Part shown: positions 1 through 64,000 of the stretch, in pieces
Position numbering within the stretch: the first letter of the stretch is position 1
Layout of the letters: each line of letters opens with the position of its first letter
Assembly: GCF_019039255.1 (NCBI RefSeq)
Contig: NZ_CP077062.1
Location: 2,108,001 to 2,172,000, forward strand
Direction of reading: 5' to 3'
DNA: 64,000 bases
Origin: Nocardioides panacis
GTDB lineage: Bacteria > Actinomycetota > Actinomycetes > Propionibacteriales > Nocardioidaceae
Notes under the pieces: model-generated
Told to the model about the DNA's origin: nothing
What the model saw: only the letters and a program-made list of their open reading frames with translations
Databases searched by the model: none
Program-made: the position numbers and the translations under genes

Positions 1-679
1 CCTTGTCCACGAACTTGCGTTGTCGCTTCCTCAGCTGCGAGTCGAACTCCCGTCGTAGGTCGTCCATGTCTGCCCGCGCGTACCAGACGTCCAGATTGCT
101 CATCCCGGAGAAGTCCCGCATCGCGGAGCGGTACCGCGCCACCGCCGCCTTGACGATGCGATGGCGATGCTTGTGAGAGAACCCGTTGTCGCGTGCGGCG
201 ATCTCGAGGCTGGTCGCGAGCCGCTTCACATCCCATTCCCACGGCCCAGGCAGCGTCTCGTCGAAGTCGTTGACGTCGAAGACCAGCCGGCGCTCCGCGG
301 AACCGAAGATCCCGAAGTTGGACAGGTGCGCGTCTCCGCACGCCTGAACGCCAAGTCCCGAAACGGGTGTCGTGGCGAGGTCGCTGGCCATGGGCAGCGC
401 CGCCCCCCGGAAGAACGTGAACGGCGACACCATCATGCGACCTCGCCGCACCGGCACCAGCTCCGGGACCCGGGAAGCCGCCTGCTCCTCCAGCAGACCG
501 ATCGGATCGGCCCGGTCCCGCCCCGGATCGAACACTGCATGACTCTCCCGGGGCGCCCTGTCCCGCGCAGACCTGCCCAGGGCTGCTCGCTGCGCCGGCG
601 TCAGCTCCGCCAACGAGGTGCTCAGCCGGTAGCGCAAGCTCTGCAGAGGCTTGTGCGCCTCGGTCGCCGTGCTCATCAT
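1..679 (-). CDS. DUF2252 family protein, 3' part cut by window edge
   Basis: The reverse strand reads from ATG at 679 (a second ATG follows at 676) to the window edge without a stop, so only about the first 226 residues are present. The segment GDAHLSNFG followed by VFDVNDFDETLPGPWEWD is the typical DUF2252 core. It resembles the metal/nucleotide-binding part of kinase-like folds, but the biochemical role of this family is not established. An N-terminal region rich in Ala, Arg and Glu precedes it (LAELTPAQRAALGRSARDRA). It is transcribed leftwards and no partner gene is visible. The family call is firm; the function is unknown. Confidence 0.85.
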   Translation of the reverse strand, partial: MMSTATEAHKPLQSLRYRLSTSLAELTPAQRAALGRSARDRAPRESHAVFDPGRDRADPIGLLEEQAASRVPELVPVRRGRMMVSPFTFFRGAALPMASDLATTPVSGLGVQACGDAHLSNFGIFGSAERRLVFDVNDFDETLPGPWEWDVKRLATSLEIAARDNGFSHKHRHRIVKAAVARYRSAMRDFSGMSNLDVWYARADMDDLRREFDSQLRKRQRKFVDK

Positions 680-1028
680 CGGATCCTTCCCAGTGCACTG
701 GGGTCGGCGCGTGCTCAGATCCCGAGATCGTTTCGGCGCTCCCGTCTCGGGGGATCACCCAGCACGGACGAAGCTCCGTTAGTGAGTCGGTCGGCGGGGC
801 CTCCCACCAGCGCGACGCCCCGGTCGTCCTTGGACGAGCACGACTGGATTGGTGCGCGCGGACGCTGCCCGTCGACCAGCCGCGGTCACAGCCGCCAGGT
901 GCCGGTGCACAGGTCGCACCGGTACTCCCCGATGCTGACTTCCGCCAGGTGCGCGTGCCTCCAGATTCTCCGACCGCTCCAGGCGTCGTCCCGCGAGCGC
1001 TTCGGTCCGGTCAGTTCAGCGGTGGTTG
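680..1028. other. Intergenic stretch without a convincing gene
   Basis: This stretch separates two leftward genes. On the minus strand a short open stretch ends in EYRCDLCTGTWRL with a CxxC pair, but it has no ATG, GTG or ribosome site of its own. It may be a remnant. No promoter or terminator could be assigned with confidence. Confidence 0.4.
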
Positions 1029-3626
1029 TCAGGTGCCGGACACCGCACGCAGTGCCGGTGCTACCGGTGCTGCCGGGCCTGGGCGGACGTCGTCGGCGCG
1101 GGTGATCAGGGCGTGCGCCTGGTGTCGTGCCAGCCAGCCGAGGAGCTGGTCGGCGGGCATCGGGCGGGCCAGCCCGTAGCCCTGGTACAGGTCGCAGCCC
1201 ATCTCGGTGACCAGCGACTTGGCGAGGTCGTTCTCGACACCCTCGGCAACGACCCGAAGGCCGAGGTCGTGGGCGAGGTTGACGGTCGCGCGCACGATGG
1301 TCGAGTCCGCGGCGTCCTTCTCGACCCGGAACACGAATGACTGGTCGATCTTGACCTCGTGGACCGGGAGCCGGTCCAGGTAGGCCAGGGAGGAGTGCCC
1401 GGTGCCGAAGTCGTCGACCGAGAGCCGCACCCCACGAGCCTCCAGCGCGCACAGCACGACGAGACTCCGGTCGAAGTCACGCATCGCGTCGCTCTCGGTG
1501 ATCTCGATGACCAGGGCTCCCGGTGCGGTGCCCGTGGCGGACAGCTCGGCGTCGACGACCTCGACCAGGGCGAGGTCGGCGATGTCGGCAGGAGTGACGT
1601 TCACCGAGACATCGAGGTCGTGGCCTGCCGCGGCCCAGCGGGCGCGGTCGCGCAGGGCCTGTCCCAGGATGCTGTCGGTGAGTGAGCGGAGCAGGCCCGT
1701 GCGGTGTGCGACGGCGATGATCTCCGGTGGCGGCACGTACCCGAACTGGGGGTGGTCCCAGCGCAGCAGAGCCTCGAAGCCGGTGACCTGGCCGGTCCCG
1801 GTGGCCGCCTGGGGTTGGTACCAGAGCTCCAGCGTCCTCTCGCGGACCGCCACCTTGAGGTCGGCGGCGAGCGCGAGGCGTCGGGCGGTGGAGTGGCCGT
1901 CCTCGACCCGGTAGGCCTGGACGCCGCAGCGGGACGCCTTGGCGGCGTACATGGCGACGTCGGCCTGGGCGAGCACGTCCTCGCTCGAGCGCGAGGTGCC
2001 GTAGAACTCGGTGACCCCGATGCTGGCCGAGCTGGTCAGCTCCACTCCGAGCAGCGGTACGGGAGCGCACAGCACCTCGTGCAGAGCCCGTGCGTGGACG
2101 ACCGCGGTCTCGGTGTCCATCCCCGGCAGGAGCACGGCGAACTCGTCTCCGCCCAGACGCGCCACCATCGCGCTAGGGGCCTCCGCGCCGGTGCCGATGA
2201 GGCGTTCCCCGGTCACCGTCAGCAGCCGGTCGCCGGCGGTGTGACCCAACGTGTCGTTGACGTCCTTGAAGTCGTCGAGGTCCAGCAACAGCACGGCCGC
2301 GGTCTCGCCGCGGAGCATGGCGGCCTCCACGGCGTCGGTGAAGGCGCGCCGGTTCGGAAGCCCGGTCAACGGGTCGTGCATGGCCTCGTGCGCGCGTTCG
2401 TCGGCCACGTGCCGCAGCCGGTCCACGACCCGCGCCTTGTCCAGCGCGACGGCCGCGTGGGCGGCGAGGGTCTCGAAGACGCGGAGGTCCTCGACGCTGA
2501 ACGTCTCCTCCTCGAACGTCCGGTCGGTGACCAGCAGTACCGCCTCCACGCCCTCGGCGGGTCGCAGCGCCACCGCCACGCCGTCGCGGGGGGCGCCGGA
2601 GCCTGCGTCGGCGGCCGTCGTCTTCCCGGCCCGGCCGGACTCGTGCTTGAGCAGCACCGACTCCCCACCCACGGCGGCGGACCACCAGGTGTCGGCGCTG
2701 ACCGCGCGCACGTCGTCGGTGACGACACTGCCGGCCTGCCAGGTGATCCGCCGGCCGGGCTCCTCAGCGGTGGGCAGCAGGACGAGCTGGGCGGTGGTTG
2801 CGTGCAGCAGCTCGGCGGCCTCGGACAAGATGTTGGTGACGGCCTGTTCCAGGTCGGAGGTGTGTCCGGTGGACCCGACGAACTGGTAGAGCTGCTGTAG
2901 ACGGGTGTAGCCGCGCGCCAGCCGGATGTGGACCCGATAGCCGAGCACCAGCAGGACCACCAGGGCCCCGAGCAGCGGCAGCGCCATCGGGCGGGCCACC
3001 ACCAAGGTGACCACCAGCAAGGCGACGCAGGTGTTCACCAACGCGGCCGGGATTCCGGTGCGGACGGCCTCCCTCAGCACCTCGGAGTCGAAGTGCGAGT
3101 CGGTCAGGCTGATCGCCGCGGTGACCGCGGCGGCAGAGATGATGTCGGTGACGAGCACGGCGACCACTGCGGCCAGCCAGGCATGCACACCGATCGGGTC
3201 CTCCCCGACCACGAAGATGGCGTGGTAGGTGAGCGACCCGAGGACCGCCTCGAGGGCGAACATCGCGACGTTGAAGCCCAGCTTGAGCCCGCGCAGCTTC
3301 GACCACACGAACAGCGCGAGCCCGGCTCCGAGCACGTACGCACTCACGTACTGCTGCGGCGCCAGGAACGTCAGACCGGCCACCGCCGGGATCTCGCGCA
3401 GCACGTGGCTGTGCGAGCTGCGCTCGGCCGGCAGGTGGATGACGTGCACCTCCGCCAGGGCGAACAGCGGAAGCAGGATGCACCAGGCCACACCCGGCAC
3501 CGCGGCGTACGGGTGCGCGATGAAGCCGGGGGCGGCGACCGCGACCGCGGCCGCCGCCATCAGCGCCGCGAGCTGCCACACCCGACGCTCAGGTCGGGCG
3601 CGGCCTGCTCGCGTCTGCGAGGCCAT
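1029..3626 (-). CDS. Membrane-bound GGDEF-EAL cyclic-di-GMP protein with GAF domain
   Basis: An 865-residue protein predicted to make and/or degrade cyclic di-GMP. About six to eight hydrophobic segments fill residues 20-235, a GAF-like sensor follows (about 255-400), then a GGDEF domain (about 425-585, with an intact GGDEF near 491) and an EAL domain (about 600-840). The EAL catalytic set looks intact: EALLRW near 617, NVTP, EITES, DDFGTG, KIDQSF, EGVE and QGYG. Both activities are therefore possible, and which one dominates cannot be read from sequence. The start lies three bases after the stop of the upstream subtilase gene, so the two are probably one transcript and translationally coupled. 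Confidence 0.93.
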   Translation of the reverse strand: MASQTRAGRARPERRVWQLAALMAAAAVAVAAPGFIAHPYAAVPGVAWCILLPLFALAEVHVIHLPAERSSHSHVLREIPAVAGLTFLAPQQYVSAYVLGAGLALFVWSKLRGLKLGFNVAMFALEAVLGSLTYHAIFVVGEDPIGVHAWLAAVVAVLVTDIISAAAVTAAISLTDSHFDSEVLREAVRTGIPAALVNTCVALLVVTLVVARPMALPLLGALVVLLVLGYRVHIRLARGYTRLQQLYQFVGSTGHTSDLEQAVTNILSEAAELLHATTAQLVLLPTAEEPGRRITWQAGSVVTDDVRAVSADTWWSAAVGGESVLLKHESGRAGKTTAADAGSGAPRDGVAVALRPAEGVEAVLLVTDRTFEEETFSVEDLRVFETLAAHAAVALDKARVVDRLRHVADERAHEAMHDPLTGLPNRRAFTDAVEAAMLRGETAAVLLLDLDDFKDVNDTLGHTAGDRLLTVTGERLIGTGAEAPSAMVARLGGDEFAVLLPGMDTETAVVHARALHEVLCAPVPLLGVELTSSASIGVTEFYGTSRSSEDVLAQADVAMYAAKASRCGVQAYRVEDGHSTARRLALAADLKVAVRERTLELWYQPQAATGTGQVTGFEALLRWDHPQFGYVPPPEIIAVAHRTGLLRSLTDSILGQALRDRARWAAAGHDLDVSVNVTPADIADLALVEVVDAELSATGTAPGALVIEITESDAMRDFDRSLVVLCALEARGVRLSVDDFGTGHSSLAYLDRLPVHEVKIDQSFVFRVEKDAADSTIVRATVNLAHDLGLRVVAEGVENDLAKSLVTEMGCDLYQGYGLARPMPADQLLGWLARHQAHALITRADDVRPGPAAPVAPALRAVSGT

Positions 3627-3629
3627 CTC

Positions 3630-5342
3630 TCACTCGGTTCCGGACAGGCTGCGCCAGCTGCGCGCCTGCCACGACTTCTCGCGCCAGCTGCGGGCTGCCC
3701 AGCCCCTGTTCCGCCAGCTGCGTGCCTGCCACGAGGCGTCCGACCACGGGTGGGTGGCCCAGTCGAGCCCGCTCCAAGAGGCACCGGTCCACGTGGCCGC
3801 GGCCCAGTCGTCCTTGGCCCACGACTTTCCGGCCCACACGCGGCCGTTCCACGCACCGCCGGACCAGGTGTCCCGCTTCGCCGAGGCCGCTGCCCACGCC
3901 GTGCTGTTCCACGGCGAGCCGAGCGCGTCGACCTCACCGGACAGCACGTCCCCGTTGGCAGGGTCGATCACGTGCTCGCCGCCGCGGGAGGCCTCCAGGG
4001 ACCCGGTGCCCGTGCCGTCCGGCAGGCCCGCACCGGCGCTGGCCGAGGGCACTTTCGCCATCAGTGCGGCGGCCACGTCGGTGACACCGGCGCCCATGGC
4101 CGGGTCCGGGTGCGCCACCAGCGGGTCGGCGGTCGAGATCAACAACGCCTTGACCTGGTCCGGGGTCAGACCGGGACGGGCCTGCAGCAGCAGTGCGATC
4201 TCGCCGGAGGCGACCGCGGTGGCCTGCGAGGTGCCGGACCCGCGGAAGAACCGGCCGGACACGTCCCCGGTGACCAGACCCTCTGGGTGCTCGGTGTCGA
4301 CGTAGGAGCCGGGCACCCGCAGCGAGACTACCGACTTGCCCGGTGCCAGGACGTCGGGGCGGCGGGTGGCGTTGCCGCCGTTGGTGAAGGCCGCCACCAC
4401 GTCGTCCGACTGGTCCGAGGTGCCTTCGTTGTCCACGGCACCGACCGCGAGAATGTGCGGGTCGACGGCCGGCATCAGCAGCGAGGCAGCGTCCAGCCCG
4501 TCGTTGCCGGCCGCGGTCACCACGACCAGCCCGGCGTTCCAGGCGTTCTCGACCGCGCGTGCCAGCGGGTCGACCTGCCACGGCTGGACCGAGGCGGTGC
4601 CGTAGGCCAGGTTGACCACCCGCACGTTCATGCCGTGGTCCTTGCGGTGCTCGGTGACCCAGTCCAGGGCGGCGATCACCTGGGACACGTCCGCGCCACC
4701 GTCGGCGGCACCGACCTTCATGTTCAGCAGCTGCGCGTCCGGCGCGACACCGGCGAACCCGGTCGCGTCCGGGTGCTTGGGATCGAAGCCGTCGTCATGG
4801 CCGGCGATGATGCCGGCCATGTGGGTGCCGTGCCCGTAGCCGTCCACGTACCGCGTGCCGGTGCTCTGCCCGTCGAAAGACAGGTCGGGGCCGTTCACGA
4901 CCTTGTCGTTGCCGTCCAAGCCGGCGACCGGCGCGATCCCGGTGTCGATCACCGCGACCGTCACGTCCTTCCCCGTCAGCCCCTTCGCCCAGGCCGCCTG
5001 AGCTCCGGACCCGGACGTGACCGCCCACAGCGACCCCTGGTCCCGATCCGCACCCCAGACACCGGCAGCGTCCAACGCGCTCGCGGCCTCGCTCGCGCTG
5101 AGGTCACCCCACGCAGTGCCACCGATGCCGGCATCGGTGTGCCCCTTCGACTTCTTGACCGGCTTCGGCTTCGCCACCTTGACCGGCTCCACCTTGACCG
5201 GCTTGGGCGGCGGCGGTGTGGCCGCGTCCGCCGGTCCCCCGACGCTCACCCCCAGTGCCGCACACGCCAGCGCAGCGACCGACGCCCGGCTCTTCCACGT
5301 GATGCTTCTCCCAGCCTGAGACAGGCCCCCCAGTTGGCTCAT
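3630..5342 (-). CDS. Secreted S8 subtilisin-like protease with tryptophan pentad tail
   Basis: Start placed at the ATG at 5342, which begins a 570-residue protein with an N-terminal export signal (SVAALACAALGVSVGGPADA). An in-frame start at 5477 would add 45 residues ahead of the signal. A Pro/Lys/Val-rich linker (42-68) precedes the peptidase domain. The triad is visible: Asp133 (VAVIDTG), His171 (HGTHMAG), Ser372 (GSGTSQATA), with oxyanion Asn280. The C-terminus from 478 to 563 carries Trp at every fifth residue, with one gap at 488 (see findings). It is probably an extracellular or wall-associated protease. The GGDEF-EAL gene follows three bases downstream. Confidence 0.92.
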   Translation of the reverse strand: MSQLGGLSQAGRSITWKSRASVAALACAALGVSVGGPADAATPPPPKPVKVEPVKVAKPKPVKKSKGHTDAGIGGTAWGDLSASEAASALDAAGVWGADRDQGSLWAVTSGSGAQAAWAKGLTGKDVTVAVIDTGIAPVAGLDGNDKVVNGPDLSFDGQSTGTRYVDGYGHGTHMAGIIAGHDDGFDPKHPDATGFAGVAPDAQLLNMKVGAADGGADVSQVIAALDWVTEHRKDHGMNVRVVNLAYGTASVQPWQVDPLARAVENAWNAGLVVVTAAGNDGLDAASLLMPAVDPHILAVGAVDNEGTSDQSDDVVAAFTNGGNATRRPDVLAPGKSVVSLRVPGSYVDTEHPEGLVTGDVSGRFFRGSGTSQATAVASGEIALLLQARPGLTPDQVKALLISTADPLVAHPDPAMGAGVTDVAAALMAKVPSASAGAGLPDGTGTGSLEASRGGEHVIDPANGDVLSGEVDALGSPWNSTAWAAASAKRDTWSGGAWNGRVWAGKSWAKDDWAAATWTGASWSGLDWATHPWSDASWQARSWRNRGWAARSWREKSWQARSWRSLSGTE

Positions 5343-5540
5343 GCCCCGAGGATGCGACACGTGGACCCTGTATCGCCACAATTGTCCGTTTTCTTTGCCA
5401 AGAAAATGACCGTGGGTGACTGCTCGCCGGTTGGCCACCGCACCTCGCCGTGTAGACGGCTCATGGACCGGCCCCACGGTCGGACCACCGCGCGCGGCCG
5501 TGGAGTCAGGCGAGCTGCCGTCGGGCGCTGGCCCGGCGGG

Positions 5541-5891
5541 TCAGTCGAGGGCCTCGGCCGGCTCGGTGGCGAGCAGGTCCGCCAAGGAGTCGTAGAGGTC
5601 GAAGACCCGGGTCAGACCCGTGGTCTTCAGCATCCGCCGCAGCATGCTGCTCGGCCCTACCAGCCGCAACGAACCACCAACAGAGTTCACCTTCTTCAAC
5701 CCGCCGACCAGGACGCCCAGTCCGGACGAGTCCATGAACGTCACGTCGGTCAGGTCCACCACGATCCGTAGATCCCCGGCCGCCAGACACTCGCTCAGGG
5801 CATCGCGCAGACCCCCGACCGTGTACACATCGACCTCGCCGGCCGGCGCGAGAACCCTCAGACCACGCTCGGTGTGCTGCCTGACCACCAT
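5541..5891 (-). CDS. STAS-domain anti-sigma factor antagonist
   Basis: A 116-residue single-domain STAS protein of the SpoIIAA/RsbV type. The segment FMDSSGLGVL holds the serine that a partner kinase normally phosphorylates. In this family the unphosphorylated form binds an anti-sigma factor and frees the sigma factor. Start chosen at ATG 5891 because GGAAGG sits seven bases upstream; a GTG at 5915 would add eight residues but its GGAG is too close. No kinase is adjacent. The nearest candidate partners in the window are the ATPase at 22708 and the phosphatase at 24626. Confidence 0.88.
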   Translation of the reverse strand: MVVRQHTERGLRVLAPAGEVDVYTVGGLRDALSECLAAGDLRIVVDLTDVTFMDSSGLGVLVGGLKKVNSVGGSLRLVGPSSMLRRMLKTTGLTRVFDLYDSLADLLATEPAEALD

Positions 5892-5959
5892 CGGCTGCCC
5901 TTCCTTCCCACTCACGCACTCCGCGGGACCTCGCGCCCGCAGTCGCCAAGCAGTCCACC

Positions 5960-5993
5960 GCCCGACCCCACACCCGGAGTGCGGGGGTCGGGC
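5960..5993 (-). terminator. GC hairpin, possible terminator of the upstream hypothetical gene
   Basis: GCCCGACCCC (5960-5969) pairs perfectly with GGGGTCGGGC (5984-5993) across a 14-base loop. It lies 66 bases past the stop of the leftward gene at 6060-6647 and before the STAS start. There is no T tract, so it is at best a GC-hairpin type terminator. Confidence 0.45.
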
Positions 5994-6059
5994 CCGTCAC
6001 CCTTTTCCCTTCCACCAATCGGGTAAACCGCCGACGCGGCGTCCCCGGCGATGGTGCGC

Positions 6060-6647
6060 CTACTCGCCTGCCGGGGGCTCGATTGACGCTTCGTCCTCCT
6101 TGCACCGACCGGACGCCTGGTTGATCACACAGTCGTTGTAGATCTGCATGTTGGACGGCGAGCAGGAGAGCCGAGGCAGCCGGCTGTACCACGGGCATCG
6201 AAGTTCGAATGCATAGCGCGTGGTGGCGGTGGCACCGTTCTTGTTCTTTCTGTACACAGTCGCGATGTACCACTCCCCCCTCGTCGACTTATAGTTCGCC
6301 ACGTCGCTCACTGCCATTTCGTCGAACTGCGAAAAATAGCGGCTGTACTCGTCCCACGCGAGCGGGCCGCTCGACAGACCGCTCTCTTTGTAGGAATCCG
6401 ACAACCGCTTCCAGGTGCGCTCCGGCTGAAACGGAGCGCTGCTGTAGTAGGCGCCCAAGAAGGCGCGCGCCTTTCCGATATCGGTTGATTCGACGGGAGA
6501 AAAGGTCCCGAACGCAGCGATCAAAACGCTGGCGGCAGCAACGAGAAATGTGAGTACTTTACCCGTGCTTGCCCACCGGGACTTCACCTCGGGCAACGCA
6601 TTCGAATGGCCACAGTGCGCGCACACAAAGTGTTCCTGGCCGGCCAT
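6060..6647 (-). CDS. Hypothetical membrane-anchored protein with N-terminal CxxC
   Basis: Not recognised. It has 195 residues: a short N-terminal CAHCGH motif that looks like half of a zinc ribbon, one membrane segment (about 32-48, LTFLVAAASVLIAAFGTF), and an exported or lumenal part of about 145 residues with four cysteines near the C-terminus (CPWYSRLPRLSCS, NDCVINQASGRC). The outer part resembles NTF2-like folds in its start (ARAFLGAYYSSAPFQPERTWKRL), but this is only a guess. Codon use is visibly less GC-rich than the neighbours, which suggests recent acquisition. Confidence 0.7.
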   Translation of the reverse strand: MAGQEHFVCAHCGHSNALPEVKSRWASTGKVLTFLVAAASVLIAAFGTFSPVESTDIGKARAFLGAYYSSAPFQPERTWKRLSDSYKESGLSSGPLAWDEYSRYFSQFDEMAVSDVANYKSTRGEWYIATVYRKNKNGATATTRYAFELRCPWYSRLPRLSCSPSNMQIYNDCVINQASGRCKEDEASIEPPAGE

Positions 6648-6929
6648 CTGCTCATCGAAACTGCTCGATTGCGTCCAGGCAACCGATGGTGACTCTCGAC
6701 CATCTACCTGTCTAGGCCACTGTCGGCCGGCAGCGGTCGGGGGGTTCCGCTAAACACCTCTCCAAGGCCACCACGGTCCGCCCGGATCCGCCCCTCATGC
6801 ATTTCGCGCGATGACCGCCCATCGAGGAGTAGGGCAAGACGAAAGGCGCGGGTTGCATTACCCAGCCGGCGGTTGGCGTGCGTTGCCGACATCCGCTGGT
6901 CCGCGTACGCCTACGACTACTGTCGGCGC

Positions 6930-7364
6930 ATGAGCGTCGAGAGGGAACCCGTGGCCTTCGAGGTGTACGAGGCCGGCGTCTACCTGCACGGCACGAAGGC
7001 GGATCTCGCTGTCGGCGAGATGCTGGTGCCCGGCCGCGAGTCGAACTTCGAGGAGGGCCGGGTGATGAACTACGTCTACTTCACCGCGACCCTCGACGCC
7101 GCGACCTGGGGCGCCGAGCTCGCTGCGGGTGCGGGCCGCGGTCGTATCTACCTCGTCGAGCCGAGCGGCGAGTTCGAGGACGATCCCAACGTCACGAACA
7201 AGAGGTTCCCGGGGAATCCCACGCAATCCTTCCGCACCCGCGAGCCGCTGCGGGTCGTCGGCGAGCTCGTCGACTGGGTCGGTCACTCCCCGGAGAAGCT
7301 GCGAGCCATGCGGGACGGACTTGACGCGATGAGGCGGCAGGGCGCAGCGCAGATCGAGGACTGA
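6930..7364 (+). CDS. arr: Rifampin ADP-ribosyltransferase
   Basis: A 144-residue protein matching the Arr family over its full length. Diagnostic stretches are YLHGTKADLAVGEML, SNFEEGRVMNYVYFTATLD, WGAELAAGAGRGRIYLVEP and FEDDPNVTNKRFPGNPT. Arr transfers ADP-ribose from NAD+ to the ansa-chain hydroxyl of rifamycins and inactivates them. Start chosen at the ATG at 6930, which gives the family length of about 140; an upstream in-frame ATG at 6873 would add 19 unmatched residues. No ribosome site is visible, but TACTGT lies six bases before the ATG, which fits a leaderless message. Confidence 0.95.
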   Translation: MSVEREPVAFEVYEAGVYLHGTKADLAVGEMLVPGRESNFEEGRVMNYVYFTATLDAATWGAELAAGAGRGRIYLVEPSGEFEDDPNVTNKRFPGNPTQSFRTREPLRVVGELVDWVGHSPEKLRAMRDGLDAMRRQGAAQIED

Positions 7365-7422
7365 GCGACGACGAGACGGCCTTGCTCAACCGAGCTCGCG
7401 CCGGGGTCGACCCCGGAATCGT

Positions 7423-7632
7423 TCACACGCACCAGCGGAGCGTCTCAGCGGTGAAGTCCGCCAAAGGGTGGACGCCCTCCAGATCGGGTCTCTGCTGCAG
7501 CAGCGCGGACAGGTCGCGCGCCCTTGCAGCCTCCCGGCGCTGCCGCGCCGCATGGTCCTGACTGCTCGCCGGAGGGCTCGTGGACACGGCCGTGGGTTCG
7601 CAGCGTGACGACCGGTTGTGGACCACCGTCAT
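7423..7632 (-). CDS. Small ORF translationally coupled to the TauD-like gene
   Basis: Unrecognised 69-residue ORF. Its ATG overlaps the stop of the dioxygenase gene as ATGA, the same coupling seen between other genes of this operon. The N-terminal half is Ser/Arg-rich; the end has more normal composition (LSALLQQRPDLEGVHPLADF). No family is recognised. The overlap and the open frame support it; composition alone does not. Confidence 0.42.
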   Translation of the reverse strand: MTVVHNRSSRCEPTAVSTSPPASSQDHAARQRREAARARDLSALLQQRPDLEGVHPLADFTAETLRWCV

Positions 7633-8516
7633 GACGCAGGTCTGCCCTTCTCGCCCGGTCCGACCGGCCGGTCCCCCTGCAGGGTGATGCGTCGCATGAC
7701 CCGGGTCTCGGTGTAGTCGCGGTTGGCGTAGTGCAAGGTGCAGCGGTTGTCCCAGATGCCCACGTCGCCGGCCTGCCAGCGGTGCCGGACGGTGTGCTCC
7801 GGCTTGGTGAGGTGGGCGTAGAGCAGGTCCAGGATCGCGCGGCTCTCGGCATCGGAGACCCCCACGACGTGGGAGGTGAAGCCGGGGTTCACGAACAGGC
7901 CCTTGCGCCCGGTCTCGGGGTGCACGCGGACGACCGGGTGCTCGACCGGCGACAGCCCGGTGACCTGCCGGCCGTCCCACACGTTGCCCTGGCCGCCGCG
8001 CCGCCGCAGGTACGCGCCCCACTCGCGGTCCCCGTCGTGCACGGCAGTGAGCCCGTCGACCAGGTCGCGCACCGGTGCGGACAACGACTCGTAGGCGAGC
8101 TGGCTGTCGACCCAGCTGGTGTCCCCGCCGTACGACGGGAGGCGGACCGCCCGCAGGATGGAGCCGAGCGGCGGTCGCTCCATGAAGGTCACGTCGGTGT
8201 GCCAGACGTCGGAGAAGGAGAACTCCGGGTCGGCGCTGTCGATGTTGTAGATCTCCGGGTGCTCGACCTCGGTGCTGGTCGCGACCGGGTGCCCGGCGGT
8301 CACGTCCCCGAGCCGATGGCCGAGGTCGACCTGGGCCGCGTCGTCGAGGTCCTGCCCGCGGAAGAAGATCACCTTGTGCTCGACCAGCGCCGCCCGCACG
8401 GCGGCGACCTGCTGGTCGTCGAGCGTCCGCAGGTCGAGGCCGATCACCTCGGCCCCGAAGGACGGGCCGAGCCTGTCGAGGGTCAGCGTCGTGGGCCGGC
8501 TCGGGGACTGGGTCAT
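7629..8516 (-). CDS. TauD/TfdA-family Fe(II)/2-oxoglutarate dioxygenase
   Basis: A 295-residue enzyme of the taurine dioxygenase superfamily. The iron ligands are visible: His106 and Asp108 (VWHTDVTF) and distal His262 (LHYANRDY). The 2-oxoglutarate-binding Arg is in TRVMRRIT (272-275). TauD oxidises taurine to sulfite plus aminoacetaldehyde; relatives act on alkyl sulfates or herbicide ethers. The position downstream of a sulfonate-type ABC transporter supports a sulfonate or sulfate-ester substrate used as sulfur source. It lies 24 bases after the permease gene, and its stop overlaps the small ORF at 7423. Confidence 0.9.
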   Translation of the reverse strand: MTQSPSRPTTLTLDRLGPSFGAEVIGLDLRTLDDQQVAAVRAALVEHKVIFFRGQDLDDAAQVDLGHRLGDVTAGHPVATSTEVEHPEIYNIDSADPEFSFSDVWHTDVTFMERPPLGSILRAVRLPSYGGDTSWVDSQLAYESLSAPVRDLVDGLTAVHDGDREWGAYLRRRGGQGNVWDGRQVTGLSPVEHPVVRVHPETGRKGLFVNPGFTSHVVGVSDAESRAILDLLYAHLTKPEHTVRHRWQAGDVGIWDNRCTLHYANRDYTETRVMRRITLQGDRPVGPGEKGRPAS

Positions 8517-8540
8517 CAGGACTCTCCTTCGTGGTGGGGG

Positions 8541-9386
8541 TCAGCGGCGCGTGGGGTCGATGCTGCGGTGGAAGAGCCGGAGCAGGGAGTCGAAGACGAT
8601 CCCGACGATCGAGATCGTGACGATCCCGCTCAGCACGAGTGGGGTCTGCAGGTTCACCCCGGCGTTGTTGATCAGGTAGCCGAGACCGGCGGTGGCCGCG
8701 ATCAGCTCGACCGCGACGATGCTGGTCCAGGCTCCGCCCATGGCCAGGCGCATGCCCGTGATGATCGCCGGCAGCGCGCTGCGCAGGCGAACGGTGACGA
8801 GGGTCCAGAACGGCGTGGCGCCGAGGCTCCGGGCCGCCTGCTCGAGCTCCTTCGGCACCGCGTCGAGCGCCGAGACGGTGGCGATGATCATGATCGGCAC
8901 GACGCCGACCAGGATCAGCAGGAACTTCGAGGTCTCGCCGATGCCGAACCACACGATGAACAGCGGGATGAAGGCCAGCGGGGGCAGCGGGCGGGTGATC
9001 TCGATGAGCGGGTCTACCAGGTGCCGAAGCAGCGGCACGGAGACCATCAAGCCGCCGACGGCCACCCCGATCAGCACCCCGACGCCCCAGCCGACCGCGA
9101 TCCGGCCCACGCTGACCAGCGCGTGCTGCCACAGTGTGTTGCCGACCACGGCCGGGTAGCGGGTGCTCATGTACTCCCAGAAGGTCCTCGCGGTCTCCTG
9201 GACGGTCGGCAGAAGCACCGCGTCGTCCTTGAGGTAGGCCAGCGCCTCCCACAGCAGCAGGGCCAGCACGATGCCGGCGGCGCCGTACAGGAGGCGCGAG
9301 GGCGACGCCGTACGACGGGCGCCGGGCAGCGTGAGCTCGGCAGGCTCCCCGGTGGCACGCGAGGTGGGCACGGTCTGGCTGCTCAT
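8541..9386 (-). CDS. ABC permease of taurine/sulfonate type
   Basis: A 281-residue inner-membrane permease of the TauC/SsuC class with about six hydrophobic segments. The EAA-type loop ELEQAARSLGATPFWTLVTV contacts the ATPase. The conserved PLPPLAFIPLFIVWFG stretch is typical of nitrate/sulfonate/taurine importers. Start at ATG 9386, overlapping the TGA of the ATPase gene as ATGA, which indicates translational coupling. Confidence 0.92.
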   Translation of the reverse strand: MSSQTVPTSRATGEPAELTLPGARRTASPSRLLYGAAGIVLALLLWEALAYLKDDAVLLPTVQETARTFWEYMSTRYPAVVGNTLWQHALVSVGRIAVGWGVGVLIGVAVGGLMVSVPLLRHLVDPLIEITRPLPPLAFIPLFIVWFGIGETSKFLLILVGVVPIMIIATVSALDAVPKELEQAARSLGATPFWTLVTVRLRSALPAIITGMRLAMGGAWTSIVAVELIAATAGLGYLINNAGVNLQTPLVLSGIVTISIVGIVFDSLLRLFHRSIDPTRR

Positions 9387-10174
9387 GCGTGGCTCTCTTC
9401 CAGCGCCTCGCGCACCTGGCGCTTGAGGTGGACGAACTCGAGGGTGTCGGTCAGCTCGAGCTCCCGCGGACGTGGCAGGTCGATGTCGAAGACGGCCCGG
9501 GTGCGTCCCGGCGTACCGGACATGACGCAGATCCGGTCGCCGAGCAGGACCGCCTCCTCCACGTCGTGAGTGACGAAGACGACCGTCATCCGGTCGCGCT
9601 CCCACAGGTGGAGCAGGAACTTCTGCATCGCGACCCGAGTGATCGCGTCGAGCGCGCCGAACGGCTCGTCCATCAGCAGCACCCGTGGCTGGTTGACCAG
9701 CACTCGTGCGAACGCCGCCCGGTGGCGCATGCCGCCGGAGAGCTCGTGCGGGTAGGCGTCCTGGGACCGGCCGAGCCCGACCGTGTCGAGCAGGCCGACC
9801 GCGCGACGCCGTACGTCGTCGCCGCGCTCGTGACGGGCCCGCGGTCCGTAGAGGACGTTGTCGAGCGTCGTGAGCCAGGGGAACAACATCGGCGTCTGGA
9901 ACAGCACCCCGCGCTCCGGACCCGGCCCCTTGACCGGCACGCCGTCGACCGCGAGCTCGCCGCTGTCGGGCTCCGAGAACCCGGCCAGCAGGTTCAGCAA
10001 CGTGGACTTGCCGCAGCCCGACGGGCCGAGCAGGCAGAGGAACTCACCGGGCCGGACGTCGAGGTCGAAGCCGTCGAGCGCCAGCCTCTCGCGGGCCTTG
10101 CGCGACCGGCCGGCGAACGACTTGCGAACGTTGCGGACCGAGACGGCGCCTTGCTCCGTGGCGATCGCGGTCAC
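9383..10174 (-). CDS. ABC ATP-binding protein of taurine/sulfonate type
   Basis: A 263-residue cytoplasmic ATPase for the importer. It has Walker A GPSGCGKST, a Q-loop FQTPMLFPWLT, signature LSGGMRHRAAFAR (Met instead of the usual Gln), Walker B VLLMDEPFGALD and H-loop VTHD. Start chosen at GTG 10174, which overlaps the TGA of the binding-protein gene as GTGA and has GGACGG at a suitable distance; a GTG at 10183 would put that site too close. Confidence 0.93.
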   Translation of the reverse strand: MTAIATEQGAVSVRNVRKSFAGRSRKARERLALDGFDLDVRPGEFLCLLGPSGCGKSTLLNLLAGFSEPDSGELAVDGVPVKGPGPERGVLFQTPMLFPWLTTLDNVLYGPRARHERGDDVRRRAVGLLDTVGLGRSQDAYPHELSGGMRHRAAFARVLVNQPRVLLMDEPFGALDAITRVAMQKFLLHLWERDRMTVVFVTHDVEEAVLLGDRICVMSGTPGRTRAVFDIDLPRPRELELTDTLEFVHLKRQVREALEESHA

Positions 10175-11205
10175 TTGTCGCACCCGTCCTTCAGCGCCTT
10201 GGCGGCGTAGCTGCCGTCGACGTGCGAGGTGATCTGGGCCGAGGTGGGGGCCGTCTTGGTGCGTCCCTGGTCGACCAAGAACTGACCGGTGAGCGCGTAG
10301 GCCTTCTCCAGCTCGCCGCCCTTGGCGAGCAGGGCGGTCTGGTCGGAGGCGGAGACGAACGGGATCACCTTGGTGGCGGCGAGCGCCTCGTCCGGCTTGG
10401 CCCCGACGATCTTCGCAGCAGTGGTGATGTAGGTGTCGGCGTCCGGGCCCGTGGCGACGGTCTGGGCCTTCATCACCTGGCAGACCACCTGCTGGACGAC
10501 CTCGGGGTTCTGCTTCGCGAAGTCGTCGGTCACCCCCAGCACGTTGATCGACGGGTAGCCGAGCTTGGCGATCTCCTCCGCGGTCACCACCTGACGCCCG
10601 CCGGCGTTGTCCTTCAGGTCGATCGCCTGGGCAATCTCGACGTACCCGGCGTCGATCCTCTTGGCCTTGTACGCCGCGGCGATTGCAGCCTCGCTCGGGA
10701 AGCCGACGACCTTCGCCGTGTCCTCGAGGCCCTGGGACTTGAGCCAGCCTCGGATCTCGAAGTCCTCCGAGGAGCCCTGCAGCGCGCCGATCGTCTTCCC
10801 GGCCAGGTCGGCGTTCGTCTTGACCGACGCCGGGACGACGAGCTGGGCCGCGTCGTAGTAGAGGCCGTAGATCACTTTCAGCTTGGTGTCGGTACTGATC
10901 GCGCCCACGACCGGCGGGTTCCCGACCCCTGCCACGAACGGGAACGCGCCACCGCGCAGCTCGGCCAGGCCGGCAACGCCTGAGTCAATCGGGGTGAGCT
11001 TGATCGTGGCGTCGACCTTGTCGGCCAGGCTGGGATTCCCGGCCACCAGGACCTCGGGTCCGATGGTCGCGCTCTGGAAGTAGCCGATGCCGATCTCGGT
11101 GTCCCCACCGCTGGCGGAGCTTGCGGAGCTGGTCGAGCTGCACGCGGCGAGCAGGACGAGTGCGGAGCTCGTGACGAGTGAGGCGAGCAGGGGCTTGGTG
11201 CGCAT
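10171..11205 (-). CDS. Substrate-binding lipoprotein of taurine/sulfonate ABC importer
   Basis: A 344-residue lipoprotein: signal peptide with lipobox LLAAC, then a Ser/Ala-rich linker and a NMT1/TauA-like domain (IGYFQSATIGPEVLVAGNP). It binds the substrate outside the cell and delivers it to the permease. First gene of a tightly coupled operon binding protein - ATPase - permease - dioxygenase. Taurine or another sulfonate is the likely ligand, inferred mainly from the dioxygenase partner. Confidence 0.9.
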   Translation of the reverse strand: MRTKPLLASLVTSSALVLLAACSSTSSASSASGGDTEIGIGYFQSATIGPEVLVAGNPSLADKVDATIKLTPIDSGVAGLAELRGGAFPFVAGVGNPPVVGAISTDTKLKVIYGLYYDAAQLVVPASVKTNADLAGKTIGALQGSSEDFEIRGWLKSQGLEDTAKVVGFPSEAAIAAAYKAKRIDAGYVEIAQAIDLKDNAGGRQVVTAEEIAKLGYPSINVLGVTDDFAKQNPEVVQQVVCQVMKAQTVATGPDADTYITTAAKIVGAKPDEALAATKVIPFVSASDQTALLAKGGELEKAYALTGQFLVDQGRTKTAPTSAQITSHVDGSYAAKALKDGCDK

Positions 11206-11269
11206 GGTTCTCCTTGGGCGGCGGATCGGGGTCGGACAGGTCCCGCCGTCCCGAGCGGCTGGGTCGATT

Positions 11270-11325
11270 TACCGTGGAAGGCTAAACCCTATTGACTTAC
11301 AAGACATTGAGGGACACGTCTCGTT
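11270..11325 (-). promoter_or_regulatory. AT-richer candidate promoter/operator of the sulfonate operon
   Basis: About 65-120 bases before the binding-protein ATG, the DNA is clearly less GC-rich than its surroundings (plus-strand text CTATTGACTTACAAGACATT). This is the only such patch between this operon and the rightward gene at 11477. No clean -10/-35 pair could be fixed, so the exact promoter is unassigned. Confidence 0.3.
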
Positions 11326-11476
11326 ATTCGGACTCCCGGGGGCCGGAGGTGGCCACGCGAGCGAGCCATGACCTGGAGCGTGTTCTGCACCAGTACTACC
11401 CCGAGGACGAGTGCGTTCCGCGCCACCGTGCCCCAGACTGAAGCGCCCGCCTGTCGTCACACAAAGAGGGGCTGCC

Positions 11477-11851
11477 GTGCTTGCCACGAGCGACGTGATC
11501 GCATTCGCGCCCACCACCGACTTGGCCAGGGCACGGTCCTTCTACGAAACCGCTCTCGGACTTTCCGTCGTTGACGAGAACGCCTACGCGGTCGTGTTCG
11601 ACGCTCACGGCACGATGCTGCGCGTCACCGCCGTGGCAGAGGTAGCTCACCCCGGCTACACGGTGCTCGGCTGGCAGGTGACTGGCATGAACGAGGTCGT
11701 CAGCGGGCTCGAATCCCTCGGCGTCGTGTTCGCCCGATACGAAGGGATGGAGCAGGACGCCCATGGCGTGTGGACGACTCCGAACGGCGATCGCGTCGCA
11801 TGGTTCACCGATCCCGACGGAAACGTCCTGTCCCTCACCGAGTTCAGGTAG
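11477..11851 (+). CDS. VOC (glyoxalase/bleomycin-resistance fold) protein
   Basis: A 124-residue single VOC module: beta-alpha-beta start DVIAFAPTTDLARARSFYET, and an end VAWFTDPDGNVLSLTEF typical of the family. Start set at GTG 11477, which has AGAGGGG five to six bases upstream; an upstream in-frame start at 11411 would add unmatched residues. The substrate cannot be predicted. It stands alone. Confidence 0.85.
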   Translation: MLATSDVIAFAPTTDLARARSFYETALGLSVVDENAYAVVFDAHGTMLRVTAVAEVAHPGYTVLGWQVTGMNEVVSGLESLGVVFARYEGMEQDAHGVWTTPNGDRVAWFTDPDGNVLSLTEFR

Positions 11852-12025
11852 ACCTCCAACTCTGCCGCGATCCGGTCGTCCCTGAGGTGCGCGTGGTAGC
11901 CCGTACGTAGCCGGCCCCTCGCGCGCCCAATGCCCGCGAGCGGTTCGCCGCCCGTTCATTCTCGGTACCTCCCGCGGTCGAACAACCCTCCTAGCCTCGG
12001 CCGGGTCCTAGCGGGAGGAACCCCA

Positions 12026-12979
12026 ATGAAACGGACCCCGGCCGCTCGGGCGCGCGGGATCAGCAAGTACTACGGCAACCTCGTCGCTCTGGACGGCGTC
12101 GACCTCGATGTCGAACCGGGGCAGGTCCATGGGCTGGTCGGTCCCAACGGCGCGGGTAAGACGACGCTGCTGGGTCTCCTCCTCGGCGTGGCGACAGCGG
12201 ACGCGGGCACACTCGAGATTCTCGGCCGGCCGGTGGGACGCCCGCTCGCGATCGCCGACGGAGTCGCCGGCTTCGTCGACGGCCCCGGCCTCTACCCGTC
12301 GCTGACTGCCCGACAGAACCTGACCGCGGTCGCCTCGCTCCGCGGCATCCGCTCCGGACGTCCTCACCACGTCGACACCGCCCTCGAGCAGGCCGGGCTG
12401 ACCGACGTCGCCGACGTGCGCGTGCGCGGCTACTCGCTGGGGATGCGTCAGCGGTTGGGCCTGGCGGCAGCACTGCTCACCCGCCCACACCTGCTCATCC
12501 TCGATGAACCCTCGAACGGGCTCGACCCCGACGGCACGCGCCACGTCCATCGGCTCATCAACGAGCTCACGGACGCCGGCGTGGCGGTCGTCCTCTCCAG
12601 CCACCGGATGGACGACCTGGCCTCGCTGTGCGCCGAGGTGACGATCCTCGTGACGGGACGAGTCGTCTTCGCGGGCCCGGTCGAGAAGCTGGCTGCGGAG
12701 AGCGGTGAGCTGGACTACAGGCTCCAGACCTCCGACCCGGTCCGAGCCCGCGCGATCGCCGCAAGCACGCCGCACATCCGCCTGCACGGACCCGCCCGGG
12801 ATCGGCCACACTCCGAGGCGCTCGTGCTCAGCGGCCCGGTGCGATCGGTGGACGTCCTGGTGGCCCGGCTCGCCGACGCCGGTGTCGCCCTCCGCGGGCT
12901 GGCCCCGGTGATCACCCCGCTCGAGGCCGCGTTCCTCGCCCTCACCGGCGGCCAGGCCGACCCTGACGGTGCGGCATGA
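12026..12979 (+). CDS. ABC exporter ATPase, first paralogous module
   Basis: A 317-residue ATPase of the antibiotic/multidrug exporter type (BcrA/CcmA-like). It has Walker A GPNGAGKTT, signature YSLGMRQRLGLA, Walker B LLILDEPSNGLDPDG and H-loop SSHRMDD. Start ATG 12026 with GGGAGGAA six bases upstream. The gene overlaps the permease gene by four bases (ATGA). It is paralogous to the ATPase at 20913-21878: both share DGVAGFVDGPGLYP / DGVAGFIESPKFYP and the same C-terminal layout. It presumably powers the fused permease next door. Confidence 0.93.
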   Translation: MKRTPAARARGISKYYGNLVALDGVDLDVEPGQVHGLVGPNGAGKTTLLGLLLGVATADAGTLEILGRPVGRPLAIADGVAGFVDGPGLYPSLTARQNLTAVASLRGIRSGRPHHVDTALEQAGLTDVADVRVRGYSLGMRQRLGLAAALLTRPHLLILDEPSNGLDPDGTRHVHRLINELTDAGVAVVLSSHRMDDLASLCAEVTILVTGRVVFAGPVEKLAAESGELDYRLQTSDPVRARAIAASTPHIRLHGPARDRPHSEALVLSGPVRSVDVLVARLADAGVALRGLAPVITPLEAAFLALTGGQADPDGAA

Positions 12980-14313
12980 CCACCACCGCGGTGCCGACCG
13001 ACGCGCTGGACCGGGCGGCGCCGCTGCTTGCCGGCTGCCGGTTCGAGCTCACCAAGCTGCTCACCCAGTGGCGGATCCGCCTCATCCTGCTGGCCTGCCT
13101 GGTCGCACCCGGCTGCTTCGTCGCGGTCATCGGCTCGCAGTCGTCGCTGCCGACGGACACGGTCTTCGGTCGCGCGATGCACGCCACCGGCTGGGCCGGA
13201 CCGCTGGTGGTCCTTGCGTTCGCGTGCAGCTGGGGCCTGCCCTTGCTGACCTCGCTGGTCGGCGGCGACGTCTTCGCGGTCGAGGACCGGCTCGGCACCT
13301 GGCGGCACCTCCTCGTCGCGGTCAGGTCCCCGCGCAGGATCTTCCTTGCCAAGGCGGTCGCCAGCCTCACCGTCATCGTGCTCTTGATGACCGCCCTGTG
13401 CGCCTCGGGCGTCGCCGGCGGACTACTCGCGGTCGGGAGCCACCCGCTCACCGGGCTCGACGGCCACACCCTCGCGTCCGCCGAGGCGGCTCGAGTGGTC
13501 CTGGTCGCCTGGGTGTGCGTGCTGCCGCCCACGCTCGCGTTCGCCGCCGTCGGCCTGCTCGGCTCGGTCGTGCTCGGTCGCTCGCCGATGGGGTTGCTGG
13601 TGCCTGCCCTGCTCGCCCTGGCGATGAACCTCGTGCTGCTGCTGCCGGTCCCGGTCGCCGTCCGGCTCGCGCTGCCGAGCAACGCCTTCCTCGCCTGGCG
13701 CGGCCTGTTCACCGAGCCCGCACGGACCGGGCCGCTGCTCATCGGCATCGCCGTCAGCCTCGCCTGGGCCGCGGTCGCGACCGCTCTGGCGTACCTGCTG
13801 TTCGTGCGCCGTGACTTCACCGACCTCGCCTACGACGGCGCCGGCCGGCGAGCCCTGGTCACGGCGGTGCTCCCGCTGGCCGCGCTCGTCGCGGTCACCG
13901 CCCTCGTCGTCGCCGCTGCCACCTCGGGCGCCGGGTCGGGTATCGGCCGGCACAAGCTCGAGGCCGCCCTGACGACCGCCTACGCCCACCTCTACCGGCT
14001 GCAGACCGAGCAGCTGCACCGGCCCGCGGTGACCGAGGCCGACCTGCACGCCAGCGCCGCCTGCGACAAGGGCGGAGACCGGGTGGCCGATCGCGGTCCC
14101 GGCAACGACTGGCGGTGCGTCGTGTCCTGGCGGCTGCCCGGCTCGACCGCCGAGGGCTCCGCGATCTACCAGCTCGACGTGACCGCGGAGGGGCGGTACG
14201 TCGCGGACGGAGACGGACCGAAGGAGGTGAACGGCTTCTTCTCGGTGCGCACCCCGTCCGGCGACGCACCCAACCCGCTGTGGCAGTTCGACGGCTACGT
14301 CGACCTGCTCTGA
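12976..14313 (+). CDS. ABC-2 type permease fused to an extracellular CDK...DWxC domain
   Basis: A 445-residue fusion. Residues 1-285 form a six-segment ABC-2 permease. An extra membrane helix (about 295-315) is followed by an outside domain (about 320-445). The permease half matches the protein at 20029-20916 (QSSLPTDTVFGR vs QSRPPKDTLFGR; GDVFAVEDRLGTW vs GDVFASEDQHGTW). The outside domain matches the separate protein at 19239-20024 (LHASAACDKGGDRVADRGPG vs LHAKAMCDKHGPDVADVGPG). Coupled to the ATPase by ATGA. The exported substrate is unknown. The fused/unfused pair indicates that the domain works at the outer face of the transporter. Confidence 0.88.
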   Translation: MTTTAVPTDALDRAAPLLAGCRFELTKLLTQWRIRLILLACLVAPGCFVAVIGSQSSLPTDTVFGRAMHATGWAGPLVVLAFACSWGLPLLTSLVGGDVFAVEDRLGTWRHLLVAVRSPRRIFLAKAVASLTVIVLLMTALCASGVAGGLLAVGSHPLTGLDGHTLASAEAARVVLVAWVCVLPPTLAFAAVGLLGSVVLGRSPMGLLVPALLALAMNLVLLLPVPVAVRLALPSNAFLAWRGLFTEPARTGPLLIGIAVSLAWAAVATALAYLLFVRRDFTDLAYDGAGRRALVTAVLPLAALVAVTALVVAAATSGAGSGIGRHKLEAALTTAYAHLYRLQTEQLHRPAVTEADLHASAACDKGGDRVADRGPGNDWRCVVSWRLPGSTAEGSAIYQLDVTAEGRYVADGDGPKEVNGFFSVRTPSGDAPNPLWQFDGYVDLL

Positions 14314-14345
14314 TCCCGATCGTCTCCTGAAGGGAACCACCCACC

Positions 14346-17123
14346 ATGCACGCTGTACGTCAGCGCAGACAAGTGACCGGCGTCCGTCCCGGGCTCCTCG
14401 CACAACCCAGGCTGAGGCTCGTCCTCGCCGGCACCGCGGCCCTCGCGGTCGTCGGCAGCGGGGCCGCCTACGGCACAACCACGATCTTCGGCGAGAACGT
14501 GGTCGGGCAGGAGTACGCCAACGGCCTGCAGATCTCCTCCGACCAGATCCTCAAGCCGCTCGGTGAGCGGCTGATGACGCCGTACGGCAAGTTCATGGGC
14601 AGCACGGTCAGCCCGGACGGCCGCTTCCTGGTGACCACCTCCAACGACCGCTCGGTGTCGCTCCAGGTCTTCGACCTCTCGACCTACCGGCTCATCTGGC
14701 GAGCCGGCACCGCCTCGGGCGTCAACCTCCGGCTCACCGACAACACCGTCGGCCAGGAGGGACCGGCGTACTCGCCGGACGGCGCGTACCTGTTCATGCC
14801 GAACGCCACCGGCATCAGCCGGTTCCCGGTGAACCCCGACGGCACCCTGGCGGCCCCGACCAAGTTCTCCCTCCCGACCGTCGACGGCAAGCGGGCCCTG
14901 ACCGGCGGCCTGACGTTCTCCGCCGACGGCAACACCCTGTACGCCGCCGTCAACGGCCAGAACACGGTCGTCGCGATCGACCCGGCCACAGGCCTCACCA
15001 CGCGCAGCTGGAACGTCGGCATCGCCCCCCGCCAGGTGAAGCTCGTCGGCGACAAGCTGTACGTCACCAACGAGGGCGGTCGACCCGCGACGGCCGGTGA
15101 GGCCACCCAGGACTCCTACGGCACCGCGGTGCCCGCCGACCCCACCTTGGGCACCTCCACCCACGGCACGCTCAGCGTCATCGACCCGACCGCCGCGGGC
15201 GGTGCCGTCGGCACGATCAAGGTGGGCCTGCACCCGACCGCGATGTACACCAGAGGCACGGTGCTGTACGTCGCCAACACCAACGACGACACCGTCTCGG
15301 TCGTGGACACGATCCGGGACCGCGTCGTGCAGACCGTCGCGACCCAGCCGTGGCGCGGGTCGAAGGTCGGCTACGAACCGACCGGCATGACGGTGCAGGG
15401 CGGCCGACTGCTGGTCAGTCTCGGCCGCGCCAACGCGATCGCCGTCTACAAGCTCGGGAAGGGCCCGCTCGACCCGGTCAGCTACGTCGGGCTGGTGCCC
15501 ACCGACTACTACCCCGAGGACGTCTTCACCGTCGGCGGCGGGACCGTGGTCGCGAACCGCCGCGGTATCGACGCGCGCGGACAGAAGATCACGTCCAACC
15601 AGGGGTACGGCACCACACCGGCAACGGCGTACGGCACGCACGGCACCACCGCCTCGCTGACCCGGTTCACGCTCCCCAGTGACGGGACCATCCGCGACAC
15701 GTACACCCCGCAGGTGTTCGCCCAGAACGGCTGGGGTGACGCGGACACCGACGTGAAGCACGCCAGCGGTGGCCGGGCTGTCCCGGCGGTGCCAGTCCCG
15801 CGGCGGATCGGCGATCCCTCGACCATCAAGCACGTCTTCCTGGTGGTCAAGGAGAACCGGACCTACGACCAGGTGTACGGCGACATGCCCGAGGGAAACG
15901 GCGACGCGACCCTCGCGCAGTTCGGCCAGCAGACGACGCCCAACCAGCACGCGCTGGCCCGCCAGTTCGGCCTGTACGACAACACCTACGACGTCGGCAC
16001 CAACTCCGCGGAGGGCCACAACTGGCTGATGCAGGGCGACAACCCGGAGTACACCGAGTCCAGCGCCGGCGAGTACACCCGCTCCTACGACACCGAGGAG
16101 GACGTCCTGGGTCACCAACGCTCCGGCTTCCTCTGGACCGCGATCCAGGCGGCGAACCGGACGGCCCGCAACTACGGCGAGTTCGAGTACACCGAAGGCA
16201 AGCCGTCGGGCTCCTGGCAGCAGTACTACTGCGCGGTGAAGAGCGTGGAGAGCGGCGGTGACCCCGCCCAGCTCACCACCCCGGAGCTGAAGGGCAACTA
16301 CGGGTCGGTCATCCCCTCGCTGAACGCGATCACCGACCCGCTCGCCCCGCCGTTCGACCTGTCGATCCCGGACGTGTACCGCTCCCAGATCTGGAAGCAT
16401 GACTTCCAGCGGAACGGTCCGGCCGACTTCCAGATGCTGTGGCTCTCGAGCGACCACACCGGCGGCCCCTCGACCCCCCGTGCCGCCGTGGCCGACGGCG
16501 ACCTCGCGGTGGGCAACGTGGTCGACACCATCTCGCACAGCAAGTACTGGAAGAACTCCGCGATCTTCGTGGTCGAGGACGACAGCCAGGCCGGTGTCGA
16601 CCACGTCGACGGCCACCGGGCACCCATCCAGGTGATCAGCCCCTGGGCGGCCCACGGCAAGACGATCTCGACGTACTACTCGCAGATCTCGATGGTCCGC
16701 ACCATCGAGCAGATCCTCGGCGCGGAGCCGCTGAACCAGAAGGTCGCCGCAGCGACCCCGATGTTCGACGCGTTCCGGTCCAGGGCGGACAACACACCCT
16801 TCACCAGGGTGCCCAACCAGATCCCGCTGACCGAGAACGTCAACCCCGCTCCCCTCTGTGGACCGGACTCGCCGGCGGGCGCGCCGGCGGCCCCCACCGT
16901 GGGGGCAGCAGACGCTCCGACCGCGAAGGCCTGGGGCACCTGGGCCCAGAAGCAACACTTCACCGGCCGCCAGGCCAAGGCCGACTACGCCCACCCCGAG
17001 CTGATGAACCGCTACACGTGGTACCAGACGCACAACTGGAAGACGCCCTACCCCGGCGACCCGAAGGTGTACCTCCCCGAGCAGGTGCCGGGCGGTTACA
17101 TCCCGTCACCGGAGACCGACTGA
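14346..17123 (+). CDS. Secreted beta-propeller/phosphoesterase fusion protein
   Basis: A 925-residue exported protein. After an N-terminal hydrophobic signal or anchor (about 25-45) come YVTN-type beta-propeller repeats (about 70-430; VSPDGRFLVTTSNDRSV, LYVANTNDDTVSVVDT). A phosphoesterase domain follows (from about 490, HVFLVVKENRTYDQVYGDM), of the family related to acid phosphatases and phospholipase C. It lies 32 bases after the fused permease with AAGGGAA as ribosome site, so it belongs to the first exporter module. Substrate unknown; a cell-envelope phosphodiester or phosphomonoester is a guess. Confidence 0.9.
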   Translation: MHAVRQRRQVTGVRPGLLAQPRLRLVLAGTAALAVVGSGAAYGTTTIFGENVVGQEYANGLQISSDQILKPLGERLMTPYGKFMGSTVSPDGRFLVTTSNDRSVSLQVFDLSTYRLIWRAGTASGVNLRLTDNTVGQEGPAYSPDGAYLFMPNATGISRFPVNPDGTLAAPTKFSLPTVDGKRALTGGLTFSADGNTLYAAVNGQNTVVAIDPATGLTTRSWNVGIAPRQVKLVGDKLYVTNEGGRPATAGEATQDSYGTAVPADPTLGTSTHGTLSVIDPTAAGGAVGTIKVGLHPTAMYTRGTVLYVANTNDDTVSVVDTIRDRVVQTVATQPWRGSKVGYEPTGMTVQGGRLLVSLGRANAIAVYKLGKGPLDPVSYVGLVPTDYYPEDVFTVGGGTVVANRRGIDARGQKITSNQGYGTTPATAYGTHGTTASLTRFTLPSDGTIRDTYTPQVFAQNGWGDADTDVKHASGGRAVPAVPVPRRIGDPSTIKHVFLVVKENRTYDQVYGDMPEGNGDATLAQFGQQTTPNQHALARQFGLYDNTYDVGTNSAEGHNWLMQGDNPEYTESSAGEYTRSYDTEEDVLGHQRSGFLWTAIQAANRTARNYGEFEYTEGKPSGSWQQYYCAVKSVESGGDPAQLTTPELKGNYGSVIPSLNAITDPLAPPFDLSIPDVYRSQIWKHDFQRNGPADFQMLWLSSDHTGGPSTPRAAVADGDLAVGNVVDTISHSKYWKNSAIFVVEDDSQAGVDHVDGHRAPIQVISPWAAHGKTISTYYSQISMVRTIEQILGAEPLNQKVAAATPMFDAFRSRADNTPFTRVPNQIPLTENVNPAPLCGPDSPAGAPAAPTVGAADAPTAKAWGTWAQKQHFTGRQAKADYAHPELMNRYTWYQTHNWKTPYPGDPKVYLPEQVPGGYIPSPETD

Positions 17124-17241
17124 CACCGGCCACGCGCGCCGTAGTGGGACGGCGGCGCCAGGACGGTTCCTGGACCGAAGACGGCGCTGACGAGTGGGGT
17201 GTGGCTGGGCTGCTGATCCCCCGTGACCGCGCGTGAACGGG

Positions 17242-17745
17242 CTATCGGAGCCAGCGGTGGTGCGAGGGCCGACCGACGGTGGTGGCCCGTCGGGCGATCT
17301 CGGCGCGCAGTGCGGCAGGGGTCGATGCCTCACGTCCTTGCAGCCGCCAGAGCAGCGGCTCGTCCCCTCCGTCCAGGAACGCCTGCTCGCCGGCCTCGAA
17401 CAGCACCCGCTGCGTGAGCAGGCAGTCCTCGTGCTCGACCAGGACGGTCTGCTCCTCGTCGGCGCGGTGGTCGGCGGCGTCCGTCCAGGGCGGGAGATCG
17501 GTGAACCTCTCCATGCGCCGGACGAACGCGTCGTACTCCGGGCTGTCGAGGTAGGCGAGCGACGCGTGCATGCTCGCGCGGTAGTGATCCTGCAGATGCA
17601 CGGCGACCCGGGTCCGCGTCCGGGAGCCGTCGCGGTCCGGGCCCTCGTCCTGGAGCAGGGCGTCGATGCGACTTCGTACGCTCTCGGCGTCACGAGACTC
17701 GCTGACCGCCGCCGCGGTGCCCCTCAGCTCCCGCACGAGACGCAC
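17242..17745 (-). CDS. CHAD-like protein, apparently only the C-terminal half
   Basis: A 167-residue helical protein. VRELRGTAAAVSESRDAESV resembles the middle CHAD motif (LRxLxxxLGxxRDxxV), and LAYLDSPEYDAFVRRMERF fits the following helices. The usual N-terminal half with the His/Arg-rich motif is missing. CHAD domains bind polyphosphate. Either this is a truncated copy or a divergent short form. Its start codon is GTG and no good ribosome site is visible. Confidence 0.5.
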   Translation of the reverse strand: MRLVRELRGTAAAVSESRDAESVRSRIDALLQDEGPDRDGSRTRTRVAVHLQDHYRASMHASLAYLDSPEYDAFVRRMERFTDLPPWTDAADHRADEEQTVLVEHEDCLLTQRVLFEAGEQAFLDGGDEPLLWRLQGREASTPAALRAEIARRATTVGRPSHHRWLR

Positions 17746-17901
17746 CGTAGCGACTCCAGGTGAACAACGGCAACCTGCGCGCAGATGAACATTCGGAGTT
17801 ACCCGCCCGTACGCGGGACCGGTCCTGGTCGAGCGGGAGGCGGTGGCCCGGCTGGTCCCGCAGAGGAACCGGCGGTCACGGGCTCCCGTCTGACCCGGTG
17901 C

Positions 17902-18321
17902 TCACTGCAGGGCGGCGAGCAGCTCTGCTTTCGACTTCCGCGACAGGCCGGGGATCCCCCGACGACGGGCTTCCGCGCGCAGCTCGGCAACGGTCCAGGT
18001 GCCGTCGGGGCCCTTCGCACCGGGCGCGGCATCCACCGAGGCCACCTGCCCCGGGCGTGCTGAAGCCACCTCGATCGGGGCCGGAGGGACCTCGACACGA
18101 GACGCCGCCTCCGCGCTGACAGTCGCCTTCCTCTCCTTCTTCAGGCGCTTCTCCGCCAGCTTGAGTCGAGCCTGGAGGTCGGCGGTGACGGCCTCCGCCT
18201 TGACCGCGCGCTTCTTCCACTTGTCGCGCTTCGACTCCGCGCTCGCCAGCCGGGACCGGAGCATCTTGACCTCTGCCTTGTCAGGCTTGGCCGAGCTCGA
18301 CTTGACCTTCTTCGTCGCCAT
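17902..18321 (-). CDS. Lys-rich coiled-coil protein with C-terminal SAP/Rho-N-like motif
   Basis: A 139-residue protein. The first 70 residues are very rich in Lys, Arg, Glu and Ala and should form a coiled coil (EVKMLRSRLASAESKRDKWK). The C-terminus (WTVAELRAEARRRGIPGLSR plus KSKAELLAAL) looks like the helix-extended-helix motif of SAP or Rho N-terminal domains, which bind nucleic acid. A role as a nucleoid or RNA-associated protein is inferred. Start ATG 18321 has GGAGGAG a few bases upstream. Confidence 0.75.
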   Translation of the reverse strand: MATKKVKSSSAKPDKAEVKMLRSRLASAESKRDKWKKRAVKAEAVTADLQARLKLAEKRLKKERKATVSAEAASRVEVPPAPIEVASARPGQVASVDAAPGAKGPDGTWTVAELRAEARRRGIPGLSRKSKAELLAALQ

Positions 18322-18609
18322 GGGTCTCCTCCGTCGGGAAGGCACCAGGATGCACCATCGAGCAGCAGACCACACCGTGCTGCCACTCGTCGGCCGAGGG
18401 GCTCGCTGAAGTTCTCGTGAACCGCAGCAGAGCGGGGGACAAACCTCCGGTGAACGACGAACACAGCGCCACGGTCGTATTCCCCGCGACCCCGGCGTCT
18501 GATGCACTTGATGGGAGAGCCCGCGGCGGTTCGAACGTCGTACCTGGCCGTGGAGGGCCCGGGCTGCGGATGCCCCGGCCCAACTGAGCGACGACCTCCG
18601 GGAGGTGCT

Positions 18610-19041
18610 GTGACCGGGCCCAAGCGGATCCAGCTGTCTCGGACGAAGGGATGGCGGAGACCGGAGAGCGCGGTCGTGGTCGCCCGGCCGGGCCGGTGGG
18701 GCAACCCGTTCGAGATCGGCACCCGGGTCGCCGCCTACCTCGACCACCGACCAGGCGAGGATCCGCTCTGGCGGTGGGGCGACCTCGGGCAGTACGACGG
18801 CGACCACCGCCTGACCCGCGCCGAGTCCGTGGCGGCGTTCCGCGCGTGGGTCAACCGCTCGATCGGGCCGTCCGGCTTCCACCGGTCCTACGAGGCCAAG
18901 CTCGAGCTCGCCGGGCGCGACCTCGCCTGCTGGTGCCCCCTCGACGAGCCCTGCCACGCGGACGTGCTGCTGGCGATCGCCAACGACGGTCCGCACGCAC
19001 CAGTCACTCAGCCCAGCGCGCCGGTGCGCCACCCGTCCTGA
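18610..19041 (+). CDS. DUF4326 family protein
   Basis: A 143-residue protein with the DUF4326 hallmarks VARPGRWGNPFEIG near the N-terminus and LACWCPLDEPCHADVLL near the C-terminus. The family is common in phages and actinobacteria and its role is not known; the Cys/His cluster may bind metal. Start GTG 18610 with GGGAGG five bases upstream. It is a lone gene without phage neighbours. Confidence 0.85.
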   Translation: MTGPKRIQLSRTKGWRRPESAVVVARPGRWGNPFEIGTRVAAYLDHRPGEDPLWRWGDLGQYDGDHRLTRAESVAAFRAWVNRSIGPSGFHRSYEAKLELAGRDLACWCPLDEPCHADVLLAIANDGPHAPVTQPSAPVRHPS

Positions 19042-19238
19042 GCCGCCTTGGCAGCGGGCTGGTTCCAGTCCTCGTAGTCGGCCGTGCCGGCCGGGCCGCA
19101 GGGCGTCTGCGGCTACGACGACTGGATCAGCCACCCGTCGTACGCTCCTGGCAGAGAGTCACCCGGTTACCGGAGGCACCTGCTGAATGTGCGCTCCGGG
19201 TCCTGCGACAGCGTGCGAACAGCCGCCCAGGCGTTCCG

Positions 19239-20024
19239 CTACTGCACAGGGAGCGTGACCGGGTCCGGTGAGCTGAACCCGTCGGTGGCCTTGACCTGGA
19301 ACGCCACCTCCTTGGTCCCGCTCGGCAGCGGTGTCGTGAAGCGGACCGCGGCGGTCGACTCCTCCTTCAGCTTGAACGGCACGGTCCCGAGGTTGGTGTT
19401 CCCCGCCCTCGCGGTGATGGTGCCGGCGCAGCCCTGGCTGCCGGTGCCGCAGGTGACCTGAGGGCCCACGCGTCCATCCCCGTCCGGGGTGACCGACGGG
19501 CTGGAGATGGCGAGCACCGAGGGGTAGAACACGCCGGTGGCCGTGTTGCTGGTGGCCGGGTCGAAGCAGCCGTCGAACTCGAAGACCGGGTTGGTGACCT
19601 CTCGCCCGTGCTGGTCGGTCAGGTTCAGGAAGCCGGTGAGCTTGCTGGGGCCGGCGGCGGTGTAGCAGTCGTTGCTGTGCACGTTGAGCTCGAACTTGCC
19701 GTAGCCCTCCGAGGGCATCGGGACGTTCGGGTCGGTCCAGCTCATCAAGCAGATCCAGTCGCCGCCCGGTCCGACGTCGGCGACGTCGGGGCCGTGCTTG
19801 TCACACATGGCTTTGGCGTGCAGGTTCTTGGGCGTGACGCCGGTGCGGCCGAGCAGGTGCGCCTGCTGGACGTACAGGTTGGAGAACACGCCGGGCAGGT
19901 TCCGTTCGAGGCGGGCTCGGGTGACGGTGCTCCCGCCGCTGCCGGCGGCTGCGACCGCGGCGACGCCGCCGAGGACTGCGACAGCGAGTACGGCGGCCAG
20001 GATGGTGGTCAGGGTGCGGCGCAT
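19239..20024 (-). CDS. Exported CDK...DWxC domain protein of the second exporter module
   Basis: A 261-residue protein with an N-terminal membrane segment or signal (LTTILAAVLAVAVLGGVAAV). The middle domain (about 35-155) is homologous to the extracellular part of the fused permease at 12976: VADVGPGGDWICLMSW, LTGFLNLTDQHGREVTNPVF. It carries paired cysteines that could form disulfides outside the cell. A second part (about 165-261), not found in the fused version, looks like a beta-sandwich. It lies four bases after the permease gene, so it is co-transcribed with its transporter. Confidence 0.85.
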   Translation of the reverse strand: MRRTLTTILAAVLAVAVLGGVAAVAAAGSGGSTVTRARLERNLPGVFSNLYVQQAHLLGRTGVTPKNLHAKAMCDKHGPDVADVGPGGDWICLMSWTDPNVPMPSEGYGKFELNVHSNDCYTAAGPSKLTGFLNLTDQHGREVTNPVFEFDGCFDPATSNTATGVFYPSVLAISSPSVTPDGDGRVGPQVTCGTGSQGCAGTITARAGNTNLGTVPFKLKEESTAAVRFTTPLPSGTKEVAFQVKATDGFSSPDPVTLPVQ

Positions 20025-20028
20025 GGGG

Positions 20029-20916
20029 TCAGCCTCCAGTGATGTCGCGACGACGGAGCAGGGCGAAGGCCGCGGTCAGCGACACGAGGCTCCACAGGGC
20101 ACAGACCAGCACGCCTTCGACGAGCGGTCCGGTGAAGCCGGGGGTGGTGAACAGGCCGTGCCAGGACTCGAACGAGGTCGTGAGCAGCAGCGGGCGGATG
20201 GCCTCGATGCCGCCGAGGGAACCGACGAGCTGCATCACCATGCCGAGGACGACCGGGGTGGCGATGCCGACCGCCGGGTTGCGGGACCAGACCGACAACA
20301 AGATGGCCAGGCAGGTGAACGCGAGCATGGCGGGAAGCGTGGCGGCCCAGGCGCCGGCCACGAGCCGGAGGGCGGTCCCGGAGCCGATGGTCTGCCCGGA
20401 CAGCCCGGTGAGTGGCTGGTGGCCGACGATGAGCAGGCTCGAGACGATGGTGGACGCGGCCAGGAGCACCAGCACGAGTACGGCGAACCCGCACGCGGTG
20501 AGCGTCTTGGCCCAGAAGAGCCGGCCCCGGCTGGTGGAGCGCGTCAGGACGGTCTTCCAGGTGCCGTGCTGGTCCTCGCTGGCGAACACGTCCCCGGCGA
20601 CGATGGCCGTCAGCAACGGCAGCACCCACTGCGCCGCGAACCCGAGGACGAGCAGCGCGAGCGCGTACCCGTTGTCGGTCGCGAACCGGCCGAACAGGGT
20701 GTCCTTGGGCGGCCGGGACTGCCCGTGGATGACGAACACCACGGGGATGGGCCCGAGGACGGCGCCGAGCAGGACGGCCTTGGCGCGGTGCTGGGCGCGC
20801 AGCTTGCGGGTCTCCCACCGCAGCGCGGCACCCAGCCCCGGTCGGCGGCGCACCTGGCGGGCAAGGTCTTCACGGGTCAGCGGAGCTGACGGCGGCGTCG
20901 CTTGGGTGGTGGTCAT
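20029..20916 (-). CDS. ABC-2 type permease, second paralogous module
   Basis: A 295-residue permease with about six membrane segments. It shares with the fused permease at 12976 the stretches LPLLTAIVAGDVFASEDQ, GHQPLTGLSGQT and WHGLFTTPGFTGPL. It lacks the extra helix and outside domain, which here is encoded by the next gene. Start ATG 20916 overlaps the ATPase stop (ATGA), so the two subunits are translationally coupled. Confidence 0.9.
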   Translation of the reverse strand: MTTTQATPPSAPLTREDLARQVRRRPGLGAALRWETRKLRAQHRAKAVLLGAVLGPIPVVFVIHGQSRPPKDTLFGRFATDNGYALALLVLGFAAQWVLPLLTAIVAGDVFASEDQHGTWKTVLTRSTSRGRLFWAKTLTACGFAVLVLVLLAASTIVSSLLIVGHQPLTGLSGQTIGSGTALRLVAGAWAATLPAMLAFTCLAILLSVWSRNPAVGIATPVVLGMVMQLVGSLGGIEAIRPLLLTTSFESWHGLFTTPGFTGPLVEGVLVCALWSLVSLTAAFALLRRRDITGG

Positions 20917-21878
20917 CGAACGGCCCCTTCGAGGCTGGTGCTGCCGGTGGCGGCGGCTCGGTGCGCGGTGTCGTCGGTGAGCATGAAGAAGAGCGCCTCC
21001 AGGGGCGTCTCGGTCGGGGTGTAGGCGAGCAGATCGATCTCGGCACGGAGCAGGGCGGCGAGGTAGTTCGACACGTCGTGTTGTGGACCGGTCACCGCCA
21101 GCGCGTCGTCGGGTCCCCGCCGCACGCTCACCACCGGGTGGGTCGCGGCGAGAGCGAGCGCTCGGTCGTCGTCGGTGGTGCTGACCAGGTGTCCGGGGAG
21201 CGGCGCCATCGCTCGCAGGTCCGCGATGGTGCCGTGGAAGGCGACGGTGCCCTTCCGCATGATGGTGACGTTGTCGCAGATCTCCTCGACCTCGTCCATG
21301 TGGTGCGAGCTCAACAGCACGGTCAGGCCGCTCGCCGCGAGGCGCTTCACCAGGGCACGCATGTCCCGGATGCCGGCCGGGTCGAGCCCGTTCGCGGGCT
21401 CGTCCAGGACCAGGAGGCGCGGTTCGCGCAGCAGGCTCGCGGCGACGCCGAGTCGTTGGCGCATGCCGTAGGAGTAGCCGCCGACCTTCTGGTCGGCCCG
21501 GTCGGCGAGGTCGACGATGTCGAGGACCTCGGTCATCAGCCCGGGTCGCGCGCCGCCGTCGAGCAGGGCGAGCCCTTCCAGGTTCTGCCGACCGGTCAGG
21601 TACGGGTAGAACTTCGGCGACTCGATGAACCCGGCGACGCCGTCCAGGACCGCGACCCCGGCGTCCTCCCAGGTCCGACCGAACACGCGGACGGTGCCGG
21701 AGTCGGGCTTGATGAGCCCGAACAGCATCCGCAGGAACGTGGTCTTCCCCGCGCCGTTCGGGCCGAGCACGCCGTACACCTCGCCCTGAGCGACCTGGAC
21801 GGAGATGTTGTCGACCGCCCGCAGCGACCCGAAGGCCTTGCTGACGCCTACCGCCTCGACGGCTAGTTCTTCTGTCAT
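20913..21878 (-). CDS. ABC exporter ATPase, second paralogous module
   Basis: A 321-residue ATPase: Walker A GPNGAGKTT, signature YSYGMRQRLGVA, Walker B LLVLDEPANGLDPAG, H-loop SSHHMDE. Start chosen at ATG 21878; no ribosome site is present, but TAGCGT lies seven bases upstream, which fits a leaderless transcript starting at this codon. A start at 21914 would add 12 unmatched residues. A 9-base inverted repeat covers the start region (21872-21908), suggesting tight repression of the module. Confidence 0.93.
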   Translation of the reverse strand: MTEELAVEAVGVSKAFGSLRAVDNISVQVAQGEVYGVLGPNGAGKTTFLRMLFGLIKPDSGTVRVFGRTWEDAGVAVLDGVAGFIESPKFYPYLTGRQNLEGLALLDGGARPGLMTEVLDIVDLADRADQKVGGYSYGMRQRLGVAASLLREPRLLVLDEPANGLDPAGIRDMRALVKRLAASGLTVLLSSHHMDEVEEICDNVTIMRKGTVAFHGTIADLRAMAPLPGHLVSTTDDDRALALAATHPVVSVRRGPDDALAVTGPQHDVSNYLAALLRAEIDLLAYTPTETPLEALFFMLTDDTAHRAAATGSTSLEGAVR

Positions 21879-21908
21879 GTCGCGAACGCTAGGGACACAA
21901 CGTGACAG
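21872..21908. promoter_or_regulatory. Inverted repeat over the exporter start, operator candidate
   Basis: CTGTCATGT (21872-21880) and ACGTGACAG (21900-21908) are inverted copies with one mismatch, separated by 19 bases. The left arm covers the ATG of the ATPase gene and the TAGCGT -10-like box lies between the arms. Such a dyad would fit a repressor dimer pair blocking a leaderless promoter. No regulator gene lies next to it. Confidence 0.5.
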
Positions 21909-22290
21909 AAGCATGAATCGGGCAGATCACGCTCCACGGGTCAAGTGGGTCCAACGCCCCGCCCACCGATCGAGGACCCGAGCACTGGCTGCGCCGCTCG
22001 TGCCCGTGACCCGATCGCCCGTCAGGCTGAGGGCGGCCTCAGCTGTCGGCGGCCGGGCAGGAGGAGTCTTGAGCAGTGCCGGCTGCGAGGACCGCACGGG
22101 CGGCTCTGGGTCCCGATACGCCGCGCAATGGCCCGGCTAGCGTTCGTTGTGCATGCAGAAGATGGGGCGTAACGTCACAGGAACCGAGTCTTCTTCGCTT
22201 CCCGCATTCAGCGGCGGCATTCCCGGCGAAGCAACGCGGGAGCGGGCCCAGACCCTGCACGTCTCTCAGGAACCCCTGGAACGAGCCCCC
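21909..22290. other. Divergent intergenic region
   Basis: This lies between the leftward exporter operon and the rightward STAS gene. An open frame extends from 22147 into the STAS gene but its composition is not protein-like. Apart from the dyad at its left edge nothing could be assigned. Confidence 0.35.
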
Positions 22291-22707
22291 ATGCAGACCG
22301 GTCCCTACTCTCGTTACCTCGGTGGCGCTGAGGTCCAGCCCCAGCCCCCGCCTCTGAGCATCGAGGTCTCCCATCCGAGCCCCGACGTCCGGGTTGTCAC
22401 CCCGGTCGGAGACGCCGATCTCTGCACCGTCCCCGGCCTGCAGCAGGCCCTGGACGAGGTGACCGGCTCAGACTGTTCCCACGTCATCGTCGACCTCGAC
22501 CGACTCACCTTCATGGACGCCAGTTTGCTGCGCCTGCTGGTCGAAGTGCGCACCCGGTTATCCGCGACCGGAGGCACCCTCCACGTCAGGTGCAGCACCG
22601 CCCATGGACGACGCATCCTGGCCCTCACCGGACTGGACTACATGCTCGACCAGCGCTCACGAGGTCGGGCTGCCCCGCCCCTTTCAGATCGACCCCACCG
22701 TCGATGA
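22291..22707 (+). CDS. STAS-domain anti-sigma factor antagonist
   Basis: A 138-residue protein: a 35-residue lead, then one STAS domain. The segment LTFMDASLLRLLVEVRTRL holds the expected phosphorylatable serine (MDAS). Start at ATG 22291 is favoured because residues from the alternative start at 22147 look non-coding; the ribosome site is weak in both cases. It converges on the anti-sigma-type ATPase at 22708 (adjacent stops), its likely regulatory partner. Confidence 0.82.
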   Translation: MQTGPYSRYLGGAEVQPQPPPLSIEVSHPSPDVRVVTPVGDADLCTVPGLQQALDEVTGSDCSHVIVDLDRLTFMDASLLRLLVEVRTRLSATGGTLHVRCSTAHGRRILALTGLDYMLDQRSRGRAAPPLSDRPHRR

Positions 22708-23112
22708 CTAGGCCTTCGCAGTGAACCAGACGGTCTTGCCGGGTTTCCCGGCCATCACACCCCAACCGGTAGCCAGCCCGTCGACAAGGATGAGCCCGCG
22801 CCCGTCGAGGGCGTCGCGATCCACCGCCCGCACGACGGGCCACTCGGGTGACTGATCGTGAACCTCCACCCGGACCGTGCCGTTGCCCCAGGCGACATGC
22901 AAGCCCACCGGCCCCGATCCGTGGCGCACCGCGTTCGTCACCAGCTCGCTCACCAGCAAGAGGACAACCTCCACGGACTCGTCCGGCAGGCCGATCAACC
23001 TCTGGGCGATCAGCGTCCGAGCCCGGGTCACGGAGCGGGCATCCGACGCCAGGACCCAGTCCGCCCGCGCTTGCTCCATACCTCCGCCTTGGAAAAGTCC
23101 CCCAACGCTCAT
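22708..23112 (-). CDS. Anti-sigma-type ATP-binding protein (RsbW/SpoIIAB-like HATPase)
   Basis: A 134-residue GHKL ATPase domain: N box ELVTNAVRHG, EVHDQSPEWPVV and GRGLILVDGLATGWGV. Members phosphorylate STAS antagonists or bind sigma factors. An internal ATG at 23079 is an alternative start. Neighbouring STAS, GAF-ANTAR and PP2C genes make a partner-switching module likely, although no sigma factor gene is present in this window. Confidence 0.85.
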   Translation of the reverse strand: MSVGGLFQGGGMEQARADWVLASDARSVTRARTLIAQRLIGLPDESVEVVLLLVSELVTNAVRHGSGPVGLHVAWGNGTVRVEVHDQSPEWPVVRAVDRDALDGRGLILVDGLATGWGVMAGKPGKTVWFTAKA

Positions 23113-23271
23113 TCACGGCGCCGCCGTCCTACGCCCAGGGGATCGAAACTACCCACTTTCGACCTAGACGGCGACCATGCGTCCATAGCCCGGTCCGCCA
23201 CACGGGTTCTTCGTACGCCCGATGCTTCGATACCACCCCGGTTCCCCCCGACCTAGGAGAAGACCACCAGC

Positions 23272-23988
23272 GTGAAGCCCATCCCCGAGACCCAGCAGGC
23301 CCTGGCGAAACTTGGCAACGGCGGCGACACCGACGTTGAACGCGTCTTGCTGCGGATGGGCCGGAAGGCGAAGCGGATCGTTCCCGAGTGCGTCGGGCTG
23401 AGCCTGGCCCTCTTGCAGGACGGGATCACGTTGACGCTCGTCGCGAGCAGCGATGAGGTCGCCGTTCTGGACGCCATCCAGTACCTCGACGGCGGCCCGT
23501 GCGTGCAGGCAGCCCACGAGAACCAGACCCTGGACGTGAACGCCGACGACCTCCTCTCCGAAGACAGATGGATGATGTACGCACAGGCCAGCGCAGCGCA
23601 CGGGATTGCGAGCAGCCTCAGCCTGCCTCTTTTGCACGACGGACGCATGGTCGGGTCGATCAACCTCTACGCCTCGACCCCCGACGCGTTCGAGGGACAC
23701 CACGACGCCCTTGCCGAGGAGCTGGGATCCTCAGCCGCATCGGCGGTCGCCAACGCAGACCTGTCGTTCGCCACCCGGATGGAGGCCGTCGAGGCACCGC
23801 GACGGATCGCCGATCAAGACGACGTCCACATTGCCGTGGGCATCCTCTCGGCCAATCAAGGCGTGGACATCGGCACAGCCCGGGAGCGTCTCCGCCAAGC
23901 CGCCGCCAGGGCAGGCATCACCGAGCACCAAGCAGCCCGTGCGGTACGTGGACTCCTGACCCCTGAGCCCGACGCGCCCCCGGCGTGA
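23272..23988 (+). CDS. GAF and ANTAR domain protein
   Basis: A 238-residue protein. Residues about 20-165 form a GAF sensor domain (LDGGPCVQAAHENQTLDV, SSLSLPLLHDGRMVGSINLY). The end (about 180-230, IAVGILSANQGVDIGTARER) is an ANTAR RNA-binding domain of the antitermination type. Start GTG 23272 with AGGAGAAG ten bases upstream. Such proteins are common in actinobacteria and are thought to couple a signal to transcription antitermination; the signal here is unknown. Confidence 0.9.
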   Translation: MKPIPETQQALAKLGNGGDTDVERVLLRMGRKAKRIVPECVGLSLALLQDGITLTLVASSDEVAVLDAIQYLDGGPCVQAAHENQTLDVNADDLLSEDRWMMYAQASAAHGIASSLSLPLLHDGRMVGSINLYASTPDAFEGHHDALAEELGSSAASAVANADLSFATRMEAVEAPRRIADQDDVHIAVGILSANQGVDIGTARERLRQAAARAGITEHQAARAVRGLLTPEPDAPPA

Positions 23989-23989
23989 G

Positions 23990-24188
23990 CCGGGTACACC
24001 TCCGGATAGTGCCGCGCTGCGTGCTCGTGCCGAGCACGGGTCGACCCGACGTACGCGGTGCCTTCTATCGGTTCGATCTCGTCGAGGTTGCGGTCGCTCC
24101 ACGCCGGCTCGGCGCTGCGGATCACTCCGGGATCGGACGGTCGGAGTACCAGCCCAGTCCGAAACACGTAGGCGAGCCAGCGACACAT
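23990..24188 (-). pseudogene. Remnant of a class II glutamine amidotransferase gene
   Basis: An ATG at 24188 with a strong AGGAGGAAGGGG ribosome site starts MCRWLAY, the classic N-terminus of class II glutamine amidotransferases with Cys2 as nucleophile. Soon after, the reading resembles a region normally about 80 residues further on (DPGVIRSAEPAWSDRNLDEI). The intervening part appears deleted. The frame then runs into the GAF-ANTAR gene on the other strand. It is probably non-functional. Confidence 0.55.
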
Positions 24189-24540
24189 CGGCCCCTTCCT
24201 CCTCGTAAGTTGCTGATGTCGCAGGCGACCGGCCCCGAGGCCTGGTCGCCGCGTAGAAGGCGACGACGGCAGTGGCGGCTGGAGCGACGTCGGGGCAGGG
24301 TGGCTGAGCCCTGGAGTCACGGCGTACCCGACCGAACCTCGGAGGTAGTGGATCTGGGCGGTCGAAGTGGCAGACCCGACGAGATCCGGTCCATCGACGT
24401 TCCTTCGCGTTCGATCGCAGGCTACGACGTGGAGTTATCGCATCGGTTCACGCAGGATGAACGCCAGATGTCAGGTCCTGGTTCGGGGCGTCCAACACGA
24501 CGCCCGAACCAACGACGCCCAGACCACGAAGACCCGACCT
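24189..24540. other. Intergenic stretch with no assigned gene
   Basis: Open frames here have no recognisable composition or ribosome site. It lies between the amidotransferase remnant and the dispersed repeat at 24541. Confidence 0.35.
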
Positions 24541-24593
24541 CTTGACAGAGGGCACCAGCCCACAAGCACCCTCGTGGGCGTAGGCGCAGTCCA
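24541..24593 (+). repeat. Copy 1 of a 53-base dispersed repeat
   Basis: Matches 28147-28199 at 48 of 53 positions, starting CTTGACAGAGGGC. CCCAC and GTGGG inside it can pair. Read rightward it encodes LDRGHQPTSTLVGVGAV in one open frame. Confidence 0.7.
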
Positions 24594-24625
24594 GGAAGCG
24601 CCACCGACCGTCGGTTGCGGGGCCG

Positions 24626-26429
24626 CTACTTGCGTCGGGCTGCGACAACCGCGACGTCGTCGTCCCGCGATGGGTCCCGGACCTTCTCCACCATGCTCGC
24701 GAGCGCTGCGGTCAGGTCAGCGCCCTTCATACCCATCACCGCCTGAAGGAGACGCTCCTGCCCCTGGGTGATGTCCTCGTCGCGACGCTCGATGAGACCG
24801 TCGGTGAACGCGACCACGGTGTCCCCGCCACGGAAAGGGACCGTGGACTGGTGCCGGTCCTGGAAGGCGACGCCGAGAGGAGCGCCATCGGCGATCGGGA
24901 GCTGCTCGACGCTCCGGTCGGCACGCAGCAGGAGCGGCGGCGGGTGCCCGGCGTTCGCCACGACGAGTTCGTCACGACCGGGGTCGGCAAGTGCGTAGAC
25001 CAGCGTGACGAGCTGGTCGGTCGGGTACCGCTCGTACATCAGGTCCAGCTTCGCTACGACGACCTCGGGTGTCGGGTCGATCGCCGCGTAAGCGCGCACG
25101 GCCGCGCGCATCTGCGCCATCGCCGCCGCTGCGGCGACACCGCGGCCCATCACATCCCCGACGAACATCACCACCCGGCTGTCCTCGAGCGGGAGGACGT
25201 CGTAGAAGTCGCCGCCGACCTCAGTCCGCCCTGAGGGGCTGTAGAAGTGTGCGATGTCCCAGTCAGGCAGTTCGGGCAACGCCTCTGGGAGGACCGCGTG
25301 CTGCAACTGCACCGCCGCGGCGGCCGTCTGGCTGTACAGCTCGGCGTTGTCGATGGCCACCGCCGCCCGCTTCGCCAGATCCTCGGCCAATGCCACGTCG
25401 TCCATGCTGTACCGCCGGTCGGCCTGCGCAGCGACCCACGTGAGGACGCCAAGGACCCGTCCGCGCACCACCAGCGGGACCGTCAAGGCACTGCGCAACT
25501 GCAGGTCACGCGCGATTGCCAGGTGTTCGTCGTCGACGGCGCCGGCCACCAGCATGTCGTCGGTGATGTCCGCGATGAGCTCGCTGCGTCCCGTGCGCAT
25601 CACCTGCCAGGCACCGTTGGGCGCATCCGGGTCGGCCGGATACCGCTCGGCCAGCTCATGGGCGAGCTGGACCTTGGCCGGGTCCACGTGCGCCACCGCC
25701 AGGCGATGCAGGCGTCCGTCGTCCACGAGGTCGATGGCGCTCCAATCCGCGAACGTGGGCACCGCCAGCCAGGCCACGCTGGTCAACGTGGCCTCGTAGT
25801 CCAGGCTGCTGGCCAAAACGGTGGCCGCGTCGGCCAGGAACGCCAGTTTCGCGCTCTGGATGGCGGCAATCTCCTGCGCCGCGATCCTGTCGAGCGCCTG
25901 AGCACAGGTGTCGGCCAGGATGTCGAGGAACTCCAGCTCCGCGGAGTCCAGCTCGCGCTCCTCGGAGAAAGCCAGTCCCACGGCGCCCAGGGAGCGGGTG
26001 CCGTTGTGTAGCGGCAGCACGACGATGGACCTGCTCCCCCGACCGGCCAGGTCCAGAGCCGGGTACCGGTCGTTGATCGCTTGTGCGCCGGTGAGGATGA
26101 GACGTTCCCCGGTTCGGATGGCATCGGTGGTGGGTGTGAGTTCGGTGGCCGGATAGTTCGTCCACGCGTCGACATCGCCGGGGCGCCCGCCGCTCAGCCC
26201 GACCATTCGCACGCTCCTGCCGTCGTCGGAGAGCAGGGTCAGTACCGCGAGCGGCGCGCCGACAGCATCCGCGCCGTGGGTGACGACGGTCTTCGACACG
26301 GCCTCCACGCTGTTGGCCATCACCAGGGCGCTGGTCACCCGCGCCAGCCGTGTCAACCGGTCCTGCAGCAGTCCCCCCCCGATCCTGGTCCGCGCATGGC
26401 TGCGCCGGACGGTTCTCGGGGGAGGTCAT
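24626..26429 (-). CDS. GAF-GAF-PP2C (SpoIIE-type) phosphatase, frame broken at a G run
   Basis: The main frame (24626-26356) encodes two GAF-like domains (about 1-160 and 165-340) and a SpoIIE-type PP2C phosphatase (about 355-575: GGDFYDVL, VGDVMGRGV, AFTDGLIERR, SRDDDVAVV with metal-binding Asp residues). Such enzymes dephosphorylate STAS proteins, fitting the STAS genes at 22291 and 5541. In the frame as given the only start is a TTG at 26356. An ATG at 26429 (MTSPENRPAQPCADQDRGG) joins the frame if one base is removed from the eight-base run at 26373-26380, giving about 600 residues. I annotate that form. Confidence 0.88.
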
Positions 26430-26556
26430 CGTGTCATCATGCCAGCGCCCGGCCAGAAGGCGACGCAAAACACCCAAGAGCCGCGCCTCGGTGGACGGAC
26501 GACCAGTCACCTCGACAGCACAGCTCGGTAACCAGACCCCACGTCAGCCCGAAGTC

Positions 26557-26737
26557 GGCGCGCTGACGGGACGCTCTGCGGTGGTGCCGCTCAGCGGGGT
26601 TTCACCGGCGTGACCGCTGGTAGAGGAGCCGCTCGATGTCGCGGTGCCGGTGCCCGTGCCCGCGCTGGCCGCCCCCCCATCGCCACGGCGGCGCCGCCTC
26701 CGAACCCGGCAAGCAGTAGTGCTCCGGCCGCAAGACG
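26557..26737 (-). pseudogene. Fragment of a membrane/PepSY-like protein gene
   Basis: Directly after the stop of the NAD(P)-binding gene, in the same frame, comes a helix-like stretch LAAGALLLAGFGGGAAVAMG. After a frame change at the seven-base run 26672-26678 the text continues ASAGTGTGTATSSGSSTSG and GETPLSGTTAERP. The last piece resembles the start of PepSY-type repeats. There is no start codon and homology stops near 26570, so it is a broken fragment. Confidence 0.45.
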
Positions 26738-27377
26738 TCAGTAGGCGATGCCGATGTGCGCGCGGTGGTGGGCCGCCCTCTGGATCTCGTCGACGACCGC
26801 GATCGCGAAGTCGGCTCCGGAGATGGTCGACCCGCCGTCGGCGTCGAAGAGAGCGACCTCATCCCCGACGCGGTAGCGCCCCGTGCGCTCACCTGGAGCG
26901 AAGGCGCCGTACCCCGCCGCCGGGCTGATGAACACCCAATCGAGGTTCTCGGGTGCCCTCTCGGCCAGCATGACGCGCGTCGCCTCACCCTCGAGCGCCT
27001 CCGCCCGGAACTCCTCGGCGATCTCGCCCTCCACGAAGCGCGGTGCGCCCGGGGCGGGGCGCAGCGAGCTGAACCCGCCGATCTGCAGGTAGCGCGCGCC
27101 GACCTCCGCGGAGAGTCCAACGAGCTGGGCGTACGCGTCGACCAGCTGGCCGGCCGTGTCCCCCCGCGGCGACAGCGCCGCCACGACCACATCGGCGCCC
27201 GGGATCACCTTCGGGGCCACGTCCTGGACGGGGCCCAGCTCGTAGCGGACGCCCGGCACCCGCTCAGAGGGTTCCGACCGACTGATCGAGATGACGGCGT
27301 GGCCGCGTGCGGCGGCCTCACCAACGATGTTTCCCCCCGGTGTATCCGGTCCCTCCGACGACGACGATCGTGGCCAT
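26738..27377 (-). CDS. NAD(P)-binding Rossmann-fold protein, frame broken at a G run
   Basis: Reading from ATG 27377 gives MATIVVVGGTGYTGG, a standard GxxGxxG nucleotide-binding start, then a stop. Removing one base from the six-base run 27333-27338 gives NIVGEAAARGHAVISISRSE and joins smoothly to the long frame VPGVRYELGPVQDVAP to 26738. The joined product has about 212 residues. It resembles the NmrA/YwnB-like NAD(P)H-binding family, related to flavin reductase/isomerase folds. Substrate unknown. Confidence 0.85.
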
Positions 27378-27860
27378 GCTCCGGCTCCTTACAACGAGTT
27401 GGTCGTGCGTTCAACGATGCGTGCGCGCCAGACCTTCCCAGTTACCAGAAGGCGACGCGGCGGGAGACCAGGTCCGGCGGGCGCGGGCGAAAATGGCCGG
27501 ATGGACGAGGGACGGGCTCAGGGGCCGCTGCCGGTGCTGCTCGGCGGCGGCGTCCTGCTGCGCTGGGTGGGTAGGTCCCGGGGACGCGAGCCGGAGGCGG
27601 TCCGCGCGACGACGGCCCGGGTGTGGACGCCGGGGACGACCTCCGCCTGCGCAGACCGGCGCAGACCATCCGAACCAGGTGTGCGGCCCGGTCAGCGGCC
27701 CTTCGTTGGTCAGGGACACGGCACGGGGTCCAGATGCTGCATCCGGGGCCAGCGCAGCATGTGTGGTCGCGCACCGGTAGAGCCACGCGGCCGGGCTACG
27801 CAGCTGCCGCGACCCGGATGACTCCTCCACGAGCACTCCGGGCCGCGGCGCAGCCCCCGT

Positions 27861-27897
27861 CGGGTGCCCGCACTCGGAGTATGGCGGCGGGCACCCG
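27861..27897. repeat. Perfect 11-base inverted repeat
   Basis: CGGGTGCCCGC (27861-27871) and GCGGGCACCCG (27887-27897) pair perfectly across a 15-base loop. No T tract follows and no gene end is adjacent, so its role as terminator or site is open. Confidence 0.6.
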
Positions 27898-28146
27898 GAG
27901 AGCGACGGCTGCGTAAGCGCCGCTCATGGTGACAGCTGCCCGATCAGACCCCACCACGTGCCCTCTCGGGCGTCTGCCAGACGAACGGTGGCAGCGACTC
28001 GTCAAGAGTTCCTGGGTCCTCGGCCCTCGTCGTCCGCTCGTCGAGCTGGGTCCGTCGCCAGGACGCGTCAAGCGGCACCCGGCGCTGACTCTGCGCGGCC
28101 CGATGCGTTCGCCGCCGCAGCCTCGTTATCGGCGGCCTACCCACTT

Positions 28147-28199
28147 CTTGACAGAGGGCGCCAGCCCACAAGCACACTGGTGGGCGTGGGCGTAGTCCA
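28147..28199 (+). repeat. Copy 2 of a 53-base dispersed repeat
   Basis: Matches 24541-24593 at 48 of 53 positions. Read rightward it encodes LDRGRQPTSTLVGVGVV. It ends 27 bases before the alpha/beta hydrolase start. Confidence 0.7.
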
Positions 28200-28226
28200 T
28201 GAACTGCACGCGATCGGCGGTGTCAC

Positions 28227-29075
28227 ATGGGTGCCAAAGCGGTTTCGACGATGAGCACGTACTTCCGGGTCTGTGACGGAGTGCGTGTCAGGTTCGCGGA
28301 CAACGGGTCACACTCCGCGCTCACCATGCTCCTGCTGGCGCCGTGGCCGGAGAGCCTGTGGGCCTTCCGGCGCATCTGGGATCGCGTGGCGGAGGTGGGG
28401 CGGGTGGTGGCCATCGACATGCCAGGTTTCGGCCACTCGGATGGTCGCCCGGAGTTGATCGCCCCGGACGGCTCCGGAGCGTTCCTGGCCCGGTTGATCG
28501 AGGAATGGGGCCTGGGAGCCCCGCACGTCGTCGGCCCGGACGTGGGCACGGCCGCGGCACTGTTCCTGGCCGCGCAGGCTCCGGAGCGAGTCACCAGCCT
28601 GACCGTCGGCGGCGGCGCGGTCCGCTTCCCGATCGAGGCGGGCGGCGCGCTGAAGGAGATCATCGAAGCGCCGACCCTGGACGACGTGCGCGCGCTCGAC
28701 TCCCGGAAGCACATCGGCTCCGCCGTCGAGCCCGTGGCACCGAGCACCAGCGAACCGGAGGTCCACGAGGACTATGTCAGCGCCTACGACCTCGGTCGTT
28801 TCGCAGAGTCGGCGCGGTTCGTGCGGACCTACCCGGAGCAGAACCCCGTGCTCCACGGTCTGCTGCCCTCCATCAACACGCCGACCCAGATCGTGGCCGG
28901 CCGGCACGACGAGCTTGTGCCGTGGTCGAACAGCGACTACCTGGACGAGCTCCTTCCCCACAGCGCGATGCATCCGCTTGAGGCCGGCCACTTCGCGTGG
29001 GAGGAGGCAGCCGAGGAATACGGCAGGTTGGTCACCGACTGGGTCGCCGGCGGGTACCTACGCGTCCCGGGCTAG
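28227..29075 (+). CDS. Alpha/beta hydrolase with Asp at the nucleophile elbow
   Basis: A 282-residue alpha/beta-hydrolase. The oxyanion region reads LLLAPWPESLWAFRRIW. The nucleophile elbow is VVGPDVGTAAALFLA, i.e. Gly-Pro-Asp-Val-Gly with Asp where esterases have Ser. An acidic residue lies in AGRHDELVPW and the catalytic His in LEAGHFAWEEA. An Asp nucleophile is typical of epoxide hydrolases and haloalkane or haloacetate dehalogenases, so such a reaction is more likely than ester cleavage. A second start at 28251 is possible. Confidence 0.85.
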   Translation: MGAKAVSTMSTYFRVCDGVRVRFADNGSHSALTMLLLAPWPESLWAFRRIWDRVAEVGRVVAIDMPGFGHSDGRPELIAPDGSGAFLARLIEEWGLGAPHVVGPDVGTAAALFLAAQAPERVTSLTVGGGAVRFPIEAGGALKEIIEAPTLDDVRALDSRKHIGSAVEPVAPSTSEPEVHEDYVSAYDLGRFAESARFVRTYPEQNPVLHGLLPSINTPTQIVAGRHDELVPWSNSDYLDELLPHSAMHPLEAGHFAWEEAAEEYGRLVTDWVAGGYLRVPG

Positions 29076-29290
29076 GCAGTCCCTGGCCCTGCGGTGGTGT
29101 TTCTCGGCCTCGGCCCTGAGGGTGTCGGGGAAGTGGAAGGTGCTCACGAGCGTGGCCCCGGACGACTGCCGCACGGTCTCCGTTGGGGCGCCGGCCTCGT
29201 GCATCACCGTGGACCCGCGCCACGGGCCCCCCTTGCCTGAGGCCAAGTAGAACCCGGAGCTGGATTCCTCAGTGCACAAGGACGCACGTC

Positions 29291-29992
29291 TCATCGCCCT
29301 GACCGGGCGGGCGGCCGAGCCGGTGCGCCCTGTGCCGGGACGGCCGGGGCCGGCGGCCGCCGCGACATGCGCAGCACCCCGATGACGGCGCCGATGAGCC
29401 ACAGCGCGAAAGCCACGGACGCGATGCCCCCGCTCCAGTAGCCGAACAGGCACAGCAGCACGACGACGTAGGACACCCAGACGGCCCACGTCGGCAGGGC
29501 GCGCGCTTGCTGGCCGATCCGTGTGGTCACGGCGACCAGAACCGCCCCGCCGATCAGCCCGGTGAGCCCGGTCATGGCTCCCGCGATACCGAGCGCGCGA
29601 GCGGTGTCCGGGTTGGGGGTGAACTCGTCCGACAGCGCCGCGACCGCGCTAGACACGTCAAGTGACACCGCGGTGATCATCAACCCGCCGAGCAGCGCAG
29701 CTGCGGGCACGGTCGCGTGCGCGAGCGGGTCGCCGCCGGACAGCTGGTCCAGCACCTGACGCAGCCCCGTGGCAAACCAGAGCAGCAGCCCGACACCCAC
29801 CGCGAGTACGGGGACCCCGATGCCGGCGGCGACCTGCCGCCCGCCGTCGTTGAGCCTCTCGAGGATGGAGGCGTCCGACATGCTTGCCGCGTCTACGCCG
29901 ACCAAATAGGTCAGCGTCAGCCCGATCACAGACAGCGCGAGTGAAGCCGCGCCCGCCCATCCCGCACGCCGGAGAGCTCGTGACTCGTCCAT
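29291..29992 (-). CDS. Hypothetical integral membrane protein
   Basis: Unrecognised 233-residue protein with about six membrane segments (for example ASLALSVIGLTLTYLVG, AVGVGLLLWFATGL, GGLMITAVSLDVSSAVAAL, VSYVVVLLCLFGYW) and a Pro/Ala-rich cytoplasmic tail. Start ATG 29992 with GGGAGG five bases upstream is preferred over the in-frame codon at 30031. It lies alone. Confidence 0.8.
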   Translation of the reverse strand: MDESRALRRAGWAGAASLALSVIGLTLTYLVGVDAASMSDASILERLNDGGRQVAAGIGVPVLAVGVGLLLWFATGLRQVLDQLSGGDPLAHATVPAAALLGGLMITAVSLDVSSAVAALSDEFTPNPDTARALGIAGAMTGLTGLIGGAVLVAVTTRIGQQARALPTWAVWVSYVVVLLCLFGYWSGGIASVAFALWLIGAVIGVLRMSRRPPAPAVPAQGAPARPPARSGR

Positions 29993-30425
29993 GGCGCCTC
30001 CCTTGCCGCCCGCCTCCCTTGTCGCGCCCACGGCTGGGCCGGGTCACTGGGAACGCCAAGCTCTGGGACGCGGCGCCAAGTATGACCAGTCCGAGTGTGC
30101 TCCCGCGCCGCGACGCCGGCAACGGACCGCGGCGGACCTCTTGCCCTGCGTGCTCGGCGAGCGCGGTGCCGCAGGGCCGCATCGACGCCTCGTGCTGCTC
30201 CACGTGGCTGTGCCCCTGATACCGCTGCTCTCCATATTTCGCAGGCTACCGCCCCTCGTGGACGCCCGTGGAGCTCTCCATCCTGCTGGGGAAAGCGTGC
30301 GGATCTGCCGCTGTCCGCGCGCTCATGCAGATGAGCGGACGTGCAGCACTCCGGGCGGCGCAGGTTCCATCCTCGGGGGGCTCGCGGAATGTCCAGCGCA
30401 TCGCTGACCTTGGGGTGCGCCTGGC
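29993..30425. other. Intergenic stretch, nothing assigned
   Basis: No open frame here combines a ribosome site with plausible protein composition, and no repeat was seen. Confidence 0.35.
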
Positions 30426-30560
30426 CTACAGCAAGCCGGACATGCCCTTGCCGCGCCCGAGTTCTTCCGGTCGCGCAGTTCCGCCCCGTCGCCGTTGCAG
30501 CACCGAGGCCCAGCCGATGAACAGCCCAAGTACGACGACGACCACCGCGACAGCAATCAT
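30426..30560 (-). CDS. Small single-pass membrane protein, 44 residues
   Basis: ATG at 30560 starts MIAVAVVVVVLGLFIGWASV, one clear membrane helix, followed by a basic tail QRRRGGTARPEELGRGKGMS and a TAG stop at 30426-30428. AAGAG lies upstream of the start. The arrangement, with a helix at the outside-facing N-terminus and a positive tail inside, is typical of small bacterial membrane proteins. No family is recognised. Confidence 0.5.
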   Translation of the reverse strand: MIAVAVVVVVLGLFIGWASVLQRRRGGTARPEELGRGKGMSGLL

Positions 30561-30646
30561 GGGAACTCTTTTGAGTGGGTGAGACCCACCCTCCTCCTGG
30601 TACCAGCCGACTCGATATAGCCCGCACGCACTGATCGCTGCGGCCG

Positions 30647-31393
30647 TCAGCGACGGACGACGTGCACGCAGTCACCGGCCGCGGTGACGAGCAGGGTGGC
30701 TTCGGAGCCGCGGTACACCCAGCGGTAGCAGCGGTCCTCGGGCAGGGCCTTCAGCTTGGTGGTGAGGTATCCGTCCCGGTTGCTGCGGACCGTCCGGATG
30801 TTGTTGTACGTGCCGGACAGGGTCCGTCGCTGCAGGACGACCGGTTCGCCGCCGAAGGGGACGTACTTGTCGATCCGGGCGCCGGTCGAGAGCCGGTCGG
30901 CGCCATCGCCTGCCGGGTCAGCCGGCCCTTGACGGTCACGGTCGCACCGCGGCGCACCGGCTCGGGGGAGACGTTCGTCGTGAGTCGGGAGCCGCGGAAC
31001 AACGAGAAGACGGACTTCTCCGTGAACGGCGCACCCTTGGTGGTGGTGGAGGTGGCGCCCACCATGTAGGTGTTGTACGGGGTCGCGACGATGTCCCACG
31101 GTCCGGCACACGCACTCGTGGTCGCCGGGGTGCCGTAGTCGTCGTTGGCCTCGAATGACCAGGGCTTGCTCAGCGGGTGGTCGTAGACGTCCGGCTGACC
31201 GGTCGCGACCGGACCAGGGCCGGAGCCGATGTAGTCAGAAGACGTGCTGACCGCGCAGGCCCGCGCCTTCTCACCGACCTGACCGCTGCGACGGAACCGG
31301 AGCTGCAAGTAGCTCGACGAGCGCGGAAAAGGTGGTTGCGGTGGCGATGAGCGCCACTCCCGCTGCTACTGCACGCCGAGTCGTGCGAACCAT
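30647..31393 (-). CDS. Secreted hypothetical protein with two frame switches
   Basis: ATG 31393 starts a signal peptide (RAVAAGVALIATATTFSALV) preceded by a G-rich ribosome site. Around 31334 the sensible reading moves to another frame (YLQLRFRRSGQVGEKARACA, then KPWSFEANDDYGTPATTSAC). Near 30900 it moves back (TGARIDKYVPFGGEPVVLQR to GDCVHVVRR). Total length is a multiple of three, so the two shifts cancel. The C-terminal part resembles the repeat-like domain of secreted actinobacterial proteins (RRGATVTVKGRLTR). It is either a double sequencing error or a decayed gene. Confidence 0.55.
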
Positions 31394-31612
31394 CGTGGTC
31401 CCCCGTTCTGTCCGAAAAGAACGGAACGTCCGGCTCCTCGGCGTGTCCAGGATGCGGGTGATGCCGCACGGGAGATACCGCCCCGGAGTGGGCGGCGCGA
31501 TGGGAGGAGTCTTCAACACCGGCCGAAGCCAGGTCATCCGTATCGGGTGAGGCGTCCCCGGGGCCTCGCGCCGGAGGATGGAGGACGGCTCGGTGTTCGA
31601 GGAGGATCAGGC

Positions 31613-31693
31613 GTGTTCTACACCATCGTGTTCGCGGGTCTGGCGGTCCTGCTCGTCATCGCAGTGATGGTCCAGAAGTCGCGTAGGAAGTAG
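31613..31693 (+). CDS. Small single-pass membrane protein, 26 residues
   Basis: GTG 31613 is preceded by AGGAGG at 31600-31605, a near-perfect ribosome site with seven-base spacing. The product is one helix (FYTIVFAGLAVLLVIAVMV) plus a basic end QKSRRK. It is too short for family assignment, but the site and helix make it a credible gene. Confidence 0.5.
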   Translation: MFYTIVFAGLAVLLVIAVMVQKSRRK

Positions 31694-31809
31694 ACGAGGA
31701 CAGCCGCAGCACGTGGTCGTGTGACGCGGCGACCTGGGTCCTCGCCGGTGTGGCTCCGACGGTCACAGCTCGCGCGCCCCTCGGGACGGGCGCATGTAGG
31801 GTCCGGCTC

Positions 31810-32328
31810 GTGCTGTCCACGATCCTTGTCGAGTATCCGTGGATCACGACGGTTGCTCTCGTGGTACTGGTCGTTCTCGGTCCCTTGGTCGGAGCCTGGC
31901 TGGTTCCGAACGTGCCAATGACGCGTGTGCTGCTCACCGTGTCAATCGGCGCGGTTGCTCTGCTCACCCTGGTTCCCACGAGCCGCGACCTCGCGGTCGG
32001 CTGCGCGACGGAATGGGACCTGCCTACCCTCGGCGCCGTTGAGCTGATGGCAAACCTGACCTTGTTCGCCCCGATCGTCCTGCTGGCCGGCGTCTTGACC
32101 CGACGGCCACTCGTGGCCCTGGTCGTCGCGAGCGGCGCTTCCGCGGTTGTCGAGGCGGTTCAGGCGTTCGCCACCGTGCTCGGAAGGAGCTGCTCGACCA
32201 ACGACTGGCTCTCCAACACGCTCGGTTCGCTGCTCGGGGCTGGGTTGGCCGCAGCTGCCCTGCGCCTCGCCGACCCGCTGACCTCAGTTGGTCAGGAGGG
32301 AGCCCCCAGTGGCCGGATCGGGTCATGA
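31810..32328 (+). CDS. VanZ-like membrane protein
   Basis: A 172-residue protein with four to five membrane segments. The VanZ-like core is ELMANLTLFAPIVLLAGV, then ASAVVEAVQAF and STNDWLSNTLGSLLGAGL. VanZ-like proteins are linked to glycopeptide tolerance in enterococci but their general function is unknown. GTG 31810 is preceded by TAGGGT at seven bases, fitting a leaderless start; a GTG at 31750 is an alternative. Confidence 0.8.
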   Translation: MLSTILVEYPWITTVALVVLVVLGPLVGAWLVPNVPMTRVLLTVSIGAVALLTLVPTSRDLAVGCATEWDLPTLGAVELMANLTLFAPIVLLAGVLTRRPLVALVVASGASAVVEAVQAFATVLGRSCSTNDWLSNTLGSLLGAGLAAAALRLADPLTSVGQEGAPSGRIGS

Positions 32329-32498
32329 CCAGATCCCCTACACCGCGGCCAGCTTGGGCCATTGCGTCCTCCGACCACTGGCCAGAACACTGATGTCGCG
32401 GGGGCAGAATCCCTGTACTGCGTCAGGTCACGAGCGCCAGCGCACGTACGTGGGGTGTGCCTCGCCTCGAGATCCCGCCGAGCCGCGAGGAGGCCGGC

Positions 32499-33242
32499 AT
32501 GCAGCCGCGACCGAGCAGATGGATTCGTGCAGGTCTCGTGTGTCTGCCCAGCTACGGCTTGTTGACGTTCTGGACGACGCTTGACCCGCAGCCGGACCCG
32601 AGCAGGCGGTACGCCGCCTGGGCCCGGTATGTGACCACCGACCAGTACGTGCTCACGCACGTGGTGGGAAGCGGACTCGGCACCATCCTCGGCATCTTCG
32701 GTGTGTTCGCGCTCGCTGCTCACCTCGCCTCGACCCACGCCAGGAACATCAGCCTGCTGGCCATGGTCATCACGGTGCTCGGCCAGACCCTCTTCCTGAT
32801 GGTCATCGGGATCTCGGCCGTCGCCGCCCCGCTGGAGGGACAGGCCTACCGCGCCGGCATCTACGCACTGCGCGACCTACCAAGCACGACAGCCTCAGTG
32901 GCTCAAGGCCTCATCGGGTTGCTGGTGATCACGCTCAGCTTCCTCGGCAACAGCCTGCTCGGCGTGGCCATCTGGCGGTCCAGGATCCTTCCCCGGTGGA
33001 CCGCGGCTGTCTGGACGGTGGCGGCCGTGCTGATGTATCCACTCGGTCTCGTCGTCGCCGCCGCGATGACCGGCAGCACGCCGCGCACCGTCCTGGTGGG
33101 CGCGTTGCTCGTCACGGCCAGCGGAGGATGGATCGCCTGGTGCGTTCAGCAGGGCTCCTCCCCGGCGGGTCGGACTCCCCGCTTGGACCCGGCCATCGTG
33201 GACCTCGCCGCAGGGTCGAGCCGCAGGGGAACCGGCCGATGA
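32499..33242 (+). CDS. Hypothetical integral membrane protein
   Basis: Unrecognised 247-residue protein with about six membrane segments (ILGIFGVFALAAHLAS, LAMVITVLGQTLFLMVIG, GLIGLLVITLSFLGNSLLG, AVLMYPLGLVVAAAM). Start ATG 32499 with GCGAGGAGG upstream. Its stop overlaps the start of the CPBP gene as ATGA, so the two products are probably made together. Confidence 0.82.
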   Translation: MQPRPSRWIRAGLVCLPSYGLLTFWTTLDPQPDPSRRYAAWARYVTTDQYVLTHVVGSGLGTILGIFGVFALAAHLASTHARNISLLAMVITVLGQTLFLMVIGISAVAAPLEGQAYRAGIYALRDLPSTTASVAQGLIGLLVITLSFLGNSLLGVAIWRSRILPRWTAAVWTVAAVLMYPLGLVVAAAMTGSTPRTVLVGALLVTASGGWIAWCVQQGSSPAGRTPRLDPAIVDLAAGSSRRGTGR

Positions 33243-34117
33243 GCGCCCCCACACCCCCGCAGCACTCACCGACCGAACGTCACGCCCCCGTCGCCCGCTG
33301 GATCATCGAGCACCCGGTCAGCGCATTCCTGGTCGGTGCCTACGGGCTGGGAATCCCCCTGCTGACGGTTCGGACCGTGACTTCGTTCGCGACCACCGCC
33401 CTCGGTTACGCATTCACGTACGTGGCGCTGCTGGGGTCGGCGCTGGTGGTCACCTGGGTGATCGGCGGACGCGCCGGCATCGGCCGGTTCCTGGCGCGGT
33501 TCCTGCAGTGGCGGTTCGGCCTGCGTAGGTGGGCATTCATCCTGCTGGCACTCCCGGTACTCACCGGCGCCATCGCAGCAGTCACCGGCACGTGGCAGCT
33601 GCCCGCAGGAGGATGGGCCGCGCTGATCTCCGGATACCTGTTGCAGACGTTCCTCTACGGTGCGCTGGAAGTGAACCTGGCCGAGGAAGGCGCCTGGGCC
33701 GGCCACGTGCAGACCTGTCTCGCAGCCCGACACGGGCTGCTGAAGGGAGCGATGCTGACTGCACCGCTGTTCGTGATCATGCACCTGCCGCTGCAGTTCG
33801 CGCCGGGATGGACGTGGGGCAGCGTTGCCGTCGGGCTGATCGCGCTGGCAGTCATCGCACCCTTCTTCAGGTACCTGATCGGCGAGACCCTCGAGGCCAC
33901 GGGCGGTAGCCTCCTCGCGGCCGGCGTCCTCCATGCTGCCTTCAACGCCTCGGGTGAGCTCGGCTTCCCCGGCGACTGGCAGTTCCTCGTTGCCCTCGTC
34001 CTCCTCACGCCGGCCCTTGCAGGACTCCGCAGGCACCGACGTCGGCGCACCCACGCAGGGTCGCAACGCTCCGACGACGCCTTGACCCATCCGGCGTCCT
34101 TGACCGAACCCGACTAA
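33239..34117 (+). CDS. CPBP-family (CAAX-protease-like) membrane protein
   Basis: A 292-residue protein with about seven membrane segments. CPBP landmarks: the Glu pair in NLAEEGAWAGHV, the His in VIMHLPLQF, and LHAAFNASG near the end. The usual EExxxR arginine is replaced by Ala, so peptidase activity is uncertain. Members cleave or modify peptides inside the membrane, often for bacteriocin self-protection. Coupled by ATGA to the membrane protein upstream. Confidence 0.75.
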   Translation: MSAPTPPQHSPTERHAPVARWIIEHPVSAFLVGAYGLGIPLLTVRTVTSFATTALGYAFTYVALLGSALVVTWVIGGRAGIGRFLARFLQWRFGLRRWAFILLALPVLTGAIAAVTGTWQLPAGGWAALISGYLLQTFLYGALEVNLAEEGAWAGHVQTCLAARHGLLKGAMLTAPLFVIMHLPLQFAPGWTWGSVAVGLIALAVIAPFFRYLIGETLEATGGSLLAAGVLHAAFNASGELGFPGDWQFLVALVLLTPALAGLRRHRRRRTHAGSQRSDDALTHPASLTEPD

Positions 34118-34162
34118 CCCCGCACGTTGGCCGCGATCAGGACACCCGCCGTACGGTGAGGC

Positions 34163-35845
34163 ATGCGGATCAGCGAGACGAGCGATGTGTGGTGGAAGAC
34201 GGCGGTCATCTACTGCCTCGACGTCGAGACGTTCATGGATTGGAACGACGACGGGGTCGGCGACTTCCAGGGGGCTGCGGAGCGCCTCGACTACCTCGCC
34301 GAGCTCGGGGTCACCTGCCTGTGGCTGATGCCGTTCTACCCGACGGCGGACCGCGACGACGGCTACGACATCACCGACTACTACGGCGTCGACCCGCGGT
34401 TCGGGACGGCCGGCGACTTCGTGGAGCTGGTGCACACCGCTCGTGACCGCGGCATGCGGGTGATCGTCGACCTGGTCGTGAACCACACCTCGGACCGGCA
34501 CCCCTGGTTCAAGGCCTCCAGGTCGAGCACCACCTCGCCGTACCGCGACTTCTACGTGTGGCGCGACGACGAGCCGCCTGACACCACGAAGGAGGTCGTC
34601 TTCCCGGACCAGGAGACGAGCATCTGGGAGTACGACGAGAAGTCGGCGCAGTGGTACCTGCACCGCTTCTACCGCTGCCAGCCGGACCTGAACATCACCA
34701 ACCCCCAGGTGCGCGACGAGATCGTGAAGGTCCTCGGCTACTGGCTCGAGCTCGGCATCTCCGGCTTCCGCGTGGACGCCGTCCCGTTCATGCTCCAGAC
34801 CGACGGCGTCGACGCGGCCGAGCTCGAGCGGTTCCCCGACCCGCACGAGTACCTCCGCTCGTTGCGGTCCTTCGTCGGGCGTCGTACGGGCGATGGCATC
34901 CTGCTCGGCGAGGTCAACCTGCCGCACAAGGACCAGAAGACCTTCTTCGGCGGCCGGGACGGCGACGAGCTCACGATGCAGTTCGACTTCATCGGCATGC
35001 AGAACACCTACCTCGCGCTCGCGCGTCAGGATGCGAGACCTCTCGTGCGCGCCTTGCAGAAGCGGCCGGCGACCTCGCGGCAGTCGCAGTGGGCGACGTT
35101 CCTGCGCAACCACGACGAGCTGACCCTCGACAAGCTGTCGGACGCCGAGCGGCAGGAGGTCTTCGCCGCCTTCGGACCGGACCCGGCCATGCAGCTCTAC
35201 GGACGCGGGCTGCGGCGCCGGCTCCCGACCATGCTCGAAGGGGACCCGCGACGCATCCGGATGGCCTACAGCCTCATGTTCTCGCTTCCCGGCACCCCGG
35301 TGCTCTTCTACGGCGAGGAGATCGGGATGGGCGAGAACCTCGACGTCGAGGGTCGGCTCGCCGTGCGCACCCCGATGCAGTGGAGCGACCAGCCCAACGG
35401 CGGGTTCTCCGGTGCCCGGAGCTCGCGACTCCCCCGCCCCATGGTGGATGGCGCCTTCGGTCCCGAGCACGTCAACGTCGCCCAGCAACGCACCGACCCC
35501 TCGTCGCTGCTGGAATTCATCGCCCTGCTGATCCGCCGCTACCGTGAGTCCCCGGAGCTCGGGTGGGCCGACTTCAAGGTCCTCGACCAGCCGCACCGCC
35601 ACGTGCTCGCGCATGAGTCGGCATGGGACGACCGTCGCATCGTCGCCGTGCACAACCTCAGCCCCGAGAGCTGCATCGTGCCCCTGCACCTCGAGGGCTG
35701 CGACCGCTCCGCCCATCTCATCGACCTGCTCCAGTCGACCCAGGACACCTCCATCGACGACGCAGGACGGTGCGAGGTGGCGCTGGACGGCTACGGCTAC
35801 CGCTGGCTGCGACTCGGCTCGCACACCAGCAAGCGACTGGCCTAG
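34163..35845 (+). CDS. GH13 alpha-glucosidase/trehalose-synthase-like enzyme
   Basis: A 560-residue alpha-amylase-family enzyme. The start WKTAVIYCLDVETF and LWLMPFYPTADRDDGYDI follow trehalose synthase (GH13_16) closely. The catalytic residues are visible: Asp about 204 (GFRVDAVPF), Glu about 250 (LLGEVNLP) and Asp about 317 (FLRNHDELTLD). Trehalose synthase interconverts maltose and trehalose; hydrolysis or transfer on other alpha-glucosides is also possible. Start ATG 34163 with GGTGAGG just upstream. No other trehalose gene is adjacent. Confidence 0.88.
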   Translation: MRISETSDVWWKTAVIYCLDVETFMDWNDDGVGDFQGAAERLDYLAELGVTCLWLMPFYPTADRDDGYDITDYYGVDPRFGTAGDFVELVHTARDRGMRVIVDLVVNHTSDRHPWFKASRSSTTSPYRDFYVWRDDEPPDTTKEVVFPDQETSIWEYDEKSAQWYLHRFYRCQPDLNITNPQVRDEIVKVLGYWLELGISGFRVDAVPFMLQTDGVDAAELERFPDPHEYLRSLRSFVGRRTGDGILLGEVNLPHKDQKTFFGGRDGDELTMQFDFIGMQNTYLALARQDARPLVRALQKRPATSRQSQWATFLRNHDELTLDKLSDAERQEVFAAFGPDPAMQLYGRGLRRRLPTMLEGDPRRIRMAYSLMFSLPGTPVLFYGEEIGMGENLDVEGRLAVRTPMQWSDQPNGGFSGARSSRLPRPMVDGAFGPEHVNVAQQRTDPSSLLEFIALLIRRYRESPELGWADFKVLDQPHRHVLAHESAWDDRRIVAVHNLSPESCIVPLHLEGCDRSAHLIDLLQSTQDTSIDDAGRCEVALDGYGYRWLRLGSHTSKRLA

Positions 35846-35912
35846 GACGGGGCGTCCCAGGTCGACGAGGGGTCACGTCGGCAAAGCCCGCCGGGGCGCC
35901 GCCGAGCGTAGG

Positions 35913-37422
35913 TCAGCACGAGCCGGCGAGCAGCCATGCGGCGATCCGGTCGCCCACCACCATCGTGGTCAGGTTGGTGTTGGCGGACGGCAAGACGGGC
36001 ATCACGGAGGCGTCGGCGACCCAGACGCCCTGCACGCCGTGCACCGCTCCGGTCGCGTCGACGACGGCGCCCTCGGCCGGACGCGGGCCCATCGCGCAGG
36101 TGCCGACCGGGTGGTGGTAGCTGCCGACCCGGGACCGGATCGACGCGGCCAGGCTGTCCTCGTCGTCGGCGACCGCCGGCCCCGGGGTGAGCTCCTCGCC
36201 CGCGACGAGGTCCGCGAGCGGTCGGGTGCCGGCCAGCCTGCGGGCGTGCCGGGTGGCCTCCACCATCCGGGCCAGGTCGTCGGCGGTGCGCAGGTGCGCG
36301 ACATCGATGCGCGGCGGGTCGGCCGGGTTCGTGGACCGCAGCCGGACGTTGCCTCGCGAGCTGGGCGACAGCAGTCCGGTGACCACCCCGAAGACGCCGC
36401 CGGTCGGCGAGCTTGGGTCATCGAAGGGACCCGCGGCGAACAGGTGCAGGTCGGGCGGCCCCTCAGGGGCGGCGGAGCTCGATCGCATGGTCAGCATCGT
36501 CTGGAACCGTGGACCGGTGAAGCCGGGCGACGTCGGCAGGTCGACCGCCACCAGCGGATGGTCTGCGAGACCGGTGCCGACGCCGGGCAGGTCCGCCTGA
36601 GGTTCGATCCCGTGCTCCGCCAGTTGCACGGCCGGCCCGATCCCGGACCGCATCAGGATCGCCGGACTGCAGTAGGCCCCCGCGGACAGCAGCACCCGGT
36701 CCGCCTCGACCAGCTCACCGTCGGCGAGTCGGACCCCGACCGCTTCGGTGCCGGAGAGCTCGACCCGGTCCACCAGCGTCCGGGCCCGGACGGTCAGGTT
36801 CGGCCGTCCTCGAGCGGGCGCGAGGTGGGTGAGCGCCGTGCTCATCCGCAGCCCGTCACGCACGTTGCGCGGCAACGGGCCGACCCCGATCGCGCGGGGG
36901 GTGGTTGTGGTCGAGCACCAGCGGATGACCGATCGCCCGCGCGCTGTCGACGAAGGCTCGGTGCACGGGTGCGAGCTCGTCGTACGCCGTGCGGCGCACC
37001 GGCACCGGGCCGCACCGCCCATGCCAACCGTCATGGTCGTCGGCGTCGTTCTCCAGGTCCCGCAGCCACGGCAGCAGCTCGTCGAACGACCAGCCCGGGT
37101 TGCCCGCCGTGACCCAGCGGTCGAAGTCCTGGGGCCAGGCGCGCATCAGGAACGCCCCGTTGGTGGCGGAGCAGCCGCCCATCAACCGCCCCCTGGGCAA
37201 CGAGGTGACGCGTCCCGCCTCGTCGGGCTCGGAGACGAAGCCCCAGTCGTGGTCCGTGGTCGGGGCCGAGGAGTCCGCCACGTCGGCCGGGAGGTCCTCG
37301 AGACCGCCGTAGTCCGGGCCGGCCTCCACGAGCAGCACGTTCAACCGACCCGTGCTGCTGAGCCTGGCCGCGGCCACACAGCCCGCCGACCCACCGCCCA
37401 CGACCACCACGTCGAACGTCAT
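35913..37422 (-). CDS. GMC-family FAD oxidoreductase, frame broken at a C run
   Basis: ATG 37422 (GGAGG four bases upstream) starts TFDVVVVGGGSAGCVAAARL, the FAD-binding motif. The frame continues to PLVLDHNHP near 36900, then must lose one base of the run 36896-36901 to go on as RAIGVGPLPRNVRDGLRMST to 35913. The joined length is about 502 residues, normal for the family. The C-terminal signature YHHPVGTCAMG contains the catalytic His. It probably oxidises an alcohol (choline-dehydrogenase/alcohol-oxidase group); the substrate is unknown. Confidence 0.88.
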
Positions 37423-37590
37423 GACGCCTCCAACACACGACCTCACGCTCAACGTACTCCGGCGCGTGCGCGGGGTGCTGCGGTCACTTCCGGCGAACCT
37501 CTCCGACAAGCTGCCCCGACGAGACACCCTGTCCCGCGGAGTGATTGCCGTGCGATGGCAGACGACGTCGGGGCGGCGGCGGCTCCCGGT

Positions 37591-38535
37591 TCAGCGCAGC
37601 AGTGGCTGCCGTGACGGCACCGGGTCCGCGGTGTCAGGCGCCACCGGAGCCGCCGACCTGTGAGCCGAGCCGGGCAACCTCTTGAGGAAGCCTTGTGCGA
37701 CCAGTACGCCGAGGAGGAGCAGCGCGCCGCCCGTCACCTGGGCTGTGTTCGGCACTTCGCCGCGAAGCGGCCAGGCGCTCGCCGCGGCGACGACCGGCGC
37801 CAGCAGCACCCACGGCACGACCGCCGAGGACGGGTTGCGCGCCAGCAGGGTGTTGAAGAGGCCGTACCCCACCAACGAGGCGAGCCCGGCGGTGTAGACC
37901 GTGGAGAACGCTGCGTGCCAACCGAAAGCCCGGAACCCGTCACCGACCGCGCCGGGTCCGTCCAGGAGAACGGAGAGCACAAGCAACGGCACGGGGACCA
38001 CCAGGGCGGACCAGACCGTGAGGGAGAGTCCCCCGCCGGTGAGCCGTGCCGCCCGCGAGACGACGTTTCCGATCGCCCAGGACAGGGCGGCCGCCAGGCA
38101 GAGCAGCAACGCCGTCGCCGGCACGTGCCCACCGCGACCGAGACCGACAACCATCAGGCCGACGACACCGACGAGCACGCCGGCGACCTGGCCACCCGAA
38201 GGCCGCTCGCGAAGCACCCCCGCCGCGATCAACACGGTGAGCACCACCTGCGCCTGTAGCACCAGGGCCGCCAACCCCGGGGGCATGCCCGCGTGCATGG
38301 ACGCGTAGAGGAATCCGAACTGGCCCACGCTCATGAAGACCCCGACCGCGACGACGGTCCGCCACGGCGCCTGCGGGCGACGTACGAGCAGACAGGCCGG
38401 TACGGCGACCAGCGCGAAGCGGATCGACGCGAACAGCAGCGGTGGCACGTCTCCCATGCCCCAGTCGATGACGACGAAGTTGAAGCCCCAGATGCAGGCG
38501 ACCAGGGCGGCAAGAAGCGTGTCGCGGCGGCTCAT
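37591..38535 (-). CDS. EamA/DMT-family transporter
   Basis: A 314-residue protein with ten membrane segments in two EamA repeats (LLAALVACIWGFNFVVIDWG; CLAAALSWAIGNVVSRAARL). Such proteins export amino acids or metabolites. Start ATG 38535 matches the family start MSRRDTLLAALVA; an in-frame ATG at 38568 is less likely. It is divergent from a LysR regulator, a common pairing, with a perfect palindrome between them. Confidence 0.9.
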   Translation of the reverse strand: MSRRDTLLAALVACIWGFNFVVIDWGMGDVPPLLFASIRFALVAVPACLLVRRPQAPWRTVVAVGVFMSVGQFGFLYASMHAGMPPGLAALVLQAQVVLTVLIAAGVLRERPSGGQVAGVLVGVVGLMVVGLGRGGHVPATALLLCLAAALSWAIGNVVSRAARLTGGGLSLTVWSALVVPVPLLVLSVLLDGPGAVGDGFRAFGWHAAFSTVYTAGLASLVGYGLFNTLLARNPSSAVVPWVLLAPVVAAASAWPLRGEVPNTAQVTGGALLLLGVLVAQGFLKRLPGSAHRSAAPVAPDTADPVPSRQPLLR

Positions 38536-38581
38536 GCAGCTATCGTCGCCGGTGACATTGTGAAGCACCAGCGACTGAGTT

Positions 38582-38597
38582 TACCGCTGAAGCGGTA
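38582..38597. promoter_or_regulatory. Perfect palindrome between EamA and LysR genes, operator candidate
   Basis: TACCGCT-GA-AGCGGTA is a perfect 7-base inverted repeat of T-N14-A form, close to the T-N11-A sites used by LysR proteins. It overlaps the TAGCGT box seven bases before the LysR ATG, so it could serve both autoregulation and control of the transporter. Confidence 0.6.
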
Positions 38598-38608
38598 GCG
38601 TTGCTTCC

Positions 38609-39523
38609 ATGATCGACCTTGACGCCCTCACCTCCCTCCGAGCGGTCGACTCGCACGGTTCGGTGGTCGCAGCCGCGGAGGCGCTCGGGTTCACGCCGAG
38701 CGCGGTCTCGCAGCAGATCAAGCGGCTCGAGCGCTCCAGCGGCGTTCCCCTGCTCGAGCGGGTCGGGCGCGGTGTGATGCTGACGCGCCACGGTCGTCAC
38801 CTCGTCGACCACGGCGGTCGGCTGCTCGCCGAGCTCGAGCAGCTCGAGGCCGGCCTGCACCGCCAGGCCGCGACCGTGGCCGGCGAGGTCCGGCTCACGG
38901 CCTTCTCCACGGCGATGCGAGGGCTGGTGGCCGCCAGTGTGCCGGCGGTCCTGGCCGACCACCCGCAGCTCGAGGTGGCGTTGAGCGAGCGGGAGCCGTG
39001 GGACACTATCGACCTCGTCGCCCGAGGAGAGTCCGACCTCGGCGTGGTGCACAGCTGGGGCGACGTCCCGCTGGAGATCCCCGACCACCTCGTCGCCACC
39101 CGGGTCGCCACCGACCTCGCCGACGTGATCGTGCACCGCGACCACCCGCTCGCCTCCAAGGACCGCGTCACACCGAGGGATCTGGTCGACGAGGGCTGGA
39201 TCGCCACTCCGGAGGGCAGCATCTGCCGCCAATGGCTCCATCGGATGTACGTCGGCACCGGCCGCGTCCCGCGCATCGCGCACGTCGCGATGGAGTTCGA
39301 CTCCCACCTCGCCCTCGTGCGCGCCGGACTCGGGATCGCGCTCGTGCCGAGACTGGGTCGAGCATCCCTCACCGCGGACCTGGTCGCCGTACCAGCCACC
39401 GACCCGGTGCCGTCCCGCACGGTGCTGGCGCTGCACCGCAGGAGCATGAGCGACTCCCCCGCCGTGCAGGCACTCCTCCAAGCGATCCGCGCCGAGGGGC
39501 GACGCTCCGGACCCCACACGTAG
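38609..39523 (+). CDS. LysR-family transcriptional regulator
   Basis: A 304-residue regulator: N-terminal winged helix-turn-helix (AAAEALGFTPSAVSQQIKRL, residues about 20-60), then a substrate-binding domain (about 88-295). No ribosome site precedes ATG 38609, but TAGCGT lies seven bases upstream, pointing to a leaderless message. It is divergent from the EamA transporter and most likely controls it in response to the exported compound. Confidence 0.92.
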   Translation: MIDLDALTSLRAVDSHGSVVAAAEALGFTPSAVSQQIKRLERSSGVPLLERVGRGVMLTRHGRHLVDHGGRLLAELEQLEAGLHRQAATVAGEVRLTAFSTAMRGLVAASVPAVLADHPQLEVALSEREPWDTIDLVARGESDLGVVHSWGDVPLEIPDHLVATRVATDLADVIVHRDHPLASKDRVTPRDLVDEGWIATPEGSICRQWLHRMYVGTGRVPRIAHVAMEFDSHLALVRAGLGIALVPRLGRASLTADLVAVPATDPVPSRTVLALHRRSMSDSPAVQALLQAIRAEGRRSGPHT

Positions 39524-39717
39524 ACGGCCGTGGCAGACCGGGTTCCGGGACCTCACCGCCGTCTCGCTGCCAGGCATGCGCCCGAGGGGCCGGGGAGGCA
39601 GCGCGCCAACGGGCCACCCAGAGGTGACCCGGCCGGGCCGGTGACAACCAGCGACGGGCCCCCTAGCCTCGTGCCGGCCGCGGCGAGTCGCGTCGCGCTC
39701 GAAGGGGGAGGTCGAAC

Positions 39718-40170
39718 ATGGTCCGTCGCGCAGTCGTGGGGTTGGGGGCGGCGCTCCTGGCGGGGCTCCTGATGGGCGCGGTGGCACGTCTGATGATGCG
39801 GCTGGTCTCGCTCGCCAGCGGTCGACCCGCGGAGTTCTCGCTCGGCGGTACGGTCGGCATCCTGCTGGCGTTCGTGGTGCTCATGGTCCCGGGTGCCGTG
39901 GTGGCGTCCCTGTGGCATGGCCACGGTCGGTCGTTGCTGCTCGTGGTGGGCACGGGGTTCCTCCTGGTGTCCGGCACCGGCATCGCCGTGGAGGACCTGA
40001 GCACCGTGGAGGATCTGTCCGCCGTCCGCTGGCTGGGTGTGGGCGCGGCGGGGCTCGGCGTGTACGCCGCGATCCTTGCCCTGCCCGTGCTGACGTTCCG
40101 GATCCTCACCCGCGGTGCGGGCGGCTCTTCCCAGGCCCTGCGCCTCGGGCGCACCAAGCCCGCGGGGTAG
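39718..40170 (+). CDS. Hypothetical membrane protein
   Basis: Unrecognised 150-residue protein with four membrane segments (VGLGAALLAGLLMGAVARL, LGGTVGILLAFVVLMVPGAV, SLLLVVGTGFLLVSGTGIAV, GLGVYAAILALPVL). Start ATG 39718 follows GGGGGAGGT at good spacing. It lies 125 bases before the SnoaL-like gene. Confidence 0.78.
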   Translation: MVRRAVVGLGAALLAGLLMGAVARLMMRLVSLASGRPAEFSLGGTVGILLAFVVLMVPGAVVASLWHGHGRSLLLVVGTGFLLVSGTGIAVEDLSTVEDLSAVRWLGVGAAGLGVYAAILALPVLTFRILTRGAGGSSQALRLGRTKPAG

Positions 40171-40295
40171 GCGTTTCCCGCCGGGCCTGGCCTGGGAGGA
40201 CGCCTTCGCCCCTTGCCGGCCGTGGACGCCGAGCGTCTACTGGCAGGAACGACGGTCCGCACAGCCGGCGGACCTCCGAGCCAGGGGAGGCGAAC

Positions 40296-40712
40296 ATGTC
40301 CGACGACGAGTTGAGGACGGCCGTACGCCGATTCTTCGAGGAGGTCTGGAACAAGGGCAACGTCAGCGAGACCGACGCATTCCTCGCCCCGGAGTTCGTC
40401 AGCCACAACACCTTCGACGTGCGGATCGTTGGCCCCCGCGAGTACGGCGCGGCGGTCACCGACTACCGGGCGGCCTTCCCGGACCTCCACACCACCCTCG
40501 AGGACGTGCTCGTCGACGGCGACCGAGTCGTGGTCCGCGGCACGGACCGAGGAACCCAGCGTGGCGACTTCATGGGGATCCCCGCCTCTGGTCGGGAGGT
40601 CACCACCACCTGGATCGAGATCTTCCGCATGGAGAACGGCAAGGCCGCCGAGGGCTGGCTCGAGGCGGACACGGCGACACTCCGCAACCAGCTCGTCGCC
40701 GAGCCGAGCTGA
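40296..40712 (+). CDS. SnoaL-like polyketide-cyclase-fold protein
   Basis: A 138-residue protein of the SnoaL-like/ester cyclase family: RRFFEEVWNKGNVSETDAFL, then FVSHNTFDV, GPREYGAAVTDYRAAFPDLH and MGIPASGREVTTTWIEIFRM. Despite the name most members are of unknown function with an NTF2-like cone fold. Start ATG 40296 with GGGGAGG six bases upstream. Confidence 0.88.
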   Translation: MSDDELRTAVRRFFEEVWNKGNVSETDAFLAPEFVSHNTFDVRIVGPREYGAAVTDYRAAFPDLHTTLEDVLVDGDRVVVRGTDRGTQRGDFMGIPASGREVTTTWIEIFRMENGKAAEGWLEADTATLRNQLVAEPS

Positions 40713-40984
40713 CCGGCACTCCGGTCTCCTCCCGGTGGTTCACAGACAGTGACCGCCGGAGCCCGCCAGGCAAGCCCGACCCCAGGATCCACGCCAACAG
40801 TCGCGTCCAGACGGAACGTACGCAGGCGGGTGGTTTCGCATGGATACGCCGGGTGGGGCGGTCGTCCGATCCGGCCCCCTCACGGCCGGGGCCGGGCTAC
40901 TGTGGGGCCGATACGGCCGTCGATGCCCAGCCCCCGCACTGACGTTGGCCGTAGCGACGGTGCGTCGAACCCAGGGATGCCCGA

Positions 40985-41302
40985 GTGCGTAGTCCGTCGC
41001 AGAACTCGCCGACCAACCCCGAGCCGACCCAGCGGACCGCCGGGCGGGCCGAGTGCCACCGGGAGCCGCCGCAACCCTGCCCGGAGTATCTCGCCGCGAT
41101 CCGCGACGCCCGGGCCGCGGTCGCCAGCGCGCGCACCTCAGGTCACTCGAGCTCCCGGACACCGACCGTCGAACAACACAACTTGTTCAGCGCCCTGTCC
41201 GCGTACGCACAGTCGATGACGGAACTGGGCCTGCCGGTGCCGCACACCCTTCTCAGGGAACTGCACATGTACCAGGACCTGGTGACGCCGCACGTGGTGT
41301 GA
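40985..41302 (+). CDS. Small hypothetical protein
   Basis: 105 residues from GTG 40985. The first 60 residues are Pro/Ser/Arg-rich; the end is protein-like and helical (VEQHNLFSALSAYAQSMTEL, then LLRELHMYQDLV). No family is recognised. A shorter start is possible. Supported mainly by the composition of its C-terminal half. Confidence 0.45.
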   Translation: MRSPSQNSPTNPEPTQRTAGRAECHREPPQPCPEYLAAIRDARAAVASARTSGHSSSRTPTVEQHNLFSALSAYAQSMTELGLPVPHTLLRELHMYQDLVTPHVV

Positions 41303-41477
41303 CCGACGGTGCGCGACCCGGCCACCTTCCTGGTACCGGTGCCCCGTCAAGCCCCGTCGAGCTTCAGCCGACCGGGGACGGCCCGTCGCGATGTTCCGGC
41401 CACGCTCGACCAAACGTCGACGTAGAGCCAGACTGATCTCACCAGGAGCAACTACCCCCTCACCAGGAGCGGCGACG

Positions 41478-41726
41478 ATGGCCGACGATCAACCCATCCA
41501 CCAGCGGATCACTGACCTCGTTGGCCGTGAGCGCGACCTGCGAGCTCGGCTCGCGGCCGGACAGATCTCCGTCGACGAGGAGCGCCACCAGCTCACGAGC
41601 ATCGAGTCAGAGCTCGACCAGGCCTGGGACCTGCTGCGTCAACGCCAAGCGCACCGCGAGTTCGGCCAGGACCCAGACACCGCGTCGACTCGCGGTGGCC
41701 CGACCGTCGAGGGCTACCTCCAGTAG
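41478..41726 (+). CDS. DUF2630 family protein
   Basis: An 82-residue protein matching DUF2630 over its full length: QPIHQRITDLVGRERDLRAR, LDQAWDLLRQRQAHREFG and the end VEGYLQ. It is helical with probable coiled-coil character. The family is actinobacterial and of unknown function. Start ATG 41478 with AGGAGC upstream. Confidence 0.92.
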   Translation: MADDQPIHQRITDLVGRERDLRARLAAGQISVDEERHQLTSIESELDQAWDLLRQRQAHREFGQDPDTASTRGGPTVEGYLQ

Positions 41727-41917
41727 AGGCACCCAGGACCGGTACATCCGCTGCTAGTCCAGCTGCCGGACGACCGAATCTCCGTGATCCAGCCTGGTAT
41801 GAGGGCACCGTCAGGAATTGGTCCGGAGGGCGTCTCCGGCTCCCTGCCGGTGGACCGGTCTCCAGGGGCGCTGTGCACGGTCGCGGCGACGGGCGCCGCG
41901 TCCGCGCGGCGCCCGGG

Positions 41918-43009
41918 TCACGCCTGCGCGCCCTCCGGGGTGGCGGCCAACGCGTCCCCGCCGGCGTGCTTCGCCCGGTACAAGGCCGCATCTGCGGCTG
42001 CATACAGGCTCCGCAGGCTGTCGGCATCGGTGGGGGCATGAGCCCAGCCGACGCTGACCGACACGTCGACGACCTGGCCGTCGCCGACGAGGATCGAGCC
42101 GGCTCGAACGTCCTCCATGATCGCTTCACCCCGGCGGCGAGCCGTCGACGCGGAACATCCCGGCAGCAGGACCGCGATCTCGTCGCCGCCCATGCGGCAC
42201 ACCACGTCGCCCTTACGGGACCCTGCTCGCAGCAGCTCGGCCAGTTGCACCAGCACTTGGTCACCAGCTGGGTGGCCGTAGACGTCGTTGACGCGTTTGA
42301 ACTTGTCGACGTCGAGCAGGACCAGCGCCGTGCCATCGTCGCTTCCCGCCCCCGAAAGGGCGGTCGTCGCGGCCTCGTCGAGAACGCGGCGAGTGAAGAG
42401 ACCGGTCAGCGGGTCGATCGCGGCCTGCCTCTTGAGCGCCGCTACCAGCGCTGCCTGACGTTCGCCGGCGCGGGTCAAGAAGACCGCCGTCGTCACCAGC
42501 ACCGCGGTCACGTATCCAAAGTCGATGACTGCCTCGCGCCACGGTAGCTGCACCGCGACCACCACGAGCTCACCGATCAGCGCCGCCACGGTCATCACGG
42601 CGGCGCCAGCCCGCCTCAGCAGCGATGCGCCGTAGAGGGTGGGGAACAGGAAGAAGATCTGCGCAGCCACCGAGGCGTCGTAGGTCAATAGGTCGATGGC
42701 AACTATCGCGGCGACAGCGAGGAGCGGGCACGCGACCCAGGCGACCTTGTTGGCCTCTTTGACGAAGTACGCCAGGCAGCTCATCACGGCGACCAGGGCG
42801 ACGGTGGCTCCCGCCATGAGGAGAGGCCAGGCCCCGACGTCGCGCTGCTGGGTGTCGAGGGGCGCAAACAGCACCGTGACCACCACTGCCACGCCACACA
42901 GGACCGAGACCGTGCGAGCCGCCGCCCGGTGGTCGGGGGGGGGAGCATGTGTTCCAAGAAGACCATGCTCACCTGACTTCGCGGCACCAGTGACGAGCTG
43001 TTCACTCAC
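41918..43009 (-). CDS. Membrane-bound diguanylate cyclase (GGDEF)
   Basis: About 363 residues: five to six membrane segments (MASE-like, roughly residues 40-190) and a GGDEF domain (about 200-355) with active-site text RMGGDEIAVLLPG. It makes cyclic di-GMP; Ile in place of the final Phe is tolerated in active enzymes. Start is uncertain: GTG 43009 is used here, 43057 is possible. A nine-base G run at 42935-42943 near the N-terminus would, if one base too long, give another N-terminus instead. Confidence 0.88.
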   Translation of the reverse strand: MSEQLVTGAAKSGEHGLLGTHAPPPDHRAAARTVSVLCGVAVVVTVLFAPLDTQQRDVGAWPLLMAGATVALVAVMSCLAYFVKEANKVAWVACPLLAVAAIVAIDLLTYDASVAAQIFFLFPTLYGASLLRRAGAAVMTVAALIGELVVVAVQLPWREAVIDFGYVTAVLVTTAVFLTRAGERQAALVAALKRQAAIDPLTGLFTRRVLDEAATTALSGAGSDDGTALVLLDVDKFKRVNDVYGHPAGDQVLVQLAELLRAGSRKGDVVCRMGGDEIAVLLPGCSASTARRRGEAIMEDVRAGSILVGDGQVVDVSVSVGWAHAPTDADSLRSLYAAADAALYRAKHAGGDALAATPEGAQA

Positions 43010-43209
43010 GGTATCCGAGCCGCAGATCGCATATCGCGGATTGAACACTTCGGGCACAAGGGAAGGGCGCTCGGAGAGTACGCCGCGTCAGCAGCGCCAG
43101 CTTCCACTCTGATGCCGATGAGGGAGCGCGATTCGTGATCGGGCCGACAGACGATCCCGACCGAGCAGCGCGCCGGCCGATGCTCACGCGAAGCGCCTGC
43201 TGGTGCGGC

Positions 43210-43785
43210 TCATCCGTCGGGCTCGAGCGCACCGTGCCGCCGGTCTTTGCCGGAGCCGGCTTGGCGGCTGCGTCCTTGCTCCCAGGCGGACGTCAGTGCG
43301 CGCAGGCGGCTGGCCAGGCCCTCAATGGCCTCGGGAGGGGCTTCGGCGAGCAGGGCATCTTCGAAGGCGAGCTGGGCGGGAACCACCTCGTCCACGAGCG
43401 CGGCCCCCGCATCGGTCAGGACAAGTAGGGACGAGCGGCCGTCGGCCGGGTTCGCCGACCGGTTGAGCAGTCCCCGAGCCTGGAGGGCGTTCAGCCGCAT
43501 GGTGATCGCGGAGCGTGGTGCCAACAGCGTCTGGGCCAGCGACGTCGGGCTCAGGGGTTCGTCCGAACGGCGCAGCGCCGACAGCACGTCCAACTCCCCG
43601 CGGGTGAGCCCGTAGCCGGCGAGGAAGGCGTCGCTGGCTTCAAGGATGAGGCGGGAGGCGCGCAGCACCCGGTGGATCACACCAAGGCTGGTGAAGCTCA
43701 GCTCGGGGCGCAGCCGGGCCCACTCGCGCTGCATCCCGTCCACGACGTCGCCGCCAGCGGACATGCCGTCTGCGTCCTGGTCCAT
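43210..43785 (-). CDS. MarR-family transcriptional regulator
   Basis: A 191-residue winged-helix protein: LTRGELDVLSALRRSDEPLS, LAQTLLAPRSAITMRLNALQ (recognition helix) and NPADGRSSLLVLTDAG (wing). ATG 43785 follows GGGAGG. It is divergent from the FUSC transporter gene at 43887 with a palindrome between them, so it probably represses that exporter until a ligand (often a phenolic compound) binds. Confidence 0.92.
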   Translation of the reverse strand: MDQDADGMSAGGDVVDGMQREWARLRPELSFTSLGVIHRVLRASRLILEASDAFLAGYGLTRGELDVLSALRRSDEPLSPTSLAQTLLAPRSAITMRLNALQARGLLNRSANPADGRSSLLVLTDAGAALVDEVVPAQLAFEDALLAEAPPEAIEGLASRLRALTSAWEQGRSRQAGSGKDRRHGALEPDG

Positions 43786-43827
43786 CCGAATCCTCCCGGC
43801 CCGCGGTCACCGCCTGGTCACCACGAT

Positions 43828-43838
43828 AGTTCAGAACT
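43828..43838. promoter_or_regulatory. Palindrome in the MarR-FUSC intergenic region
   Basis: AGTTC-A-GAACT is a perfect 5-base inverted repeat within an AT-richer 35-base patch (43825-43875) that also contains the related GTATCCTGGATAGTAC. Position and symmetry fit a MarR operator over the divergent promoters. Confidence 0.5.
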
Positions 43839-43886
43839 GTAGTATCCTGGATAGTACTTCACTTCTGTAGCACCTCGGAGCGACAC

Positions 43887-45218
43887 ATGACGCAGGCCAC
43901 CCAGCCGCGGTCCTGGTGGGCGGCGGTCTTCCACCTGGGCCCGCACGCCGGCGCCCACTGGACCGCCCTGCGCGCGAGCCTGGCGATCCTCGTGCCGCTG
44001 ATGGCTTGTTGGGCGTCGGGTCGCGGCGAGCTGCTGCTGTATGCGGCGATCGGCGCCTTCGCCGCCCTGTACGGCCGACACGAGCCGCCTCGGGCACGTC
44101 TCGTCATGCAGGCGCAGGCGAGCGCCGTACTGGTGGTCGGCGTCGCCGTCGGCGCGCTGGTGGCGACCATCCCGTTCCGACTCTGGCTGCTCGTCCCGGT
44201 CGGGGCCGCCTGGGCCGGGGTCGCGGTGCTGCTGGCCGAGCGGGGCGGATGGCATCCGGCCGGAGCGCTGAACCCGGTCTTCGCCCTGACTGCCTCGGCG
44301 ACGGTCCCGATCCCGCTGAGTACGGTGCCCGCAGCCACCCTCGCTGCAGCCGGCGCGGCCATCTTCGCGCTGCTGCTGGCCCTTCCGGGGCGCAGCGCCC
44401 GCCACGGCGGCGAACCGGTGCCGCCTCCGCTGGCGTGGCGCGGCCTTCGCCCGCCCGACCCGGTGGGCCGCCACGCCGCCCGCTACGTGCTCGGTATCGG
44501 CGCCGCGGGCGTCGCCGTCGCGACCAGCGGCATCGGCCACCCCTACTGGACCTTCGTCACGGCATCCGTGCCCATGTCCGCCCCCGACCTGCGCGCCCGC
44601 CTCGCGCGCGCCGCCCAGCGGGTGATCGGCACGGCCACTGGCCTCGGCGTTGCAGCCCTCGTCCTGACCGCACACCCCACCGGCTATACCGCGATCATGG
44701 TGATCGCCGTGCTCCAGGCGTGCACCGAACTGACCACCGGGCGCAACTACAGCCTCGGCCTGGTCTTCTTCACCCCGATGGCCCTCGTGCTCGGCGACCT
44801 CATGCTGCCCGCCTCGATCGGCACCCTCCTGGCTCAGCGCGCCCTCGAGACCATCATTGGCCTCACCATTGCCCTAGCCGCGACCCTCATCACCCACGAA
44901 CGGCGCACCCCTACGAGCCATACCCCGCCGCGCGATCATGCCGCCGCCTCTGGGCACCCTCGGCCGGGGCAGCGAAGGCTCCCGCGCAGCGCAGCCCACG
45001 ATCCCTGCTCAGGGAACAAGGTAGATGGTCCCGGCCCCCAGGCACACCGACCTGCCCCGGCTCGTCCCGCCGGGGCTACGACGCACGGCGGCTCGACTGC
45101 TGGGGCCCTTGTCAGGCCACCGGCGGAATCACGCGACGCGAGACCAGCTCGTCGAACAGCTCGCGGAAGCGGTCCTCCGAGTCCAGGCAGTCGTGGAAGC
45201 CGGCCTGTCGCGCCTTGA
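43887..45218 (+). CDS. FUSC-family (aromatic-acid-exporter-like) membrane protein
   Basis: A 443-residue protein. Residues 20-345 hold about ten membrane segments in two FUSC-type blocks (ASLAILVPLMACWASGRGE; YWTFVTASVPMSAPDLRARL, conserved TTGRNYSLGLVFFTPMAL). The family includes exporters of aromatic acids. The last ~95 residues are Pro/Arg/Ala-rich and overlap the end of the convergent reductase gene by 107 bases, so they may be a disordered tail or the result of a lost stop. ATG 43887 with GGAG six bases upstream. Confidence 0.85.
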   Translation: MTQATQPRSWWAAVFHLGPHAGAHWTALRASLAILVPLMACWASGRGELLLYAAIGAFAALYGRHEPPRARLVMQAQASAVLVVGVAVGALVATIPFRLWLLVPVGAAWAGVAVLLAERGGWHPAGALNPVFALTASATVPIPLSTVPAATLAAAGAAIFALLLALPGRSARHGGEPVPPPLAWRGLRPPDPVGRHAARYVLGIGAAGVAVATSGIGHPYWTFVTASVPMSAPDLRARLARAAQRVIGTATGLGVAALVLTAHPTGYTAIMVIAVLQACTELTTGRNYSLGLVFFTPMALVLGDLMLPASIGTLLAQRALETIIGLTIALAATLITHERRTPTSHTPPRDHAAASGHPRPGQRRLPRSAAHDPCSGNKVDGPGPQAHRPAPARPAGATTHGGSTAGALVRPPAESRDARPARRTARGSGPPSPGSRGSRPVAP

Positions 45219-46167
45219 CGGTCGAGGTCACGTTGTCGAACTCCGAGCGGAACAGAAAGTCCCCGAACTGCCACGCCACCAGGTCCTCGTACGGCGTGGG
45301 GCGCAGGTCGTGCCGTGACACGAGGCGCTCCCAGACGTCACGGTGAGCCGGCATCGCGTCGACCAACGGCACTGGTTGTGGCTCGGCCACCTCCATTCCG
45401 AAGTGACATGCGAAGGTCGGCCACAGCTGGCGCCAGCGGAACTGGTCCCCGTTGGTGATGTTGAAGACCTCCCCCGCAGCCCGGGGCTCCGACCCCGACC
45501 ACACGGTCGCCCGGGCCAGCAGATCGGCGTCGGTCACCTGATACAGCGCGTCGTAGGCCGCCACCGTGCCAGGGAAGCGCAACGGCTGCCCCAGCTCGCG
45601 GCAGATGCTGGCGTAGACCGCGATCACCATCAGCAGGTTCATCGGGTTGCCCACCGCGTAGCCGATCACGCCCTCCGGCCGCAGCACGGTCGCGTCGAAC
45701 CCGCGCTCGGCGGCCCTGGCGCGGAGCACGTCTTCCTGGTCGTAGTAGAAGTTGGGCTGAACCAGCCGTGGGTCGCGTTCTTTGGCCGGGGAGTTGAAGT
45801 AGCCGAGGTGCGCCCCGTACGCCTTCCCGCCCTGGTAGAGCGTGACGTGGCGTACCGGCGCTCCGCACGCAACCAAGGCATCGAGGGTGTTCTCCAGCAG
45901 CGCGACGTTGACCTGCGACAGCTCTCGAACGGTGGGCCGCTCGATGTAGGCCGCGAACACCAGGTGCGTGGTGTCAGCCGCGCCCGCGAGACCCCTCCTG
46001 GCCGACTCCGGGTCCAGCAGGTCGACTGGAAGGTGCTCCCAGGACGAGGCGTCGGTCACCGGCCGCCGGCTCACCCCGCGCACGCGGACGCCACGAGCGG
46101 CGTAGGTGTCGGCCACGTGCTTGCCGATGACGCCACCGGCTCCAGCGACCAAGACGGTGTCAGCCAT
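45112..46167 (-). CDS. PRISE-type short-chain dehydrogenase/reductase
   Basis: A 351-residue enzyme. NAD(P)-binding start VLVAGAGGVIGKHVADTYAA; then the diagnostic VTLYQGGKAYGAHLG and PNFYYDQEDVL of the progesterone-5-beta-reductase/iridoid synthase-like (PRISE) group, with the unusual catalytic Lys/Tyr pair. Such enzymes reduce activated C=C bonds of enones. The natural bacterial substrate is unknown. TAGCAT lies six bases before the ATG, suggesting a leaderless message. Confidence 0.88.
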   Translation of the reverse strand: MADTVLVAGAGGVIGKHVADTYAARGVRVRGVSRRPVTDASSWEHLPVDLLDPESARRGLAGAADTTHLVFAAYIERPTVRELSQVNVALLENTLDALVACGAPVRHVTLYQGGKAYGAHLGYFNSPAKERDPRLVQPNFYYDQEDVLRARAAERGFDATVLRPEGVIGYAVGNPMNLLMVIAVYASICRELGQPLRFPGTVAAYDALYQVTDADLLARATVWSGSEPRAAGEVFNITNGDQFRWRQLWPTFACHFGMEVAEPQPVPLVDAMPAHRDVWERLVSRHDLRPTPYEDLVAWQFGDFLFRSEFDNVTSTVKARQAGFHDCLDSEDRFRELFDELVSRRVIPPVA

Positions 46168-46350
46168 CCGATCATGCTATCCAAGCCTGACGCCTTCATG
46201 CTCGACGCGCACCGCTGGCCCCGCTCAGGCACCGATCGGCGTGACCGAGACTGCGTCGTACGCCGCCTTCAGGTCAGGCCGAAGCACCACGACCGGCCGC
46301 GAGCCAGGTGCCTGATCTGGAGGTCACGCCTCCCCCCGCGTGTTTGTTGC

Positions 46351-46694
46351 GTGGAGCTCAGCAGGCACGAGGAAACGAATCGCCGCACGCTCCGTGCGCG
46401 CGACGAGATGGACCGGTGCTACGCCGACCCGCTCGACATCCCCAAGCTGGCCTCGACAGTGCACCTGTCACCCTCTCAGTTCGGACGACTGTTCACGCAG
46501 GTGTACGGCGAGACTCCGCACCGCTATCTGCAACGCCGCCGGGTCGAACGCGGCATGACACTGCTCCGACGGACCGATCGGCCGGTCACCGACGTCGCCC
46601 GGGACGTGGGCTTCGCCAGGATCGTCGGCCACCCACCCTCCGAACACCGAGCACGTCACGGGTCGCTCGCGGTGCCGTCCTGCTTCGTCGCGTC
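46351..46694 (+). pseudogene. AraC-family regulator with internal deletion
   Basis: GTG 46351 starts VELSRHEETNRRTLRARDEM, continuing with a good AraC HTH (LASTVHLSPSQFGRLFTQVY, GETPHRYLQRRRVERGMTLL, TDVARDVGFA). After that about 12 residues of the second helix-turn-helix are missing and the text jumps to PSEHRARHGSLAVPSCFVAS, the normal C-terminus of the same family. DNA binding is probably impaired. It sits just before a VOC remnant, the usual partner of this AraC subtype. Confidence 0.65.
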
Positions 46695-47076
46695 ATGGAC
46701 CCGTCCGCGCCACGCGCACTCGACCAGGACGAGGCGCTGTCCTTCGACACCGCGCACCTCGGTCTCGAGACCCGCGACGACGTCGACCTCGGCTTCATGC
46801 GCTGGCTCACCATCGGGGTCCCCGGACAGGACAGCTCCCTGCAGCTCGAGCTGGTCGGTGGCCGGCAGCACGACCCCGCCACCGCCGCCCAGGTCCGCGG
46901 CCTCGTCACCAAGGGCGCGCTCGGCGGGCGTCGAGAGCACCCAGGAGCCGGTCCAGCAGCCCTACGGCACCGACGTCGGGATCCCTGACCCGTTCGGCAA
47001 CCACGTCCGCATCAGCCAGCCCGACGCAGTGACCCCCGATGAGGTCGAGCGCAGCTACCGAGGGGCTGACGCCTGA
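46695..47076 (+). pseudogene. VOC-family protein remnant
   Basis: A VOC-type start lacking its N-terminus (ALSFDTAHLGLETRDDVDLG, MRWLTIGVPGQDSSLQLELV) is followed by a loss of about 20 residues and a frame change near 46920. The other frame then gives GVESTQEPVQQPYGTDVGIP and DPFGNHVRISQP, the normal end of the family. Two lesions make it non-functional. It presumably decayed together with the AraC gene. Confidence 0.65.
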
Positions 47077-47466
47077 CCCGGCGACGTCCGCGACGCACGT
47101 CCGAAGCACCAGCGCCAGGTTCTCTACGGTCTCTGCAACCCGGTGCGGCCGGACCCACCGCCGACACAGGGGCGCTAGAGCCAGGTCACCGGGCGGCTCA
47201 TCAGCTGCGTCGGACTCGATCTCACCGCCACTCACACCGCGAAACGCCAGCGACAGCACGTCGATCGCACCCGGCACGGAGGTGCGTTCGGCGAAGAGCC
47301 GGGATGCCGCGAGCGCCGAGAAGTCGACGTGCTCATCCGTCCCCCGGTCAACTGAACACTCTCGTCCGGAATTGGGGCTGCCCGTCCGTGTCCTCCCACC
47401 AGCGGTTCCAACTGTCGCCGCTGGCGTATGCCCTAGTCTGACAATGCGAAGGCTGAAGGAATCAGG
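47077..47466. other. Intergenic stretch before the CoA-transferase gene
   Basis: No gene recognised. The right end holds the ribosome site AAGGA (47456-47460) of the next gene. Confidence 0.4.
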
Positions 47467-48988
<1,522 letters not shown>

Positions 48989-49096
48989 CGGACCAAACGG
49001 TCGCGATCCAGGGTCGATCACGGGGAGCGGTCTGACAGCGCAGCAAGCGCTCTGAGGGCCCAGACATCTCGCCGGGCACACGGAGCCCGGGAGTTA

Positions 49097-49112
49097 TACA
49101 ACAGTGCTTGTA
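49097..49112. promoter_or_regulatory. Inverted repeat upstream of the ArsR-type gene
   Basis: TACAA (49097-49101) and TTGTA (49108-49112) are inverted with a six-base gap, in a small AT-rich patch 32 bases before the start codon. This is a plausible autoregulatory site for an ArsR-type repressor. The arms are short, so confidence is low. Confidence 0.35.
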
Positions 49113-49143
49113 GATAGACGCTCGCCGGCCGCAGGCTAGAGGT

Positions 49144-49755
49144 GTGACCCGCAAGACGGCCGAGCACCGGCACCGCATCGACGACGTCAGTACCGAGCTG
49201 ATCGACGTCCTCGTCGCTCTGCACCACCCGACCCGGCGATGGTTGGTTGAGTTGCTGTACGTCGAGGGGCCGGCCACGGTGGGCGGGCTCGCCGCGCGCA
49301 CCGGGCTGGCGGTGGGGTCGGTGAGCCACCACCTCAAGCCGCTGCATCGGCAGGGATTCGTCGAGCCGGCGCCCGAGCTGGCCCGCGACACCCGGGAGAG
49401 TTGGTGGCGGGTGACCGAGCGCCAACTGACGTGGAGCGCCGAGGACTTCGCGCCCGACAGTCTGGGCCGCAAGGTCGCAGACCACGCGGAGCTCGAGAAC
49501 TTCCGGTACCAGGCACGCGCCACGCAGCAGTGGCTCCAGGACATGGGCCAGACGACGCCGGAGTGGCGGCGCGCGGCAGGCTCGACCGACAGCCTGGTCC
49601 GGGCCACCCCCGAGCAGACCAAGGACCTGCACCAGCGCCTGGGCGCCGTCCTCCAGGCGTGGACCGAGGAGGTCAAGACCGAGAGCCCGGCGGCCGACAG
49701 CCGGATGGTCCGGGTCATCCTGCGGATGTTCCCCAGCAGGCCGGTGCGGCCGTGA
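49144..49755 (+). CDS. ArsR-type winged-helix transcriptional regulator
   Basis: A 203-residue regulator. HHPTRRWLVELLYVEGPATV and LAVGSVSHHLKPLHRQGFVE form an ArsR-like HTH (about 25-80). The C-terminal 110 residues are helical and probably an effector or dimer domain; no metal-binding Cys set is present. The GTG start of the MFS gene overlaps its stop (GTGA), so it very likely controls that exporter. Confidence 0.9.
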   Translation: MTRKTAEHRHRIDDVSTELIDVLVALHHPTRRWLVELLYVEGPATVGGLAARTGLAVGSVSHHLKPLHRQGFVEPAPELARDTRESWWRVTERQLTWSAEDFAPDSLGRKVADHAELENFRYQARATQQWLQDMGQTTPEWRRAAGSTDSLVRATPEQTKDLHQRLGAVLQAWTEEVKTESPAADSRMVRVILRMFPSRPVRP

Positions 49756-50981
49756 GCGCCGCCTCTGCGCCGGCCCTGCTGGGGGCCGCACCGCCGCCGG
49801 TGCGTCGCGACCCGATGGTGCTGACCTGGCTCGCGGGCACCACGATCTCGGCGTTCGGCGACGCGGTGTGGACCGTCGCGCTCGCGTGGACCGCCGTACA
49901 GACGGTGTCGTCGACGCTGGCGGGCGCCGTGCTCGGGGCCGAGATGCTCCCGCAGGCGGTCCTCGTCCTCCTTGGCGGCGTGCTGGCAGACCGCTTCGAC
50001 CCGCGGCGCATCCTCGTCCTCGGCCAGGTGGCCCGGGCTCTCGTCCTTGCGCTCGGAGCGCTCGCGTGGCACGCCGGGTCCGACGGCGCCGTGACGTTGT
50101 TCGCTATCGCCCTGTCCTTCGGGGTCGTCGCGGGACTGACCGTCCCATCGGGTGGACCACTGCTGCGGGAGTTCGTCCACCCCGACGACTTCGGGACGGT
50201 GATGGGCTGGCAGCAGGTCCTCGGCCGCACCATGCGCCTCCTGGGCGCGCCGGCGGGCGGCGTCATCATTGCCTTGTACGGCCCGGTGGGCGCGATGGTG
50301 ATCGACGGCGCGTCGTTCGCATTCATCGCGCTGGTGCTCGCCTTGGTAGTGCGGGCCCGGTACGCGGTGCCGCGCGCCGCGCACACCCGCTGGTGGGAAT
50401 CCTTCTCCGACGGTGTCGCCTACCTGGGGCGCAGCCCGACGGCGCGCATCTTCATCACGGGGCTGACCGCGCTGAACGTGTTCGTGACCCCGGTCGTCGC
50501 ACTCGGGCTGGCGATCCGCGTCGAGGGATCCGGCTGGGGTGCGCACTGGCTCGGCTTCGCCGACGGCACCCTGGCCGTCGGCGCGATCGCCGGAAGCCTG
50601 CTCGCGATCCGCTGGCCGCGGCTGCACGCCGCGCGGGCCGGGTTCAGGGTCCTGGTGCTGCAAGGCGTAGGGCTGGCGATCGTGGGCATGCCGTCCCTGC
50701 CGGCCGTGCTGCTGGGGATGGTCACGGTAGGGGTGACGGCCGGCATGGCGTCGGTCTGGCTGTCGGGCGCGTTCCTGAAGGCGATCGACCCGGAGTACAC
50801 CGGCCGCGTCTCCTCGGTCACCAGCCTCGGTGACATGACCCTGATGCCGCTCTCGCTGCCGGTGCTCGGCGCGATCGCGGGAACCACCAGCGTGCTGACC
50901 TCAACGCTGATCTTCGGGCTCACGATGTCCCTGCTATGCCTGACCTTCGCGACGCGCAAGGCCATCGCGACCCTGACGTGA
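49752..50981 (+). CDS. MFS transporter, probable drug exporter
   Basis: A 409-residue protein with about twelve membrane segments. It has the MFS loop motif GGVLADRFDPRRILVLGQVA after segment 2, and AGGVIIALYGPVGAMVIDGA. It resembles the enterobactin-exporter/MFS_3 group. Start GTG 49752 overlaps the regulator gene. The operon regulator-exporter suggests substrate-induced efflux; the substrate is unknown. Confidence 0.9.
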   Translation: MSAASAPALLGAAPPPVRRDPMVLTWLAGTTISAFGDAVWTVALAWTAVQTVSSTLAGAVLGAEMLPQAVLVLLGGVLADRFDPRRILVLGQVARALVLALGALAWHAGSDGAVTLFAIALSFGVVAGLTVPSGGPLLREFVHPDDFGTVMGWQQVLGRTMRLLGAPAGGVIIALYGPVGAMVIDGASFAFIALVLALVVRARYAVPRAAHTRWWESFSDGVAYLGRSPTARIFITGLTALNVFVTPVVALGLAIRVEGSGWGAHWLGFADGTLAVGAIAGSLLAIRWPRLHAARAGFRVLVLQGVGLAIVGMPSLPAVLLGMVTVGVTAGMASVWLSGAFLKAIDPEYTGRVSSVTSLGDMTLMPLSLPVLGAIAGTTSVLTSTLIFGLTMSLLCLTFATRKAIATLT

Positions 50982-51250
50982 TTCAGGCCGTCCCGTAGAC
51001 ATACCGAGGCACCGACCTCCAGCACGAGCATCCCTTCGAGCCGCAGGTGAACGTCCGGACATGCCGAGATGAGCGCGTTCCGGTGGGGCATGCTGCGAGG
51101 CGCATTCGCCATGCGCGTGACGTTCGAGGCGATGGTGCCTACCTGTTCCGGCTACGCCGACTGGCTGCGCGACTACGTCGGAGGACGTGACGGTGAAGCT
51201 CGTCAACCAAGGGCGCCGATGACCAAGGCGTGTCTTGTGGCAGCCATGAA

Positions 51251-52078
51251 TCAGCTCGGCGTGAGCCGGGTAGCGGCGTGACGCCACATGGACACGCACA
51301 CACCCACGACGAAGACCAGTAGCAGCAGCAGCGCAGGGGTCAGCACAGTACCTGCGGTCGCCGAGAAGCCCGTCTGAGCGGTCACCGCTCCCCCGGCCAG
51401 GAACCCGAGTCCGGCTACGACCGCGGTCCACCCCAGCCAGCGTGCGTAGCGGTGCCCCAGGGCGATGGACAGCCCGAGCGACACCAGGGTGAGGCCGTTG
51501 GTGAGGTGGAAGAACCCGCTGAGTCCCTTCTCAACGCCGCGCACACCCTCGGCTACCTGGAACGCGGAGGTCTTCCCCGCCCCAACGGGTGCGCTGGTCC
51601 ACGTGTCGATGGCCGAGCGCAGTGCCACGCCGTCGACGGCCATCTGGACCGTGAACACCGCCACGAGCAGCACGCTGGTGACCGCGCCCACGAAGGCGAG
51701 GGCGCCGGGAAGCCCGGGCTGCCGGACCAGGCTGAGCGCGAGCATGATCAGGGCGAGCCCGAGGAGCAGCGTGCCAACCCATTGCCCGATGTGCACCAAC
51801 GTCCAGTGGGCGTAGCTCGCGTACTCGATGAACGCCGCCCGGGAGTCGTTCGGATCTGCGTGCGCGGGGTGCATCTGGCCCATCACCACCTGCACGAGCA
51901 GGCCCGCCACACCGGCGGTCGCACCCACGCGCAGCCACGCGGCGTCGACCACGCCGGCCGTGGGCGGCGTGGGTGCCGCCCGATCCTCCCGGCCGGACTG
52001 GACGGGCGTGTCAAGCGGTGCGGCTCGCTGCGGTGGCACGGTGTCGCCACGCCCGGTCGAGCTGACATCGGTTCTCAT
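51251..52078 (-). CDS. Hypothetical integral membrane protein
   Basis: Unrecognised 275-residue protein with about six membrane segments (GATAGVAGLLVQVVMG, LLLGLALIMLALSLV, LAFVGAVTSVLLVAVFTVQM, LVSLGLSIALGHRYARWLG, LLLLLVFVVGVCVSMW). Start placed at ATG 52078; an in-frame start at 52210 would add 44 residues of poor composition. No ribosome site is obvious for either. Confidence 0.7.
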   Translation of the reverse strand: MRTDVSSTGRGDTVPPQRAAPLDTPVQSGREDRAAPTPPTAGVVDAAWLRVGATAGVAGLLVQVVMGQMHPAHADPNDSRAAFIEYASYAHWTLVHIGQWVGTLLLGLALIMLALSLVRQPGLPGALAFVGAVTSVLLVAVFTVQMAVDGVALRSAIDTWTSAPVGAGKTSAFQVAEGVRGVEKGLSGFFHLTNGLTLVSLGLSIALGHRYARWLGWTAVVAGLGFLAGGAVTAQTGFSATAGTVLTPALLLLLVFVVGVCVSMWRHAATRLTPS

Positions 52079-52308
52079 TCGGCTGAACCGCAAAGATCTA
52101 GGCATCGCGCGCCTCCAGCGACGAGAGAGCGTCGTGGCCCGGCCAGAAGCACGAACTGGGTTCCTTGCACCGACCGAGTCGTCTTGGTCAAGCGTGGCCA
52201 CTGTCGACATTCGCTGTCCATGACCCGGTTGTGCAAGCAGGACGCCCCATCAGGGTGCCGCCGCCCGAAGTGCCGATCTGCGTTGCCGAGTGCCGCGCCC
52301 CCTCCTGA

Positions 52309-52483
52309 CTACACGGACACCGAGGACGGTTCGTCGAGGTCGAGGTGGGCGAGCTCACCGCGGGAGATGACACCGGTCTCGGTGAACACGTTCCGCAGGT
52401 GCCCAGCACTGGGCGGCGACGTTCTTGTTCGACAGACCCTGGCCGACCAGTTCGGCGACCGCAATTCCATCGGGGTGAGGTTG
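52309..52483 (-). pseudogene. LuxR-type HTH fragment
   Basis: Read leftwards the pieces LTPMEL, VAELVGQGLSNKNVAAQ and GHLRNVFTETGVISRGELAH are consecutive parts of a LuxR/GerE helix-turn-helix, but each lies in a different frame and the recognition helix is partly deleted. The last piece runs to a stop at 52309. It is the 3' end of a dead response-regulator-type gene. Confidence 0.65.
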
Positions 52484-52497
52484 AGGTTGAGCCAGGG

Positions 52498-52903
52498 TGG
52501 CGAGGAGTCCGCCCTGTTCACCATCCGGCTCGACGGTAGCCAGGAACGACAGGTGACCTCGTTCGCGCTCCACGCCGGCGACGCCACGTGGTCGCCGGAC
52601 GGTCGCACCATGGCGCTCGAGGCGTCCCCGACGCCGACCAGCCGCGGTGACGTCTACACGGTGCGGCCGGACGGCAGCCAGCTGCGGAACCTCACACGCA
52701 ACGACTCCCAGGTGGCCGGGTCCGCGGACCCCGTGTGGTCACCGGACGGCAAGTTCCTTCTCTTCCTGTCCGAGACCCGGACCACGGATGGTGACGTGAC
52801 CGGCGGCCTGACCGTGATGAGGGCCAACGGGACGGCACGGAGATTCGTCCCCGCGACTCCGATGTTCGAGCACCAACCGGACTGGCGGGCCATCCGAAGG
52901 TGA
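52498..52903 (+). pseudogene. 5'-truncated PD40/TolB-like beta-propeller gene
   Basis: About 135 residues of PD40-type repeats: LFTIRLDGSQERQVTSFALH, DATWSPDGRTMALEAS, DPVWSPDGKFLLFLSETR, ending MFEHQPDWRAIRR. No start codon lies at the front of the homology, and the reading emerges from the LuxR remnant on the other strand. It looks like the last third of a secreted or periplasmic propeller protein joined to unrelated DNA. Confidence 0.65.
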
Positions 52904-53052
52904 CGCCTGGGGGTTGGCACTGTTGGAGACCCAAGCTCCCGCACGTGGATGAAGAATCCTCTGTTGGCGATCGCAGTCCCGGCCGCCTCGTAGGGCGTTC
53001 CCAGGGCAACCCCGCCCGCTATCGACCTTGGTTGCTGCGCCTCGCGGATCTG

Positions 53053-53896
53053 CCGAGATCCGCTCGGCATGACACCGAGGGCCCAGCGGCGGCGGACACA
53101 GGCCGTGCTCAGCCGTCGCGCGCTGCTGCGGGCGAGCGTCCGCCCCGACGCCCGGACGATGCCCGGGGCGCCTGACCGCTCACGCCCAGGAACGCCGCGC
53201 CACCTTCACGATCGGCGTGAGGTGGAGCTCCCGGGACCCCGCCCTTCGATGGAGGTCGCCAGCTCGCGGTCGATCCAACGCCCGATCACCTCGACCACGT
53301 AGGCCCGCTCGCCGCGGTCGAGCCGATGCCCCTTCGCGATGCCGTGCCACGTCGCCAGGCAGCTGCGGCAGCAGGTCGCGGTGGCGTGCTGGGCCACGAA
53401 GACCGGGTGGTTGCGGTAGGGGGTCTGCCGGCCGTCGTTGCGCGGCTCGGCCGGCGCCAGCCGCTCCGCGATGATCTCCGCGGCGTGAGCCCGCATCGTC
53501 TGCGGACCGCGCAGCTCAGCCGTAGCCCGCTCGCGCCCGCGCAGGTGGAACCGCCGCCCGAACGGTCGCGCGCTCGCGCGGTCAATCCGGTCATCGATCT
53601 CGGCGGGGTCGGGCACGCCCCCAGACTAGGCACGGCACGGTGGCCGACGACGAGGCCAAGACCGGCCGGGTCGCCGTGGGGCTGCGAACCACCAGTGCCC
53701 GAAGGCGCGACAAAGAGGAAGTGGAACAGCCACACGTCTTCCTCGGCCAGCTCGACCAGCGGCGGTCGCGGACCCGAAGCGCCAGGGCACCGATCACGGC
53801 GAGGTACCGGAACCCCGGACCCGAACCCGAACCCGGACCAATGCCGGGCATCGCACGACCGTGCCGCGCTCTGGCACTTGCGGTCATCCGGATCTG
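53053..53896. repeat. Copy A of a large direct repeat containing a DUF4186 gene
   Basis: Corresponds to 57644-58470. The stretch 53249-53810 is identical to 57842-58403 (562 bases). The left 190 bases differ at scattered positions. The right end has an extra CCCGAACCCGAACCCGG-type insertion. Similarity stops at GGATCTG, next to the IS110 element. Confidence 0.9.
53206..53616 (-). CDS. DUF4186 family protein, copy A
   Basis: A 136-residue protein. The DUF4186 core is intact: RNDGRQTPYRNHPVFVAQHA followed by TATCCRSCLATWHGIAKGHR, with a CCxxC and two His likely to bind metal. The function is unknown. GTG 53616 has TAGTCT six bases upstream, compatible with a leaderless message. Differs from copy B only near the C-terminus (SIEGRGPG vs SMEGRDPG). 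Confidence 0.85.
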   Translation of the reverse strand: MPDPAEIDDRIDRASARPFGRRFHLRGRERATAELRGPQTMRAHAAEIIAERLAPAEPRNDGRQTPYRNHPVFVAQHATATCCRSCLATWHGIAKGHRLDRGERAYVVEVIGRWIDRELATSIEGRGPGSSTSRRS

Positions 53897-53909
53897 GTTC
53901 CCCTCTGTG

Positions 53910-55236
53910 TCAAGGCCGCGGCTTTGGCCTTCCTGAGTTTGCGACGTCGCTTGTCGCCGTCAAGGTCGTTCGTCCGGTGGGGCGCTCCATCTTGACGGCT
54001 CCTGCGCGCCGTTGCCTGGAGCGCGGAGCCGGAGCCTGGTGGGTCTTCGCAGCGGTCTTGGTGACGGGTAGCGTCGGGGTTGCGGGTCCGGGAAGTGGCT
54101 GATCCGAAGAGCCGATGACCGGGGTGGACAGATCGGCCGCGCTGGATTGTGAAGACGCCCCCGAGTGCCCTCCCGGGCCCGCCTGTTCTGTCTCAGCTTC
54201 CGGCACCTGGCTGCTGTCGGCGTCGGCGACGAGTTGTCGATAGACGGCGTCGGAGAGCCGCCGCTTGAGGCAGCGCAGGGCCTCCATCGGGGTCTTGGCC
54301 TCGGCCAGCTTTCGTCGGTAGTAGGCGCGGCCCTCGGTGTCGTGGCGGATCTGCACGATCGCGGCGACGTGCAGCACGTGGTTGAGCCGTCGGTTCCCAG
54401 CCCGGGACAGGCGGTGTCGGATCTGGTCACCGCTCGAGGCGTCCAGGGGTGCGGTGCCAGTCCAGGAGGCGAAGTGGTTGCGGTCGGGGAACCGGGCCAC
54501 GTCGCCGACGTCGGACAGGACCCGGGCTGCGCCGGCCGGGCCGATCCCGAACAGGTCCATCAGGTGCGATCCGCGGTCTTGGACCGCTGTCCGGAGCTCC
54601 TTGGTGATCGACGTGAGCTTCGCATCGACCGCGACCAGGTCGGCGATCTCTTCGACAGCCATCCGCCGCATCGTCTTACCTGTCAGCGATCTCGGCCTCA
54701 CCTTGGCGAGCAGTCGCTTCGCCTGCAACGCGGAAAGGTCCCGCTTGGCGCCACCGGGGATGAGCTCAGTGAGCAGCCGCTGCAACCGGTTGACGGTCTG
54801 CACTCGCAGGTGCGCGAGCTCGTCACGGCGATCGGTGAGCAGCCGCAACGCAACCAGCTCCTCGTCGCAGGACAGCTCGTTCAGTCCGGCTGTCCGCAGT
54901 GCCACCATCGCGACCGCGTGCGCGTCGGTGGCATCGGTCTTGCGGGCGTTGCCGGTGTCGAAGACCCGCACCCGGGCTGCCAGCTTCGCCGGCACATCGA
55001 GAACAGTCTCGCCCTGGGCGAGCAGCCGCGCGGCCAGCGGCCGCCCCATCCCGTTGGCCCCCCTCGACCGCCCACCGACGGCTCCGCCACTGTCCACGCA
55101 CGAACTTGGTCATCAGCTGGTAGCCGGTGCTAGTGGTGGCAAACCGGCCCGTGGCCAGCACCGTCCCCTGTTCGTCGATCACCTCGATCGTCACCGACTT
55201 CTTGTGCGGGTCCACACCCACGATCACTCGACTCAT
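53910..55236 (-). CDS. IS110-family transposase, frame broken at a G run
   Basis: ATG 55236 (GAGGAGG upstream) starts MSRVIVGVDPHKKSVTIEVI, the DEDD RuvC-like N-terminus with Asp9. At the run 55058-55063 one base must be removed to go from WAVEG to ANGMGRPLAARLLAQGE. Then come RKTDATDAHAVAMVAL and the Transposase_20 part (FGIGPAGAARVLSDVGDVAR, FASWTGTAPLDASSGDQIRH). The C-terminal 90 residues are Pro/Ser/Thr-rich. The joined length is about 441 residues. Such enzymes recombine DNA guided by a bridge RNA; activity here depends on whether the shift is real. Confidence 0.9.
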
Positions 55237-55530
55237 CCGTACTACCTCCTCGCTCGAGCCGGTTATCAGCGAGGCCGGGCAGAGCTACTTTGAGCCGGGC
55301 GATCCCCTCTCGAGCCACGCCTCACCACGGCACCCGACGGGACCGCATGCCAGATGTGAGCCACACCAACACGGTGGGCAGCCGCTGCCATGAGAGCGTC
55401 CCGCCGAGCACCTTCGACAACAGCCTGGCCCGGCCGCTGCCGTGAGAGAAGTCAACAAGTAGCCGCGATCCGGGCTCCTCAACCCCGAAACCCCGTGGTG
55501 GGCCGGACGGCCCCTCTGCGCAGCAGTGAG
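55237..55530 (-). ncRNA. Candidate bridge RNA region of the IS110 element
   Basis: Non-coding DNA directly upstream of the transposase start. Two 16-base near-identical blocks, GCCGCTGCCATGAGAG (55381-55396) and GCCGCTGCCGTGAGAG (55433-55448), lie 52 bases apart. Internal guide loops of bridge RNAs would be expected here. The RNA ends and fold are not determined. Confidence 0.35.
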
Positions 55531-55560
55531 CCAGCCGACGGAACCTGGCGAACAAGGGAC

Positions 55561-56022
55561 TCAGATGGCCGCGGCTGCATTCAGCGGGTTGTTCGCCGCC
55601 ATCTCAGCCGCCGTCTCCAGCAGCTGTGCGACGAGCTGGAGGGTGAGCGCGTCCTGCTCGCTCATCCGCTGACCGAACGGCCCCCGCGCCCGCGCCAACC
55701 CCGAACCGACGCGGAGCATGCACTCGCGGACGTCCCGGCTGACCTCCGGCGGAACGCGTTCGAGCAGCGACGCAACCTCGTTGAGGCCAGAGACGATGGA
55801 ACGCGGGTCGAGCTGGAACTCGTCCAACAGCCACTCGCGGTTGAGGGTCATGGCCCGCATCAGCTGCCAACCCAAGGGCGAGTCCCGAGGCGCGTCGTCA
55901 ACGCTCCGCCAAAAGGCCGCCTCCTCGAGCTCGTCCAGACGGCTACGTCCGACCAGCGCGCTGACCACCCAGACCGGCCCGAGCTGCAGGGTCAGCCACT
56001 CGGTATCCGACCATCCGTCCAT
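55561..56022 (-). CDS. Hypothetical protein
   Basis: Unrecognised 153-residue soluble protein, mostly helical (DELEEAAFWRSVDDAPRDSP, SIVSGLNEVASLLERVPPEV, MSEQDALTLQLVAQLLETAA). Protein-like composition throughout, with an ATG start at 56022 and only a weak ribosome site. It lies between the IS110 element and a divergent MOSC gene. Confidence 0.65.
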   Translation of the reverse strand: MDGWSDTEWLTLQLGPVWVVSALVGRSRLDELEEAAFWRSVDDAPRDSPLGWQLMRAMTLNREWLLDEFQLDPRSIVSGLNEVASLLERVPPEVSRDVRECMLRVGSGLARARGPFGQRMSEQDALTLQLVAQLLETAAEMAANNPLNAAAAI

Positions 56023-56283
56023 GAGGCCAAGGTAAGCCCGAAGACCCGGGTGAACCAGGGGTCGAGGACGATCCGCAGGAGTGGCCCGCTTGGCAGCTAC
56101 GGGTCGTGGCTAGGCCAGCCGCCCACCGGCTGACACCGGCGATGGGCAACACGCACCCCGAGGATTCCCAGTCGGTTCAGAGTTACCGGATCCCGCGATC
56201 CGCGCGGACATGCCGAATTGAGTACGTCGGCGGGGGTCGAAGAGCCAGCCTGGGACGGGACCCGCCCGTGTGAGGATGCCTGC

Positions 56284-57183
56284 ATGATGGAAGTCGAGCT
56301 GCCCGAGGACGCGACGGTTCCCACACTCACACGCTCGTTCGCCGCATGTGTGGCATCGGTAACCGAGACGCCGATCGCGGAGGTCCCTCAGCCAAGGGCG
56401 GACTTGCCGGGAGCGATCAGTCATTGGCGCAGTTGGCTCGCGGGGCGGGGCGCAGGGTTGGTGACGCTCGGGAAGCCGTCCTCGTTCAGCTGGCCCGGGT
56501 ACTGGCTGGCCATCCTGGGGCGGCCTGGCCTCAGCGCGGACGCTCACGACGCCACGGCGGTGCTGATGTTCGGCACCCCCTCGGGCGTCGTGCTGAGTCC
56601 CCAGGATCCGAGCCTGCTCGGTCGTGCTGCCACCGACCTCCCTGTCCGGGAGGGCTACGTCCTCTGCGGCCTTGACCCGGCTCTCATCGCCCCTACCTCC
56701 CCGCTGCCGCAACTGAGCGGCACGGTCGCGGCCATCGCGCTGGCAGAGCGGGCCACCGGCGACATGCGCACCGTGGACCACGCCCAGGCCCTCGCCAACC
56801 GGGGCCTGGACGGTGACCGCTACGCCGCCAAGGCAGGCACCTTCACCCCGACCGACGACACCACACGCGGTTACGACCTGACCCTGATCGAGGCCGAAGT
56901 GCTTGACAGCCTCACCTTGCCCGAGGCCCGCACCCTCGGCTACGCCGAGGCGCGACGCAACGTGGTCACCCACGGGCTCGACCTCAACGCCCTGGTCGGG
57001 CGACGCTTCCGGGTGGGCAACGTCGAGTGCCTGGGCCAGCGCCTCTGCGAGCCGTGCTCACACCTGGAACGCCTCACCACCAAGGGCACGCTGCGGGGAC
57101 TGATCCATCGCGGCGGCCTACGCGCCGATGTTCTCAGCGACGGAGTAATCACCACCGGCGACCTCATCGAGACCATCGACTAG
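56284..57183 (+). CDS. MOSC-domain protein with extra N-terminal domain
   Basis: A 299-residue protein. The C-terminal half is a MOSC domain (from about 145: GLDGDRYAAKAGTF, EARRNVVTHGLDLNALVGRR, CLGQRLCEPC with candidate sulfur-carrying cysteines, ending TGDLIETID). MOSC domains handle molybdenum cofactor or sulfur transfer. The N-terminal 135 residues (HWRSWLAGRGAGLVTLGKPS) are not recognised. ATG 56284 follows AGGA at eight bases. Confidence 0.85.
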   Translation: MMEVELPEDATVPTLTRSFAACVASVTETPIAEVPQPRADLPGAISHWRSWLAGRGAGLVTLGKPSSFSWPGYWLAILGRPGLSADAHDATAVLMFGTPSGVVLSPQDPSLLGRAATDLPVREGYVLCGLDPALIAPTSPLPQLSGTVAAIALAERATGDMRTVDHAQALANRGLDGDRYAAKAGTFTPTDDTTRGYDLTLIEAEVLDSLTLPEARTLGYAEARRNVVTHGLDLNALVGRRFRVGNVECLGQRLCEPCSHLERLTTKGTLRGLIHRGGLRADVLSDGVITTGDLIETID

Positions 57184-57227
57184 GGCGCAGACACAGCGAA
57201 CAGACGTCCGGACATGCCGCTGACCGG

Positions 57228-57578
57228 TCACCACACCTCAGCCCGGGCGCTCGCTTCTTCACACTCACGTCGGCGTCCCGCGGTCGTCAGGATGTCGAGG
57301 AGTGGCAATCTCCCCCTCAGCCGTGCCCGAAGCCAACTGTTCGTTCCCGGCGCCAGCCCTTTGGCTTTCGGCAGGTCGCCAACGGGTACGACGGCGAGGG
57401 CGACACCGGCGGGAAGTGACCATTTCAACGCGTGGTAGACCGCCGAGAGCGTCTCGTCAGTGTCCACGAAGGCCAGCCCGTCGGCGGCGACCAAGACCTC
57501 CCGCCACGGCCCGGCCAAGTCCCTTGACGGATCGACCTCGTGAAGGTCGGCTGAGGTCCAGGCGACGTACACGGTCAT
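57228..57578 (-). CDS. Hypothetical protein
   Basis: Unrecognised 116-residue protein from ATG 57578: MTVYVAWTSADLHEVDPSRD, DGLAFVDTDETLSAVYHALK, GVALAVVPVGDLPKAKGLAP. Composition and alternating hydrophobic strands suggest a small alpha/beta fold. It converges with the MOSC gene. An in-frame start at 57635 would add 19 residues of poor quality. Confidence 0.6.
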   Translation of the reverse strand: MTVYVAWTSADLHEVDPSRDLAGPWREVLVAADGLAFVDTDETLSAVYHALKWSLPAGVALAVVPVGDLPKAKGLAPGTNSWLRARLRGRLPLLDILTTAGRRRECEEASARAEVW

Positions 57579-57643
57579 GCCGCCAGAGTGCCCGGTGCCC
57601 ATTCGACCCATGCGCAGCATTGAACACTGCGACATCCGGGTCT

Positions 57644-58470
57644 CCGAGATCCGCTCGGCGTGACACCGAGGGCCCAGCGGCGGCGGACACAGGCCGTGCT
57701 CAGCCGTCGCGCGCTGCCGCGGGCGAGCGCGTCTGCCCCAACGCCCGGACGATGTCCGGGGCGCCTGACCGCTGACACCCAGGAACGCCGCGCCACCTTC
57801 ACGATCGGCGTGAGGTGGAGCTCCCGGGGTCCCGACCCTCCATGGAGGTCGCCAGCTCGCGGTCGATCCAACGCCCGATCACCTCGACCACGTAGGCCCG
57901 CTCGCCGCGGTCGAGCCGATGCCCCTTCGCGATGCCGTGCCACGTCGCCAGGCAGCTGCGGCAGCAGGTCGCGGTGGCGTGCTGGGCCACGAAGACCGGG
58001 TGGTTGCGGTAGGGGGTCTGCCGGCCGTCGTTGCGCGGCTCGGCCGGCGCCAGCCGCTCCGCGATGATCTCCGCGGCGTGAGCCCGCATCGTCTGCGGAC
58101 CGCGCAGCTCAGCCGTAGCCCGCTCGCGCCCGCGCAGGTGGAACCGCCGCCCGAACGGTCGCGCGCTCGCGCGGTCAATCCGGTCATCGATCTCGGCGGG
58201 GTCGGGCACGCCCCCAGACTAGGCACGGCACGGTGGCCGACGACGAGGCCAAGACCGGCCGGGTCGCCGTGGGGCTGCGAACCACCAGTGCCCGAAGGCG
58301 CGACAAAGAGGAAGTGGAACAGCCACACGTCTTCCTCGGCCAGCTCGACCAGCGGCGGTCGCGGACCCGAAGCGCCAGGGCACCGATCACGGCGAGGTAC
58401 CGGGCTCCGGACCAATGCCCCGCATGGCACGACCGTGCCGCGCTCTGGCACTTGCGGTCATCCGGATCTG
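57644..58470. repeat. Copy B of the large direct repeat containing a DUF4186 gene
   Basis: Same orientation as 53053-53896. The core 57842-58403 is identical to copy A; the flanks have several substitutions and indels. The distance between copies is about 4.6 kb, and everything between (IS110, hypotheticals, MOSC) would be lost by recombination between them. Confidence 0.9.
57799..58209 (-). CDS. DUF4186 family protein, copy B
   Basis: A 136-residue protein identical to copy A except at the C-terminal end. The metal-binding-like segment ATATCCRSCLATWHGIAKGH is intact. Both copies keep an open frame, the same GTG start and the TAGTCT box, so both could be expressed. Confidence 0.85.
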   Translation of the reverse strand: MPDPAEIDDRIDRASARPFGRRFHLRGRERATAELRGPQTMRAHAAEIIAERLAPAEPRNDGRQTPYRNHPVFVAQHATATCCRSCLATWHGIAKGHRLDRGERAYVVEVIGRWIDRELATSMEGRDPGSSTSRRS

Positions 58471-58619
58471 CCGCCGTCCGCGCGTTCGCGAATGAGTCCT
58501 TTCGCCGCCATCGTCCATCGACGGTGCCGGAATGCAAGCGCATCTGGTCGCACACGACCCTTCGCGAACCCCGAGGCACTGATTCGAAGCAAGGTGGCGT
58601 CCAGCGGCCCTGTCAGCGT

Positions 58620-59825
58620 CTATCGCGGGACGAAGTCGACTTGGTCAACCTCGCTCATCGCTAGCTCCGCGGCGCCGAGCAGCACGCCGTCCTCCCCCAG
58701 CGTCGACGGCACCAGTCCCGGCACCCGCAAGATGCGCCCGGACAGGCGGCCCTGGATCTGAGGGATGATGTCGTCGGCACCCGCGGTGATACCACTTCCC
58801 ACGACGATGATCTCCGGGTCGAGGATCACCGAAAGGGCCCCCACTGCCATCGACACCATGTCGAGGATCTCATCGGCCATCTCGCGGGCGATCGGGTTGT
58901 TGGTCTGCGCGAGCTGGATGATGTCGTGCGCGGTGAGCAACGCGTTGTCGCGGGTGCCCAGGCCGCGTGCGTGGGCGCTGCGCGTGAGCGCGGCGGAACC
59001 GACACGGTCCTCGAGGTCTCCGAGCGTGCCGTAGGACCTTCGTAGGGACGACCGCTCCATCAGCAGGTATCCGATCTCGCCGGCCTCGAAGTGCTGTCCG
59101 CGGTGAAGTGCGCCCTTGCTGATGATCCCGGCCCCCATGCCGTTGTCGAGCAGGACCGCGACCATGTTGCTGGTGCCGATGCCTGCACCACGGCGGTACT
59201 CCCCGTAGGCCAACGCGTTCGCGTCGTTCTCGATGGTGAGCGGGAGATCGGTGTGCGACCGCAGGAATTCGCCCAGCGGCAGCTCCGGCCACCCGAGTTC
59301 TGGCAGCGGACCGATCCGCCCGTCCGGCTCAGCGACCACGCCGGGGACCGACACCCCGACGCTCAGACAAGGCGTTCCCAGCCGGTCGGCGAGTGCCAGG
59401 AGACCAGACAGAAGGCTGGCGACGATCTCCAGCCGGTGGTCCACGTCTGGTGTCGACGCTCCGCCGGACTCGGCGGAGAACAGTCGCTCCTGGCGTTCGA
59501 TGAGGTTGCCGTCGAAGTCGACGAGACCACCGATGACTCGGTCTCCGCGCAGGTGGATGCTCGACACGACGCGCGGGCCGCCCGTGTACCGCAGGATGAC
59601 TGAAGGTCGGCCTCCGGTCGAGGGCTCTTGGCCGTCCTGGACGATGAGCTTCCGTTTGATGAGGGCCGTGGTCAACCGGTTCACCGTGGCCGGGCTCAAC
59701 CCGGTGAGCTCCCCTATCCGTACGCGCGGCAGAGGTCCGTGGTCTCTCAGAGCCTGGATGATGGCGCCCTGGTTGATCGTCGAGACGGTCCGTGTCGTGG
59801 CGGTCATACGGCTGAGATCACTCAC
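58620..59825 (-). CDS. ROK-family transcriptional regulator
   Basis: About 401 residues. N-terminal winged HTH (LPRVRIGELTGLSPATVNRL, residues about 30-75) and a ROK sugar-kinase-like domain (SVGVSVPGVVAEPDGRIGPL, ENDANALAYGEYRRGAG, AGEIGYLLME). GTG 59825 has GGAAGG at six bases; an ATG at 59831 abuts that site. The usual Cys-rich zinc motif of ROK proteins is absent. Last gene of the sugar ABC cluster, so it probably senses that sugar and regulates the operon. Confidence 0.9.
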   Translation of the reverse strand: MSDLSRMTATTRTVSTINQGAIIQALRDHGPLPRVRIGELTGLSPATVNRLTTALIKRKLIVQDGQEPSTGGRPSVILRYTGGPRVVSSIHLRGDRVIGGLVDFDGNLIERQERLFSAESGGASTPDVDHRLEIVASLLSGLLALADRLGTPCLSVGVSVPGVVAEPDGRIGPLPELGWPELPLGEFLRSHTDLPLTIENDANALAYGEYRRGAGIGTSNMVAVLLDNGMGAGIISKGALHRGQHFEAGEIGYLLMERSSLRRSYGTLGDLEDRVGSAALTRSAHARGLGTRDNALLTAHDIIQLAQTNNPIAREMADEILDMVSMAVGALSVILDPEIIVVGSGITAGADDIIPQIQGRLSGRILRVPGLVPSTLGEDGVLLGAAELAMSEVDQVDFVPR

Positions 59826-59860
59826 GCCCATCCTTCCGAGTCGTTCCGACTGCCACGAAC

Positions 59861-60904
59861 CTACTGGGTAGTGCGTTCGTTCAGCTTGGTGTCCGGCTGC
59901 TCGAAGAGGAACTCGTTGATGTCGATCCCGGACCGGGCGGTCATTCGCAGGGTGAGCATCTGCACGAACACGGTCTCGAGCACCGCCCGGGCGATGCCCG
60001 CGACGGCATCTGGGACCGGCACCACCAGCAGGTTCTCGTGGTGAGGCCGGGGGATGTCGGCAGCGTCCGCGCGGGTGAGGAGGACGACCTTGGTGCCTCG
60101 GTCGAGCACCATGTCGACCATCGGGAGCTCGCGTGCGTCTCCGAAGACGACGAGGCCGGAGTCGGCGGTCAGCGGCTCCATCGGACCGTGGATGTACTGG
60201 TACGTGTCGTACGCCGCCGCGTGCAGGCGGGCCCCCTCACGGACGACCAGAGCGCCCTCTGTGGCGGCCGCCAGGGAGACGCCCCGTGCAACGAAGTCGA
60301 CTGCCTGCACCTTCTCCAGCAGCGTCGCGGCCTGCTCGGCGTAGTCTCCGTAGTCACCGAGCGTCGAGGCGACGAGGTCAGGGATGGTGGCCGGGTCCGT
60401 GACCTCGGCCGTCGCGCACTGGCGCCGGATGAGGGCGGCGTACGCCAGGAGCGTGCCGGTGAATCCGCTGGTGTAGACGCGTGAGTCGGGCCATCCGCCG
60501 AGCGGCAGGATGACGTCGACCACGGAGGAGAGCGGCGCGCCGGGGTCGTTCGTGATGCCGATGCGCCGCCCCGGGGTGAACCCGGCAGCGGCACGGATCG
60601 GTTCGGGGCTCTGCCCGGACTCGGACACGACGAGGTAGTGGTCGCCCGGCTGGAAGCCGTCCGCCGCCAGCTCCAGGTCGGAAGCGGTGATGTTGACCGC
60701 CCGCACACCGAGCTGCGCCAACGCGGCGGTGAGCGCCTCGCCGGAGTGGCTCGAGGCACCCATCGCGATCACCGCGACGGTCTCTCCCTCGCGCCAGGGC
60801 TGCAGCTCGGCAGAGGCGAGCGCCTTCGCAACCACGTCCGCGGTCACCCGCAGGTTGTCGGCCTGCGCGGCGAGCGCGGAGACGAAATCTGTCTTGTCGA
60901 CCAC
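59861..60904 (-). CDS. SIS-domain sugar isomerase/deglycase-like protein
   Basis: A 347-residue protein with two SIS folds: VAVIAMGASSHSGEALTAAL, YLVVSESGQSPEPIRAAAGF (Ser-rich phosphosugar site) and GRRIGITNDPGAPLSSVVDV; second half EGARLHAAAYDTYQYIHGPM. Similar to AgaS/FrlB/GlmS isomerase domains that process amino-sugar or fructosamine phosphates. GTG 60904 lies four bases after the permease stop with AAGGGG upstream, so it is part of the ABC operon and points to an amino sugar or glycated compound as substrate. Confidence 0.88.
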   Translation of the reverse strand: MVDKTDFVSALAAQADNLRVTADVVAKALASAELQPWREGETVAVIAMGASSHSGEALTAALAQLGVRAVNITASDLELAADGFQPGDHYLVVSESGQSPEPIRAAAGFTPGRRIGITNDPGAPLSSVVDVILPLGGWPDSRVYTSGFTGTLLAYAALIRRQCATAEVTDPATIPDLVASTLGDYGDYAEQAATLLEKVQAVDFVARGVSLAAATEGALVVREGARLHAAAYDTYQYIHGPMEPLTADSGLVVFGDARELPMVDMVLDRGTKVVLLTRADAADIPRPHHENLLVVPVPDAVAGIARAVLETVFVQMLTLRMTARSGIDINEFLFEQPDTKLNERTTQ

Positions 60905-60910
60905 GTTGAA

Positions 60911-61756
60911 CTACCCCTTTACTGCGCCGGCGGCCATTCCGCTGACGACATAGCGTTGGAAGAGAATCGCCACGAGCACCGGAGGGAGCGCGGCCAGGAT
61001 GCCGCCCGCGGCGACGAGGCCAAAGTCGGTGGTGTAACGCCCCGCGAACTCCGAGATCGCGACGGGGATCGTCTTGGACGCGTTGGACGAGGTGAACACG
61101 AGTGCGTACATGAACTCGTCCCACGCGAGCAGGAACGCGAACATGATCGCCGCGAAGATCCCAGGCTTGGCACTGGGCAGGATCACGCGGAACAGCGCCC
61201 CCACTCGGCTGCACCCGTCGATGCGGGCGGCATCCTCGAGGTCGACCGGGACGGTGAGGAAGTAGTTGCTCAGGATCCAAAGCGTGAACGGGATGATCAG
61301 CGAGCTGTCGACCAGGATCAGCCCCAGCCTGGAGTCGAGCAGTCCGAGGCTGTTGAGGATGAGGTACATCGGGATGAGCAGCGCGATCTGCGGGAGCATG
61401 TATGTCGCGAGGAACACCATCAGTGTTGGGCGGCGCCCGCGGAAGTCCAGCCGGGCGAAAGCGTAGGCGCCGAAGATGCCGACGGCCATCGAGATCGCCA
61501 CCGTCGCCACGGCGACGATCGTGGAGTTGACCATGGCCGCACGGAAGGTGGATCCGGCACCACCCTCACCGAACAGGATCTGACGGTACCGCTCCCAGTC
61601 GAGATGGGAGGGGATCCATCGAGGGGGCCGGCTGATCAGGTTGGACTGCGGCGAGACGCTGGCCGAGACCATGTAGGCGAACGGCAGCAAGATCAGCACC
61701 GCGACCACCAGGGCGGCCAGGTGCACCAGTACGGAGTTGCGTCGACTGCGCCTCAC
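60911..61756 (-). CDS. Sugar ABC permease (MalG-type)
   Basis: A 281-residue permease with six membrane segments and the EAA loop DLEDAARIDGCSRVGALFRV. Start at GTG 61756 overlaps the upstream permease stop (GTGA). It forms the membrane pore with the MalF-type protein. No ATPase gene lies in this part of the operon; a shared ATPase such as MsiK is usual in actinobacteria. Confidence 0.92.
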   Translation of the reverse strand: MRRSRRNSVLVHLAALVVAVLILLPFAYMVSASVSPQSNLISRPPRWIPSHLDWERYRQILFGEGGAGSTFRAAMVNSTIVAVATVAISMAVGIFGAYAFARLDFRGRRPTLMVFLATYMLPQIALLIPMYLILNSLGLLDSRLGLILVDSSLIIPFTLWILSNYFLTVPVDLEDAARIDGCSRVGALFRVILPSAKPGIFAAIMFAFLLAWDEFMYALVFTSSNASKTIPVAISEFAGRYTTDFGLVAAGGILAALPPVLVAILFQRYVVSGMAAGAVKG

Positions 61757-62703
61757 AGCAGGCTCATCTCCGACCGCCGCAGCAGCCTGAGATAGATCGT
61801 CGAAAGTGCCAGGATCACCAGGACGATGAGGTAGGAGATGGCTGAGCCGATGCCGTACTCCTGGTCGGAGAAGGCGGTCGTGTAGGCGTAGTACGCGATC
61901 GTCTGGGTGCCGTTGGCGGGACCACCGCGGGTCATCCCGTAGATGAGGTCGAAGACCTTGAACGCCTCCACGGTCCGCAAGATGAGCACGATGGCGATCG
62001 ACGGGACCAGGAGCGGCAGCGTGATGGAGCGGAACGTCCGCCACGTCGAGGCGCGGTCGAGCTTGGCAGCCTCGTACAGGTCCTTGGGGATCGAGGACAG
62101 ACCGGCGAGCAGGAAGAACGCCACCAGCGGGGTGGTCTTCCAGACATCGGCCACGACGACGGCGTTCAGCGCGAGAATCGGGTCGCCCAACCATGCCTTG
62201 TACTCGTCGAGCAGACCCAGCTGGGTGAGCACGCCGTTCAAGGCGCCGTACTGGGCGTTGAAGATGCCCTTCCACATCGCTGCGTTCACGATCGTCGGCA
62301 CCGCCCAGGGGATGACGACGATGGCTCGGAACAGCCACCGACCACGGAGATCGACGTTGAGCAGCGCTGCCAGTCCGAGGCCCAGGAGCAGCTCGAGCCC
62401 GGTCGACACGATCGTGAAGTACAGCGTCCGAGCCACGGTCGCCCAGAACCCCGGATCTGTCAGCACGGCCGTGTAGTTGTGCAGTCCGACGAACGGGGTC
62501 TCGGTGGCCAGTGCCGAGTCCACTTGGAAGAAGGAGATGATCAGCGTGCGCAGCACCGGGTAGATGATGATCCCGAAGACTGCGAGTGCCGCCGGCATCA
62601 GCATCCAGAACGCCATCCGGTTCTGCTGGGCCGCGAGCTGACTCTTCCGCGATCGCTTCTCGGGAGTACGAACGGGCGTCCGCGGTTGCGCGGTCGTCGT
62701 CAC
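61753..62703 (-). CDS. Sugar ABC permease (MalF-type)
   Basis: A 316-residue permease with six membrane segments (AFWMLMPAALAVFGIIIYPV at the start) and EAA loop DLYEAAKLDRASTWRTFRSI. GTG 62703 has AAGGAG seven bases upstream and lies four bases after the stop of the binding-protein gene. An in-frame start at 62871 falls inside the upstream gene and is rejected. Confidence 0.92.
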   Translation of the reverse strand: MTTTAQPRTPVRTPEKRSRKSQLAAQQNRMAFWMLMPAALAVFGIIIYPVLRTLIISFFQVDSALATETPFVGLHNYTAVLTDPGFWATVARTLYFTIVSTGLELLLGLGLAALLNVDLRGRWLFRAIVVIPWAVPTIVNAAMWKGIFNAQYGALNGVLTQLGLLDEYKAWLGDPILALNAVVVADVWKTTPLVAFFLLAGLSSIPKDLYEAAKLDRASTWRTFRSITLPLLVPSIAIVLILRTVEAFKVFDLIYGMTRGGPANGTQTIAYYAYTTAFSDQEYGIGSAISYLIVLVILALSTIYLRLLRRSEMSLL

Positions 62704-62707
62704 CTCG

Positions 62708-63999
62708 TCACTCCTTGTTTGCGGCTGCGACGGCGTCGTCGAGTGCCTCCTGGGGGGACTTCTTGCCCAGCAGGGCGTTCTGGAGCTCGACCTGCAGCGC
62801 CTGCGAGATGTTGTTGTAGCCGGGAACCGGCGGCCGCAGGATGGTCGACTGCAGGGCCGTCTTGTAGGCATCGAAGACCGGCTTGTTGGTCGCCACGATC
62901 TCCGGCTTCTCGAAGCTGGCCTTCCAGTTCGGTGCGCCGCTCTTGATGAACTTCTCCTGGTTGGGCTCGCTCGTCAGGTACTCGATGAGCTTCCACGCGG
63001 CGTCCTGGTTCTTCGACCTGCTGGCGACGGAAAGGGCCATCGCGCCGTTGACGCCGGGACGCTCACCCGTCGGTCCCTCCGGGGTGGGAAGCACGCCGTT
63101 CTCGCCGGCGATCTTGGAGATGCTCGGGTCGTTCAGATCGCGGTACGTCGAGTCCCAGTTCAGCGAGAACGCCGTGTCCCCCCTGCGCCATCGACTTGGA
63201 GACGTCATCTTCCAGGAACGTAGTGGAACCGGGGTTCGACAGACCCTCGTCGAGCGTCTTCTTCATCCAGGTCAGGGCTTCGACGCCGGCCGCGTTGTTG
63301 ACGTCGAGCTTCCCGCCATCGTCGGTGAAGCTCCCTCCGAACGCGCCCAGGACCTGTGCGTAGTCGCAGATCAGGGCCTCAGCCTGAGCCCAGCTCCAGG
63401 AGATCGGGTACTTGGAGACGCCCTGCTGCTTCATCTTCCGGGCCACCTCCAGAACACCGGACCAGGTGTTCAGGTCCGCAGGGGTCGCGCCGACCTTCTT
63501 CAACATCGCGGAGTTGTAGTAGAACAGCTTGGTCGACGGACCCCACGGCACGCCGTAGTACTTGTTGTCGTACTCCGCGGTGTTCAGGGCGCCCCCCGAG
63601 CATCTCGCTCTTCCAGCTGTCCGGGAAGCGCTTGGTCACGTCAGCGATCAGACCCTTCGACGCGAACTCGGCCGGCCAGATCACGTCGATCAGCTCGACG
63701 TCGTAGGTGCCGGCCGCAGCCGAGGTGACGATCTTGTCGTGAAGGGCCTCATAGGAGACGAACGTCGGCTTGACCTTGATCTTGGGGTTGTCCTTCTCGA
63801 AGGAGCTGATCATCTGACGGACGTCGGACTCGGAGTATCCCGCCTGCTTCATGAACAGGGCGTTGATGGTTCCGGTGCCAGAACCCGCCTCTCCCTTGCC
63901 GCCGCCGCCGGCGCCGGTGACGCTGCACGACGAGAGGGTCAAGGCCAAGGCGGCGACACCTGTGGCTACGGCCCGTCGGGCCGTTCGGGTGAGCTTCAT
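62708..63999 (-). CDS. Sugar-binding lipoprotein of ABC importer, frame broken twice at G runs
   Basis: ATG 63999 starts a lipoprotein signal with lipobox LSSC. The frame runs to FPDSWKSEMLGG, where one base of 63592-63597 must be dropped to give ALNTAEYDNKYYGVPWGPST. At 63178-63183 another base must go (SMAQG to DTAFSLNWDSTYRD), and the last frame runs to 62708. The joined protein has about 429 residues, normal for family 1 solute-binding proteins (YPISWSWAQAEALICDY, AMALSVASRSKNQDAAWKLI). It captures a sugar or amino-sugar derivative for the two permeases. Confidence 0.9.
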
Positions 64000-64000
64000 C

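Follow-up and report, generated by a model that had tools for sequence, protein, structure and literature searches.

A transporter family of soil actinobacteria with an outer partner domain that is fused to the pump or separate and anchored

INTRODUCTION

What kind of system joins an ABC transporter to an extracellular domain that is part of the permease in one gene set and a separate exported protein in the next? The question is raised by two facing modules of Nocardioides panacis, which lie in a stretch of 64,000 nucleotides that is called the window here. An earlier note on this DNA held that the fusion in one module and the separateness in the other indicate a domain that works with the transporter, and it knew of no named system with this composition, offering envelope maturation or the export of a peptide or glycan as a guess. 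Below, module 1 and its relatives are called type I, and module 2 and its relatives type II.

RESULTS

Two related modules share one window

Comparison by BLASTP gave 43% identity over 308 amino acids for the ATPases (E 3e-76), 42% over 264 amino acids for the permeases, ungapped (E 8e-54), and 39% over 124 amino acids for the outer domains (E 2e-23), and this similarity far exceeds chance. The homology of the ATPases and ABC-2 permeases had been described correctly, and both modules contain the text that had been read as common to them, namely CDK..G..VAD.GPG.DW.C..SW in the outer domain and GDVFA.ED..GTW in the permease. The type I order is ATPase, permease fused to the domain, and a YVTN-propeller/PF04185 phosphoesterase, and the type II order is ATPase, permease and separate domain protein (often a lipoprotein), without a phosphoesterase. 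As previously noticed, the module 1 permease carries an extra helix and an outside domain, and module 2 has that domain as a separate exported protein (Table 1); the module 2 permease stops where its module 1 counterpart continues into the seventh helix. The secreted propeller/phosphoesterase attributed to module 1 was recovered as well, with YVTN repeats present. Across the 4.9 Mb genome, these two modules hold the only copies of the outer domain.

Table 1. Positions of the module 1 and module 2 features in the window.
Feature	Position	Strand	Basis
PHO-box-like 11-bp direct repeat GTTCGCCGCCC GTTCATTCTCG, 83 nt upstream of type I ATPase start	11943..11964	+	Comparative enrichment
Type I ABC ATPase (PF00005)	12026..12979	+	Pfam; BLASTP vs module 2
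Type I ABC-2 permease (PF12730), outer domain fused C-terminally	12976..14313	+	Pfam; BLASTP; structure model
Seventh hydrophobic helix (residues 294-312), joins permease to outer domain	13855..13911	+	Model
Outer domain, fused form (residues 323-445), two cysteines	13942..14310	+	BLASTP vs separate form
DGDGPKEVNG loop (residues 411-420), tracks phosphoesterase	14206..14235	+	Domain comparison
YVTN propeller and PF04185 phosphoesterase, secreted or anchored (phosphoesterase half 15795-17120)	14346..17123	+	
C-terminal Ig-like domain of separate protein (residues 168-261)	19242..19523	-	
Type II separate exported protein (outer domain and Ig-like domain)	19239..20024	-	
Outer domain, separate form (residues 34-157), four cysteines	19554..19925	-	BLASTP vs fused form
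Type II ABC-2 permease, six helices	20029..20916	-	Pfam; BLASTP vs module 1
Type II ABC ATPase	20913..21878	-	Pfam; BLASTP vs module 1
Promoter remnant: TTCAT, degenerate second TTCAT (GTCAC), TAGCGT -10	21886..21917	-	Resembles type II loci retaining two-component system

The outer domain travels with an ABC-2 permease

A total of 107 outer-domain copies were collected, with genes called by a codon-usage gene caller. Every intact and informative homologue has an ABC-2 permease adjacent or fused to it. Homologues that lack an ABC partner are cut off at a contig end, are remnants of a deletion or match very weakly. The ATPase adjoins all 55 of the 55 intact genes in which permease and domain are fused. 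Homologues lying mostly without ABC partners had been named as grounds for giving up the idea of a joint function. That objection therefore fails, since the opposite is seen among the intact, informative copies, and these neighborhoods favor a domain that works with the transporter. Of 395 genomes sampled from the class (Actinomycetota), 30 carry the domain. The modules fall into two lineages, with type I forming a single clade (100/100). The set constitutes an unnamed transporter family of soil actinobacteria, in which the outer partner domain occurs in two forms, fused to the pump or separate and anchored.

Assignment of the outer domain to a known, unrelated family, the other outcome that would have spoken against the proposal, did not materialize. 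No family was matched in Pfam, NCBIfam or PDB sequences, and a PDB sequence search with the outer-domain profile gave no match up to E 10. Among 49 members, six matched DUF6346 (best E 0.0026), but because these matches are weak, and below the cut-off where shown, the domain was not assigned to that family; other Pfam matches were weak and scattered. A Thermoleophilia lipoprotein without ABC genes (L011/L175) was considered as a remote relative and set aside as too weak (E 3e-4). Whole-protein structure prediction, whose inputs left out plasmid-collection sequences, yields one long helix with antiparallel strands and no beta-helix for the outer domain. In fold searches, matches of the fused protein fell on its permease part and those of the separate type II protein on its C-terminal Ig-like domain. 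No named system with this composition was found, nor any papers on this gene set in the literature.

A phosphoesterase marks type I, and a loop tracks the enzyme

The recurring neighborhood that the earlier note had proposed holds for the ABC-2 permease in both types, and for the phosphoesterase in type I but not in type II. The enzyme adjoins type I genes in 53 of 54 informative loci, and in the exception (L089) it is located elsewhere in the same genome. Among about 56 related genomes, the 15 that have the outer domain are exactly those with close orthologues of the enzyme, and 10 genomes in which type II alone was found have none. Linkage does not mean a fixed order, since in Thermoleophilia the phosphoesterase gene precedes the ATPase gene, and orphan copies of the enzyme exist in Actinopolymorpha.

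The enzyme passes the Pfam PF04185 gathering score (48.4 bits versus 23). Its C-terminal half resembles PF04185 phosphoesterases such as the acid phosphatase AcpA, PC-PLC and plant NPC, and its E-N and D-D metal-site pairs align with those of AcpA. Residues E503, N504, D745 and D746 are at least 97% conserved, remote homologues included. With these catalytic residues present, the protein is probably an active phosphoesterase. Unlike the known PF04185 enzymes, it carries a YVTN propeller on its N-terminal side, has an anchor-like N-terminus and is encoded together with an ABC exporter, and it scores under the TIGR03396 and TIGR03397 cut-offs.

Within the outer domain, a DGD-x-P-x-x-[ILV]-NG loop tracks the phosphoesterase rather than the fusion state. 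Fusion, loop and enzyme coincide in 61 copies. Two separate domains (L071 and L176) have both loop and enzyme, the remaining separate domains have no loop and no close enzyme, and one fused domain (L003) has neither loop nor enzyme. The pattern depends on few independent events, namely these three loci.

The two lineages differ in their candidate regulation

An 11-bp direct repeat, GTTY-N7-GTTY, which resembles the PHO-box consensus (PMC4415409), stands upstream of 35 of 56 type I loci versus 9 of 966 other genes (0.9%), statistics that are inflated by kinship of the loci. The repeat is enriched only at spacer 7, and it was found before one of 21 type II loci. As a control within the same genome, the two intergenic exact boxes stand before pstS and phoX. 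The module 1 box has a degenerate second repeat unit and is not significant alone, given four such patterns in 64 kb versus 1.9 expected. Regulatory evidence points to phosphate starvation for module 1, and the type I operon would be under PhoP control in vivo.

Type II genes adjoin either a two-component system (12 loci) or, in Frankiaceae, a BlaI/M56 pair, with matching operators. Promoters at the BlaI/M56 loci have up to two palindromes and resemble the layout described for BlaI targets (PMC8457756), with TACTA-N9-TAGTA as the candidate BlaI site in Frankia. About half of the type II loci encode a lipobox on the separate domain protein. No regulator is present next to module 2 in the window, and a search of its own genome for an orphaned cognate two-component system revealed only paralogues (48% for the regulator, 40% for the kinase). 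Module 2 has lost its regulator, and a promoter remnant remains. For its lineage, the regulatory evidence points to envelope or antibiotic stress.

DISCUSSION

The reading we prefer, with a probability of roughly one half, is that both modules are ABC-2 exporters with a tethered outer domain, type I acting with its phosphoesterase in the PhoP response and type II being induced by envelope stress. The ATPase and one six-helix permease would presumably form a 2+2 complex of a lineage-specific ABC-2 exporter family, with the outward direction of transport assumed from the ABC-2 fold. The outer domain would have to be kept at the membrane, in type II through a signal anchor or a lipid and in type I through the extra transmembrane helix of the permease. 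ATP-driven movement of the permease might push or lift a membrane-active or lipid-like substrate outward, to be received or gated by the domain above the exit. In type I, the loop could dock the propeller/phosphoesterase or hand material to it, and the machine, made during phosphate starvation, would free phosphate from a surface phosphoester, either a membrane lipid or an exported molecule. Type II would employ this transporter and domain alone, under induction by two-component systems or BlaI/M56.

Near-perfect linkage across many families, together with a loop that tracks the enzyme, suggests contact, and we infer that domain, enzyme and transporter touch physically. A bolder version, which we consider rather unlikely, is export-coupled dephosphorylation, in which the starvation exporter hands its substrate through the surface domain straight to the phosphoesterase, pump and domain having been separately recruited to envelope-stress defense. 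The hand-over, if true, would illustrate the coupling of an ABC exporter to an extracellular hydrolase. The family itself, defined here with a domain absent from the searched libraries and with two regulatory clues, leads to predictions of an ABC exporter under phosphate-starvation control, of a ten-residue loop as the phosphoesterase contact and of a related BlaI-controlled pump in Frankia.

Self-protection or detoxification by pumps like LanFEG/Cpr is a doubtful explanation for both types. The outer domain would then be a LanI-like immunity protein, a membrane-active antibiotic would be expelled, and the type I phosphoesterase would inactivate a phosphorylated compound or repair damage. Similarities include a six-helix ABC-2 permease, a LanF/DrrA-like ATPase, a membrane-anchored extracytoplasmic accessory protein and, in type II, a neighboring two-component system. 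For the ATPases, the highest-scoring models are those for lantibiotic protection and drug export, with 203 bits (module 2) and 163 bits (module 1) for TIGR03740, a LanF-type model with a cut-off of 309.75, and 173 bits (module 1) for drrA, and the permeases match MutG weakly. All curated cut-offs (310 and 312 bits) were nevertheless missed. Type II loci either follow the Cpr plan (PMC5786555), in which a two-component system is combined with an ABC transporter and a lipoprotein, or have the BlaI/M56 arrangement. Unlike LanFEG, with its LanE and LanG, each operon has a single permease gene in the window and at all loci read. The outer domain is unrelated, neighboring biosynthetic genes do not recur, and Frankiaceae use BlaI/M56. 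This explanation also leaves the PHO-like boxes and the near-obligate type I phosphoesterase unaccounted for.

NosFY with NosD serves NosZ, which is itself a propeller enzyme. By analogy, the transporter might move the outer domain so that the propeller/phosphoesterase is loaded, folded or positioned, with no released substrate, a scheme that we judge to be quite improbable. In structure, the permease model matches NosY best (Z 20.4, 3.0 A over 235 residues, 18% identity), the combination of ATPase, permease, outer protein and propeller enzyme resembles nos clusters, and the loop tracks the enzyme. However, ABCG and related ABC-2 exporters score within about 2 Z of NosY, and the match therefore mostly reflects a shared fold. 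In addition, type II retains transporter and domain without an enzyme partner, and phosphoesterases occur as orphans. The outer domain here is predicted to have a small alpha+beta fold and is part of the permease in type I, the client is a PF04185 phosphoesterase, and no nosD, nosL or nosZ was seen among recurring neighbors.

That transporter and phosphoesterase are merely co-regulated starvation genes acting apart, for example by exporting a phosphate-free envelope component and hydrolyzing external phosphoesters, would fit the boxes before the operon, the variable gene order and the orphan enzymes, but it is very unlikely in view of the near-perfect linkage over many families and of a loop that follows the enzyme and not the fusion.

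Two further systems share parts of this architecture. PQQ alcohol-dehydrogenase clusters also combine an ABC-2 type ATPase with a YVTN beta-propeller protein, but the type I propeller is fused to a phosphoesterase, and scores are far from the cut-offs (140-143 versus 302 bits for the ATPases with TIGR03864; 45 versus 287 bits for the propeller with TIGR03866). BceAB has an exporter-type ABC, an extracytoplasmic permease domain and an associated two-component system. BceB spans the membrane with ten helices, of which VII and VIII flank its large extracellular domain (PMC5786555), whereas the permeases described here have six (module 2) or seven (module 1), and in module 1 the domain is C-terminal.

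The exporter family and its outer domain

The two modules belong to a real, conserved transporter family with two branches, in which the extracytoplasmic CDK...DWxC domain (the outer domain) is either fused to the permease (type I, module 1) or separate (type II, module 2). It is a variant of the ABC-2 exporters rather than a category of its own, and is apparently without an existing name. The gene positions in the earlier note were confirmed for all six genes, and the homology it noticed between the modules is far beyond chance. Its view that the module 1 permease is a module-2-type permease with a seventh helix and the outer domain added, and that this domain is a separate exported protein in module 2, also held; the separate protein carries an additional Ig-like domain at its C-terminus. 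The permease has an ABC-2 exporter fold, with NosY as the closest structural match.

The outer domain has no sequence match in Pfam, NCBIfam, or the PDB, and the only copies of it in the 4.9 Mb single-contig genome are the two in these modules. A second cysteine pair is present in most separate forms and absent from fused forms, which is consistent with replacement of lipid or signal anchoring by a transmembrane helix. With a two-sequence profile the domain was recovered from 6 of 296 genomes across the phylum; a larger profile recovered it from 30 of 395 genomes of the class, and 16 of 58 relatives also matched in a profile search. A GTDB genome scan yielded at least 79 named loci, every one from Actinomycetota, with carriers among the matches listed that include Nocardioides, Streptomyces, Micromonospora, Actinomadura, Kineococcus, Frankia, Solirubrobacterales, and others.

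Gene neighborhoods

Neighborhood genes (home-made calls from a codon-usage script) were clustered and then labeled around 107 domain copies (loci in other genomes carry L-numbers); some copies represent one genome duplicated in two collections, and locus counts are not independent events. A permease is adjacent or fused in all copies but four: L039, L040, and L086 are truncated at contig ends, and L049 is the remnant of a deletion. The ATPase lies directly upstream in 55 of 55 type I loci. The phosphoesterase gene immediately follows the fused gene in 49 loci and, in four from Thermoleophilia, immediately precedes the ATPase gene; one remaining locus is cut by a contig end, and L089 has copies only elsewhere in its genome. 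No further recurrent neighbor of type I emerged from the clustered neighborhoods. The recurrent neighborhood sought after the earlier note exists for the permease in both types and for the phosphoesterase in type I, but not for the phosphoesterase in typical type II.

Type II loci comprise ATPase, permease, and domain genes. In 30 of 31 informative loci (counted apart from the window's own copy) a regulator lies alongside: some have a two-component system of the OmpR type, others a BlaI repressor paired with an M48/M56 peptidase. Among intermediates, L071 and L176 encode a separate lipoprotein domain plus the phosphoesterase, and in the Kineococcus loci L170 and L171 the domain is likewise separate and the other strand encodes a remote phosphoesterase.

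Deletion remnants and fragments of domain or permease genes (L049, L010, L054, L032, L033, and L169) suggest frequent loss. In L151, from a congener, the fused permease is intact despite a broken phosphoesterase gene. The in-frame stop in L100, a Marmoricola MAG locus, could be either a sequencing error or real splitting. Additional close propeller/phosphoesterase copies occur with no transporter nearby at L163, L164, L165, and L166 (Actinopolymorpha and relatives); in two cases the surrounding genes include others that are PF04185-like.

Origin of the fusion

Type I forms a single clade (100/100) in trees of ATPase plus permease and of permease alone, with type II on the other side of both and the intermediates near the type II base. 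A second in-frame joining, in the Rhodococcus plasmid gene L003, is nested within type II. These placements argue for one fusion event in type I and a possible second in L003, which may be translated as a single protein or as two because an internal ribosome-binding site and lipobox are retained.

The phosphoesterase and a loop that tracks it

The phosphoesterase half keeps the E-N pair, D-D pair, and D-H motif when aligned with AcpA, and S554 is, by position, the probable nucleophile. The equivalent residues of plant NPC4 (E23, N24, T158, D299, and E300) bind metal or catalyze on phospholipids (PMC9837106). The predicted enzyme could be either a phosphatase or a phospholipase; models for acid phosphatase and for PC-PLC each give weak matches and do not distinguish these activities.

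The motif DGD-x-P-x-x-[ILV]-NG (residues 411-420 of the module 1 fused protein) occurs in every type I domain as a loop that is invariant at most positions, poorly ordered in the monomer model, and absent from type II domains. In L071 and L176 the domain is separate, yet both enzyme and loop are present, and the joined L003 lacks both; the loop is thus separable from fusion and follows the enzyme. In our reading it serves the phosphoesterase as an element for contact or hand-over.

These observations are best explained by an exporter with an outer domain that would receive or gate a putative substrate and, in type I, would hand over to a phosphate-starvation phosphoesterase; we infer the contact, transport direction, in vivo control, and substrate.

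Promoters

GTTY-N7-GTTY occurs upstream of type I in 35 of 56 regions (43 with one relaxed position), compared with 0.9% of other genes and 1 of 21 type II regions, and only the 7-base spacer is enriched. The actinobacterial PHO box has 11-bp periodicity and a GTTC core (PMC4415409, PMC7866108), with GTTCACC in S. coelicolor (PMC4415409); judged by sequence, the putative type I element shares both properties. Exact GTTCRNC-N4-GTTCRNC occurs at only four sites in the window's genome; two of these are intergenic, one ahead of pstS and the other ahead of phoX.

Frankiaceae type II loci contain 26 TACTA-N9-TAGTA palindromes in 205 kb; 1157 kb of other loci contain none. In 15 of 16 loci, one or two lie between BlaI and the ATPase. 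BlaI targets have been described with this kind of layout, as paired inverted repeats (PMC8457756). Type II loci with a two-component system have TTCAT-N6-TTCAT and a TAGCGT-like -10 immediately before the ATPase start. No two-component genes adjoin module 2, and the nearest elsewhere in its genome are ordinary paralogues. The -10 spacing at type II ATPases (e.g., L172, L200, L201, and the window) suggests leaderless transcripts.

Features of the window and of individual homologous loci
Feature	Position	Strand	Remark
Putative type I PHO-like box	11943-11964		GTTCGCCGCCCGTTCATTCTCG; not significant on its own
Module 2 promoter remnant	21886-21917		One TTCAT, degenerate second copy, -10 kept
-10 region of module 2 ATPase	21876-21917		-10 box ~10 nt before ATG
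CHAD-domain protein fragment (PF05235)	17242-17736	-	Convergent to phosphoesterase gene, just past its end
TauD-like dioxygenase, ABC permease, ATPase, NMT1-like binding protein	7629-11205	-
300-nt copies	53136-53435, 57729-58028		97% identical, 4.6 kb apart
L151 phosphoesterase	G298:C1:2257268-2259792		Stops and apparent frameshift
L054 remnant or fragment	2160-2597
L100 stop	8092-8094		One, between type I permease and its domain

Other features of the window

The CHAD domain binds polyphosphate, and this neighbor is not conserved at other loci. The TauD-like cluster is of the sulfonate-uptake type and has no relation to the exporter modules. The 300-nt copies, which cover a DUF4186 gene, are a recent duplication.
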